Shown here: piece by piece, positions 1-64,000 of the stretch
Position numbering within the stretch: position 1 is the first letter of the stretch
Layout of the letters: the number at the start of each line of letters is the position of its first letter
Source: Chlorophyllum brunneum
Lineage: Eukaryota; Basidiomycota; Agaricomycetes; Agaricales; Agaricaceae
Direction of reading: 5' to 3'
DNA: 64,000 nt
Assembly: GCA_963576785.1 (NCBI GenBank)
Contig: OY756142.1
Location: 2,356,001-2,420,000, forward strand
Program-made: the position numbers and the translations under genes
The notes under the pieces: generated by a model
Seen by the model: only the letters and a program-made list of their open reading frames with translations
What the model was told of the DNA's origin: nothing
Database searches by the model: none

Positions 1-2
1 AC

Positions 3-1190
3 CCTCCCCCACTCCAGGACACCCTCCTTCGACCAGGGCGTGTAGTCCCCCACACCGCCCCTATCAAAGATCCTCCCCCTCACCTCTCTCACAAGCCTCC
101 CCATACACCCACCAGCTCGTTCGATATGAGCAAGGACATCGATGCACTTGTCGAAAGAGTCCGAGCAGTGGCAATGGCTGATAATCGTCCTTCCACCCCT
201 GGTAGCCACATTGACTGGGCTGGTGATGATGATGACAGTTTACCCGACCTCGATGACTGGGGCATCCCTTCCTTGTCCGATCCTAAAGCCCATGCCATTT
301 CTCCCATCATCGTCGGTGGTCTCAAACCTCTTCCAGAGCTCAATTCTGGGTCGGGAAACACAGGCGGAAAAACCGAGAATAACAGTCTACCGGCCCCCAC
401 CAAGGACCATGCTGCATCACCGTCTTTACCTAACGGTGGTGTCTCATCGCCCGAAGCCGTGGATCGTAAAGGTATTCAGAAAGTCCACACTCATCCCTCC
501 TTACCGCCTAAACCCCAGTCCACATCGGATGTGCGCATTGTCAGTGATGTCTATAAGCCTATGGCGTCTCGCCGTTCTCAGCTTTCCGAGGGACGAAGGG
601 AATTGTCCACTGTTACTCCTCATCAGTCCGCCCCGAACAAAACCACGGTACACAACAGTTCCCCTTCGTCGGAGCCTTGCGACAAGGGCAATGATCTCAC
701 CTCCAGTGGCAATCTCCCGGGTTCAGAGGATTTAAGCGACCAGGATGTTCCCGGTTCTGGGAACCTAGCCCAGTCCATGCACGCATCAACCGTCGAGGAC
801 AGTTTACAACCGGAGCAAGAGGGTCTGGCAGCTTCTATCCATGCCCCTAGGGCTATCGTCGACTCCAGTTCTGCCCCTGCTCATCTCGGGAGTCTATCCC
901 CGAGGAGCCGACCAACACACAGTCGCGCTCAGACCCTTGGCCGACCCTTCCATCGGCTTCACCAGAATGACAACAACTACACCCGCTCACCTCGCATGGG
1001 CCGCGGTGGATTCCACGGGTCCCCTGGGCAACATGCGCGCAACCATTCTTCCCCATCCGCCACCACTACTGCTATGCGTCCCTCTCACTCCCGTCCCATA
1101 CTGACCGGCGATGCAATCTCTCGCCTCGCCAGGGCTGTCGGTAGCACTGCTACTACGCCGACAAAATCCACACCAATTGCTAATGATTGA
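3..1190 (+). CDS. Disordered Ser/Pro/His-rich protein, C-terminal part (5' end outside window)
   Basis: The frame is open from the window edge to a TGA at 1188-1190. A Met at 126 is available, but the in-frame codons before it are also open and Pro-rich, so this is probably the tail of a longer protein rather than a complete 354-aa one. It has an acidic patch (DDDDSLPDLDDWG) about 30 residues after Met126, then long Ser/Pro/Asn-rich low-complexity sequence with His/Arg-rich stretches near the end, a short basic segment, and the ending STPIAND. No folded domain, membrane segment or catalytic motif is visible. It converges on MDM10 with about 220 bp between the stops. I do not recognise the family. 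That it is a real coding exon is supported by the long open frame and high GC compared with the downstream non-coding DNA. Confidence 0.65.
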   Translation, partial: PPPLQDTLLRPGRVVPHTAPIKDPPPHLSHKPPHTPTSSFDMSKDIDALVERVRAVAMADNRPSTPGSHIDWAGDDDDSLPDLDDWGIPSLSDPKAHAISPIIVGGLKPLPELNSGSGNTGGKTENNSLPAPTKDHAASPSLPNGGVSSPEAVDRKGIQKVHTHPSLPPKPQSTSDVRIVSDVYKPMASRRSQLSEGRRELSTVTPHQSAPNKTTVHNSSPSSEPCDKGNDLTSSGNLPGSEDLSDQDVPGSGNLAQSMHASTVEDSLQPEQEGLAASIHAPRAIVDSSSAPAHLGSLSPRSRPTHSRAQTLGRPFHRLHQNDNNYTRSPRMGRGGFHGSPGQHARNHSSPSATTTAMRPSHSRPILTGDAISRLARAVGSTATTPTKSTPIAND

Positions 1191-1411
1191 CGTTCCACGG
1201 GCTAATTCTTGTCACTAATCACCTGCTAAAGTTGCATATTCCTGTTGATACCCCTTCGACTACACTCAGCTCAGTGTTACTTGCTTCACTTGCGTGTGTA
1301 TCATTTCTTCGGTTTTACTTCGTATATTGGATGTATTTATGGACCTCAAATCATTTTGTACATTTCTCGAATTTTGCGGCCCCGGATATATACATACACA
1401 CTGCTATCCAT
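1191..1411. other. Convergent intergenic spacer
   Basis: AT-richer spacer between the stop of the left-hand gene and the stop of MDM10. It must hold both 3' UTRs. No repeat, RNA gene or further coding signal is seen. Confidence 0.5.
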
Positions 1412-2953
1412 CTACTCTGAGCTAAAGTAAGACAGTTCGAGGCCAATGGCCTTGATAGGTTTTGCTCTGCTCGAGAGGTCTGAAATCAGGCCCAAGCTGA
1501 CTAGCATATTTCGTATACGGCCCTCCCAAAGAAGAGAAACATCCTGTATAATCCTTTTAGGGGTATGGGACTGGGGACCAAACAAAGGGAACCCACATTG
1601 TTGGTGGAGACCCTCGCCTTGAGAACGCCTTGAACTTCTTGTTGGCTATCTGGAAGATAGACGGGTTTCGAGAGCGAATGCTCGGGTGGCTGTTCTGGCT
1701 GGTTTTCCCCCTCGTTGATGTGAGGGTTGCGCCGAAGCCAGTATTCAGCGCCCATCGTCCATTCGCTTTCGAAGCTATACACATTAAAGTCAAACCGTGT
1801 TGAAAGGGCGAGGTCCCGTGAAGTTTTAGCGGTATAGGCCGTCGATACATGTCCTAACATTGGATTAAAGAGGCAAGTGACTGTAGTGGGCGGTTGATAG
1901 ACTGGGGAAGGGTAAAATGGAGGTGAAGGCGGAGAAGACGCGGGCAGCTGTGCAGATGGTGGAGTGGCATCTGGAAGAGTTGTGAATCGTATTCCAGTTG
2001 AAACTAAAAGAAGGTTATCAGAGATGTTATCTAGAGAAAATAAGAGTAGCGAAATTACCTCCCGCACTCTTCTCCTTCGCGCTGAAGTATAATTCCGCGC
2101 CAATTGACACACGCCCCTTGAGTCCACCTTCAACCGCATCCTCTTCGTCTACACGTTTTATCTTAACTCGAGACCGTGCCTCTTCAGAAGGCTCGGGTAG
2201 TACTCCAAGCCTACCGAAATTATGCAGGAAACGAATACCCCACATTCCGTCCTCAGCGCTGTAATTGTACTCGGTGCACCACTTCCCAACGTCGTGTTGG
2301 AGGCTCAGCATTATATTGCTGACATTAGTGTTGCGACCACGCATTTCTGCTGGAACATTCGATGGAGGGTCGGAGATGGCTGCAACCATAGCCTGAACCG
2401 TTGATGAAAGTCGGGTTGAATACAGTGCGTCCAGCCTACCGGTCGGCAGGTAGAGTCGTCCATACATGAGATAGTCTATCCGGTAGAGTCGAGGTTGGCG
2501 TTAGTTGACGGTAATAGGACTAGGAACATACCTCTTTGGTCTATGCGCTCGCCGGAAAGCCAGACCTCTTCCTTGCCTTCGGGTCTCCGGGGTTGGTCGT
2601 AGATCCTAAAGCGCTCGATCATCTCCTTGAATGGCACAGTACTGGAGGTCTTCACGTTCAAGTCACAGGAGGTAAATATATATCCAACAGAGCCATTGAG
2701 AGAAGGCATCGCTGTCATTGAATAAGTCGTCTTGAACAGGGGATTGGGCGATTTAGATATTGAGAAGTGGAGACCCCGCGGTACGGTGAAATCGAGGATG
2801 GCTGAGTATCGATAAATTTCGGACTGCACTGTTCCCAAATGTAGTGAAATTCATACCATTTGAAGAGCGGGTAAAATTGGCGTAAAGATTGTCTTCATTC
2901 CAGCCCGTGGCTTTGTAGTAGGTTCTCAGGACATATGAAGGGAAAGGATGCAT
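1412..2953 (-). CDS. MDM10: Mdm10, mitochondrial outer-membrane beta-barrel of ERMES
   Basis: Five exons on the minus strand: 2857-2953, 2532-2801, 2059-2475, 1597-2003 and 1412-1543, giving 440 aa. The four introns of 53-56 nt all have GT...AG ends and the joined frame is exact. It starts MHPFPSYVLRTYYKATGWNEDNLY, the conserved Mdm10 N-terminus. Further family signatures are ILDFTVPRGLHFSISKSPNP, DYLMYGRLYLPTGRLDAL across the exon 2/3 junction, GAELYFSAKEKSAGG, and an ending close to SDLSSRAKPIKAIGLELSYF. Mdm10 is a porin-like barrel that joins Mdm12, Mdm34 and Mmm1 in the ER-mitochondria tether for lipid exchange, and also works with the SAM complex in outer-membrane assembly. The family role is known; here it is inferred from sequence. 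A Pro-rich loop encoded at about 1900-1980 is a variable insertion. The start lies about 55 bp from the end of the next minus-strand gene. Confidence 0.93.
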
Positions 2954-3008
2954 AAATCACTGTCACACTCGTCACTCATACTATTATACTTGAATCATTC
3001 ACAGACTC

Positions 3009-4058
3009 TCATTGCCAGCAAAAATGTAAGCTAGGAGGGCTGTTTGTGCCAGGTATTAAGCTTTCTGTGTACTCGATACTAGTATGCTCATTGCCGTTTT
3101 CGCCTGTCATCGAGGTTGAAATACATTTCCGCGTCCGCTTCTCTCCGGATAATACTGGCATGGCATTATCACGCTGAGATGACGGGATGTCTTGTGAGGC
3201 TGAGTATGTATTCGCATTAAAGGTTGAACAGTACACGCAGACGGTGAAACCGACCTTCTATCTCGTAGAAATGTATGATCAACGAAAAGAAATCCGATAT
3301 TACACTTTCCAAATGCATGGGGGGACTGTGTGGTTGGTCTTGCGTATGCTCGGAATGAAAGAGGGCGGCCTCGAAACAGGCGATAGAGATGGGGCTAAAC
3401 GGTTCGAGAACCAGGACAGGAAAGATGTAGCAAACTGAACATACTTTGAGGCGGCGCGGATTGCAGCGATGCGGCAGATGGATTGCCGGAGTCGATTCAT
3501 CAAGGAAATGAACAGCGATTCTGCGGATACCTATCTAATGTTTCAAGGTAGGGCACTTGGGTAGAAACCGATGGCTTACAAGGTCTGTATTTGCGGAGTA
3601 GGTAGAGATACCATCCAATATGACCAAGGATAGATTCTCTGTTGGTGACACTGCAAGGCAACCCCATAGATGAGTGAGTTCGGGGGCAGATTGTGTTCCG
3701 TCAAGTGTCGCGACTAGAAGCGAAAAGTGGGCGGGCGAGGGAGGATAGCTGATGGGAGCCCTTAAGATCAGTCTAGTGGGTGAAGCGTAAAGTAATCTAA
3801 CGCAATTATAATCCGGGACATTGCAGCCCTCATCCGATTTGTGTTTACGGAACGCGAGAGCCACTCGTCTAGTCCAGACTTTAGCTTCTGTTTGAAAGTT
3901 GACTGTGAGGGAGAAAGAATAAGTGCTTCATGTTTCGAAGACTGAAGTACATGTCCGATTGCGAGATGAATCAACGCTGATGAGTGGTATGAACCCTTGA
4001 CGAGGAGGGACGAGAATGGAGAAAGAGAGGGACCCGGTGGTGGAAATAACGAGAGCAT
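3009..4058 (-). CDS. Unrecognised spliced gene, divergent from PKR1
   Basis: Several minus-strand blocks appear to belong to one intron-rich gene. It would start at Met 4058 (MLSLFPPPGPSLSPFSSLLV...), with the first block running to about 3855. A block from about 3796 contains ISYPPSPAHFSLLVATL and SLVILDGISTYS. A block around 3450-3520 contains SLFISLMNRLRQSICRIAAIR followed by a GTATGT donor. A final block ends at the stop at 3009. The order and hydrophobic pattern (beta strands alternating with helices) suggest a RecA-like or similar alpha/beta fold, but no Walker A motif is seen and I cannot name the family. Exact exon junctions are not resolved; the donor near 3855 (GTAAAC) does not give a clean phase with the acceptor at 3797. 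The start lies 42 bp from the PKR1 start, so the two probably share a promoter. Confidence 0.42.
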
Positions 4059-4100
4059 CTCACAACATCACCAAATACACACCCCTTCACCACCCCCACA
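4059..4100. promoter_or_regulatory. Compact bidirectional promoter region
   Basis: Only 42 bp lie between the putative start of the unrecognised minus-strand gene and the PKR1 ATG, so transcription of both must be driven from here or from within the neighbouring coding sequence. C-rich tracts precede the PKR1 start; no TATA box is visible. Confidence 0.3.
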
Positions 4101-4417
4101 ATGTCGCCGACGGACTCGACAGGACAAACGGACTTTGTTGGAAGCATCCTGCAGCCAGGTTCATCCTTGAACCCAATCTTCCTCAACATCCTTGATGGCG
4201 CGTTCACAGCTTTATTTCTTGTCTTCATCATGCTGGCATTTGTGAGCTCTGGAAACCCTCACATATTCGCCTTAATGTTCATTGAGCTGGCGTTATGGGC
4301 AAGTGTGAAATGGTGGGTGCTATGTTTCTACCGGACAAGGAACAGATTACAACATGCATTAGGTTTGTCCACGAGCTAAGAGTGGAAGCAGACGATGGGG
4401 GAAGGAAGGATCAATGA
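4101..4417 (+). CDS. PKR1: Pkr1-type V-ATPase assembly factor
   Basis: Two exons, 4101-4312 and 4363-4417, joined by a 50-nt GTGGGT...TTAG intron, give 88 aa. The splice restores the family sequence K-W-F-V-H-E-L. Residues 1-20 are a short polar N-terminus. ILQPGSSLNP precedes two membrane helices at about residues 31-50 (ALFLVFIMLAFVSS) and 54-72 (IFALMFIELALWASVKW). A short charged cytosolic tail follows. In yeast, Pkr1 is a small ER membrane protein that helps assemble the V0 sector of the vacuolar H+-ATPase. Without splicing the frame would read on to 4379 with an unrelated tail, so the spliced model is preferred. Its stop overlaps the last codons of PSF3 on the other strand. Confidence 0.87.
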
Positions 4418-5291
4418 CGATTCGAGCCATCCTCCTCGTACCATCGTTTGGTCTTTTTGCAGGTTTCTTGGGCCAGTGTGAAAACTGCAGCGGGGGGCTT
4501 AGACAAGCGGCGTATACGAGTGACATTGCACATACTCTCTCTTTCCGTTACGTCAAGCCCTTCTCGGAACAGTTGGGTGATATCATTAGCCTTGTGTCCA
4601 CTTCCTGAGGTAGAACCTAATGTTGCGAAATGATGTGCTTGATCTATGATCTCAATTATGCGGGCACGGAAAGCCTGGGGGCTATGAAAAATCACGTCTC
4701 TTATGAGGAGGGGGTACTCACAGAGGAAAGGGTTTGGGAGAGACTTGTAGCTTGCTCATCATCCATCCTACATCGCGCATGAGTCTGGTGGAAGTTATTT
4801 GAGCAATGACACCCACAAATCCATGATGGTTTTTCCAAACCCATACCAGGCACCACCAGCGCCGACCAGGTTGGATAAACGCACACTGCAGGCATCTGCT
4901 TTCAAGGCATTACGGACCCTCTGGTTGAGTGATGTGGGAATGTTGAAGTCGGCCCATTGGCTTTGTGTGGGGTATCGTCAGGAGCCTCGGCAAGACGAAG
5001 GGTGAGAGAATACAAACGAGTATAATATGGTGTACGCTAGCCAGACCGGGAGTTGGGCCTTCTGGGACTCTGAAATCTTGTTGATTGAGTTAGGCAAGAG
5101 GTCGAGACAAGAACGGACAACATGCATCTCGTTCGGAGCCACCTCCAAGGTGACCCATGTCGGGGATCTTATGCCTGAAGGTGCATTGAATTTTCTGGGA
5201 CGAGATGAGCAGGATGGATATGACAGACGAGGAGAGTAGATACCTGGTTTTCTGCGAGGATGGAGTCGACGGAGAAGTAGTCGTTGTGCAT
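4411..5291 (-). CDS. PSF3: Psf3, GINS complex subunit
   Basis: Seven exons on the minus strand: 5244-5291, 5126-5194, 5018-5076, 4811-4960, 4722-4767, 4536-4674 and 4411-4484, about 194 aa, the usual size of Psf3. Signatures in order are MHNDYFSVDSILAENQ, KIQCTF, IPDMGHLGGGSERD, LPVWLAYTILYS, WADFNIP, NLVGAGGAWYGFGKTIMDL, FRARIIEIIDQAHHFATLG, FREGLDVTERE and TLAQETCKKTKRWYEED. GINS (Sld5, Psf1-3) joins Mcm2-7 and Cdc45 in the replicative helicase. Exon 2 must end after ERD to keep alignment and frame, which forces a GC...AG intron (5077-5125, 49 nt). The exon 4/5 junction is the least certain; I chose a GTCATT donor at 4810 because it preserves frame. The stop (4411-4413) overlaps the PKR1 3' end. 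The start is 56 bp from the next plus-strand gene. Confidence 0.9.
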
Positions 5292-5347
5292 GCCGCAAAC
5301 ACGGTACACTGGCGCACCCTCAGCCTGGATTACGTCAGACCATCCTC
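5292..5347. promoter_or_regulatory. Bidirectional promoter between PSF3 and the mitochondrial-type gene
   Basis: The ATG codons of PSF3 (-) and the 129-aa protein gene (+) face away from each other across 56 bp. No TATA box or clear initiator is seen. The divergent arrangement itself is the evidence. Confidence 0.35.
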
Positions 5348-5850
5348 ATGCTCTACCTTGTCAGAAATATCGCTCGTCCACTCTCGGTCCAACCCAGGAG
5401 GGCTTTTCATCTCACCCCGTATCGCCATGCTGCAGAGAACAACAAGGAGGCTTTCTTCAGCGCATTCCAGAACACCACCGTCTTTCACAAACTCGCCAAC
5501 CACCCCGAGGCGGTCGCCGCGCTCGAAAACTTTGCCAAATTGTTGCAAACCAAAGGTCCCACCCCCTAGGCGCATGGCCAATATGTACTCACGTACGTCC
5601 ACAGGCGTCGACATTTCCTCAGGAAAGCCTCCATCCACACTGCAGATGGTCAAGCTAGCCTCGAGTTCAGAGTTCCGTGAGAGTGCGAAGCGTGTAGGAG
5701 AAGAACTAGAAAAGGCTGGGGTGGACTTCCAGTCCAAGGTTAGTGGCCATTATTTATCCTCTGGTACATATGTTAACCGCTGGCGTGTAGGAACTGATGC
5801 AGGAGATGATGGACCTCATGAAGCTCAAAAATTCCCCAGAGTCAAAGTAG
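5348..5850 (+). CDS. Small probably mitochondrial protein of unknown function
   Basis: Three exons (5348-5555, 5605-5738, 5803-5850) with introns of 49 and 64 nt give 129 aa ending NSPESK. The first 28 residues (MLYLVRNIARPLSVQPRRAFH) are rich in Arg and hydrophobics with no acidic residue, like a cleavable mitochondrial presequence. The rest is Ala/Lys/Glu-rich and probably helical: NKEAFFSAFQNTTVFHKLANHPEAV, GVDISSGKPPSTLQMVKLA, and FRESAKRVGEELEKAGVDF. No catalytic motif or membrane helix is visible. It resembles small conserved agaric proteins of unknown role, but I cannot assign a function. It lies 47 bp upstream of the TFIIIC gene on the same strand and divergent from PSF3. Confidence 0.78.
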
Positions 5851-5897
5851 ATTCACGTGATAGGTAGCACTGATCTATACACTCCGTTCTTTCCTCC

Positions 5898-7966
5898 ATG
5901 GCACACTACGCTCCAGAAAGGCTGCTCCCGCAAGCACACTACTATTCAATCGAATATCCAGGCTATGTCGAGCCTGCTTCTGTTCCAACCGCTATCCAAA
6001 ACTTGGGAGGTCAGGCACGCATTGATAATGTCTTTCGACGGAACACCCCTAAGGCAGAGGTTCTTCTCGAGCTTTCACTCCGTCCCAGCAGTTTGTTCTC
6101 CCATCCAGTACCTGGAGACGTCGTTGGCACCAATAATCTTGTGCTTAAAGTCACCAAACGGCGAAAGAAAAGGCGACCTAATCAAGCCGAGAACTCTGTC
6201 CCCGCCGAATACCGAGCAGAAGTGGTGGGTGTCATGTCGAGAACCGTGCGGTTTCGAAGTATATGTTCCTCTTTTCATCCTCTCCCGATTAAACATGTCT
6301 CAATTCCTACAGGCATGGTCGACTTTCAATATGAACCCGACAGCGCTGATCCTGTGTACATGTTGCGGCGGTCAATGCATCATATGGATGGTTAGGAGCC
6401 TTCACCTTGGAGTTTCCTTTCCTTGACCTGCTTTCCTCCCCGATCAGTCGATGCCATTCGCAGATATACTATACCTGAACAACACAACTATTCACATTTG
6501 CCAGCCCCCACCAACGTTCACCCCGATCTCTTGCGAGCACCCCTGAGCAACCAGAGGTTATTTCCACCCCCCTTGTTCAGTCGACAAACAATACCCCAGG
6601 CATACAAGTACGCGCCAGTGTTTCTCAACCCACATATGCTACTCACCGGCCTAGTTTCCGTGCAAATACTGCTTCGGTCGTCACTAGCGTCGTTGATGAA
6701 GAAACTGGTGAAGAAAAGAAGCGGATGATCAACAGGATGAGATGGAAAGGATATGGACCAGCAGCTATAATGTTCACCGACGCTGAGGTATTCAAAACAT
6801 CACACACCTGTTCCCTATCCACCCACCCTGCTTCTAGATCCCACAGAATCCTCCGACCCCTGTAGAGGGCGAACGGAACGCGGTTAACCAGACCTTGTTA
6901 GCCAAGCTGTCTGAAGTATATTTGTCAGTTTCTGCCTTCATTATTAACCATGCTAACTCCTATCAGCGGTTCAGGGAGCGCCCAATCTGGACACGCACTT
7001 CCCTTCTCAACCAATTTTCACCTACGGAGGCGCGAGATATCCTCAAGTATCGCCGTTTCCTTCTGATATGTTACCTTGACTAGCTGATCGCTATATCTCT
7101 AGCTCAAAACCTTTACTCCCTTTGGTCTGTTATGTCTTTCAGGACGGTCCGTGGCGTGATACCCTGGTCAGGTTTCGGTACGACCCTCGCAAAGAACCAG
7201 AGGCAAAATTGTGCGTCCACTTTCCCTCGGCATAGGTAGCTATTTACGTTGAACTGCAAATAGGTATCAACGACTCTATTTCCGAAATGCCAACCATCCC
7301 ATTTCCCGGCCATCTGTTGTGACCCGCCGTCAAGATAGGTCTTACACTAATGCCCAAGCTCGAGGTCTGCTGGAACATGGCGAGTCGGAATCTGAAAGAA
7401 GGTATGTTCCCGAAGCGTCACACCCGTGCCCCGATTCGAAAACCAGCAGGTCACATATATTTGATGGCAAGACGATCACAAAAGAGACTGCAGCGTTCCA
7501 GCTTTGCGACATACACGATCCGATGTTGAAAGTCATGATAGAAGACCCCGAAGGGGTCCGGGATAGTTGCCATGTGTGTATGCCTACACTATGGCCTGGG
7601 CTAGTATACTGATGCTATTCAGGAGCGAGATGGTTGGTATACGAGCCACGCATTCGAACGGATCAAAACTGTTCTTCGTCACAAGTTCTTCTCGGTATTG
7701 GATGGGCGCGTTGCAACTGATGAAGAATGCAAAGCACTGCTTGCAGCAGCTGAGATGCCCGGAAAGACCGCTGCTGCTACCAGAAGCCAAAAACTACGTA
7801 CGGGAAAACACAACATGGCCAAAGGAGCACTCCGCCCAGAAGATGCAGCAGTGAGTCATTTGGAGCATGCCTAAACGACGTTTGATGACAGTGGTCACAG
7901 GCTCTACGACTACGAGCTACGCTGGACAGAAATGCGAAAAGTCGATTGACAGGTACAGACGAGTAG
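5898..7966 (+). CDS. TFC1: TFIIIC subunit 5 (tau95 / Sfc1 / GTF3C5)
   Basis: Eleven exons: 5898-6258, 6313-6390, 6448-6607, 6655-6787, 6838-6915, 6967-7046, 7103-7210, 7264-7401, 7450-7573, 7623-7850 and 7901-7966. These give 517 aa in an exact frame, with ten GT...AG introns of about 47-57 nt. The N-terminus has YYSIEYPGYVEPASVPTAI and LGGQARIDNVF, then LELSLRPSSLFSHPVPGDVV and NNLVLKVTKRRKKR, the signature of the Tfc1/Sfc1 dimerisation region. The central/C-terminal DNA-binding region has RMRWKGYGPAAIMFTDAE, RPIWTRTSLLNQFSP, YVFQDGPWRDTLVRF and IFDGKTITKETAAFQLCDI. The tail is basic. This subunit of TFIIIC contacts the A-box of tRNA genes and helps recruit TFIIIB for RNA polymerase III. Family function is known; assignment here is by motif and length. 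It converges on the eL29 gene. Confidence 0.92.
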
Positions 7967-8090
7967 AGGCAGAAATTAGCTGTAATGAGAATAACATTTG
8001 CAACATAATTTTGGGGTAAAACATGAAATATGCTTGCTCGGTGGACATAGTGAATCTCTGACTTCGACCTCAACCACTCCGCATCCTAGC

Positions 8091-8491
8091 TCATGATGCA
8101 GCAGCCTTTTGCTCCTGGCGCGCCTTGTACTACAAAATTGGAAATGAGCGAGGTGCCTCTGAGGTGATGTGGGTTCGGAACTTACTGAACCCACAAGAGC
8201 GAAGCGAGCATTTCGGCGGAACTGGGAAAGCCAAGGTGCATTAGACCTCAAGCGGTAGACCTCCATTAAAACCAGACCTTAGGGTCGACCTGGAGGTGAC
8301 TGTCAGTAATCCACTCAGCATATACGAAGATAATGCCTACGCCTTTGAGAGACCTTGTTCGGTGCGATTTGGGTTTCTTGATACCATTGCGATGCGCCTT
8401 CTTGATTTGATTATGATTGGTATGGCTGCGAGAGGTCAGGCGGTCCCCCAAAACTAGCTGAGTTGAGAGCCTACTTTTTTGACTTGGCCAT
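8091..8491 (-). CDS. RPL29: Ribosomal protein eL29
   Basis: Five exons on the minus strand: 8475-8491, 8341-8425, 8278-8289, 8186-8221 and 8091-8129, 62 aa. It reads [50 protein letters not shown], then a short Lys/Ala tail. That is the whole eL29 family sequence, a small basic protein of the 60S subunit. The start is the ATG at 8491, giving MAKSK; longer upstream frames are intronic or non-coding. Introns are 49, 51, 56 and 56 nt. Exon 3 is only 12 nt (four codons, VDPK), bounded by CAG/GTC and AAG/GTCTGG. Introns longer than the exons are common in fungal ribosomal genes. No snoRNA was recognised in them. Confidence 0.93.
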
Positions 8492-8946
8492 CTCGAAGGG
8501 TTCTGCTCGACCTCGATGACAGAGTTGAGGTTGAGGTTGGCCAATCTACACAGCCACTGTGGCTTGGTGACTGTACAGTTTCAATCACGCGCTGCCTCGG
8601 CTTCTGCTGCAATTCGGCAGGACAAGGACCTCGGAACGTCCCGAAACTGTAATGGAATGGGATTAGCGCTGATTTGAAAAGATTTTGGCGCATATGTGGT
8701 TCCTTTAGAGGTGTTAGGAACTTCCGCTCACCTCTAGTTAGCACAGATTTTACGTTGTCACCTCCTAGCAATAATCCAGATGCACTGTTGGTGTCCATTG
8801 CCAATTCCAATTCCAATTCTGATAACCCATAATTACTCAAAGTGTCAGTTTTATCTCCAATCTGCCCTTGCTTGGCAAATGATTATTCACAATATTTAAT
8901 ACAAAGGAAGTATGAGCTAATGCAAGATTGAAAGGATGTAGATGTT
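8492..8946. other. eL29 upstream region, last host sequence before the transposon island
   Basis: No supported gene. The stretch holds the eL29 promoter and 5' UTR. A short direct repeat of AATTCC units is seen at about 8805-8820. No T-rich or TATA element could be assigned with confidence. Confidence 0.4.
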
Positions 8947-8980
8947 AATGGATATTTTTAGCATTCCCTTCTTAATCTCT

Positions 8981-9426
8981 TGTTGTTATTTGCACTTACT
9001 ATAGCTACATTCCGTATGACTAGCTCCACAGTATATTATTCATCTAATATTTGTCATTGAGGCTGCACCCTCTGACTCATATTATGCACCTTTCTCTTAT
9101 GTATTTCATGAGCTGACTGATCACTGTCACTCCAATTATGCTACTGGACACCACTGATGATATTGTAGTGTTTCAAGGGACTTTAGTATTATTATTGACA
9201 TGACTATGCCTATTATTACTTGTAGGTCTTAGGGTTTGCTACCTGGACATTTAGTATATAAAGCAGCATGTATTCCCTTATTATTTACAAGACAATCTAC
9301 TCAATTATCTACTTGCTCTACTCAACTCTCACAGCAACTCTCTTAGTTTACTAACTGTTTACTAACCCACATTATCAGTAAGTCAGATCATCCATCTGCT
9401 ACTGTATGTTACTGTGCTGTTCAACA
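8981..9426 (+). repeat. 5' LTR of Copia A
   Basis: Begins TGTTGTTATTTGCAC and ends GTTCAACA, with a TATA box (TAGTATATAAAGC) near 9251, so U3 is upstream of that and transcription should start just after. It pairs with 15031-15472. Confidence 0.9.
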
Positions 9427-9439
9427 GGTTATGGGCCCC
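9427..9439 (+). other. Primer-binding site of Copia A
   Basis: GGTTATGGGCCCC directly follows the LTR. It is complementary to the anticodon arm of eukaryotic initiator tRNA-Met (GGGCCCAUAACC), the half-tRNA priming mode known from Drosophila copia and relatives. Confidence 0.75.
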
Positions 9440-9671
9440 AGATTGCCTACTCCCCATGTGCTATGACTGGCTGCAAATGGGTCATAGATAGGCTAATCTG
9501 ACTAGTCCTATAGAGCATGGTCTTCCTAGCCCATTCCTCTAAAATGAGTTGTTTGGTTCACACTCTATTTAGAAGGCTTCCTAGTATAGGGTTCATAGCT
9601 TGAACAGTGCAGTGGTGCAGATTTGATTACCCACAAATCTGATTACTAATTATATCTTATTGTAGATTACT

Positions 9672-11135
9672 ATGTCATCTCCTATCTCTGTAGTTCTTGC
9701 CTCCATCTCTGTTCTCTCTGGTACTGCCAATTATAATAAGTGGGTGGACTAGATGTAGGATGCCCTTACCTTGGTCTCTGCTGACAGTACCTCTGTCATT
9801 AGTAATGAATTTCTACTGACTCTCCTGTCACAAATTCATACTCTGGTCCCCACCTATGCAGTTGTCCCTCCCTCTACAGGGCAGACAATGATTGACCATG
9901 CCACACACATTTGCATGTATTGTGTGGTTTACTCAATCATAAAGAGTAAACTTCCTGCTGAGATGATTAAAGGGAATCTCCCTGATGTCAACAACATGTG
10001 AGTGCACCTGCATACCTCATATGGCCTACAGTCCATCTCTGGACTCTATTCTAAGTACATTGAGACAATTCACTTTCATCTCCATCCGAATGAGGACCCC
10101 TCTGACCTGATTGCCAAGCTTGCTGTTCTCTACAAACAGCTTGATGCTAATAGCAACTGCACCATTTCTGAGATCATCAAGGCAATGACTCTTCTATCTG
10201 GTATTCCAAATACCTGGAATATTATAACCCTCTTCCTCACAGTAAATACTCAGATCTCTGCCATGACCTTTGTTTTGGTCTGCAGGGCAATTATGAACCA
10301 CTGGTCCATACTTTGAGCAAACCAGCAGGTGAATAAGTATTTGGGTGTAAAACCACAAAGTGCACCCCCACATTATCAGGGGTAGCAGTAGCAGCAGTAC
10401 AGAAAGGCATAGGGGTAGCAGTTGTGTCCCCAGTAGCAGCAGCAGCAGCAAGGGCAGCAGTCACACCCACAGTAGCAGCACCAGCTGTTGCTGCAACAGC
10501 AACAGCCTTAGCAGGAAGGGAATAAAAAGAAGAGGCAATGTGGTACAAGGGGTAGTGGCAAAGGCCAAGCCAATGAGGTCGATACTGGGCAACCAGCTCC
10601 CTCCAGCTACAATGCCAGGCAACCGGCATACACGATGGATTCGGTCAACTTTGGTTTTGCCAAGTTGACCATAAGCCCAAAGAAGAGTACTTGCAGTCTC
10701 ATCAATGAGGTGAGGTCCTTGGCACCCCTTTCACCTTCCCTTCTCTTGCAGATGACTAATCCTACTGAGAAGAAATCTCAGAATCCCCGGTGTTGCCCAA
10801 CTCTGTACATGGCCGCCAAGGTAAAAGCCTTGGATTCTTACGAGAAATACATAGGAAGTACTTCTCTCTACCAACCAGCCTCTCCTCCAATGGCTACCTC
10901 TATCATGGAGGTTGATGAACTGTTCAGTACCACTCTGGCTGCCACTCCAGTCATGAGCATTCCAGCTCCAGCCACCATCAAAAAGGATGAGAATACAATG
11001 TCGATGGGATTGGAGGACAAGGATTACTCCAATGAAGCAATGGCAGGTAAGCCAGATCTTGCTAGTTCTTCACATGAATCTGAAGATTACTACAGGAGTG
11101 TTCTACATGTTGCTGATGTCCAAGGAGACTCTTGA
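9672..11135 (+). pseudogene. Copia A gag remnant
   Basis: An ATG at 9672 opens MSSPISVVLASISVLSG, parallel to the start of Copia E gag at 49365, but stops occur within 30 codons and again around 10000 and 10314. The middle keeps copia Gag-like sequence (IHFHLHPNEDPSDLIAKL). A CAG-rich tract at about 10385-10515 once encoded poly-Gln and is now shifted between frames. The last part (10635-11135) is open but lacks an intact zinc knuckle. Confidence 0.75.
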
Positions 11136-11336
11136 CTGGGTACATGGTGTGTAACCTCAGCTGATGTAGATCTTTGGATAAATAGCCAGACCTTTTATGT
11201 ATATCATTATGTATGATTATGTAAAACTTCAGAAATAATATTTTCTCCTCTATTTTCAAGAGTAAAGAACATGTGTGAAATAACACATAGCTGCAGTAGC
11301 ACATGTGGATGTGCAATGAATAGGTGACCTTGCGAA

Positions 11337-14300
11337 ATGAGCAATGAATGGCTTTTGGACTCCGGTGCCTCTCTCAATGTTACTCCAAACAAGAGGGATC
11401 TTGTTGATGTTGTCAAAGGTTCTTTCAGATTGGTGCAGATTGGAGATGGATCTACACTCTCTATCAGATCCTATGGCACTATCTATTTAGAGACAGAAGT
11501 AAAACTTGAGTCCAGCAAAGTTTAGCATAGACTCTGCACTTTTGCCCAGTATATTATATACTGAAGTTAGATATGAGACTTTTCTCAACTGGATCCATCA
11601 TGGATAAAACCGGTCTGATTGCAGAAACATCAAATGGGAAGACTGTCATTTGTGGCATTTGTGGTAAGCCATTCCTGAGCAGACAATGTTACCAGGGTGC
11701 TTCTTCAAACCAAGTTCACTTTGTGAACATATGCATCTTGCATGATGGAGATCTTTGATTCTCTTTGGCTTTGATCAACAAGAATACCATATCCTATGAT
11801 ATTTGGCATTGAAAATTCACATACCCATCCGATCAGGCTCTGGGTTATGTACCAAAACACATGGAATCTGTTCCAGTGCTTCCACCAAGAGAACAGAAGG
11901 TTTGCCCTGGTTGTGTGCTTGGAAAGCTGCCAAACAAGGCCTACCATGAGAACACATCTCACATATCCAAGATCCTTGAATTGATCCACTTGGATCTTTA
12001 GGAGCTCCCTATCTTGTCCTATCACAAGTTCAAATGGGTTATGATATTCCTTGATAACTACTCTTCCTCTGTGCACATTTCCTTTTTGTGTAATAAATCA
12101 GATACTGCACATGTCTTCAAGACATATACTGAATTTGTGATGAACCAAACAGGCAAACACATTAAGTAAGTGCACTCTAATAATGGAGGAGAGTATATGT
12201 CTCAGGAACTCAAGGACTACTTCACTGAGAAAGGAATCCTTCACAAAACAAGTGTGCCACACATTTACTAACAGAATGGGCATGCTGAACATCTTAATCA
12301 AACACTTCTAGAAAAAGCACAATCTATGTGACTTGAAGTGTGCCTTCTGGCTAGCTACTGGGAGTTTGCTTTTGATATGGCTGCTCATGTCTATAACAGA
12401 ACACCTATGAAGTGCCTAAAATGGGTCACCCCCTATGAGACATGGTTCAGAAGGAAACCTGATGTTTCTCATCTCCAAGTGTTCAGTTGTAGGGCCTATG
12501 TATACCTTCCTGATGAGGTGCGGCAAGACAAACTTGCATCCAAATTGGAATTGATAATCTTCATCAGTTATACAGATGATGGCAGCAACTTTAAGTTTAT
12601 GTGCCATCAGTGGAACAATTCTATCTTTCTTTCCCTCTATGCTATCTTTAATGAACTCTATTTTCCCAGATGTCCATTACAGTCTGAATGACAAGGCCAA
12701 TTGCCACCTAATAATAGCAATTCTAATGATTGAGATATCCCAAATTCTCCCTCTTCTGGAGATAGATATGTTTCAAGTTTATCCGGTCCGAGTATGCCAT
12801 ATGCTGGACCACTGCTGCCACCTCCTCGTCCACAATCTCCTACTCCTAGTCCCAGAGAGCAGACTCTGTCACCTCTGCCTTCTTCCTCTTCTAGAGGATC
12901 TTCTTCCGGATTATCCTACAAGGATCCTACTCTACCTCCCTCTCTACCTATGCTATCTTGGCCTCCAGAAGGAGTTAAGGTTGAGGATGACATTGAGGAG
13001 GCTGTACCTACGCCTAATCCATATACTGATAACTAGGCTCCTATACCCATTCTGGAAGGGATCTTCATTCCCTATCTAGACATTGAGACACTGAGAAAAC
13101 TCCATGATTGAACCACCCTTCAGGTTCCACAGAGAGAAGGGAATGTCTATGGCAACTACTGATATCCAAAAGATATCCTTAGGGACTATGAAAGGTACAA
13201 ATCTTTTGGTCAGCCAAGACAAGGACAATAGAACCCAAGCCAACCTAATACCCCACCAGGGCTTGGTGATCATATTCCAAGAGAGAATGAGTATGTGCCT
13301 GATAGGCTACAATCTCCCCCACCAGTATGTGAGCAGAACATTGATATTGATTTGCCCATGTTTGAGCCAAGTGAGGAAGAGCTTTGCCGATTAATTCATG
13401 AAGGCAGTATGGAGTTAATCCATTATTGCCTTTCCAAGGCCAGTGCAACCTCTCTGTCACTACAGCTGGTCCAATTTCAGAACCTTGCCAAGTTGTTGCC
13501 TACTGAGTATGACAAATGGCTTAAGGTATGCCTTGAAAAGCTCGATGCACTCAGGAAATGCAATGTATATGAGTTAGTAGACTGCCCTACCAAGGGTGTT
13601 AACGTTGTTAAAAACAGATGGGTCTTCAACACTAAGTCGGACAGTCATTGCTGTGCTTGACTAGTGGCTAAAGGTTTCTTGCAGAAGAAAGGTCTCAATT
13701 ACAACAAGTTTTTCTCTCCAGTTGTCTACTACAAAACATCTTGTCTCCTGTTCTCCTTAGCAGCAGTCGAAGATTGGGAGATCAAAAGTGTTGATGTAAA
13801 AACTGCCTATTTATATGGTGATCTGGATGAAGAGATCTTTATGGAACAACCGGAAGGCTTCATACTTGGATGAAATAAAGTGTGGAGGTTATGAAAAGCA
13901 TTGTATGGCCTTAAGCAAGCCGGCTTAGCTTGGTGGTACATGATAATGAAGTTACTACTTGCTATAGACTTCAAGCAATCTTTATCCAATGCTGGAGTAT
14001 ATTATAATCACTGTCCAAAGACTGGCTTGATTATAATCACCCTCGTCTACATTGATGATGTTGTATTTATAGGCAAGAAGTACCCCTTCTATTACCAAAT
14101 GAAGAAAAACTTCATGGAAAGATGGGCATGTCGTGATCTTGGAGAAACTACTGAGTTTCTTGGCATAACTATCTTGTGGGACTGGAAGAACAAGTGGATC
14201 TATGTTGATTAGATTTCATATCTCAACAAAGTTCTTGCTAAATTTGGTGTTGCTGCAAGGCCAACTCAAATGCTTCTTCTGGCAAAATATGCCTTCCTGC

Positions 14301-14963
14301 CCTACAAGGGTACATTGACCCTGAGTTCTGCCAGAAGTACCAACAACTAGTTGGGTCCCTAATGTACCTTATGATTGGCTCGCAATCTGATATTACTTAT
14401 ACTATTGTGAAACTCAGTCAGTAGATGGCTAGTTCTTCAGAAGAACACTATAAGTATGGTCTATACCTGTGCCGCTACCTTCTGAGCATGTGACACTATT
14501 ACCTTGTTTTTAATAGGCAATCACAGAAGTCTATTCAACACTTCTCTGATTCTGACTTTACAGGATGTCTTGCTATGCACAAGTCAACTTCTGGTAATTT
14601 AGTCTTGTTTGCTAATAGACCAGTTTTTGGTTGAGTTGCTGACAAGCCACCACAGCACTGTCTACCACAGAAGCCAAGTATGTTGCCATGTGCAAGACAT
14701 CTTGTCAACTGATTTGGATCCATCAGCTGCTCGGTGAGATTGGATTTGAACAGCCTGCTCCACATCTCATGTGTGACAATTTGGGATTGACCTTCTGGGC
14801 CTCCAACCCAGTTATTGAACATCAGTCCAAACATGTCACAATTTATTGGCATTTCATCCATGAACTTGTTGAGACAGGCAAAATAGAACTATTTTATGTG
14901 GAGTCTGAGAAGAACCCTGCTAATATCTGCATGAAAAGTCTGGATACTATTAAATTCCAATAA
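11337..14963 (+). pseudogene. Copia A pol remnant (protease, integrase, RT, RNase H)
   Basis: Protease motif LLDSGAS at about 11352-11372. Integrase zinc-binding region CPGCVLGKLPNK near 11900 and the DDE core region SNNGGEY near 12176, with PYETWFRRKPDVSHLQVF further on. RT runs from about 13510: NRWVFNTKSD, VDVKTAYLYGDLDEEIFMEQ, and the catalytic YIDD at 14048-14059. RNase H ends at 14963 after SKHVTIYWHFIHELV. At least a dozen stops (many CAG/CAA/CGA to TAG/TAA/TGA) and shifts break it. The catalytic DD is still encoded, as GAT GAT. Confidence 0.88.
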
Positions 14964-15030
14964 TGTCGCAATTATTTACCTATTCAGTTTGGTGCTTGAT
15001 TCATATTGCACTTTGAGCTAGGAGAAGTAT

Positions 15031-15472
15031 TGTCGTTTGTACTTACTATAGCTGTATTCTATATGACTAGCTCTACAGTATATTATTCATCTAATATTTG
15101 TCATCAAGGCTGCACCCTCTGACTCACATTATGCACCTTTTCCTCATGTATTTCATGAGCTGACTGATCACTGTCACTCCAATTATGCTACTGGACACCA
15201 CTGATAATATTGCAGTGTTTTAAGGGACTTTAGTGTCATTATTGACACAACTATGCCTATTATTACTTGTAGGTCTTAGGGTTTGCTACCTGGACATTTA
15301 GTATATAAAGCAGCATGTATTCTCTTATTATTTACAAGACAATCTACTCGATTATCTACTTGCTCTACTCAACTTCACAGCAACTCTCTTAGTTCACTAA
15401 CCATCTACTAACCCACATTATCAGTAAGTTAAATCATCCATCTGCTACTGCATGTTACTATGCTGTTTAACA
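15031..15472 (+). repeat. 3' LTR of Copia A
   Basis: Begins TGTCGTTTGTACTTAC and ends GTTTAACA, followed by the TCTCT duplication. It differs from the 5' LTR by scattered substitutions and a 4-bp length change, so the insertion is not recent. Confidence 0.9.
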
Positions 15473-15535
15473 TCTCTCACCACTACCTTTCTCTTTTGGA
15501 TAGGTACTTGATATGGACAAGAGATTAGCTACACT

Positions 15536-17275
15536 ATGTCTAGAAATATTAGTACCCCCAACTCACCCTGGGACAAGGAGATTACCTCTGAGTCCTTCTA
15601 TGGGACTGCTACTGGCCCCAGTGACAAGTTTAGATCACAACTGAAGTGCAAGCAGAAGAGAGCCAGAGTGGTCTCCTTTACAGGATTTATTGCCAGACCA
15701 TCAGGATTGGAGGTGGATATTGAAGCTGGAATGGAGTCCAGTGCCTCTGAAGCACCACCCCTTCCTCCTACCATATCATCAACTGAGCCTTTCATCTCTC
15801 CCTCAACCCCCACCACTTTTACCCCATATGCTGTCCAGTTCAGCAGTCAGTATGGGCCATTCAGCTGGACCTCTCCCTGGTCCAATATAACCCCATATGT
15901 TAGTCAGGCTTTTGCCTCACTTGCTCAGATCTGCAATGTGGATAATGTCTCATCAACAGATATCTTCTCCACCCTTAATGTCTGCAGTGGCTTTTTTTCC
16001 TACTGTATTTGCTTTGGAATCCTTGAAAGGTCATTCCACTCTTTCCACCTTGGGAAGGACACCTCTAGCTGCCCTGTACCAGGACATGGTGACCCAAACT
16101 TCTCCCCCAGTTGCCTCTGTCCCCCTACAGCCCCTCTCTCTGTCCCATGGATCTGCTGAAGTAAGTGGTAATGTGACTATGCCTAGCATTTCACAGCCCT
16201 CTGTGATCCTACCAGTCCCCCTTGTCCCTATGCATGATAAAAGGACATCATACATTCCCTTTTCCTATGGTCCCCCCCCTAGGCTCTCACAAGACCCCCA
16301 TCGCTCAAGGTCAGTATGCATATTAGTGCCTACTGCCCCTATTTCTTCTGCACCAGTGCCGACCAAGAAGTCCTATGCTACTGCAGCCACTACTGATCCT
16401 ACTACCTTGGTCCATGTGACCAAGGCATTTCCTCACCTCCCCCTGAACTGCATTATGGCAGTATACCAAGCTGCTACATCACCTCCTAAATATACCCCCA
16501 AGATACACTCTACTACTGCTAGTCCCAACTACTGCCAAATCCTTCTAGCACTTGATGCCAGGACTACTAATATCAACTTCCCAGTACTTATCAAGAGTAC
16601 TAATGATACCCTCCTTCATGCCAAGTCTGCTCTCCAGGCAAACAGGATATGCTTTGCTTATGGTGGTGTTACTGTCACTACCTCTGCTGTCCCCTCCACT
16701 GATAAGATTACCCTCATTGCCAACACTGCCAAGCAGCTCCTAGGTCTCAACACCCTAGTTGCAGCTGCTCTCCCTAGGTCCAAGTCCTATCTAAAGGTCC
16801 TGGACATTCTCTTCAAAGCCCCTGGTACTAGTCACCACATTTCAGTCACTGAAATTACTGAAGTACTCAAGGCCTCTCACCTCCCTTTGCTTGAACTTGT
16901 GGACACCCCACATGTTATAAAGAACTCCCTCCACTCAGACTCAGCCACTGTTTGGTTTAATGTCTGGGACTCCCAGTCTGGAGCTGCTGCCAATAAACTT
17001 GCTGGCAAATACATCTATATTGGTAGCTATGAATGTCTCATCAAACTTGTGTGTACAAACTCCTGGGACCCCCCAGTGTAGTTGTTGCTGGAAATAGGGC
17101 CATCCAACTTCTGCCTATAGGTCCAAAAGCCTCAAGTGCCCCCATTGCAGAGGTTCCCACTAAGTGGAACACCACTATCTCCTTTCTGGATGCTGTAAGG
17201 GTAATGCCAAGACTGAACCCACTATCTCTGCCACTTCTGAGGGTGTGCCGTACCCCCATACTACCCACTGCTTAA
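15536..17275 (+). pseudogene. LINE ORF1 (Gag-like nucleic-acid-binding protein), frameshifted
   Basis: MSRNISTPNSPWDKEITSES starts the frame at 15536. A homopolymer of seven T at 15992-15998 marks a shift into the frame that then runs open to 17081. That part contains KKSYATAATTDPTTLVHVTK and the central nucleic-acid-binding region (DKITLIANTAKQLLG, RSKSYLKVLDILF). After 17081 the Cys/His-rich tail lies in another frame, with C-P-H-C-R-G-S-H near 17137 and a second Cys/His cluster near 17270. Order and content match ORF1 of Tad1/jockey-type LINEs in Agaricomycetes. No ORF2 follows. Confidence 0.72.
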
Positions 17276-17623
17276 ACTATAGTGGAGATCACACAGCAAA
17301 TGAGCCAAAATGCTCATTCTAGGCCCACTGCTTCAAAGCTGGCTAGATCTGGGGTTGCTATGAGAAGACAAGAGTTCAGAGGAGAGGAACAAGAGCACTG
17401 ATCAATTGTATTGAGTAGTTCCTCCATCTATTCTCTACTGTATTATCATTTGGACTCTCTAGTTCACATGTACTTATAGTTTAATGTACTACTCCATTGA
17501 TAAAGTTCTTTAGGTATAGGTTGGAGAGCCCTATACCATACTTGTAGTAGGTATAGGGGGCAGACTACATTCAAGCCCTACTTTAAATATTGATGATGTT
17601 AAAAAAAAAATGGATATTTTTAG

Positions 17624-17823
17624 GATATTTAAATGTAGATGATTTTGAAAGAGGTGGTATAACTTGAAGGAAGAGAACTATGACACAATTCAAAGTGAGA
17701 TCAACTGTAAACATATTGGCATCTTTGAAATACCAGTAGGATAAAGTGAAACAAAGAAGTGTAACAGATGTAAGAAGTTTATCATACCAATTTTTTGAAG
17801 ATAATATGAACTTTATGTTAGGA

Positions 17824-17825
<2 letters not shown>
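17624..17825. other. Short host remnant between two LINE insertions
   Basis: About 200 bp of AT-rich sequence between the right target duplication of LINE1 and the poly(T) of LINE2. No coding signal. It probably continues the host sequence that ends at 8961. Confidence 0.4.
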
Positions 17826-17858
<33 letters not shown>

Positions 17859-20813
17859 GCAATTTATATAGCGGTACTCGAATGCAGTCTACGTATACAT
17901 ACAAAGAGGTACCAGTACTAAATGTTCAAAGAAGGAAAAGTAAACTAACCCCGCAAGATACAATGTCATCTAAATCGTAACCTAGAGTGATTGTTGATAC
18001 ATATGTTGCTTGCTAAGACCAGGGGGGGAAAATGGAGAAACTGATAAAAACTAATGAAAAGAAACTATCAAATCACAAACTCAAAGGGAAAACACAACAA
18101 ACCATACTAGTATGTAGAGGGGCACTGCCCAAACACTACAGGAATGATGGAAATAGAATGAAGACTACATAAAACAGTAGATGAGTGGAAAGGGAGAGAT
18201 AAAGAGAAATGGATTTTGAAAGTCCATAACCAAAAGTGCAAAGAAAAGGATAAGGAGAAAAGGACTCACCCAGAAGCAGACCCAAATCTCTGACAAATTG
18301 GACAATGTAGTGAAATAGATTGTGCCTATTATAGATGGTTAGGTACCTCAGGTTCCAGAGGGAAGGTAAAGGCAGAGGAGTTGCATTGTAAGAAGTTGGC
18401 TAACTCCTTAATGGTGGTGATGGTGAAGTGATGATCAAAGTTCTGACAATGATAGAGTATGTGGGAGTAGGTCTGGATGAGCTGATTACCACAGTGATAA
18501 CAAGAGAAGTCTTCATTGGGGAAGAATCTCAGATGGTACTTGCCAATGGGAGTATGGCATAAAATGGCCTAGTATGTTTGTGCAAACAATTGCAGTGAGT
18601 AACCACACTCTTGAATCCAGGGACCAGAGTTGAGGTGGGATGGTAGAGCAGAGGCTCCGTTTGCTTGCACCTTAAGGTGGAGGAAGGAGCTACCACTGTA
18701 GTTCATGAAGTGGAATATGCCTTGCCATGTGTTGAGAGCACACTCTGCAGATTTTTGTCAGAGATAGTCAATGGAGTGGGGTACTTGCTGATCTTGACGT
18801 TGGTTGGGCCAGGTGACTGTTTGAAGCCAGTCATGCATCTCGTATTGTATACCAAACTTGTATTTGGAAAGGGTGTGGTAGAAGGTCAGGCAGTAACAAT
18901 CAGATGTGAGGAACCATATGCAGAGAGCCTTAGATGTGAGTATGGACTATCGTTGGCAAGAGTGAGGCAAGCAGTCTAACAGAAGCCACAAGGCATGGAT
19001 AGAGTTGGTGAAGATGTAAATGTGTTCTACTGAGGAGTAGTTGGGTGAGTCAAGCACCTTAATGATACCAAGGTACTGCACTACAAGTTTGGCATTGGTG
19101 GATGTGGTACCACCTAGCCTTTTCATGACCAAGCTTTCTCCATCAAGATTGTCACTGCCACTACATGTTGACTGGCAAGAGGGTTGGGATTGGAGTGGAC
19201 TGAGCCATTGGTGCCCATGATGATCCACTTATCATTGTTTATTGCCTTCGAAGCTACATCATTCCAGATCCACTTCGAGAGTTTAGGGTTGTCCCAGTTG
19301 AATCCTGTAAAAGAAATTTGATTAGGGAAATTGTCAAGTAACCTATGTCCAGGCCAAGCAGTCTTGCTAACAGAGTTGAAATACTCTATACTAACAGTCT
19401 TGGGGGTGCAGATAATATCCATAACAGCTCCAAGAGTCTTCTTCTTCTGAGTCTCTGTGAAGTTTCGGATGTGAAGTTGATGAGGGGAAGAATGATATTC
19501 CTTCATCAACTTTGAGAGAGTGTAGTTATTGTCCAGGATGTGGAGATGCAAGGACTGGCACTCTGCCAACTTTTGTAGATGAAGTTTGATGGGCATGAGA
19601 CCTGCAAGGGACTTGACACCACCAGTAGGAGATGTGTGGAACACTCCTGTGATCCATAGGGCTGCTCAATGCTGCATCTTGGTGAGCAACTCACACATAC
19701 CTTTAACTCTGGCATGTTCATGAAACCATAATCTGTAGCTATAGGTGGCCACAGGAACAATGCAGAACCTATAGAGAATTCACTTGTTGTGTAGGAAGAG
19801 GCCCCAGACTGAATTTCCCAGCATTTTCATCACCTTGATGGAGGAGATGGCTTTGGTAGAGTAGAACCAAACATGTTCCTTGAAGGAGAGAGTTCAGTCA
19901 AAACAGAAGCCCAAGTAATGCCAATAGGCTTTGGGCTTGAGAGGAGAGTGACCAGTAAAAGGAGGGATGCCAATATCAATGGAGGGATTTGAATTATTCC
20001 TGCTTTTGGTGAAGTGATATATTTCGGACTTTCCATGTTCTACTTTAAGTCTGAAGTCCATCATAAGATTTATGATCTTCTGATACATGGCTTGGAGAAT
20101 AATGATGTTTGTTTTGAGTGAAGGGGATTGAGCTATGAGGGTACCATTGTCAATGTAGGAGAGGATGTCAAAGTCCCATTTATCTTGTTTGTATTTTATT
20201 TGTATGTCAAAGATATGAAGGAGGGGAACTAGATATAAAGCAGAAAGGATGGGACTTAGCGCAGAGCCTTGTCCCACCCCCACTATTGTATCAAATTGTT
20301 GAGAGGATTTATGATTCCACAAGTAAGTGGTACAACAATTCTTGAGATAATTGGAAAAAAAAGTGGTAATCTGGGGAGGAAAGCCTTGTCTGTGTAATAT
20401 CTCAGTGAGGAGACAATGATTGAGAGATGGGAAGAATTGAGTGATGTCAAACACTAGGACACTTGTCTTCTTTTTCTTGGTCTAAGCCTCTCTAATGATA
20501 TGGGTGAGGAATAAGCTAGCATCTTTGGTAGATCTTTGCATGATTGCTCCAAGCTGGTATAGGTGTAGAATGTTGAACTTGACAGCTTCAAATTGCAGTT
20601 GTTTAGCCAACATTTTCTCGATAAGTTTTCCAAGGGTGTTGAGAAGGACTATTGGTCTGAATGCCTTGGGAGTAGAATAATTGGGTTTATTGGGTTTAGG
20701 AATAATAACCGAAGTAGAGTTCTTAAAATGCTTGGGCCACATTCCAAGGGATAGGCAGGCATTTCCAATGTTAAGGACAAGGTTGGCACATACAGGATCA
20801 GCAATGACTTGCT

Positions 20814-20815
<2 letters not shown>

Positions 20816-20852
<37 letters not shown>

Positions 20853-22851
20853 ACAATTTATATAGTGGTGCTCGAATGCAGTCCGCGTGTACATACATAC
20901 AAAGGCAGAATGTACAGAATGTTCGGAGAAGGGAAAGTAAACTACAAGTAAACTAACCCCACGAGACTCGTTGTCATCTAGCGCGTACACTAGAGAGATG
21001 TTTGGTACCTACGATGTTCCGCAAAAAGAGAGGAGAGAGGGATTCGGAAATAGAGAGAGTGAGAGAGAGAAATTGATAGAAAAGAAACTATCTACTTGCA
21101 ATCACAAGGGGGAACATCAAATGGTATATAGTGTGTAGGCGGGTATTTACCTGGGCACCATGGGAGAGATGAATTTTGAATGAAAACTATATAAAAAAGT
21201 AGTCGAGCAAGGGAAAGGGAAATAGAGAAATGAGTCAGAAATCCATAACCGGGAGAGCAAAAGAAAAAAGAAGAAAAGAAAAGGATCCTACACAGGCACA
21301 GACCCAAACCTCCTTTGGACTTGACGACGATGTAACGGTGGAATAGAACCAGCATGGATACGAGGGTGGTCAGGTTCCAGAGGGAAGCTGAACGCGGAGG
21401 GGTTGTGACGCAAGAAGTTGACGAAAGTCTTGATCGTGTTGACGCTGAAGTGATGATCGAAGTCATTGCATCGATACAGGATGTGTGACCACATCTGCAC
21501 CATTTGACTGTTGCAGTGGTGGCACAAAAGGTCCTCGTTAGGGAAGAATCATAGTCAGTATTCTCCAATCGGGGCGTGGCATAGGATGGCGTGGCAAGCT
21601 CTTGCGAAGAGCTGGGGCTGGTATCCGCACTCTCGTATCCATGGACCGGACTTGATGTGCAACGGTAAGGCGGAGGCCCCATTCGCTTACACCGGGAGGT
21701 GGAGGAAGGAGCTACCGCTGTAAGTTTTGAACCCGAACATGGCTTGCCATGTGTGAATGGCGCGTTCGGCAGACTTCTTGCGTAGGTAGTCAATCGAGTT
21801 TGGTACTCAATGGTTTCGACCCCGGTTAGGCCAGGTGACCATCTGGATCCAGTCATGCATGGCTTTTTGTATCCTGTACTTGCATTTCGACGGCGTGTGA
21901 TAAAACGAAAGGCGGTGTTGGTCTGATTTGCTGAACCAAGCCAAGAGCACCTTTGACGTGAGGATAGACTGTTGCTGGCAGGAGTGCAGCGAACAGTTGA
22001 GTAGGAGCCGGGAGGCCACGATGGAATCGGTGAACACATGAATGTGTTCAACCTGGTCGTAATCGGCAGTAGCGAGCACCTTGGTAATACCTAAGTACTG
22101 TGCTACCAGTTCCGTGTCTGTCGACGTGGTTCCTCCGAGTCTCTTCATAATAGAGCTCCCGCCGTCAAGATGTCGAATGGTAGCTGCCGCCGCAAACTGG
22201 CTGGCAAGCGGATTGGGATTGGGGTGGACCGAGCCGTCCATACTGATCGTGATAGATTTTGCGTCCGTCGTCGCGTTCGTTGTTACATCATCCCAAAGCA
22301 TCTTTGAGAGGTGAGGGTTGTCCTGGTTGAATCCTATAAAAGATACATTAGTAGAGAAACGGTCAAGTAACCTACGTCTGGGCCAGAGAGATTTAGAAAT
22401 GGAATTAAAATGTTCTATATACCGAGTCTCAGGGGTGGGGCGCGAAAAGTCCATCACAGCTCCAAGTATCTTCTTTTTCTGAACCTCCGTGAAGTTCTTG
22501 ATGTGAAGTCAGTAGGGGGAAGAATGATACTCTTTCGTCAATCTTGCTAATGCGTGTTCATTGTCTAACATATGAAGCCTTGACAATTGTCATTTGGCCA
22601 ACTTTCGGAGATGTAGTTTGATGGGCATGAGCCCCGCGAAGGACTCTACACTACCGGTGGGAGAAGTACGAAAAGCCCCAGTAATCCAGAGTGCCACCCT
22701 TTGTTGCATTTTGTTGAGGATTTCACAAGTCCCCTTGGTACAGGATCAGTCGTGAAACCATAGTCGGAATCCATATGTCGCAACCGGTATGACACACGAA
22801 TAGTAGAGTAGTCTCTTGTTGCTGGGGGATAGACCCCTGACAGAGTTTCCC
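20816..22851 (-). mobile_element. LINE3: 5'-truncated LINE inserted in LINE2
   Basis: A 31-nt poly(T) at 20816-20846 marks the 3' end. The 15-bp target duplication GCAATGACTTGCTTC is present at 20801-20815 and 22852-22866, and LINE2 reads continuously once LINE3 and one duplicate are removed. It holds only the region after RT: RNase H and the C-terminal domain. It closely resembles LINE4 in the shared part and is CpG-rich, so it is young compared with its host LINE2. Confidence 0.9.
21288..22851 (-). pseudogene. LINE3 ORF2 C-terminal fragment (RNase H and Cys/His tail)
   Basis: Contains an RNase H-like region (MDGSVHPNPNPLASQF, then TELVAQYLGI and HVFTDSIVASRLL) and a C-terminal Cys/His cluster (CHHCNSQMVQMWSHILYRC). 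A stop after NRGRNH at 21807 and others break the frame. There is no RT domain because of 5' truncation. Confidence 0.8.
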
Positions 22852-24457
22852 GCAATGACTTGCTTCAGATGGGACCATGAAATATAATCTAGGCTAGGGG
22901 CAGATTAATTCGAGGTATTTTTGAGTGACTCCATCAGCTTAAAGAGCAAGAAATCAACCCAAGTCCTATTTGTTGCCTCAGACTCTATAATAGGGGGGAG
23001 TTCCTTAAGAATATTGAGGTTAACTAGCTGGTTGTAGGCAGTATTGTAGCTGGTATCTAGGGCTGTCCACAATTTGTCCAAAGTCAGACAGGGCTTGCCA
23101 TTGAATTGAATGGCCTCAGTCACTGGGAGAGAGTATCCTTTGGTCCAGGGCATGAGGTCCCAAGAGCAGCATTTGTCCACCAAGATTTCTTCAATCTTCT
23201 AATTGAAGTAGGCTCTCTTAGTATAGTATGTGGTCTTCCAGAATGTGTTCCACTTTTGCTTGTTTTTAGGCTTGGCTTGGTGTAAGCATAGGGCTTCTGA
23301 GCATTTATTGTTCTACCAGGATTTGGACCTAGTAGTGATTTTGATCTTCTTCATATTGTGGTCTCAGGCATTTTGAATTAAGGTCCCTAAGGTCTCGATG
23401 GATGATTCCAAATCACCCAGAGTTGCAAGAGGCCAGTTCCAAACAGTGATACCTTCCACAATATCTAACAAGAATTTGGTTTCTTCATTGGACTCCTGTG
23501 GAATGACAAGTTTCTCAATTATAATATTGGTTTGAGAAAGATTAGCAGGGGTACATAATCCAAGTTGAGTTGATTCCTAGCCTGAATGTTGTGGGTGGGA
23601 ATGTGTGGGAGAGAATTGGAGACAAACAGAAGGCCTATCACCATGTCAGGGAGGGTGGGATTAGTAGCATACTATGTGGGTATGGCTACTTGAGGGGGAG
23701 AGCATTCCATGTTGAGCACATTTGAGATAATCCATAATTGGTCTACACTTACCAGGTGTGAATTGGTTGAAGGGTCCCAATCATAAGATCTGATGTTGAA
23801 GTCCCCTCCCATGGTGAGGAATGGGGGGAGGTCAAAAAGTTACTCTTCAAGGTAGTGAACAACTGAGTCCTTACTATCATTATAAATGTTCAGCACTAAA
23901 ATTTCCTTGCCCTTAATAAATAGGGAAATGCACATAAGTATCTTAGTGCTCCACAATATCTCTTTTAAGAGAAGGTTGGAGCCTTAGTAGTCATTTGTGA
24001 GTGAATGCCATGACTTTTGGTAGAGCCTAGAGGTTAACTGTGACTGCCCTTCCAAACCCACTGGGCCAAGGTCAAAGTCCAGGATGCTAGGGGAAACACT
24101 GGGCATGGTGTCCATCTGAGATAGTAAGAATATCACTCAGGTTGAATGGATAGGAAATGGGGATCCAATCTGGGTGGATTAGACTACCAATGAGGGGGGA
24201 ACCTTTAGGAGAGGTTGACAAAAGGATGTTGCAGATATAGTGCCATGGGGGTTCTTGAATGAGGAGGAGGTTGATATCACCTCTATGCACAAGGACTGTC
24301 TCTATCACTCCACACAATTTACCTACATTGTGAGAGCAGACCTTCAACTCCTTCAGAGAAGAGGGAGGCAATCTGTCTTCAGCATTGGGTGTACTATTCA
24401 TGATGAACCAGACATTTGGCTTTGTCCAGCTGGGGAAGAGGAGGCAGAGGAAATACT

Positions 24458-24775
24458 TCAGTTGGCCCAAAGTTCAAGAGCTTTGTTGGTATGCCAATCA
24501 TGGTTGAAGCACTTTTTCCAGAAGAAGCACTTGTTACGATTGGATGCGAGATGATCTTTGCCACAATTGATACATATGGGCTTATGGAGGCAAAGCTTGC
24601 CAGCCAGCATGGTAGTGATGGGTGGGGTGGCTTTTGTATTGCCCTTGTAGCAGGCAGCAAATGAGGGGTGGTTGATGGTGGTATGTAGGCCTTTACAATG
24701 TGTACACATATTGAGGCAAAATTGGCATTTGAGGACAGGATGACCCCAACAACAATATTTAGAGCAGAAGGGTAT
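24458..24775 (-). pseudogene. LINE2 ORF1 C-terminal zinc-knuckle region
   Basis: Reads on the minus strand with regularly spaced Cys/His: CQFCLNMCTHCKGLH, then CINCGKDHLASNRNKCFFW, ending in the frame that precedes ORF2. The upstream (ORF1 central) part is missing; the sequence is cut by the 5' LTR of Copia B. Confidence 0.65.
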
Positions 24776-25058
24776 TGTGTATATACCCTTTTAATGGACT
24801 TAGCTATCCACTTCACTTTTGTTACATAATGTGTCATGTGACACTTGTGTATTTTTGGACATTTCTGTTTTGTCCACCTTAGTCTCATTTTGCAATACTG
24901 AGGTAAGTATACCTAATACTCTTTTTGTTTCTAATCTTACTTATATGTCTACCTAGTATGTTAACTCAACTCTAGATATATTTACTACTCAATACATAGT
25001 CTTGTTTTGCAATACTGAGTGTGTTAACTCAACTCTAGATCCCTACCACTTGTTTCAA
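24776..25058 (+). repeat. 5' LTR of Copia B
   Basis: Begins TGTGTATATACCC and ends CTTGTTTCAA. It contains two copies of the internal repeat GTTAACTCAACTCTAGAT. The 3' LTR (inverted, 37160-37443) has the more complete ends TGTTGGGTATATACC...GTTTCAACA. Confidence 0.8.
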
Positions 25059-25060
25059 TG

Positions 25061-25072
25061 GGTTATGGGCCT
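25061..25072 (+). other. Primer-binding site of Copia B
   Basis: GGTTATGGGCCT directly after the LTR, the same initiator tRNA-Met anticodon-arm complement as in the other copia families here. Confidence 0.65.
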
Positions 25073-25154
25073 TGCCTGCCTTTAATCTTTGATCAGACCT
25101 CGAAATCACACTTGTTTACATTCACATTCACTCTGACTCCTCACATTCCCATCA

Positions 25155-26106
25155 TGTCAGATTCTGCTACATCTTTCCAGGCCAGTAGATCAAATCAACT
25201 TTATGACATTCCATTACTCAAAAATGATGGTAGCAACTTCCAGATGTGGAAGTTCCAGATTATCACTGTCTTCCAGCTGCAAGAACTGCTCAACATTGCA
25301 ACTGGCTTGAGGCTATGCCCTCCAGTCATTTCTGGTGATGAATTTGCTATTGCCAAAAACCATGTTACCATCAAAACATGGAAATGTCATGACCTCAAAA
25401 CCCAGGCTCAAATTTGCTTAACACTCAAAGATAATCCCTTGAGTAGTATCCTTCTTGCTACTTCTGCTGCCAAAGTCTGGGATAAACTTCATTGTCACTA
25501 TGAAGGAAAGGGTCAGAACACTATCGCTGTACTCATCTATGAGATCTTCCGCAAGACTCTCTCTAATGAGATGTCCATAGAGCCACAATTAAACGAAATC
25601 ACAAAGCCTATATTCTCTGTACACTTGGCCAAGACCTCTCCAACTGTATTATCACTAATGCTATGCTTAATTCACTACCTCCCTCATACTCTGGTCTCTG
25701 CACTTTACTCAATGTCCCCAGTGGTGCTAATAGCTCTGGCCTCACCACTGATCTTCTAATCAGTCATGTTCTTACTGAGGAGAAAAACCTCAAATATGGA
25801 ATATCACAAGTTGCCTTTATTGCCTCTACCAGGCCTAAACCCAAGTTCTCTGGTCACTCCAGTATAAACGGTGATGGGAAGAAGAAGGTGAAATGTCACT
25901 ACTATAAGAAGAAAGATCATATCAAACCAGAGTGTAGGAAGATGAAAGCAGATTTGGTTGCAAAGGAAGGGAAGGCTAGTGAGAAAAGTGGGAATATGTC
26001 AGCTAACATAGCTATAGTCAGAGAGGATGAGAAAGAGAAAGTTATTTGGTTGTTTGTGGCTGATGCATTAGTTGGAAAAGGGGAGATGTCATCAAAGGGA
26101 TTGTAG
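25155..26106 (+). pseudogene. Copia B gag (UBN2-like), frameshifted
   Basis: MSDSATSFQASRSNQLYDIP opens a copia Gag: LLKNDGSNFQMWKFQI, then AAKVWDKLHCHYEGKG. Around 25660 the frame shifts to LPPSYSGLCTLLNV. A zinc knuckle remains as CHYYKKKDHIKPEC near 25896, in which the second Cys of the CX2C pair is Tyr, so zinc binding is probably lost. Confidence 0.8.
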
Positions 26107-29100
26107 ACTCAGGTACTTCATCACACATAAGCTCTTGTCGCAAGTGGTTTATTACATATCAGGAACTTTGGGAGCCTTGCCATGTTTGGCTCGGTGATGA
26201 TTACTACATCCTTGCCACAGGGGTTAGTCAAGTCCATTTCACTGTTTCCATCAACAACCAAAACTCTGACTATATCATCCCTGATGTTTACTATATCCCT
26301 AAGCTCAGCAACAACCTCCTCTCCATCTCTACCCTCAGTCAACGTGGTTACAAGCTCAAGTTCACAGGGTCTAGTTGCCAACTTATCAAAGATGGTCAAA
26401 TCATTGCTACCGCTTATGAGAAAGGAAATCTTTATGTTTTAAACTCTTTCCCTTTCATCACAAAACATGCTTACATTGTTACTGCTGATGATATCAACTC
26501 TATCCTTGACTCCATTGATGTCTCTGACCAAGTCTCTAAGGCCAACTCTCATCATGATTTGGCCCTCATTGCATCCAACTCATCATCTAGCTCTCTCTCT
26601 ACCTAGCATTGTTGCCTTGGTCACATCATGCTCCGATCTGTCCAGAAGCTGTTTCAGCAGAAGATGGTGAAGGGTATGCATCTTACTGATGATAAAGACC
26701 ATGATTTGGCTACCTGCAAGGCCTGTCTTGAGGGTAAACAGACTCGGGCTCCGATCCCTAAGAAGTCCGATGTCAAGAACCCCTCTGTGTTGCACAGGGT
26801 TTATTCGGACCTTGTTGGGCCCATTGAGCCATGTGGTAGGAGTGGTAAACATTATTTTATGACATTCCTGGATGGATATTTGCATTTCCTTAAGGTTGTC
26901 CTACTCAGGTTGAAGGATGAGGCTGAGGAGCAGATTAAGGCTCTTGTTGAGAGGGCTGAGGTTGAAACTGGACGTAGAGTTAATTTCTTCCATTCTGATG
27001 GAGGGGGAGAGTATTCTTCAGAATCACTCTGACACTGGTTCCATGCTCGAGGCATTCACCACAAGTTTACCAATACTGATACTCCCCAGGAGAACGGCTC
27101 CGCTGAACGCATCAATCGCACCATTATTGAGACAGCCAGGTCCATGCTCAGAGATGCGGATCTCTCTGAATCTTTCTGGACTTATGCCGTCCCTTACGCT
27201 GCCTACATTCTCAACCGAGTCCCCACTTGTACTTTTGCCAATGACATCACTCCTCACCAGGCCTACACCGGAAACAAGCCATCCATTGCTCACCTTCATG
27301 TCTTTGGATGCGATGCTCATGCACTCATTCCCAAGCACAAACGAGCCAAATTTGGCTCCAAATCCCTTCACTGCACCCATCTTGGTTATTCTCAGCAGAG
27401 GAAGGCCTACATCCTCATTCATCGTCCCTCTGGTCGACTTTTTGAGTCCCGAGACGTTCGTTTTGATGAGGGGAGTGAGGTGCAGCATTCCAGGGTTATT
27501 ATCGATGCATTTTCCAACAGCACAGATGCTCAGGACGACGAAAATCCGATTTTTCATGTCAAGGATGAAGAAGATAAAGAAGGTTCGAACTAGAACGACT
27601 ATAACTCCACAGCCGATGGTGCGATCGCTATGAAACAACCTGCGGTCGATAGCGCTGGTCAAGACGTTTCGAATGAGCCCGCCAGCGTGACGCAGAACGA
27701 TCGCGATACATCTCCATCTCGAAATCCTCCTTTTTCTCCCTCTGAACACTCCGAACGCTCTACAGCAAGAAAGGCGACTCGCGTTGTCAAGCGGACGTCA
27801 GATTCGAATTCGCGGACCTCGAAAACGGGGGTACATACCTCCAATGCATCTGTCAATATCGGAGATGCTGCCAGGGCACCCACTTCTCCTTCTCCCTACC
27901 CCATTCCTATTCCACCTCCTGAAATTCGTCGTTCTTCGCGAAATCGTCGTGCGCCTACACAGGATGACGATCCTAGGTATCAACGAAGCTCATATCAATG
28001 AGTTTCGAGCGTTTAAAAGCGAAGAGTCACCATGGAAGAGGAGGAAGATGTAGACATACCAGATGTGGAACAGGATGTCTCTGGACCTGCTCAGGGTTCA
28101 GTGGGCATTGAGACCGCTCAAACTGCATCTCTGGACTGTGACCCACTCACATATGAGGAGGCTATGTCTCATCCGGATGCTGCTCTGTGGAAAAAGGCCA
28201 TGGCTGAAGAATTGGACAAGTTTGTGAAGAGGGAGTTATTCACAGAGGTTGGGAAGCCTACAGGCCATTGTGTAGTTGGCTGCAAGTGGGTATACAAGCG
28301 GAAAGTCAGAGCTGATGGACAAACCAAACGTTACAAGGCCCGATTAGTTGCCCAAGGATTTTCACAGGTCAAAGGTGTTGACTACACTGAGACATATGCC
28401 CCTGTCACCAGGCACTCCACCATTCGCACTCTCCTTTCTCTTGCTGCCAAACACCAGTGGCATAATCACCAAATGGATGCTAAGTCAGCATTCCTCAATG
28501 GTGATCTCGATGAAGAGATTTACATGCAGATTCCCCTTGGCGTCCCTGCTCCGAACGAGTAAGTCTGGCTGCTCAACCGAGCCCTCTATGGCCTTAAGCA
28601 GGCTGGCCGTGAGTGGTACAAGAAGGTTAGAGTTGAACTTGAGGGCCTAGGTTTTGCTCAGAGCACTGCCAATCACGGTGTTTTTGTCAAGAACAACAAT
28701 GGCTCCCTCATGATCATTGCAGTCTATGTCGATAACTTCCTCATTTTCTCTGGTGACCTCGACAGTATTGCTCGGACTAAGGCTGACCTTCACTCACATT
28801 TTGAAATGAAGGATCTTGGTGAAGCTCAGTGGATTCTCCAGATGGAGGTTACCCAGAGTAATGATCATTGACATATTATCCTGTCCTAGTTACAATATAT
28901 TGAAGATGTCCTTGAATATCATGGCATGGCTAAATGCTCCCCAGTCCCTACTCCTATGGTCACTAGTCTCTCCCTCCCTGTTCTCTCCAGTCCAGAGATG
29001 GATGTTACCAAGTACCAAAGGATGATTGGTACTCTGATGTATGCTATGGTCTGTACCTGGCCAGATATTGCCTATGCAGTGGGCATTCTCGCTTGCCACG

Positions 29101-29396
29101 TCTCTGCTCCTAGCAAGGTTTATCTCACTGCAGTCAAGCAAGTTTTCCACTACCTTCACAGTACATCAGACTTCAAGCTTGTTTATAATGGTGATGATAG
29201 TCTTATTGACCCTGTGGTCTACTCCAACTTGGACTGGGCTAGTGATCGGACTAATCGCAAATCTATCACTGGCTATGTCTCTACTCTATCTGGTGGTGCT
29301 ATCACTTGGGCTTCTCAAAAGCAACAATGTATCTCCACATCCAGTACTGAGTTTGAGTTTGTTGCTGCTGCTAGTGTTAGTCAGGAAGCTCTTTGG
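26106..29396 (+). pseudogene. Copia B pol (PR-INT-RT-RNase H), truncated by Copia C
   Basis: Protease motif VDSGTSSH near 26107. Integrase: zinc-binding HCCLGH at about 26608 with CKACLEGKQ at about 26720, catalytic YSDLVGP near 26803, HSDGGGEY at about 26992 and ENGSAERINRT near 27092. RT starts near 28190: CKWVYKRKVRADGQ, MDAKSAFLNGDLDEEIYMQ, LNRALYGLKQAGREWYKK. The catalytic box is YVDN (28725-28736) rather than YVDD. RNase H includes YSNLDWASDRTNRKSITGY and stops at the Copia C junction after EALW. Stops are present at 26606, 27029, 27591 and 28561. Confidence 0.88.
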
Positions 29397-29967
29397 TGTT
29401 GAAGTTTCGGACATATTCTAGAAATAGACTATGAAGTCATTATAATAATAATAGACTAATCTGTTACTTTCTAGTAACTTCATTCTGTAGTAACTTCCTA
29501 TGAGTTGCTCTGCATACAATGAGAGTCATAAGTACTTGATAGATTATTCTACATAGTACCAATGACTAGATACTATGTTCCATAGTACTCCGCAGGCACT
29601 ACACCGCAGTTAAAAGGAGTCATAAGGAACAATCTATGCTTTACTAGTATTTTATGTAGTATGACTTGCCTATGTTACAATATGTATATAAACCCTATGT
29701 AGCAGACCTAGTTCTGCATCTTGTTCAATCAAACAACCTCTTCACCATTGCCTATCTCTTTGAGTACAACACCTCAATCGATTTAATCAACTTTGACCTC
29801 TACCTCTCTAACACCAACCGTTTTATTAATAATATCTGTCTATCCAAATTATCTTTCTATAGGTATTAGATAGAAGCTTATTATCTCGGTGAGTAGACCC
29901 TACGTTCTCTCCCACTGTGTTTACTGCTGTCTCCAGCAAACAACTCATTACGATCGTTTCCTCAACA
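29397..29967 (+). repeat. 5' LTR of Copia C
   Basis: TGTTGAAGTTTCGGAC...CTCAACA, 571 bp, with a TATA box (GTATATAAACC) near 29685. It pairs with 35925-36495. Confidence 0.92.
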
Positions 29968-29980
29968 GGTTATGGGCCCC
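29968..29980 (+). other. Primer-binding site of Copia C
   Basis: GGTTATGGGCCCC immediately after the LTR, complementary to the initiator tRNA-Met anticodon arm. Confidence 0.75.
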
Positions 29981-30126
29981 AGTAGCCTTACCGATGGTTA
30001 AACCATTATCATCCCCTCTAACCGAGATAGGATGATAGGACTTTACCTGACAGAGTTATCCTTGCATTTGATCATTGCTGATATGAGAATTTTCTTCTAG
30101 AAAGAAATACACTTGACGAAGATATT

Positions 30127-31878
30127 ATGTCTACCAATAATATCGTTGCTGGTTTACCTAAGCTTAATGGGCCTAAGAACTATGCGTTCTGGTCTAGAAG
30201 GCTTTAGGATGCCCTAACCCTCATTTCTGTCACTGGGTCTGACCAGTCCGGATGGACTGTGACAAACCAGGATCTCTCTCCTGCAAATCCTACCGCTTTA
30301 ATGGAGGAAGATAGAAGGAGAGAACAATTGAGAGGCCAGGCATTGGCTGTTATAAATAGCACCTTACCTGATTCCCTATTACTCCATGGGCATGATGCTC
30401 CTGGATTGCTCTGGGATGACTTGAAAACCCGCTTTGGGACACCTTCTCCTGCCGCGGTGTATTCAATTCTCCAAAGAATGCTGCAAAAGTGCATTTCAGG
30501 GAATCAAGATCCAGCAATGGATCTAGCTGAATTGAGAACAATGGCTTCTCAATTAGAAATAGCTAAAGTAAGATTGCCAGAAGTCCTTGGCGCGATGATC
30601 GCTTTGAATGCATTACTACCTGATTGGAATGCTGTGGCACAAACAACATTGGCAAATAATCACGATGTTGTAGATATGACCTGGGAGGTAGTTCAGCAGA
30701 CTATAAATGCTGAATGGTCAAGATGTGAAGGATCCAGACCCTCCATGTCTAACCAACAAGCTTCATTTGCCACTACTGCCAACTACCAAGCTTGCCCTCA
30801 GGGCAACTTCCCCAGGACTTGCCCTGGACCACCCTGGAACCACTTCCACCCTGGAGGCAATACCAGGGCCCAACCTGCAAGAGGTCCTCACCACCCTGCC
30901 AATCCAAGTGGACAGCCCCCTCAGCCTTCTCCTCCTACTCCTACCTGGATTAACGTCCAGAAGAAGAAGAAGAAGCCCAAGAAGCGCCAGGGTAAACCCC
31001 AAGCCCACATGGCAGAAGCCATGGCAGGCTTCGCCGCTGCCACCGAACCAGTGGTCTATCACTTCACAGGTCCAGGGATGACCCCCTTCGACCTGATGAG
31101 GCGCATGGATGTGCCTCGACCCATTCCCACTCCCGCTCCTCCAACCACTCGTGTACTAGTGAGTGAGAGACCAAAGCCTCTTACTTGGGTTAATCCCAAG
31201 AAGGTCCAGCAGGCACGAGAGAATGCTCGTGCTGAGCTTGAGAAAAAGGTGCATGCTGAAGCATGAAACTTATGTTTTACTGCCCTTCTCGAGAACTCAC
31301 TGTGGATTCAACAGGTGACCACCTGGTGCGACCGCGTCACTAGTCCTTTGCCCATGCAAATGGCAAAGAAACATGCCCTTGATCGTTATGATCGACGGAT
31401 GCACAAGGTCTCTCATCCCCGCGCCCAACAAGGACAATCAGTGACACCTCCCGGTGCACCTTCAGTTCCTTCTGGTCACCCCCCAGGTTGCACCTGCGAG
31501 GGACACATGAGAGTGAGTAAATGGTTCACTAAGAATAGTAACCCCAATATTAATGTGACCCGTGTCCACTTCTCTTTCCTCTTACCCCTTGATTCGCCAT
31601 ATACCTTATTGATTTCTCCCAAATTTGGGAATAAACTCAATTTGGCTATGCATCATGTGGTAAAGATCCCTAGCATGGACTCTGTCACCCGGGGCGACTC
31701 CCTTGAACCTGGAGAGGTTTGGCTGTACTACCTTCCTTCTCCGGAGGAAATAGTAGCTCCGGCTGTTAGAACCTATGAAGAGGAATTTCCTCCTCTTCCT
31801 AGGGCCTCCCCTCCAATGGAGCACTTTCAGAGTAAGAGATACTCTCTTACTCAGAAGAACAAGACCATTGACAGGTGA
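30127..31878 (+). pseudogene. Copia C gag
   Basis: ATG at 30127 (MSTNNIVAGLPKLNGPKNYAFW). A TAG at 30205 replaces a CAG found in Copia D, and a TGA at 31264 replaces a CGA found in D. Between them the frame is open: LAELRTMASQLE, Pro-rich stretch, and a basic KKKKKPKK patch near 30960. A last TGA at 31876-31878 (after KNKTIDR) is shared by both copies. No CCHC knuckle is visible. Confidence 0.82.
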
Positions 31879-34800
31879 CCTGCCACACTTACAGTGTTGG
31901 TAGACGAAGCTTTCAAGCGGCTTGAAAGTGAGAAGGAGGTCGACAACCTCATGGTACTGGCTCAGGATGTCGCCTACGACATCCGCAACCCCAGGAACTC
32001 TGCGAACGTCGCAGGACCCTCTTCTGGGCCTCTCCCAAAGTCCCCGAAGTCCAAACCATTTGCTTTGGCACCTCAATCTGAGGTGTCTCTCGGACTTTTG
32101 TCTACCGACTACGGGAGCGACTACAAGAAGAAGGGAGGAGCTGGGTATGTGATTGATTTGATCTCAGATACTCTTACTAACCCTGATACACAGTCCTATC
32201 ACCAATATGCCGACCAGCCATCTTCACAAGAAGAAGGGCAAGGGCAAGGGGAAGGGACGTTGGGGGACAGGCATGTAATTACACTATCAGGATCTTTAGG
32301 ATCCCATAATAATGTTGTTACGAGCAAATGGATAAATGAGAAGTGTTTTAACACTTCTCAACTTTTTTGTTACTCCACGCACATGCCCAATCAGTTTTTA
32401 AGAGTACCAGATCAAATTAGATCTCGATTGCTAAGCAATGATCAAATTATAACACTACTAAAAGAATACAGTGACGTATGGTTATTAGACTCAGGGGCAT
32501 CATGTCATTATACCCCTTATGCAGAAGACTTCATCAACTTCGAAGAACTCAAAGTTTCGATCCCAATTAAGACTGTAGGAGCACAAGGCCCCTACCTTAA
32601 TGCGGTTGGTCTTGGCGCAGTTATGCTAAAGCATAGAGTCTATAATGGGAAGACTGACAGCGTTCAACCAACGCAGATATTAATATATCCAGTCTTCCTT
32701 CTAAAAGGAACCTCTGAATGACTAATGTCAGTAGGACAGTTATGCCAGGATGGCAAAACTGTTAGAACAAATGCCAATGAATCAGTAGTTGTTGATAGCG
32801 AAGGAAATGCTATTCTTCAAGCATATCCTTCAGCAAGTCATAATACTACTTTACATTTTGTTAATACCAAAATTGTACACTCGGAACAAGCAGCTATGAC
32901 TGCGGATCCGATCATTGGCTACAAAGTTGTACATGTGAGATTAGGACATCCCTCTAATCGTATCCTCAATCATTTTGAGAAAAATATGATTGGGTTTACT
33001 CCAGTGCGGATTCCCAAGCAAAAACCAGTCTGTGACAGTTGTGCCAAGGGAAAAATGCACCAGAAACCCTTTAGAGAGAACCCTACACGCACAAAGCATC
33101 CATTCGAAAGAATTCACTCGGATTTAGTTGAACTTCCGATTCTTTCTTACCATAAATTTAAATGGGTCATGACCATAATGGACAACTTTTCCTCTCATAG
33201 ATGGATTCGCTTCCTCCATAAGAAATCAGAAGCAGCAGAAGAAATGAAAAATTTCATTGTATCAATATGAGATTAAATTAAAATATCTCTGCACTGATAG
33301 AGGAGGAGAGTATGCAACTGACAAGTTGCAATCTCATTTGCACTCATTAGGGATTATACATGAGACTAGTGCACCACACATACACCAACAAAATGGTCGA
33401 GCGGAATGCTTGAATCGAACTCATGATTTTCCTTGGTTGAACATCAGATAGGAAAAACTATCGTTTCATGAGGCACCTAAATGGAAATGTAATCTATACA
33501 TCTCCAACAGCCGTATTCAGCGAAGAACACTTTCCTAAATGTGTTGGGAAGAAGTGAGAAGAACGGATGAACCAACCATCATCTTCTACTTCTCGAAGTA
33601 CACCTTCAGAAGTTATTGTCTTCCATGCTCCAGATCCATCTACTAGTTTACCCTTTGATAAACCGCCAAGCCCTATTCCCCGAACTTCTCCCGAAAGTTC
33701 TCCAGAAGATAGGACTTATAGATCTGTTCATGGACGAATTCCAACTCCTTTCCCTGAACCTAAGAAGAATAAAAGAAAGGGAAAAGCACCAAATATTGAT
33801 ACTGATGTTCAGGAGGAGTGGGATGGTATTGTGCAAAACATTCTCTTTCCACCAAGAGAAGCACAAATACCAGAAAACGATGACAGTGATGGATTATCAT
33901 ATGCTGATCCACCCAATCACCCTAAAGGTCCGAACCATCTGCCTTCTCAAAGAGATAATCCGGATGTACAACCATTCATACCCTATACCCCTGTCGAAGA
34001 TGATCGGGATGCTGGTCCTTCTGTACCATGAGGTCACTCGGATCGAATACCAGTTCCTGAAATACCTCAGAGACTGCAAAGAACCAGAAAAGTACCTGAA
34101 TGTCCAGGAAACTTCTATGATTCTACAAAGCATCCGACCAAAATACTCCAGGACTATGAAATGTTCCAACCTCCTAAGTCAAAGTTGACAAGTTCTACAA
34201 GTAGACTTGTTAGACAAATTCGATCAGAGGCTCCCAAACCTGGAATAATCGATAGACGTTCTCAGCATGAAGTCTACATTAGAAGACTTATGCAGAGAAG
34301 GAGGAGTAGGGATGATCGATTATCTGTGCACTCAAAAAGTCAAATCACCATTAGTTCCTATTTCTTTCAAGGATCTAAATCGACTACCATCAGAAGAGAA
34401 ATCTAAATGGTGGAAAGCGTGCTTAGAAGAGTTAAATTCACTCAAAGAAAGACATGTTTATGACTTAGCTAAACTTCCGCCTGGAAGAAAAGCTGTCAAA
34501 AATAGATGGGTCTTTACACCCAAATCAGACGGTCGATACCGTGCTCAACTAGTAGCAAAAGGATTCTCTCAGATAGAGGGAATTGATTATGATGAACTAT
34601 TTTCACCAGTAGTCCGTTATGAGACAGCACGACTCATATTTGCAGTTGCTGCCCTCAACGATTGGGAGATGCTCAGTTTAGATGTTAAAACTGCTTATCT
34701 CTACGGAAAACTGGATGAAGAACTCTATATGGAACTTCCAGAAGGTTTCAATACAGGTCATGGTAATTTGGTTTGGAAATTAAACCGAGCCATTTATAGA

Positions 34801-35889
34801 CTAAAGCAATCCAGACAACAATGGTGGAAGGAATTGACTAAGTCAATGACTGACCTAGGATTTGTCTGATCCAAACTAGATGCTGGAGTCTATTATTACT
34901 ACGACCCTGAAACCAAAGAGCTTATTATAGCTCTGGTCTATGTAGATGACTCAATGTTCATCGGAATTAGAGGCTCTAGACTTTTACATGAGAAGCAAGT
35001 ACTCTTTATGAAGAAATGGGAATGCCGAGACCTTGGTCCAACCAAAGAGTTTCTTGGCATGAAAATTTCACGAAATCCTATAAACCGATCAATTACCCTA
35101 GACCAAATGGATTATCTAGGAAAAGTCCTCGATCAATTTAAAGTTATTGGAAAAGAAGAAATTCCATTACCAAATGGATTTATCTTTGAATCCAATAAAG
35201 GAAAAGCAACACCTGACTTCATAAAGAGGTATCAACAGTTAGTAGGATCAGTTATGTATCTGATGATAGGCAGTCGGCCCAACATAGCTTTCACCACTGT
35301 CAAATTATCACAACATATGACCAATCCCACTAAAGCACATTACAATGCAGGCTTACATTTGCTAAAGTATCTTAATGCTACTTGCAAATATAGAATTACC
35401 TATAATGGAAGTTCTATGCAAGGCCTTAATGCTTTTTCCAACTCTGATTGGGCTGGTGATCCAATTAGTCGTAAATCTGTAACTGGATATTTCTGTTTAT
35501 TAGCCAGCGGAGCTATTACTTGGTTAAGTAGGAAACAGAAAACTGTTACATTATCTTCCACTGAAGCTGAGTATATGGCTTTGTCAGATTGCAGTCGACA
35601 ACTTGTTTGGACTGTCAATTTGTTGGAAGAAATTGGTATCCAATCATTGGCCCCTTATCTCTTCAGTGATAATGAAGGTTCAATATTTTGGGCCAAAAAT
35701 CCAGTAACAGAAAAACAATCAAAACATGTCGACATCAAATACCATTACATTCGTGATTTGGTAGAAGATGGAAAGATTGAAATATTCTCTATGAAAGGCA
35801 CAGAAAATCCTGCCGATATTCTCACAAAGAATTTAGACAAAATTAAATTCAATCTATTCCAACCTCACCTTGGCTTGACATTTGAGTAA
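31879..35889 (+). pseudogene. Copia C pol, with a 248-bp integrase deletion
   Basis: Protease LLDSGASCHYTPY near 32485. Integrase zinc-binding region HVRLGHPSNRIL and CDSCAKGKMHQ (33030), catalytic HSDLVELP near 33115, DRGGEYATDK near 33295, then a deletion joined at GAACTC (33417-33422). RT: NRWVFTPKSDGRYRAQLVAK, VKTAYLYGKLDEELYMELPE, and an intact catalytic YVDD at 34939-34950. RNase H ends at 35889 after AEYMALSDCSRQLVW and KHVDIKYHYIRDLVEDGKIE. Stops at 32719, 33268, 34029 and 34867 add to the deletion. Confidence 0.9.
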
Positions 35890-35924
35890 GTAAAAACTCT
35901 ACATCAATACAGAGCAAGGAGGAG

Positions 35925-36495
35925 TGTTGAAGTTTCGGACATATTCTAGAAATAGACTATGAAGTCATTATAATAATAATAGACTAATCTGTTACTTTCT
36001 AGTAACTTCATTCTGTAGTAACTTCCTATGAGTTGCTCTGCATACAATGAGAGTCATAAGTACTTGATAGATTATTCTACATAGTACCAATGACTAGATA
36101 CTATGTTCCATAGTACTCCGCAGGCACTACACCGCAGTTAAAAGGAGTCATAAGGAACAATCTATGCTTTACTAGTATTTTATGTAGTATGACTTGCCTA
36201 TGTTACAATATGTATATAAACCCCATGTAGCAGACCTAGTTCTGCATCTTGTTCAATCAAACAACCTCTTCACCATTGCCTATCTCTTTGAGTACAACAC
36301 CTCAATCGATTTAATCAACTTTGACCTCTACCTCTCTAACACCAACCGTTTTATTAATAATATCTGTCTATCCAAATTATCTTTCTATAGGTATCAGATA
36401 GAAGCTTATTATCTTGGTGAGTAGACCCTACGTTCTCTCCCACTGCATTTACTGCTGCCCCCAGCAAACAACTCGTTACGGTCGTTTCCTCAACA
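35925..36495 (+). repeat. 3' LTR of Copia C
   Basis: 571 bp, near-identical to 29397-29967, preceded by the polypurine tract. The right flank is GCTAT, not the expected TTTGG. Confidence 0.92.
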
Positions 36496-36733
36496 GCTAT
36501 CTCTAGTACAACTTCTTTCCCTGGAGTGAGTGGCTCAATACCACTCCCCTCACTTATCTGTCAGATTGAGGTAGCCACAGGGGCCTTGGCTGATGAGAAA
36601 CCTGCTGACTCTGAAGAGGTGGAGAGAGATGATGAGGAGGACAACGATGTGGACATTGGGAGTCCTGAAAAAGATGAGAGAGTGGAGGATAAATATATCC
36701 AGATAGTTGACTCAGTCATTTTGGTGACTAAAT
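36496..36733 (+). pseudogene. LINE ORF1 N-terminal fragment (inverted piece)
   Basis: Open in one frame: TTSFPGVSGSIPLPSL, then an acidic run (SEEVERDDEEDNDVDIGSPE) to VILVTK, where an LTR of the Copia B family begins. Joined with the minus-strand piece at 45111-45314 it forms one continuous LINE ORF1 N-terminus (GTRAI/SSTTS across the junction). That shows it was contiguous with that piece before Copia D inserted and the region inverted. Confidence 0.6.
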
Positions 36734-36854
36734 TGTTGAAACAAGTGGTAGGGATCTAGAGTTGAGTTAACACACTTAGTATTGCAAAATGAGACTATGT
36801 ATTGAGTAGTAAATATACCTAGAGTTGAGTTAACACACTAGGTAGATAAGTAAG

Positions 36855-37054
36855 NNNNNNNNNNNNNNNNNNNNNNNNNNNNNNNNNNNNNNNNNNNNNN
36901 NNNNNNNNNNNNNNNNNNNNNNNNNNNNNNNNNNNNNNNNNNNNNNNNNNNNNNNNNNNNNNNNNNNNNNNNNNNNNNNNNNNNNNNNNNNNNNNNNNNN
37001 NNNNNNNNNNNNNNNNNNNNNNNNNNNNNNNNNNNNNNNNNNNNNNNNNNNNNN
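36855..37054. other. Assembly gap (200 N) flanked by a 226-bp duplicated sequence
   Basis: Exactly 200 N. The 226 bp on its left (36629-36854) recur on its right (37055-37280) with three substitutions. This looks like unmerged contig ends or two haplotypes rather than a true tandem repeat. Confidence 0.85.
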
Positions 37055-37159
37055 ATGATGAGGAGGACAAAGATGTGGACATTGGGAGTCCTGAAAAAGA
37101 TGAGAGAGTGGAGGATAAATATATCCAGATAGTTGACTCAGTTATTTTGGTGACTAAAT

Positions 37160-37746
37160 TGTTGAAACAAGTGGTAGGGATCTAGAGTTGAGTTAACACA
37201 CTCAGTATTGCAAAATGAGACTATGTATTGAGTAGTAAATATACCTAGAGTTGAGTTAACACACTAGGTAGATAAGTAAGATTAGAAACAAAAAGAGTGT
37301 TAGTTATACTCACCTCATTATCACAAAATGAGACTGAGGTGGACAGAACAGAAATGTCCGAAAATACACAAGTATCACATGACACATTATGTAATGAAAG
37401 TGAAGCGGATAGCTAAGTCCATTAAAGGGGTATATACCCAACATGCCCACTCACTAAACATGAGTTTACATGAGACCAATAGAGTGAACAAAACCAAAAA
37501 ATTTAATATGACCAAGAGCCTTAGTGAATAAATCAGCAAGTTAATCATGAGTGGAAATGTATGAAGTTGAAATTTCTCCAGTTTCATTTCAGTCACAGAT
37601 GAAATAATACTTGGTGTTGATGTGCTTTGTGCAATTATTAATATTACCAGTGGTGATGAGATCAATAGCACCCTGATTGTTGATACGAAGTAGAGTAGGA
37701 ACAATGATAGAGAGATGAATAGAATCAAGGAGATTTTGAAGCCAAA
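37160..37746 (-). mobile_element. Copia B 3' end, inverted: RNase H tail and 3' LTR
   Basis: On the minus strand from 37746 the sequence reads WLQNLL..., RINNQGAIDLITTGN and TKHINTKYYFICD to a stop at 37589. This is the end of a copia RNase H and continues Copia B exactly after EALW at 29396. The 3' LTR is 37160-37443 (TGTTGGGTATATACC...GTTTCAACA, minus strand). A partial second copy of this LTR (36734-36854) lies across the gap and is probably the same sequence. Confidence 0.85.
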
Positions 37747-38317
37747 TGTTGAGGAAACAACTGTAACGAGTTGTTTGCTGGGAGCAGCAGTAAATGCAGT
37801 GGGAGAGAACGTAGGGTCTACTCACCGAGATAATAAGCTTCTATCTGATACCTATAGAAAGGTAATTTGGATAGACAGATATTATTGATAAAATGGTTGG
37901 TGTCAGAGAGGTAGAGGTCAAAGTCGATTAAATCGATTGAGGTGTTGTACTCAAAGAGATAGGCAATGGTGAAGAGGTTGTTTTATTGAACAAGATGCAG
38001 AACTAGGTCTGCTACATGGGGTTTATATACATATTGTAACATAGGCGAATCATACTACATAAAATACTAGTAAAGCATAGATTGTTCCTTATGACTCCTT
38101 TTAACTGCAGTGTAGTGCCTGCGGAGTACTGTGGAACATAGTATCTAGTCATTGGTACTATGTAAAATAATCTATCAAGTACTTATGACTCTCATTGTAT
38201 GCAGAGCAACTCATAGGAAGTTACTACGGAATGAAGTTACTAGAAAGTAACAGATTAGTCTATTATTATTATAATGACTTCATAGTCTATTTCTAGAATA
38301 TGTCCAAAACTTCAACA
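37747..38317 (-). repeat. 3' LTR of Copia D
   Basis: 571 bp, reverse complement of the Copia C LTR with scattered substitutions. The polypurine tract GAGCAAGGAGGAG (minus strand) lies just inside it. Confidence 0.92.
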
Positions 38318-38352
38318 CTCCTCCTTGCTCTGTATTGATGTAGAGTTTTTAA

Positions 38353-41300
38353 TTACTCAAATGTCAAGCCAAGGTGAGGTTGGAATAGATTGAATTTAAT
38401 TTTGTCTAAATTCTTTGTGAGAATATCGGCAGGATTTTCTGTGCCTTTCATAGAGAATATTTCAATCTTTCCATCTTCTACCAAATCACGAATGTAATGG
38501 TATTTGACGTCGACATGTTTTGATCGTTTTTCTGTTACTGGATTTTTGGCCCAAAATATTGAACCTTCATTATCACCAAAGAGATAAGGGACCAATGATT
38601 GGATACCGATTTCTTCCAACAAATTGACAGTCCAAACAAGTTGTCGACTGCAATCTGACAAAGCCATATACTCAGCTTCAGTGGAAGATAATATAACAGT
38701 TTTCTGTTTCCTACTTAACCAAGCGATAGCTCCGCTGGCTAATAAACAGAAATATCCAGTTACAGATTTACGACTAATTGGATCACCAGCCCAATCAGAG
38801 TTGGAAAAAGCATTAAGGCCTTGCATAGAACTTCCATTATAGGTAATTCTATATTTGCAAGTAGTATTAAGATACTTTAGCAAATGTAAGCCTGCATTGT
38901 AATGTGCTTTAGTGGGATTGGTCATATGTTGTGATAATTTGACAGTGGCAAAAGCTATGTCGGGCCGACTGCCTATCATCAGATACATAACTGATCCTAC
39001 TAACTGTTGATACCTCTTTATGAAGTCAGGTGTTGCTTTTCCTTTATTGGATTCAAAGATAAATCTATTTGGTAATGGGATTTCTTCTTTTCCAATAACT
39101 TTAAATCGATCGAGGACTTTTCCTAGATAATCCATTTGGTCTAGGGTAATTGATCGGTTTATAGGATTTCGTGAAATTTTCATGCCAAGAAACTCTTTGG
39201 TTGGACCAAGGTCTCGGCATTCCCATTTCTTCATAAAGAGTACTTGCTTCTCATGTAGAAGTCTAGAGCCTCTAATTCCGATGAACATTGAGTCATCTAC
39301 ATAGACCAGAGCTATAATAAGCTCTTTGGTTTCAGGGTCGTAGTAATAATAGACTCCAGCATCTAGTTTGGATTGGACAAATCCTAGGTCAGTCATTGAC
39401 TTAGTCAATTCCTTCCACCATTGTTGTCCGGATTGCTTTAGTCCATAAATGGCTCAGTTTAATTTCCAAACCAAATTACCACAACCTGTATTGAAACCTT
39501 CTGGAAGTTCCATATAGAGTTCTTCATCCAGTTTTCTGTAGAGATAAGTAGTTTTAACATCTAAACTGAGCATCTCCCAATTGTTGAGGGCAGCAACTGC
39601 AAATATGAGTCATGCTGTCTCATAACGGACTACTGGTGAAAATAGTTCATCATAATTGATTCCCTCTATCTGAGAGAATCCTTTTGCTACTAGTTGAGCA
39701 CGGTATTGACCGTCTGATTTGGGTGTAAAGACCCATCTATTTTTGACAGCTTTTCTTCCAGGCAGAAGTTTAGCTAAGTCATAAACATATCTTTCTTTGA
39801 GTGAATTTAACTCTTCTAAGCATGCTTTCCACCATTTAGATTTCTCTTCTGATGGTAGTCGATTTAGATCCTTGAAAGAAATAGGAACTAATGGTGATTT
39901 GACTTTTTGAGTGTACAGATAATCGATCATCCCTACTCCTCCTTCTCTGTATAAGTCTTCTAATGTAGAAGCTTCATGCTGAGAACGTCTATCGATTATT
40001 CCAGGTTTGGGAGCCTCTGATCGAATTTGTCTAACAAGTCTACTTGTAGAACTTGTCAACTTCGACTTAGGAGGTTGGAACATTTCATAGTCCTGGAGTA
40101 TTTTGGTCGGATGCTTTGTAGAATCATAGAAGTTTCCTGGACGTTCAGGTACTTTTCTGGTTCTTTGCAGTCTCTGAGGTATTTCAGGAACCGGTATTCG
40201 ATCCAAGTGACCTCATGGTACAGAAGGACCAGCATCCCGATCATCTTCGACAGGGGTATAGGGTATGAATGGTTGTACATCTGGATCATCTCTTTGAGAA
40301 AGCAGATGGTTCGGACCTTCAGGGTGATTGGGTGGATCAGCATATGATAATCCATCACTGTCATCGTCTTCTGGTATTTGTGCTTCTCTTGGTGGAAAGA
40401 GAATGTTTTGCACAATACCATTCCACTCCTCCTGAACATCAGTATCAATATTCGGTGCTTTTCCCTTTCTTTTATTCTTCTTAGGTTCAGGGAAAGGAGT
40501 TGGAATTTGTCCATGAACAGATCTATAAGTCCTATCTTCCGGAGAACTTTCGGGAGAAGTTCGGGGAATAGGGCTTGGCAGTTTATCAAAGGATAAACTA
40601 GTAGATGGATCTGGAGCATGGAAGACAATAACTTCCGAAGGTGTACTTCGAGAAGTAGAAGATGATGGTTGGTTCATCCGTTCTTCTCGCTTCTTCCCAA
40701 CACATTTAGGGAAGTGTTCTTTGCTGAATACGGCTGTTGGAGATGTATAGATTACATTTCCATTTAGGTGCCTCATGAAACGATAGTTTTTCCTATCTGA
40801 TGTCCAACCAAGGAAAATCATGAGTTCTGACTTTGCTGTCAGTTTATTGTCTCTTATCTCTTTTGGGAGAAAGACATAAGCACTGCAGCCAAAGACTCTC
40901 TCCTTGGAGATGTCTGGAATCTTCTGATTCAACACTTCATAAGGTGTTTTCCACATGAGCCGTGATACCAGTGTTTTATTATAGATATGTATTGCATGAT
41001 CTATAGAAAACTCCCACCAACCATCAGGAATACAAGCATGATGCTGCATGGCTTCTGCTTTATCCATTAGAGTTCGATTCAAGCATTCCACTCGACCATT
41101 TTGTTGGTGTATGTGTGGTGCACTAGTCTCATGTATAATCCCTAATGAGTGCAAATGAGATTGCAACTTGTCAGTTGCATACTCTCCTCCTCTATCAGTG
41201 CAGAGATATTTTAATTTAGTCTCGTATTGAGTCTGAATTAATGCAATGAAATTTTTCATTTCTTCTGCTGCTTCTGATTTCTTATGGAGGAAGCGAATCC

Positions 41301-42609
41301 ATCCATGAGAGGAAAAGTTGTCCATTATAGTCATGACCTATTTAAATTTATGGTAAGAAAGAATTGGAAGTTCAACTAAATCCGAGTGAATTCTTTCAAA
41401 TGGATGCTTTGTGTGTGTAGGGTTCTCTCTAAAGGGTTTCTGGTGCATTTTTCCCTTGGCACAACCGTCACAGACTGGTTTTTGCTTGGGAATCCACACC
41501 GGAGTAAACCCAATCGTATTTTTCTCAAAATGATTGAGGATACGATTAGAGGGATGTCCTAATCTTGCATGTACAACTTTGTAGCCAATGATCGGATCCG
41601 CAGTCATAGCTGCTTGTTCCGAGTGTACAATTTTGGTATTAACAAAATGTAAAGTAGTATTACGACTTGCTGAAGGATATGCTTGAAGAATAGCATTTCC
41701 TTCGCTATCAACAACTACTGATTCGTTAGCATTTGTTCTAACAGTTTTGCCATCCTGGCATAACTGTCCTACTGACATTAGTCGTTCAGAGGTTCCTTTT
41801 AGAAGGAAGACTGGATATATTAATATCTGCGTTGGTTGAACGCTGTCAGTCTTCCCATTATAGACTCTATGCTTTAGCATAACTGTGCCAAGACCAACCA
41901 CATTAAGGTAGGGGCCTTGTGCTCCTACAGTCTTAATTGGGATCGAAACTTTGAGTTCTTCGAAGTTGATGAAGTCTTCTGCATAAGGGGTATAATGACA
42001 TGATGCCCCTGAGTCTAATAACCATACGTCACTGTATTCTTTTAGTAGCGTTATAATTTGATCATTGCTTAGCAATCGAGATCTAATTTGATCTGGTACT
42101 CTTAAAAACTGATCGGGCATGCGCATGGAGTAACAAAAAAGTTGAGAAGTGTTAAAACACTTCTCATTTATCCATTTGCTCGTAACAACATTATTATGGG
42201 ATCCTAAAGATCCCGATAGCGTAATTACATGCCTGTCCCCCAACATCCCTTCCCCTTGCCCTTGCCCTTCTTCTTGTGAAGATGGCTGGTCAGCATATTG
42301 GTGATAGGACTGTGTATCAGGGTTAGTAAGAGTATCTGAGATCAAATCAATCATGTACCCAGCTCCTCCCTTCTTCTTGTAGTTGCTCCTGTAGTCGGTA
42401 GATGAAAGTCCGAGAGACACCTCAGATTGAGGTGCCAAAGCAAATGGTTCGGACTTCGGGGATTTCGGGAGAGGCCCAGAAGAGGGTCCTGTGATGTTCG
42501 CAGAGTTCCTGGGGTTGCAGATGTCGTAGGCGACATCCTGAGCCGGTACCATGAGGTCATCGACCTCCTTCTCGCTCTCAAGCTGCTTGAAGGCTTCGTC
42601 TACCAACAC
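38353..42609 (-). pseudogene. Copia D pol (PR-INT-RT-RNase H), full length with few lesions
   Basis: Reads on the minus strand. The first block (42609-41338) holds protease LLDSGASCHYTPY and integrase zinc-binding HARLGHPSNRIL/CDGCAKGKMHQ, and ends in a TAG (41335-41337) where Copia C has TGG. The second block (41334-40213) has DRGGEYATDK, QQNGRVECLNRT and the whole integrase core and C-terminus (FGCSAYVFLPKEIRDNK). RT blocks 40206-39610 and 39408-38353 follow. These are broken by CGA-to-TGA stops near 39608 and 39452, with the catalytic YVDD intact at 39292-39303. RNase H runs to the stop at 38353. No large deletion is seen; this is the best-preserved copia pol in the window. Confidence 0.9.
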
Positions 42610-42624
42610 TGTAAGTGTGGCAGG

Positions 42625-44375
42625 TCACCTGTCAGCGGTCTTGTTCTTCTGAGTAAGAGAGTATCTCTTACTCTGAAAGTGCTCCATTGGAGGGGAGGCC
42701 CTAGGAAGAGGAGGAAATTCCTCTTCATAGGTTCTAACAGCCGGAGCTACTATTTCCTCCGGAGGAGGAAGGTAGTACAGCCAAACCTCTCCGGGTTCAA
42801 GGGAGTTGCCCCGGGCGACAGAGTCCATGCTAGGGATCTTTACCACATGATGCATAGCCAAATTGAGTTTATTCCCAAATTTGGGAGAAATCAATAAAGC
42901 ATATAGCAAATCAAGGGGTAAGAGGAAAGAGAAGCAAATGCGGGTCACGTTAATATTGGGGTTACTATTCTTAGTGAACTATTTACTCACTCTCATGTGT
43001 CCCTCGCAGGTGCAACCTGGGGGGTGACCAGAAGGAACTGAAGGTGCACCGGGAGGTATCACCAATCATTCTTGTTGGGCACGGGGATGAGAGACCTTGT
43101 GCATCCGTCAATCATAACGATCAAGGGCACATTTCTTTGCCATTTGCATGGGCGAAGGACCAGTGACGCGGTCGCGCCAGGTGGTCACCTGTTGAATCCG
43201 CAGTGAGTTCTCGAGAAGGGTGGTAAAACATAAGTTTCGTGCTTCAGCATGCACCTTTTTCTCAAGCTCAGCACAAGCATTCTCTCGTGCCTGCTGGACC
43301 TTCTTGGGATTAACCCAAGTAAGAGGCTTTGGTCTCTCACTCACTAGTACATGAGTGGTTGGAGGAGCGGGAGTGGGAATAGGTCGAGGCGCATCCAGGC
43401 GCCTCATCAGGTTGAAGGGGGTCATCTCCGGACCTGTGAAGTGATGGACCGCTGGTTCGGTGGCAGCAGCAAAGCCTGCCATGGCTTCTGCCATGTGGGC
43501 TTGGGGTTTACCCTGGCACTTCTTGGGCTTCTTCTTCTTCTTCTGGACGTTAATCCAGGTAGGAGTAGGAGGAGAAGGCTGAGGGGGCTGTCCACTTGGA
43601 TTGGCAGGGTGGCGAGGACCTCTTGCAGGCTGGGCCCTGGTATTGCCTCCAGGGTGGAAGTGGTTCCAGGGTGGTCCAGGGCAAGTCCTGGATAAGTTGC
43701 CCTGAGAGTGAGCTTGGTAGTTAGCGGTAGCGGCAAATGAAGCTTGTTGGTTAGACATGGAGGTCTGGATCCTTCACATCTTGACCATTCAGCATTTATA
43801 GCCTGCTGAACTACCTCCCAGGTCATATCTACAACATCGTGACTATTCGCCAATGTTATTTGTGCCACAGCATTCCAATCAGGTGGTAATGCATTCAAAG
43901 CGATCATTGCACCAAGGACTTCTGGCAATCTTACTTTAGCTGTTTCTAATTGAGAAGCCATTGTTCTCAATTCAGCTAGATCCATTGCTGGATCTTGATT
44001 CCCTGAAATGTACTTTTGCAGCATTCTTTGGAGAATTGAATACACCGCGGCAGGAGAAGGTATCCCAAAGCAGGTTTTCAAGTCATCCCAGAGGAATCCA
44101 GGAGCATCATGCCCATGGAGTAATAGGGAATCAGGTAAGGTGCCATTTATAACAGCCAATGCCTGATCTCTCAATTGTTCTCTCCTTCTATCTTCCTCCG
44201 TTAAAGTGGCAGGATTTGCAGGAGAGAGATCCTGGTTTGTCACAGTCCATCCAGACTGGTCAGACCCAGTGACAGAAATGAGGGTTAGGGCATCCTGAAG
44301 CCTTCTAGACCAGAACGCATAATTCTTAGGCCCATTAAGCTTAGGTAAACCAGCAACGATATTATTGGTAGACAT
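42625..44375 (-). pseudogene. Copia D gag, single-base frameshift
   Basis: ATG at 44373-44375 (MSTNNIVAGLPKLNG). The CAG that is TAG in Copia C is intact here, but one C of a CCC run is missing at about 43760 (GACCTCC compared with GACCCTCC in C). The frame therefore shifts and continues as MSNQQASFAATANYQ to 43108. A further stop follows DRYD. The frame closes at the TGA after KNKTADR at 42625, the same stop as in C. Confidence 0.84.
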
Positions 44376-44521
44376 AATATCTTCGTCGAGTGTATTTCTT
44401 TCTAGAAGAAAATTCTCATATCAGCAATGATCAAATGCAAGGATAACTCTGTCAGGTAAAGTCCTATTATCCTATCTTGGTTAGAGGGGATGATAATGGT
44501 TTAACCATCGGTAAGACTACT

Positions 44522-44534
44522 GGGGCCCATAACC
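44522..44534 (-). other. Primer-binding site of Copia D
   Basis: GGGGCCCATAACC on the plus strand, i.e. GGTTATGGGCCCC in element orientation, directly inside the 5' LTR. Confidence 0.75.
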
Positions 44535-45105
44535 TGTTGAGGAAACGACTGTAATGAGTTGTTTGCTGGAGGCAGCAGTAAATGCAGTGGGAGAGAACGT
44601 AGGGTCTACTCACCGAGATAATAAGCTTCTATCTGATACCTGTAGAAAGGTAATTTGGATAGACAGATATTATTGATGAAGTGGTTAACGTCAGAGGAGT
44701 AGAGGTCAAAGTCAATTAAATCAATGGAGGTGTTGTACTCAAAGAGATAGGCAATGATGAAGAAGTTGTTCATTTGAACAAGATACAGAACTAGGTCTGC
44801 TACATGGGGTTTATATACATATTGTAACATAGGCAAGTCATACTACATAACATACTAGCATTGCATGGATTGTTCCTTATGACTCCCTTTAACTGCGGCG
44901 TAGTGCCTGCGGAGTACTGCGGAACGTAGTATCTAGTCATTGGTACTATGTAGAATAATCTATCAAGTACTTATGACTCTCATTGTATGCAGAGCAACTC
45001 ATAGGAAGTTACTACAGTATGAAGTTACTGGAAAGTAACAGATCAGTCTATTATTATCATAATGACTTCATAGTCTATTTCTAGAATATGTCCGAAACTT
45101 CAACA
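44535..45105 (-). repeat. 5' LTR of Copia D
   Basis: 571 bp, same family as the Copia C LTRs, more diverged from its partner at 37747-38317 than the two C LTRs are from each other. Confidence 0.9.
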
Positions 45106-45110
45106 ATAGC

Positions 45111-45388
45111 TCTAGTACCTCTAGCAGTGCATTTGGAGCCAGGATTAGGGGAGCCCAACCTGCTCTGCATAGGGATAGGAGTTTTGTACCAACTTCTAGT
45201 ACCAGATCTATCAGATCCTTTAGATTTAACTTAAGTAGTGACATTTCCATAACCTTCCAGGTTAGGAGATAACATAGGAAGAGGTGGATTAGGGTCCCCC
45301 CATCTACTAGACATGTTTTAGAAGCAATGAAAATACCTTATAGCAAGTTTGAAAAATGATAATAGTAGTAAGAAGTTAAGAAGAGATG
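45111..45388 (-). pseudogene. LINE 5' end with ORF1 start
   Basis: On the minus strand the 5' UTR CATCTCTTCTTAACTTC (from 45388) resembles the 5' end of LINE1 (CATTCCCTTCTTAATC). ATG at 45314 starts MSSRWGDPNPPLP. One stop (TAA) lies about 29 codons in, and the frame continues to the Copia D junction and then at 36496-36733. This may be the 5' part of LINE2, but no target duplication supports that. Confidence 0.55.
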
Positions 45389-45462
45389 GTGTACCACCTA
45401 TGTCCATGTCCAACAAGATAAGCCAAATTCCCTCCAACCACACTTCAAAAAATGTGTTTTTA

Positions 45463-45796
45463 TGTTGAATAAAACAGTAAGCAGTGTAGAGGCACAAGCT
45501 TGTCTTATGCAGCTAAGAAGGTATAGGGAAGATGTGTTAACACTGTTATATTGGGTCTAACTTGACAGGATAACAGCCTTGTCAAGTGGTTTTTATATAC
45601 ATGTACATCAAGGCCTAGTTACTAATTCCTAATGACTAAAGCTACCTAAATATAGTGTGACATGAGAGAGTAATGATAGTAATCTGACAGGATGAGAAAG
45701 CATCTGACATAACATAGGATGAAGTCTAACATAATATGGGAGAGAATTAACAACTATTTATATCTACCCAGATCTGCAGATTTACCACTTCTAACA
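45463..45796 (+). repeat. Solo LTR F1 (small copia-type LTR)
   Basis: TGTTGAATAAAACAGTAAGC...CACTTCTAACA, 334 bp, with a TATA-like TTTATATACATG. Flanks are TTTTA and CTTTA (four of five match). It is the same family as 54852-55184 and 59479-59690. Confidence 0.78.
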
Positions 45797-45821
45797 CTTT
45801 ATTGGCTATCCAGCTGGCTAC

Positions 45822-46045
45822 TGTTAGAGTGTGCAAGTTGTGATTTCTGTACCAAGTTATAGATTGTGAGGTGATGGACTGATTGTGTCATGTGATAGGT
45901 TGAACTTAGACACTTATGGACATCTCAGAGGCTTCTCTAGTCTCTAACAATAGTCCACAGTTTCCAGAGATATCTGGTTACTTAATAGACATGTTTCTTG
46001 CTCTCTAGGACCGTTCTACAGTCCTACTGCATTCTATCTTTAACA
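45822..46045 (+). repeat. LTR G followed by a primer-binding site
   Basis: TGTTAGAGTGTGCAAG...CTTTAACA, about 224 bp, followed at 46046 by GATTATGGGCCCTG, a variant of the initiator tRNA-Met site. Only about 200 bp of possible internal sequence follows before helicase-like sequence begins, so the element is truncated. Confidence 0.6.
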
Positions 46046-46254
46046 GATTATGGGCCCTGAGCTTTAGAAGCAAGAAATTCAAGATTTATCCATTATTTAT
46101 TATCACCAACTTGTTATTCCCTCCATACCTCAAATTCTTTCCCTATCCTTTCACCAACACCATTACAAGTCCTCCACTATGTCTACTACATCCTATACCA
46201 TCTCTTCACACTCTTAGCAATGCCCAACAACTGCTATTTGCATTTTTTGTACCA

Positions 46255-47490
46255 AAACTCGCCATGATATACTCATATTCTAGGTTCAAGATTTCCATTC
46301 CTACTAATGAAACATCAGTGGCTGGCATCAGGAGGGGCCACCAGATATACCATGTATTGAAGGAGACCAAGTGATTATCTGGAATAAGGTTTCCATGTAA
46401 CATAAGTATGGTATCAAGGTAGTAGATAGATGTTTGAGGGATTTTCTGGAGGTAAGTACAGTGTCTATTCTTGAACCAGTGTCTTATCCTTTCTTTTCAG
46501 AAGCCTGATGCTCCTTTTGGTGGTATTACTGTGGTATTGGGAGGATATTTTTGCCAGACTCTTCCAATTATTATTTATGGATCAAGACAGGATATAGTTG
46601 GTACATCTAAATACTGGAGTACCCTGTGGAGAAAGCTTCAGGTCTACTACTTGGTTCAGAACATGAGGCTGGAAAGAAGTCCTGAGAGTGAGCAGTATAC
46701 TTGGTAGTTGCTGAAGATTGGAGCTGGAAGAGGGTTGGATAATTTGGAGACTATCAAGGTCCTTCACACCATGTTTGTGGAGGACTCTAATGTCTTGATT
46801 GTAGGTATCTATCCTGCAATCTACCAAGGCCACTAGGATGAGTATTTTCTTAAGAGGACTATTCTTGCTCCAGGAAATAATAAAGTTGATAATCTTAATA
46901 CCACCATCCTTGACAGATTTTCTGGTGATGAACATATGCTCAACAGTGTTGACTCTGTTGATCTAGAAGACAATGGACAGTATTATCCTGCAAAGTATCT
47001 CCAGTCATTGAATGTCAGTAATTTGCCACTTGCCAAGTTAGCTCTCAAGCCTGGCTGTCCAGTCATGCTTTTCTGGAACCTGAACCCTGATAATGGACTT
47101 TGCAATGGGACAAGAATGATAGTAGAACAGGTAGAAAGAAAGATGTTGGCATATAGGATTATTAGTAAGGAAACAATGTTTGTAGGACAGATAGTAATGA
47201 TTCCAAGGATTGTACTAGAACCTTCATCAGAGGTACTTCCTATCCCTCTCCAACATTGTCAGTTTCCTATCTAACTTGCTTTTGCAATGATATCAACAAG
47301 TCTCAAGGGTAGTCAGTAAAGTATGTAGGGATTGATTTGCAGATATCTGTGTTCTCTCATGGCCAATTGTATGTAGTATTTTCAAGATGTACATCCAAGA
47401 ATAGGATCAAGGTGTTGTTACCTGAATAGACCCAGCAAAGTAGTAGAACAATGAATGTAGTGTATGAAGAAGTGTTCTGACCACTTGAAC
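46255..47490 (+). pseudogene. Helitron-type PIF1 helicase remnant
   Basis: Fragments in order match the C-terminal half of a Helitron Rep/helicase: YSRFKISIPTNETS near 46270, a GTAAGT...TTTTCAG intron at about 46454-46500, then PFGGITVVLGGYFCQTLPI (46517; the usual GGDFRQ is here GGYFCQ), GSRQDIVGTS and NMRLE. After 46930 follow DNGQYYPAKYLQSLN, LALKPGCPVMLFWNLNP, GLCNGTRMIVEQV and PRIVLEP. The last stretch (AFAMISTSLKG..., near 47284) shows the family SF1 motif with stops. No Rep (HUH) domain or terminal hairpin was found, so it is a broken 3' portion. Confidence 0.7.
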
Positions 47491-48336
47491 TGTAAAGTAT
47501 ATAAAATAGTATTGGACTTAGACTTGACTCAGATTAAAATTGAACTCAGATAAACATTAAACTTAGGAGTTCAGATTTACCATTATGTTCACCATGCCTT
47601 AGCACAGGTACTTGAGCTTATTATCTGAGATCTTCAAGGATAAGTAAGCACTCATTTATTTCACCTCTATTAGTTCTACTTTGCTCTATTCTTAACTATT
47701 TTATATTTATCAGTTTTATGTCTATCTTTAGTAACATTTTGTCTTATGTTTCATATCTATCTGTTTCACATTGTGAAACTTGTTTCAGTCTCATTATCTA
47801 TACTTCATAGTATTTATAGAAAAAAAGTAGTTAGTATAAATAGCCAACTGTATTAGGAAGTCAAAGCTTAAGTTTTGATTTTCTACAGAAATAACCTTTT
47901 TGATTGCCCGAAAAGAGTTTCTGTTGACAGTTACTGTCAATCAATAGAAAATTGCTTAACTACTTATTCTCTACTCACTCTTATTACTCAAGAAATACAA
48001 GATAAATAGAATTTCCATTTCTCAGCTGAGTAATACCAGTGTGATAACATTTGCTTATCTGGTTACTTGGCTGAAATAGGTATTAAGACCATACCCTAGA
48101 GGTTACATCCTCTTTGATTGCTCTTAGTAGCCAAATCCATAACATTTAGTCTGAGTAATAGCAAGGCCATTGTTTATATATAAGAGTAAGGTACTCCAAA
48201 GTGTAATTGCCTCCCTATCATAAAGAGGGCAAGATAAAGGCTGGAGAGGACAAAAGAGAGCACTAGGCCCTAGCCTACCCCTATGTCTGCCTATCTGAGA
48301 TCAAACTTGAAGTTTCTCCACACATACAGTTTACCT
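47491..48336. other. AT-rich region without recognised gene
   Basis: Low-GC sequence between the helicase remnant and Copia E. A short perfect palindrome-like element, TTGACAGTTACTGTCAA, lies at about 47937. The stretch may include the 3' end of the Helitron, but no CTRR terminus with hairpin could be assigned. Confidence 0.35.
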
Positions 48337-48341
48337 ATATC

Positions 48342-49124
48342 TGTTATTATTTGCACTTTCCAAGCTGCATTACATGTGACTAGCTCTTCAGTATATTATT
48401 CATCTAATATTTGTCATTAAGGCTGCATCCTCTAACTTACATTATGTATCTCTTACTCATGTATTTCATGAGCTGATTGATCACTATCACTCTAATTATG
48501 CTACTAGACACTGCTGATGATATCACAGTGTTTCAAGGGACTCTGTAGTCATTACTGACTCATTATGCATAGCTATTACTTGTAGGTCTTAGGGTTTGCT
48601 ACCTAGACACTTAGTATATAAAGCAGCATGTATTTCCTTATATTTCCTTAGACAATCTACTCAATTATTCTATCTTGCTCTACTTGACTCACAGCAATGT
48701 TAAAGGTGGGAACACAGAAGGGGTTAGGGAGGGTAAAGGTGACACAAAGAGGATGATAAAAGAGAAATGAGACACAGACACTGACACAGACACTGATACT
48801 AACACTGACACATAATGGGTAAAGGATTGATATTTGGGGGAACTGGGATGCTCCTTATATATGTACAAAGGGTAGTCCATGCACTACCAAATCATGTGAC
48901 TAACTATCTAAGGCTATCTAGGATAAGATGAGATGAACCAGATAAGATGAGATAATACTAGATAAGCTCTGATAAGATGAGATAATACTAGATAAGCTCT
49001 GATAAGATGAGATAGCTGGTCAACTCTAACAAGCAACTCCTTTAGTAACTTTACCATCTACTAACCAAACTATCAGTAAGTCAGATTATCTGTCTATCAC
49101 TGTGTGTTACTGTGCTAGAAAACA
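48342..49124 (+). repeat. 5' LTR of Copia E, interrupted by solo LTR H
   Basis: TGTTATTATTTGCAC...GAAAACA, with a TATA box TAGTATATAAAGC near 48613. The uninterrupted 3' LTR at 58627 shows that 48698-49031 plus a duplicated AGCAA is an insertion. Confidence 0.9.
48698..49031 (+). repeat. Solo LTR H inside the Copia E 5' LTR
   Basis: 334 bp, TGTTAAAGGTGGGAAC...CTCTAACA, flanked by AGCAA on both sides (48693-48697 and 49032-49036). It contains a CACTGA-type short repeat (about 48777-48812) and a tandem repeat of about 30 bp (GATAAGATGAGATAATAC unit) at about 48935-49012. No partner LTR or internal region, so it is a solo LTR. Confidence 0.87.
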
Positions 49125-49137
49125 GGTTATGGGCCCT
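49125..49137 (+). other. Primer-binding site of Copia E
   Basis: GGTTATGGGCCCT directly after the LTR; complement of the initiator tRNA-Met anticodon arm with one change from Copia A. Confidence 0.72.
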
Positions 49138-49364
49138 GGATTGCCTGCTTCCCATGTGTCATGACTGGCTGTAAGTGGGTTGTAGATAGGCTGATCTAAC
49201 CAGTCCTGTAGAGCATAGTCTTTCTAGCCTATCCCTCTAATATGACTCAATCATTTCACACTCTATTAAAGGCTTCCTCATATGGGTTCATAGCTTGAAC
49301 AGTGCAGTAGTGCAAATCTGATTGCCCACAAATCTGATTACTAACTCTATCCATTTATAAAATA

Positions 49365-50669
49365 ATGTCTTCCACCATAAATATCCTCATGTCTTCCATT
49401 CCAACTCTCAATAGTGCTGGAAACTACACTGAGTGGTTGTCCTGCCTCAATGATGCACTCTCCTTGATGACTCAGGATGGTACTACCATCCTTAGCTCAG
49501 AGATGCTATCATGCTTGATGGATATAATACATACCCTCTCACCCAAGTACTCTGCCTATGAGAATCTGGTTGATGCTGATGGAAATATTACCAGTCCAAA
49601 CCCCACTCACAATGTTAATGAGCATGCTGCCTGCATGCAACTGGCCCAAATGGTCTATGCACTCATGAAGTCTAAATTGCTGGCTAATATGATCAACTGG
49701 CCCTTTGCTGATACTACAGAGATCTGGACTACAATGTACTCTGCCTATGGAACCATTTCTGTGTCAGGGCTCTATAGCTCATATGTTGAGACAATTCATT
49801 TCCATTTCTATCCTGACCAGGACCTGTCCAGTCCTATTACTCAATTGGAATTGCTATACCAGCAGCTGAATTCAACTGGTGACTGTAACATTTTGGAGGT
49901 AATTCAGGCAATGACTCTTCTTGCTAGTATCCCAAACTAGTGGAATATCACTATTCCTTTCCTCACAGTCAATACAACCATCCAAAATGTTACATTTAAC
50001 AAAGTATGAAATACTATCATGAACCACTGGTCCACTATCAAGATAAACCAGAAAATTAACAAGTTCTCTGGCATAAAACCCCAAGGCATACCCCCACATT
50101 ATCAGGGGCAGCAGCAGCAGCACAGTCCCCCACAGAAGCAGTAGCAGCAAGGGCAATAGTCACACCCTCAGCAGCAGTAGTCTTAGTGTGAGGAAGAGAA
50201 GAAAAAGTGACAATGCAGTAAGTGTGGCAGTAGCAAAGGCCAAGTAAATGAGGTTGATGCTGGACAACCAGCTCCCTCTGGGAATGATGCCAGGCAATTG
50301 GCCTATACAATGGATTCTGTCAACTTTGGCTTTGCCAAGATGACAACTGAACCAAAAAAGAGTACTTGTAGCCTTGTTACTAAGGCACAGTCCTCTGCAC
50401 CTCTTCCACCTTCCCTTCTCTTGCAGATGACAAATCCTGCCAAGAAAAAGACTCAAGATCCCCAGTGCTGCCTATCTCTGTATGTGGCTGCCAAGACAAA
50501 AGCCTTCAATCTTTATAAGAAATACATAGGAAACACTTCCTTCTCCTAACTGGCCTCTCCTCCAATGGCCATCTCTATTATGGAGGTTGATGATCTATTT
50601 GGCACCACTCTGGTAGCCAAACTGGTTGTGAGCATCCCAGCTGCAACTGCCATCAAGATAAATGAGGAT
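49365..50669 (+). pseudogene. Copia E gag, interrupted by LINE4
   Basis: MSSTINILMSSIPTLNSAGNYTEW opens a frame to 49940 (QAMTLLASIPN then stop). A Gln-rich tract (GQQQQH) near 50107 and the block MDSVNFGFAKMTTEPKK (50304) follow, with stops between. It ends at the LINE4 target duplication and resumes at 54266. Confidence 0.8.
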
Positions 50670-53600
50670 CACTGGCTGATGAATGATGCAGACGAGCTTG
50701 AGAGAGCTGTTGCCAAATTGGGAGTTTTGTTTAACAGATCGTAGACTCAAAATGCGAAGAAGACCAAGATCACCACTAGATCCAAGGCCTGGTGGAACAA
50801 GGAGTGCTCGACCGCACTTGCTAGGCATCGAGCAGACAAGTGCAAGTGGAATGCTTTTTGCAAGACCACAAGGAAGACGAAAAGAGCATACTTCGACAAG
50901 AAGATACAAGAAATCTCTGTCGACCGAAAACGCCCATGGGATCTCATGCCATGGGTCAAAGACTGCACACTCCCGGCCACGGAAGCCATGCGTCACAACG
51001 GCCAACCTTGTCTCACACTAGACAATCTGTGGACGGCTCCCGACTCCCACTACAATGCTGCCCGCGATAGACCAACGAACGCAGCGGTTCTGGACGAGCT
51101 CCCTCCTCCGAATGGAATGGAGAATAGGACTTGGGTTGATTTCTCTCTCATTGAGATGATGGAGTCACTCAAGGATACCTCGAATTCTTCCTCCCCTGGT
51201 CCTGACCATATTTCCTGGTCCCATCTCAAACAGATCATCGCCAATGAAACTTGCGCCGGTCTTCTCCTCAAAATTGGTAGTGCATATCTGAACATCGGGC
51301 ACTGGCCTACCCACTTCAAAAAGTCAACGTCGGTGATCATTCCAAAACCCAACAAACCCGACTACTCCACTCCGAAGGCGTTCCAACTGATCGTCCTCCT
51401 TAACACGTTTGGTAAGCTAATAGAGAAAATGCTTGCTAAACGACTCCAATTTGAGGCTGTTAAATTCAAGGTCCTCCATCCACACCAATTGGGAGCAATC
51501 CGCCAAAGGTCCACTGATGATGCAGGTCTCTTCCTCACGCACATTATCCGGGGTGCTTGGATGAAGAAGAAGAAGATGTCGGTGCTTGCATTTGACATGG
51601 CCCAATTCTTCCCCTCCCTCAACCACGATCTTCTTATCGAAATTCTAAGATGACAAGGATTTCCCCCTTAGGTCGCTGTGTTCTTCAACAACTACCTTAA
51701 GGAACGCCGCACTATCTACCAGTGGAACAACGAGACTTCCCCGAAATACAACGCAGTAGTAGGAGTAGGTCAGGGCTCAGCCCTTAGCCCTATTCTCTCT
51801 GCTCTATTCCTCACCCCCCTCTTACACGTCTTCGACATCCGTATGGAGGAACACTGCGACAAGTGGGACTTCGATGTCCTGTCATTTGTCGACGATGGCA
51901 CTCTAGTCGCGCAATCTCCATCTCTAGAAAAGAACGTGGAAATTCTTCAACACATGTACTGCAAAATGGAGCAGCTCATGAACGAATTCAGCCTGGAAAT
52001 TGAACATGGCAAGTCGGAGATCTTTCACTTCACATGTGCAAGACAAGACTCGAATCCCTCGATTGACTTGGGATCCCTGCCATTCACAGGCCGCAACCCC
52101 CTCAAACTGAAGACCCACTGGCAGTACCTTGGCTTTTATTTCGACCGAACATTGTCCTTTAAAGAACACGTTTGATTCTATTCCGCCAAGGCAATATCCA
52201 CGATCAAGGCGATGAAAATGCTGGGGAACTCTGTCAGAGGCCTGTTCCCCAGCAACAAGAGACTACTTTACCGTTCGTGTGTTGTACCGGTGGCAATGTA
52301 CGGATACCGACTATGGTTTCACGACCGATCCCGCACCAAGGGAACTTGTGAAATCCTCAACAAAATGCAACAAAGGGTGGCGCTCTGGATCACAGGGGCC
52401 TTCTGGACTTCTCCCACTGGCGGCATAGAGTCCCTTGCAGGACTCATGCCCATCAAACTTCATCTCCGAAAGTTGGCCAAACGACAATCGTCGAGACTTC
52501 ACACGTTGGACGATGAACATGCACTGGCAAGATTGACGGAGGAATTCCACTCTTCCCCCCACCGACTTCACATCAAGAACTTCACGGAGGTTCAGAAGAA
52601 GAAGACATTAGGAGCTGTGATGGACTTTTCATGCCCCAACCCTGAGACTCGGTATATAGAACATTTCAATTCCATTTCTAAATCTCTCTGGCCCGGACGT
52701 AGGTTACTTGACCGTTTCTCTACTAATGTATCATTTATAGGATTCAACCAGGACAACCCTCACCTCTCAAAGACGCTGTGGGACGATGTAACGATGAACA
52801 TGACAACGGACACAAAATCCATCACGATCGGTACGGACGGCTCGGTCCACCCCAATCCTAATCCACTTGCCAGCCAGTTCACAGCGGCAGCCACCATTTG
52901 ACATCTTGATGGTGGGAGCTCTATCATGAAGAGGCTCGGAGGAACCACGTCGACGGACACAGAATTGGTAGCGCAGTACTTAGGTATCACCAAGGTGCTC
53001 GCTACTGCCAATTATGACCAGGTTGAGCATATCCACGTGTTCACAGATTCCATCGCAGCCTCCTGGCTCCTACTCGACTGTTTGCCGCACTCCTGCCAGC
53101 GACAGTCCATCCTCACATTGAAGGCGCTCCTGGCTTGGTTTAACAGGTCAGACAGACACCGCCTTTCCTTTTACCACACGCTGTCGAAATGCAAATACGG
53201 GATACAAAAAGCCACTCATGACTGGATCCAAATGGTCGCCTGGCCTAACCGGGGTCGAAACCACCGAGTACCGAACTCGATCAACTACCTACACAAGAAG
53301 TCCACCGAACGTGCCATTCACACATGGCAAGCCATGTTCGGGTTCAAGACTTACAGCAGTAGCTCCTTCCTCCACCTCCCGGTACAAGCGAACGGGGCCT
53401 CCGCCTTACCATTGCACATCAAGTCCGGTCCATGGATACAAGAATGCGGATACTAGCCCCAGCTCTTCGCAAGAGCTTGTCGCGCCATCCTATGCCACAC
53501 CCCGATTGGAGAATATCGACTACGATTCTTTCCTAACGAGGACCTTTCGTGCCACCACTGCAACAGTCAAATGGTGCAAATGCGGTCATACATCCTGTAT

Positions 53601-53786
53601 CAATGCAACAACTTCGATCATCATTCCGGCATCGACACAATCAAGACACTGGTCAACTTCTTGCATTGTAACCCCTCCGCGTTCAGCTTCCCCCCAGAAC
53701 CCGACCGCCCTCGTATCCATGCCGGTTCTATTCCACCGTTACATCGTCATCAAGTCCAAAGGAGGTTTGGGTCTGCGCCTGTGTAG
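50670..53786 (+). pseudogene. LINE4 ORF2 (RT-RNase H-Cys/His tail) with several stops
   Basis: The linker (PWDLMPWVKDCTLPATEAM) begins near 50934. RT runs from about 51190: SSSPGPDHISWSHLKQ, SVIIPKPNKPDYSTPKAF, LAFDMAQFFPSLNHDLL, GQGSALSPILSALF, with the catalytic box FVDD at 51885-51896 intact. RNase H follows (IGTDGSVHPNPNPLAS at about 52827, then VFTDSIAAS). A Cys/His cluster CHHCNSQMVQMRSY lies near 53554. Stops at 51651, 51669, 52173, 52899 and 53454 are mostly CGA/CAG to TGA/TAG. The endonuclease domain is absent through 5' truncation. RNase H C-terminal to RT fits the Tad1 or I lineages. Confidence 0.87.
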
Positions 53787-54250
53787 GATCCTTTTCTTTT
53801 CTCTTTTTCTTTTACTCTCCCGGTTATGGATTTCCAATTCATTTCTCTATCTCTCCTTCCCTCACTCATCTACTATTTTATATAGTCTTCATTCAACTCT
53901 CATCTCTCCCGTGGTGCCCGGGTAAATACCCACCCACATGCTATGTACCGTTTGATGTTCCCCCTTGTGATTGCGAGTAGATAGTTTTTTTTCTATCGAT
54001 TTCTCTCTCTCACTCTCTCTTTTTCCGAATTCCTTCCTTTTCCTCTTTTTCCGCTGAACATCGTAGGTACCAAACATCTCTCTAGTGTACACGCTAGATG
54101 TCAACGAGTCTCATGGGGTTAGTTTACTTTTAGTTTACTTTCCCTTCTCCAAACATTCTGTACGTTCTGCCTTTGTATGTATGTACACGCGGACTACGTT
54201 CGAGCACCACTATATAAATTGTTGATTTAAAAAAAAAAAAAAAAAAAAAA
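50670..54250 (+). mobile_element. LINE4: 5'-truncated Tad1-like LINE inserted in Copia E gag
   Basis: The 15-bp target duplication AAGATAAATGAGGAT is present at 50655-50669 and 54251-54265, with a poly(A) of about 22 before the right copy. Removing it restores the alignment of Copia E with Copia A. It contains ORF2 from the linker before RT to the C-terminus and a 3' UTR of about 440 bp. High GC and CpG content compared with its host element marks it as the most recent LINE here. Confidence 0.93.
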
Positions 54251-54265
54251 AAGATAAATGAGGAT

Positions 54266-57200
54266 GCAGTGTTGATGGGATCTGAGGATGAGGACTACTC
54301 AGATAAAGCAATAGTAGATAAGCCAAATCTTGCTAGCTCTTCACATGAATCTGAAGATCACTGCAGGAGTATCATATATGTCACTGATGTCCAAGGAGAC
54401 TCTCGACTGGGTGCATGGAGTGCAACCTCAGCCAATGTAGATTCTTGGATAAATAGCTGGACTACCTATGTACACAATTATGTGCAATTATATAATACTT
54501 CAGAAATAAAATTTTCTCCTCTGTTTTCAAGGGTGAAGAATATGTGGGAAATAACACATAGCTGCAATAGCACATGTGGATGCACAATGAATAGGTGACC
54601 TCATAAAATGAGTGATGAATGGCTTTTGGACTTTGGTACCTCCCTCAATATTACTCCTAACAAGAGGGACCTTGTTGATATTGTTGAAGGTTCTTTCGGA
54701 TCAGTGTTGATTGCAGATGGATTCACACTTTCTATCAGATCTTATGGCACTGTCTATTTAGAGACAGAAGTAAAACTTGAGTCTGGTGAAGTTTAGTGGC
54801 AGACTCTGCACCTTCACCCAGTATATCACATACTGAAGTTAGATATGAGACTGTTAAATAAAACAGTAAGCAGTGTAGAGGCACAACTTGTCTTATGCAG
54901 CTAAGAGGATGCAGGGAAGATATGTTAACGCTGTTGTATTGGGTCCAACTTGACAAGATAACAGCCTTATCAAGTGGTCTTTATATACATGTACATCAAG
55001 GCCCAGTTATTAATTCCTAATGACTAAAACTACCTAAATATAGTGTGACATGAGAGAGTAATGATAGTAATCTGACAAGATAAGAAAGCATCTGACATAA
55101 CATGGAATGAAGTCTGACATAATATGGGAGGGAATCAACAACTATTTATATCTACCCAGATCCATGGATTTACCACTTCTAATAGAGACTTCTCTTAGCT
55201 GGATCCATCACAGATCAAACTGGTCTGATTGTAGAAATGTCCAATGGAAAGACCATCATTTGTGATATTTGTGATAAGCCATTCCTGAGCAGACAATGTT
55301 GCCAAGGTGCTTCTTTGAACCAAGTTCACTTTGTGAACATACACATCTTACACAATGGAGATCTTTGATTCTCCTTGGCTTTGATTAACAAAAATACCAC
55401 ATCCTATGATATTTGGCATCAAAGATTTGCACACCCATCTGATCAGGCTCTGGGATATGTGCCAAAACATACAGAATCTGTCCCAGTACTTCTATCAAAG
55501 GAACAGAAGGTTTGTCCTGGTTATGTACTTGGAAAGCTGCCAAACAAGACCTACCATGAGAACATATCTTGCATATCCAAGATTCTTGAATTGATCCATT
55601 CGGATCTTCAGAAACTTCCCATTGTTTCTTACTATAAGTTCAAATGGGTTATGACATTCCTTAATGACTACTCTTTCTCTGTGCACATTTCCTTTTTGCA
55701 CAATAAATCAGATGCTATATGTGCCTTCAAGATATATGCTGAATTGGTAATGAACCAAACAAGCAAACACATCAAGCAAGTGCACTCTGAGAATATATGT
55801 CTCAGGAACTCAAGAACTACTCCACTGAGAAAGGAATCCTTTACAAAACAAGTGCACCACACATTCATCAACAGAATGGACATGCTAAACATCTTAATTG
55901 AACACTTCTAGAAAAGGCACAATCTATGTGACTTGAAGCATGCCTTCCAGCTAGCTACTGGGAGTTTGCATTCAATATGGCCACTCATGTCTATAACAGG
56001 ACATCTATGAAGTGCCTAAAATGGGTTACCCCCTACAAGATGTGGTTTAGAAGGAAACCTGATGTTTCTCATCTCCAAGTGTTCAGTTGTGGGGCCTATG
56101 TATACCTTCCTGATGAGGTGCATCAAGACAAACTTGCACCCAAATCAGAATTGATGATCTTCATTGGTTATGTAGGTAATAGCAGCAACTTCAAGTTTAT
56201 GTACTATCAGTGGAACAATTCTATTTTTATTTCCCCCCATGCTGTCTTCAATGAACTTTACTTTCCCAGATGTCCATCACAGTCTGAATGACAAGGTATA
56301 TTGCCACCTACAGAAAGCAATTCAAATAAGAGATTAAATCCTTCCCCTTCTGGAGATGGATTTGTTCCAAGACCATCCAGTCTGAGTATGCCATGCACTG
56401 GACCACCACCACCACCACCTCATCCACAAACTCCTACTCCTAGTCCCAGAGAGTAGACTCTGTCACCTCTGCCTTCTTCCTCTTTTAGAGGATCTTTTCC
56501 AGGATTATCCTACAAAGATCCGACTCCACCTTCCTCTCCATCTATACTATCTTGGCCTCCAGGAGAAGTTAAGGTTAAGGATGATATTGAGGAGGCTGCA
56601 CTTGTGCCTAATCCATGTGCTAATGACTGGGCTCCCATACCCATTCTGGCAGAGATCTTCATTCCTCATCTGGACATCAAGACACTGAGAAAACTCTGTG
56701 ATCGAAGTACCCTTTAGGTTCCACAAAGAGAAGGAAACATTTATGGCAACTGCCAACACCTGAAGGACATCCTTAGGGACTATAAAAAGTACAAGCCTTT
56801 TAGTCAGCCAAAATGAGGACAATGGAATCCTAGCTAACCTAATGCCCCACTAGGGCTTGGTAATCACATTCTAGGAGAGAATGGGTATGCACCTGACAGT
56901 CTGTAACCTTCCCTACCAGCATGTGAGCAGAATATTGACATTAATTTGCCCATGCTTAAGCCAAGTGAGGAAGAGCTTTGCCAATTAATTTGTGAAGGTG
57001 GTATGGAGTTAATCCATTATTACCTCTCTAAGACCAGTGTGACTTCTCCATTGTCACAGCCAGTCCAATTTTGGGACCTTGCCAAGTTGCCACCTACTGA
57101 GTATGACCAATGGCTTAAGGTATGCCTTGAGGAGCTCAATGCACTCAGACAATGTAATGTATATGAGTTAGTTGACTGCCCTACCAAGGGTATTAACATT

Positions 57201-58560
57201 GTCAAAAACAGATGAGTCTTTAATACTAAGTCAGATGGATACTACCATGCTTGACTAGTAGTGAAAGGTTTCTTACAGAAGGAAGGCCTTGATTACAACA
57301 AGCTTTTCTCTCCAGTTGTCCACTACAAAACTTCCGGTCTCCTATTCTCTTTAGCAGCAGTCAAAGATTGGGAGATCAAAAGCATTGATGTAAAAACCAC
57401 CTATTTATATGGCAATCTGGATAAAGGGATCTTCATGGAGCAACCAGAAGGATTCACACTTGGACATAATAAAGTATGGAGGTTACAAAAAGCATTGTAT
57501 GGTCTTAAGCAAGCTGGCTTGGCTTGGTGGCACATGATGACAAAATTACTGCTTGTCATAGGTTTCAAGCAATGTCTATCCAATGCCAGAGTATACTACA
57601 ATTGCTGTCCAAAGACTGGCTTAATTATGATTGCCCTTGTCTACATTGACAATGTTGTCTTCATAGGCAAGAAGTACTCCTTCTATTATCAAATGAAGAA
57701 AAACTTCATGGAATAATGGGAATGTCATGACCTTGGAGAAACTACCAAGTTTCTTGGTATGACTATCTTACAAGACCAGAAGAACAAATGGATCTATGTC
57801 AATCAGATTTCATATTTTGATAAGGTCCTTACCAAATTTGGTGTCACTGCAAGACCAACTCAAACACCTCTTCTGGCAGGATGTGCCTTCTTGCCCTACA
57901 AGAGTACCATTGACCCTGAGTTCCACCAGAAGTACCAACAACTTGTTGGATCCCTGATATATCTCATGATTGGCTTGTGACCTGATATCACTTATGCTAT
58001 TGTGAAACTCAGTCAGCAAATGGCTAGTCTGTTAGAGGAGCATTACAAACATGGCTTATACTTGTGGCACTACCTTCTGAGTATGAGATGCTATTGCCTA
58101 GTCTTTAACAGACAATCAAAGAAGTCCATTTAAGGCTTCTCTGATTCTGACTTTGCAGGATGTCCTACTATGTGCAAGTCTACCTCTGGCAACCTAGTCT
58201 TGTTTGCTAACAGACCAGTTTCCTGGTTGAGTTGCCGACAAGCCACTACAGTGCTGTTTACCACAGAAGCTGAGTATGTTGCTATATACAAGATATCTTG
58301 TCAATTAATCTGGATTCATCAGCTACTAAGTGAGATTGGTTTCGAACAATCTACTCTACATCTTATGTATGACAATTTGGGTTTGACTTTCTGAGCTTCT
58401 AACCCAGTCATTGAATATTGATCCAAACATATCATGATTTACTGACATTTCATCCATGAACTTGTTGAGATAGGTAGTATCAAATTATTTTATGTTGAGT
58501 CTGAAAAGAATCCTGCCAACATCTGCACAAAAAGTCTGGATACTGTTAAATTCCAACAAT
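54266..58560 (+). pseudogene. Copia E gag tail and pol remnant
   Basis: The gag tail resumes at 54266. The protease frame at 54608 reads EWLLDFGTSLNITPNKR; the catalytic DSG is changed to DFG. After solo LTR F2 follow the integrase (WHQRFAHPSDQALGYVPKH at 55415, CPGYVLGKLPNK with a lost Cys, HSDLQKLP at 55597) and RT from about 57090 with VDVKTTYLYGNLDKGIFMEQ and the catalytic box YIDN at 57642-57653 in place of YIDD. RNase H ends near 58560. There are many stops. It shares motif order and wording with Copia A throughout. Confidence 0.86.
54852..55184 (+). repeat. Solo LTR F2 inside Copia E pol
   Basis: 333 bp, TGTTAAATAAAACAGTAAGC...CACTTCTAATA, flanked by GAGAC at 54847-54851 and 55185-55189. 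Copia A is uninterrupted at the equivalent position (11570-11577, GAGAC present once). Confidence 0.9.
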
Positions 58561-58626
58561 GTTACAATTATTTACCTATTCAGTTTGGTACTTGATTCAT
58601 ATTGTACTTTGAGCTAGGAGAAATAT

Positions 58627-59067
58627 TATCATTTGTACTTTCCGAGCTGCATTACATGTAATGAGCTCTTCAGTATATTATTCATCTAATATTTGTCATC
58701 AAGGCTGCATCCTCTGACTCACATTATGGACCTCTTACTCATGTATTTCATGAGCTAACTGATCACTATCGCTCTAATTATACTACTGGACACTGCTGAT
58801 GATATCACAGTGTTTCAAGGGACTCTGTAGTCATTACTGACTCATTATGCATAGTTATTACTTGTAGGTCTTAGGGTTTGCTACCTAGACACTTAGTATA
58901 TAAAGCAGTATGTATTCTCTTATGTTTCCTTAGATAATCTACTCAATTATTCTACCTTGCTCTACTTGACTCACAGCAACTCCTTTAGTAACTTTACCAT
59001 CTACTAACCAAACTATCAGTAAGTCAGATTATCTGTCTGTCACTGTGTGTTACTGTGCTAGAAAACA
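58627..59067 (+). repeat. 3' LTR of Copia E
   Basis: Starts TATCATTTGTACTTTCC (terminal TG mutated to TA) after a purine-rich GAGCTAGGAGAAA and ends GAAAACA. Followed by the ATATC duplication. Confidence 0.87.
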
Positions 59068-59072
59068 ATATC

Positions 59073-59478
59073 TACTATAATATATAGGCTACAAAATAGA
59101 TGGTAGTCAAAGATTGGCTCTCCTCTGGCCAAACTAGACTACTGACAGGCAGTTTGGGTGGATGGTTGTGGAAACATGCATAAATACACAAGTTTTAGAC
59201 TAGAATGATGAGTAACCCCTAGTCTCCCCTTCCTAGAGAGAGTATGCATTAATTTGCAATTAACTTCTACACATGTTAGAGATGTGGGAAGCTAGCAGGG
59301 CTACTGTATGTTATCCAACTCTTGTGAGTGGTGTGTTGGACTTGAATGCAAACACAGATAGATTGTACTCAAGAAAATCTACCAACTGGCTTAGATAAAC
59401 TGGCTAGCCACATTTTCTCTTGTATAGGTTACAAAAGCAAAGAATATGAATGTGGGACTCAAAGCAAGCCCCACATTT
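59073..59478. other. Region without recognised gene
   Basis: AT-rich sequence right of Copia E; no coding or repeat assignment. A small open frame at 59346 has no recognisable content. Confidence 0.35.
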
Positions 59479-59690
59479 TGTTAAATAAAATGGTGAATAG
59501 TGTAAAGGCATGGATTTGTCTTGTGCAGCTAAGAGAGTACAAGGAAGATGTGTTAATACCATTGTATTAGGGCCAACTTGACAAGATAACAGCTTTGTCA
59601 AGTGGTCTTTATATAAAAGCACATCAAGATCTAGTTACTAATTTCTATTGACTAAAGCTACCTAAATATAGTATTGACATGATGATCAAC
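59479..59690 (+). repeat. Truncated LTR F3
   Basis: TGTTAAATAAAATGGTGAATAG... matches the first two-thirds of LTRs F1 and F2, then stops near 59690 without the CACTTCTAA end. It lies about 240 bp from the RSE1 stop codon and is the outermost recognisable transposon piece. Confidence 0.75.
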
Positions 59691-59932
59691 ACACTGCCAA
59701 TCTGCAATTGGCAGCTGTTGTGGATGTACTCTCTTTTTATATCAGAGATAATTTCAATGTGCAATCTACAAAGTGGAACCCTAGTGTCAACAGCAACCCC
59801 CAGGTTGCTCAAATACTGACTGATTAAATATCTGGCATTTTAGAATCATTCTTTTAAATTGAGACATAATTTCTGTATAAGAGTAGGGGCAGAACAAAAA
59901 TAGACAGGCAAGAAAACACCACAAGAAACACA

Positions 59933-62900
59933 TTAGAATCCACTGGCTGTAACTCTCAACTGCTCCAACTTTTTCAAAACCTCTCCGACAGACCTATCTA
60001 ACTCACCTGCAATCGCACTTTGCTTCGACCCAGGCAACTTTGCATACATCTCACACAAATCCCCATCCACAACTGCTTTAACTGGGACGTAATAACCTCT
60101 CCACGCTAAATGATCTCTCCCAACCAGGCTCACTTGCTCTGTACGCATATGTTGCTCCAGTGTCGAGATAAAGTCTACATCTTCCTTTGTAACGAAGGGC
60201 ACAAGGATTCCTATCGTTCCGTGTAGACCCGTGTAGAGTAAGACTTCACGTCCACCAGCGACGAGAGAGACTCTGTTTATAGACGTGATGAGGTCTCCAA
60301 CGTGGAAGTGACATATCATCTTTGTTTTATGTGGTGCACCCATAAACAGACCTTTTTCATGTAGGATTCCTGCACCTGTTGGGTCATCGTCGACTTGGTC
60401 CGAAATTTTAGAGTCTAGCCGGTTCACATAGACGTTGCCGAACCGGTCAGCAGCCGCTACAGTGTTATAATCCACCATGGTGACAACCGTAGTCCACCGT
60501 GGTTGGGAATCATCAGCGAAGATGAGGAGGCGGTTTTCAGGAGCTTTGTAGACTGCAAAGTATACTGATTCTTGCATGTCCCCAACGAGAATACGCGAGC
60601 CTTGTGTCGATAGTGTCACAATTGCTGAGCCAAATTGCTACATGAGGAATTTCAGGAGTGAAGTTAAAAATGTTGTTTAACTATTACTTACTTTATTCTC
60701 AACCTTCCTCAGCATCTTTCTCCTTCCGATATCGTATATTCGCAATGCCTTCCCAACACCAGCTACCAACCGTCCTTGGAAAGCCATTAACGCGAGTGGC
60801 ACATCATCAATCTCCGTCTAAAGATGATAGCAGTAGGCACCTCATTCACGACATGTCAAAAGACACTCACTTTATGCACTAACTCCAGGCCGGCACCTTC
60901 CTCTACAAACCTATATACCCTCAAGAACCCACTCGAACACGTCCTCGGTGCCAGCCTGGTATCCGCCGCCGTTCCCACAACCAAATGCAGCTCATTCCCT
61001 CTCGCACTAAATGGTACCACTGCGACCGAAAACGCCGACTCATTTCCATCTAATGGGCACACAGACACGGTTTTACCCTCCACAGGATCGATAATGCGGA
61101 TATTGGACGCCCAGGTTCCTATGGGTGCTTTTGGTCGACCGAAGATCTCAGGGGGGAGATTGAGCACTTCTTCGTCGATTTTTTTGTTTTGTTGGCGCTG
61201 TCATGTGGGTGTCAGTCTTCGCCCGGTCATATAAGGGGCAGAGAAGAAGCGTACCAGTTCAGTTAGTTTTTTGTCTACAGCGTCTTGGCCCATGACACGG
61301 TGGTCCCCTTCAATCAGGTAGAAATAGCTATTCATCGGGTGGGTGATGAATTTTCTCGGGGTATACGATAATGGTATAGAATCTTGCTTCAACTTGACAC
61401 CAAGTCTAGGGACGTGGAAAATACTACAATCACCGTTGACACAAACCAGCTCTGAAAATGACACCGATAAAAACTCACCGAAGCACAGACCCAGATATAC
61501 CAATCAAACCCTCCGGACTCAACTCGGCTGAGAAACTCCACGCATAATCCAGATTTTCATAAATGAGCGGTGTAAAATGCATGAAATTCTGGTGTGTATA
61601 GTTCAACCACGATCTTGACGACAACGCCAAAATTGCCGGATTCTTGTGAATTTGCACCCGGACAAGTTTGATTGGTCTCGTCCCTAGAAACCTATAAATC
61701 ATGGTCAGCCCATCACATACCAGAGGTACAAATGAGTGTTACGCACCTCGTACGCGTATCCGTCAACTGCCCATTAATCGGATCCAACACTGTCCTCAAC
61801 AACACACCATTCTGCAACCCAATATTCACGAACATCGTCGGCTGGGCCTTGTTAATACTTGCATCTAACATATCCGCAATACAAATCGCAGACGGCGGAG
61901 CGGTTAACGCTTGTAAACTGATCGTCTCGAGCGTACTCTCCGGGTCCAACGAGATAATCCTGACAGTTTGATCCTCACATCCTACGGCCAAGTATGGCGT
62001 TCTCTGTCTTCCTTCAGGAACTTCAGCAACAGATAAGGCGAGTACAGTCGACCCCATAGCTTTTCGGTCTTGGTATTCATTCAGTTGGCCATCTAAGTCC
62101 AATTCAAAGTATACCAGCTCCGCGGAGCTGAGCGCGACGACGACTTGACGTTTGTTTGTTGTAGCTGCAACGATGGTTTTACCGGATGGAACACGCCATT
62201 CGTTCACGCGTCGGTCGGCGAGGACATGTCGGATACCGTGTGGATGAACTTGAAGGAGTGCGTCGGACCCGATTTGTTGGACTGCTAGAGTAGGTGCGGA
62301 GGAGAGGAAGCCCGTATCTTGGACTTCTTCGATCGTCTCGCCAATGGAAAGCACGAGTGTCCCATTGACGAAGGAGAGGATAATGTACGAGTCATATGGG
62401 TCTTAAAGGGGTACGATGATTAGCAGCTAGCTACATCGAGGCACATACACAGACAATACTCACCATCTTCAGTACGTTTGGTTGTCCACACCGCATTAGG
62501 GATACCAGGTAATTCTGAGCTTACAGACTCTTCAACTTCCAGACCATGTCGGAGAATTCTGAGGCTGCTTCGTGCACCACGTCCACAAGCAGCGAAGATT
62601 TGTGGGGTATCAGAATTGGGGAGCAGGTTAAGGACTTTGGAGTCGATGATGGGGTCGAGAGATTCAAGTTCGTCAGCAAGCGCCAAGTTCTCCAAGGGGC
62701 GAGGTGTGAAATAAGCGCGAGGGAGGGCAGCCTGTGGGTCGACCATCCCGAAAGTGGGGTATGACGTTGAACTGAACTCGGGTTCGTTGTCGTCATCTCC
62801 CAACTTCTGGAACTGGTAAAGGTAACTGGTGATAGAATGAGCATCTGGAGGAATCAACGAAATATGCATGCTCACTGGTTGCCAAACTCTGATGCGATGA

Positions 62901-64000
62901 ACAAGAAACCAGACTTCAAGATGCAGAGACTTGAAGCGACTGGGACAGTGTCAAAGTACTTGATCTTCAGCGCTTTGACTTCTTCCTCCTCGTGTTCAAT
63001 GGTTACCTTGAACAGATCACCGTCTTCGCTTTGAAGAAGGAAAAAGAATGCACCCTAGGCAGTAGGGTTAACGGAGTGAACAACATAAATGCCAATCCTC
63101 ACCTTCATCTTGTGCATGACGGCCGAGGTAATAATCACTCCTCTCTCCTTGTCCTCTAAAGGATGCCTCCTCCGAGGAATAGGCACACGGTGTTGAGGAA
63201 CGTCCATGTGCCGGTAGATAATATAGTCCTCGCAACAGACAAGCACTCCAGAGGGACCATCATAACGGTCTGACGATGCTAGCTGGCCGCCAGGAACCTG
63301 GACGAGAAGGTTTGCTCGTGGATCTGTTGGCTCGCTCCATTTGCGAACGACGTGGTTCAGTCCGAGGTCAAGTTCGTAATACGTCAGCATCTATCCCAAC
63401 GGTCAGAGGAGAATGTATCTATATGAGAGAACAACGAACTTTCTCAGCCTTGTTGAACGCGTCTCCCGTGGCATCCTGATCCGACTCTGAATAATCCACT
63501 TCCAGTGCTGCAAAAACAGGATTCTCGAATCCAACATCGAGCCCAATAATATGATAAATAACTGCCGAGTTCTTGTGCGCTTCCAGGGGCGACGAGATAG
63601 TCAAATTTGCAGCGGCGTCGCGGTTTAGAATATACACGAGCTTGGCCTTTTCCATAGCGGAGATCATGACACTGCGTCCCTTGGGGTCCGTGGCGAGATA
63701 CTGACCAGGAACAATACGACGCGCACCAGATTTGCCAAAGGTCTCCTGATGCAACTTTGTGAAGCTGCTGGTCTTGGCGTCATATTCCAGGATGTTGATG
63801 CGCCCAGAGTCCGATCCTAGGATGGCGTAGTCTGAGGAAATACAGGTCAAAGGCACCGCAAGAAGAAGGATATGTACATAGTGCTCACCCTTGGTCGCAC
63901 CAGTCAGTCTGAAAGACGCGAGTGATCGAATGGAGCCGAAGGCCTCTGTCGCGATGACCGTCGCGACTTTTCCTGTCTGAGGGTCTGGCCGGAGCAATTC
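59933..64000 (-). CDS. RSE1: Rse1 / SF3B3, U2 snRNP splicing factor (5' end outside window)
   Basis: Eleven exons are visible on the minus strand: >64000-63889, 63831-63440, 63390-63103, 63054-62876, 62825-62464, 62401-61747, 61691-61479, 61423-61255, 61197-60871, 60817-60692 and 60637-59933. They join without frame error to 1175 aa. All introns are GT...AG and about 45-65 nt. It starts inside [11 protein letters not shown] and ends QLRVTASGF, so only some tens of N-terminal residues are missing. Signatures: [120 protein letters not shown]. This three-beta-propeller DDB1/CPSF160-like protein scaffolds SF3b at the branch site of the spliceosome. Family role is known; it would serve the many short introns seen here. 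Confidence 0.95.

Follow-up and report, generated by a model that had tools for sequence, protein, structure and literature searches.

Exchanged target duplications of two facing copia elements point to a small inversion in Chlorophyllum brunneum

Two copia elements, C and D, face each other in the window (the whole 64,000-nucleotide stretch of Chlorophyllum brunneum DNA that was analysed), and one copy of the 5-bp target duplication of each element lies beside the other element. The order in which the sequences on both sides of each insertion stood before this exchange is kept in paralogous sites of the same genome. We infer that the short segment between the elements was turned round in the organism, and that homologous exchange made the flip. 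By precedent and from the exactness of the flanks, ectopic recombination between the inverted copies is the best explanation, and in our judgement a probable one.

Results

Two facing elements and their flanks

The two elements and the 5-mers that border them are as follows.

29392-29396, + strand: TTTGG, left copy of the target duplication of C (a single TTTGG in the paralogues on contigs C5 and C3)
29397-36495, + strand: copia element C, with LTRs at 29397-29967 and 35925-36495 and an RVT_2 domain
36496-36500, + strand: GCTAT, the reverse complement of ATAGC; target copy of the D site, now to the right of C
37742-37746, + strand: CCAAA, the reverse complement of TTTGG; target copy of the C site, now to the left of D
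37747-45105, - strand: copia element D, with its 5' LTR at 44535-45105, its 3' LTR at 37747-38317 and an RVT_2 domain
45106-45110, + strand: ATAGC, right copy of the target duplication of D

Both elements have the features of the Ty1/copia group. The RVT_2 reverse transcriptase was detected in each (Pfam), an integrase was recognised by eye upstream of it in the open reading frames, all four LTRs are 571 bp long and run from TG to CA, and the target duplications are of 5 bp, albeit exchanged in C and D themselves. Facing each other, the elements form 7-kb inverted repeats at both breakpoints of the proposed inversion. They are 95.4% and 97.5% identical in the two main aligned pieces, with 248 substituted sites and gaps of 248, 11, 2 and 1 bp in the alignment; C is the shorter, as 261 bp are absent from it (the gaps of 11, 248 and 2). 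The substitutions consist of 237 transitions, 146 of them at sites of CpG type in either copy, and 11 transversions, an excess of transitions that suggests cytosine deamination.

Read in order, the flanks are TTTGG-C(+)-GCTAT and CCAAA-D(-)-ATAGC. As an earlier note on this DNA had claimed, the target duplications are swapped: all four 5-mers match crosswise, exactly, as reverse complements. Given how often each 5-mer occurs in the window itself, a coincidental match of both crosswise pairs has a probability of ~1.4e-6. Elsewhere in the family of C and D, the 5-bp duplications are exact in three of the four other two-LTR elements that were fetched whole, the exception being L036, and the flanks of seven lone LTRs are exact in four, differ by one mismatch in two and are unmatched in one. 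The exception (C5:2704900-2712450), a full-length relative, has the unmatched flanks CAGAG and AGGAT and is a candidate for another exchange between elements. A further element of the family, on contig C9, has CTATT at both flanks. It is the + element of a second facing pair (L044 and L064), the 3' ends of which are ~0.7 kb apart. We considered this pair as another inversion; judged by the + element, which lies inside another LTR and is the one with both ends in the fetched stretch, there is no exchange.

The host element and the inverted centre

The sequences around C and D, and those between them, are assigned as follows.

24773-25060, + strand: 5' LTR of the host copia element B, 92% identical to the reverse complement of 37160-37443
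25061-29391, + strand: body of B as far as the insertion of C in the RNase H region
36501-36733, - strand: outer part of the inverted centre, sequence beyond the 3' LTR of B; continuous with 45106-45388 in the paralogue on contig C13
36855-37054, no strand: assembly gap of 200 N, with an unmerged overlap as its flanks (36629-36854 and 37055-37280)
37160-37443, - strand: 3' LTR of B, lying in the centre as its reverse complement
37444-37741, - strand: rest of the RNase H region and 3' end of B, reversed
45111-45388, + strand: flank to the right of the D site, joined without a break to the reverse complement of 36501-36733 in the paralogue on contig C13

C is inserted in an older copia element, B, the body of which has Pfam matches to Retrotran_gag_2, Pol_BBD and RVT_2, with gag_pre-integrs below the cut-off. 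The frame of B runs through TTTGG at 29396 (...STSSTEFEFVAAASVSQEALW) and up to there reads ...SVSQEALW. The reverse complement of the centre, read from 37746, starts with TTTGGCTTCAAAATCTCCTT, in which we recognise by eye WLQNLLDSI, continuing the EALW of the B frame. The RNase H motif of B was likewise recognised by eye, the piece 28890-29391 having no Pfam match. As the frame resumes in the reverse-complemented centre, where the 3' LTR of B is reversed too, the end of B appears to have been turned round.

The sequences 36629-36854 and 37055-37280, on the two sides of the gap, are the same except for 3 mismatches in 226. Because the contig ends repeat each other in this way, the true centre is ~815 bp long (36501-36854 plus 37281-37741), and the 1.25 kb given earlier for 36501-37741 has to be reduced, as it includes both the 200 N and the 226-bp overlap. 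The flipped piece contains the 3' end of B and ~230 bp with a counterpart on contig C13, where it lies inside an open frame of 149 codons. No contig crosses the centre; each of the two contigs that end there traverses one whole element, from the outer flank to the centre. Among the fetched loci, one other gap of exactly 200 N was found, near the paralogue of B on contig C3, with sides that do not overlap, and a run of at least 210 N stands at the start of L042.

The 5-mers at the two ends of B do not match (AAGGG versus ATTTA), and C13-like sequence follows its 3' LTR (36733-37443). At 24773, the 5' LTR of B interrupts a LINE, other copies of which extend past 24772. B itself may be the product of an earlier rearrangement. 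A candidate on contig C1 for the missing piece of the interrupted LINE was rejected, as it extends at least 58 bp beyond the site. To the right of D, at 46837-47274, there is a fragment with a Pif1 helicase 2B domain, which possibly comes from a Helitron or a Pif1-like gene.

The uninverted order in paralogous sites

Empty sites were sought flank by flank in the window's own genome (38.9 Mb in 14 contigs). For the C site, the left flank up to 29396 abuts the reverse complement of 37746-37281 at C5:515311-516657 and at C3:385615-386321, both of which are paralogues of B with exactly one TTTGG. For the D site, the reverse complement of 36854-36496 abuts the sequence from 45106 onward at C13:1136609-1137126, where the single target copy reads ACAGC instead of ATAGC (one mismatch). 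Each of the two sites is thus represented by uninverted sequence with one copy of the target. On this comparison the three sites, though paralogues rather than one locus seen in a second strain, establish which order was ancestral at each of the two junctions. The inversion proposed in the earlier note accordingly has support at both junctions, from the empty sites in paralogues and from the reversal of the 3' end of B.

Two other matches to the left flank of C were set aside. One, a fragment on contig C1, is not an empty site, departing at the site into another repeat and lacking the right side; the other, on contig C10 (74%), is part of an element related to C and D. Sequence upstream of the C13 paralogue, used as a query, matched only itself. 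In a paralogue of B, L012 (C1:2065432-2068549), a different repeat breaks in at nearly the base where C is inserted, hinting at a favoured target or at chance.

Pairing of the LTRs and the place of the exchange

A crossover in the interior of the elements would leave the original LTR pairs split, so that the 5' LTR of C would now be paired with the 3' LTR of D, and the 5' LTR of D with the 3' LTR of C. The LTRs of C and D are paired otherwise. Out of 571 or 572 positions, the two LTRs of C differ at 9, the two 3' LTRs at 17, and the 5' LTR of C and the 3' LTR of D at 24; the counts are 40 for the 3' LTR of C against the 5' LTR of D, 40 for the two LTRs of D and 43 for the two 5' LTRs. Sites that divide the four LTRs two against two favour the observed pairs in seven cases, the exchanged pairs in none and the third pairing in two. 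Exchanged pairs between C and D were thus looked for and not found, the 5' LTR of C being paired with the 3' LTR of C and not with that of D. The test is stated in a passage of PMC2672092, which describes inter-element recombination as being revealed when the two LTRs of an element fail to group together.

The same grouping was recovered in a tree of 43 LTRs, comprising the four of C and D, 36 other full-length LTRs and three more from fetched stretches (40 of 536 first-look candidates were scored, giving the 40 full-length LTRs, namely the four of C and D and the 36 others). The two LTRs of C group together (0.952), then with the 3' LTR of D (0.949); the 5' LTR of D falls elsewhere, in a weak grouping of its own (0.411). 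The latter LTR is aberrant in one patch only, and the other parts of D that were tested are sister to C.

44642-45058, - strand: patch of another subfamily in the 5' LTR of D (LTR positions ~48-464)

Among the copies compared, C and D were each other's closest relatives in 11 of 11 partly overlapping segments covering 572-7359, apart from 1701-1840, 4031-4279 and 5301-5499, which lie outside the segments (supports 0.83-1.0). The segment trees held 7 to 22 sequences each, C and D counted, and were built from aligned pieces of at least 600 bp, which leaves out lone LTRs such as L004. Since the oddity of the 5' LTR of D is confined to positions ~48-464 and every segment tested from 572 to the 3' end makes C and D sisters, another copy has probably overwritten part of the outer LTR of D. 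A sister relationship between C and D is what exchange between the arms would give; common descent could produce it as well.

The earlier note had predicted a switch point at which C and D each become more like the other. Besides the patch in the 5' LTR of D, none was found inside the elements by sliding divergence, windows against seven other copies or segment trees, and neither this prediction nor the claim of base-level breakpoints within the 7-kb repeats was borne out, as the LTR pairs are unexchanged and no crossover point could be placed to the base. The rise in identity between C and D toward the 3' end (from 95.4% to 97.5%) was considered as a sign of conversion and rejected, because other copies show the same trend.

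There is a break in likeness between the two LTRs of C. They differ at 1 of the first 470 sites and at 8 of the 101 sites in the tail (Fisher, 5.8e-6), and other LTRs are evenly divergent over the same two stretches (6.0% and 5.5%). The tail of the 5' LTR (29867-29967) thus holds eight of the nine differences, several of them private or nearly private to this LTR. An exchange in the 3' LTR of C, near position 456-471, would fit this break. The tail of the 3' LTR of D is, however, unlike that of the 5' LTR of C (10 of 101 sites differ), so that the evidence for an exchange in the 3' LTR of C is one-sided; a local cluster of mutations in the tail of the 5' LTR is a possible alternative. Taken together, the LTRs make an exchange in the interior of the elements disfavoured and one in the terminal stretches of the LTRs possible.

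Discussion

How the segment may have been turned round

If ectopic recombination is the cause, C and D would have inserted separately and facing each other, the former in the older copia element B and the latter just beyond the 3' LTR of B, each insertion making its own 5-bp duplication (TTTGG for C, ATAGC for D). A crossover between the inverted copies would then have flipped the centre of ~0.8 kb and moved one copy of each duplication across. Because the LTR pairs are not exchanged, the exchange would need to have occurred near an element end, either in the facing 3' LTRs, within their last ~115 bp, or in the 5' LTRs, within their first ~187 bp; alternatively, the LTRs would have been converted later. 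The recombination footprint described in the earlier note thus holds as the likeliest cause on account of the flanks and the empty sites, but the exchange of LTRs that it predicts is absent. The unexchanged pairs, the mismatch of the tail of the 3' LTR of D, the unspanned centre and the lack of visible chimerism count against it, and so do the reliance on paralogues for the empty sites and the possibility that C and D are alike by common descent.

Alternatively, the genome may be unflipped, the assembler having jumped from one inverted copy to the other, most likely where the 3' LTRs adjoin the gap. The 200-N gap lies in a centre that no contig spans, the contig ends overlap by 226 bp with 3 mismatches and yet were not merged, at least 40 full-length LTR copies are present in the genome, and the 3' LTR of C loses its likeness to the 5' LTR ~100 bp before its gap-side end, all of which would suit such an error. 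Nevertheless, assemblies are expected to have a gap between the arms of a large inverted repeat whichever way the centre points, and each of the two contigs that give the orientation traverses an entire element, starting in the outer flank and reaching the centre. Long reads would distinguish C from D by their 248 differing sites and the gaps of 248, 11, 2 and 1 bp, and a jump within the elements is unlikely given that the LTRs of C pair over 470 bp. We consider an assembly error rather unlikely. A matching of the four 5-mers by accident, C and D never having stood in the unflipped order, is hardly credible. The unmatched flanks of B, which indicate that this region may have undergone repeated rearrangement, could be cited in its favour; against it stand the probability of ~1.4e-6 and, strongly, the three paralogous sites that join exactly the exchanged flanks.

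It is also conceivable that two sister cDNAs of one particle were inserted together, each bridging both targets ~0.8 kb apart, with the 5' end of C and the 3' end of D at TTTGG and the 5' end of D and the 3' end of C at ATAGC. The segment would then be flipped without any crossover between elements. Such an integration predicts exactly the four flanks observed, the unexchanged LTR pairs and the sister relationship of C and D. For LTR elements it corresponds to the 'hybrid insertion' that is weighed as an alternative for Galileo in PMC2775673. On the other hand, it does not predict the break in likeness between the LTRs of C at 471-571, and the internal segments of C and D are 2-5% apart, too much for one batch unless the copies were already different. 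We know of no precedent for it among LTR elements; a full-text literature search for such cases found nothing, which proves little. We regard joint insertion of this kind as quite improbable.

Comparison with known systems

In Arabidopsis and rice, inter-element recombination leaves intact LTR retrotransposons with unmatched 5-bp flanks. Unlike those cases, C and D lie side by side with all four flanks readable.

According to parts of its published account (PMC2775673), Galileo of Drosophila buzzatii is a DNA transposon with 7-bp duplications, and its inversions (2j, 2q7 and 2z3) are polymorphic and chromosomal. As in 2z3, C and D are copies in opposite orientation with exchanged target duplications, and uninverted sequence has a single copy of the target. 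In contrast to Galileo, C and D are LTR retrotransposons, only ~0.8 kb is flipped, and the uninverted order is known here from paralogues alone. The crossover of 2z3 was placed by means of chimeric copies with exchanged TIRs, and their chimerism was argued against the hybrid insertion model (same source, in part), whereas the LTR pairs of C and D are unexchanged and chimerism was not seen in them. A partial parallel comes from fission yeast, likewise a fungus with LTR elements, in which mosaic elements are attributed to recombination between copies in a section of PMC10085805. An inversion mentioned in that section is ascribed to possible recombination between 5S rRNA genes, and not between elements.

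Significance

Transposon-bounded inversion is an already known kind of event, of which C and D are a further, small and good example. The 16-kb stretch is a compact case, in which each of the four flanks is readable and paralogues preserve the uninverted order at both sites. If the two elements were instead integrated crosswise, a segment would have been inverted by one integration event without recombination between elements. The case indicates that the pairing of LTRs and the exchange of target duplications can disagree, and such disagreement matters both for dating by LTR divergence and for separating ectopic recombination from crosswise integration.
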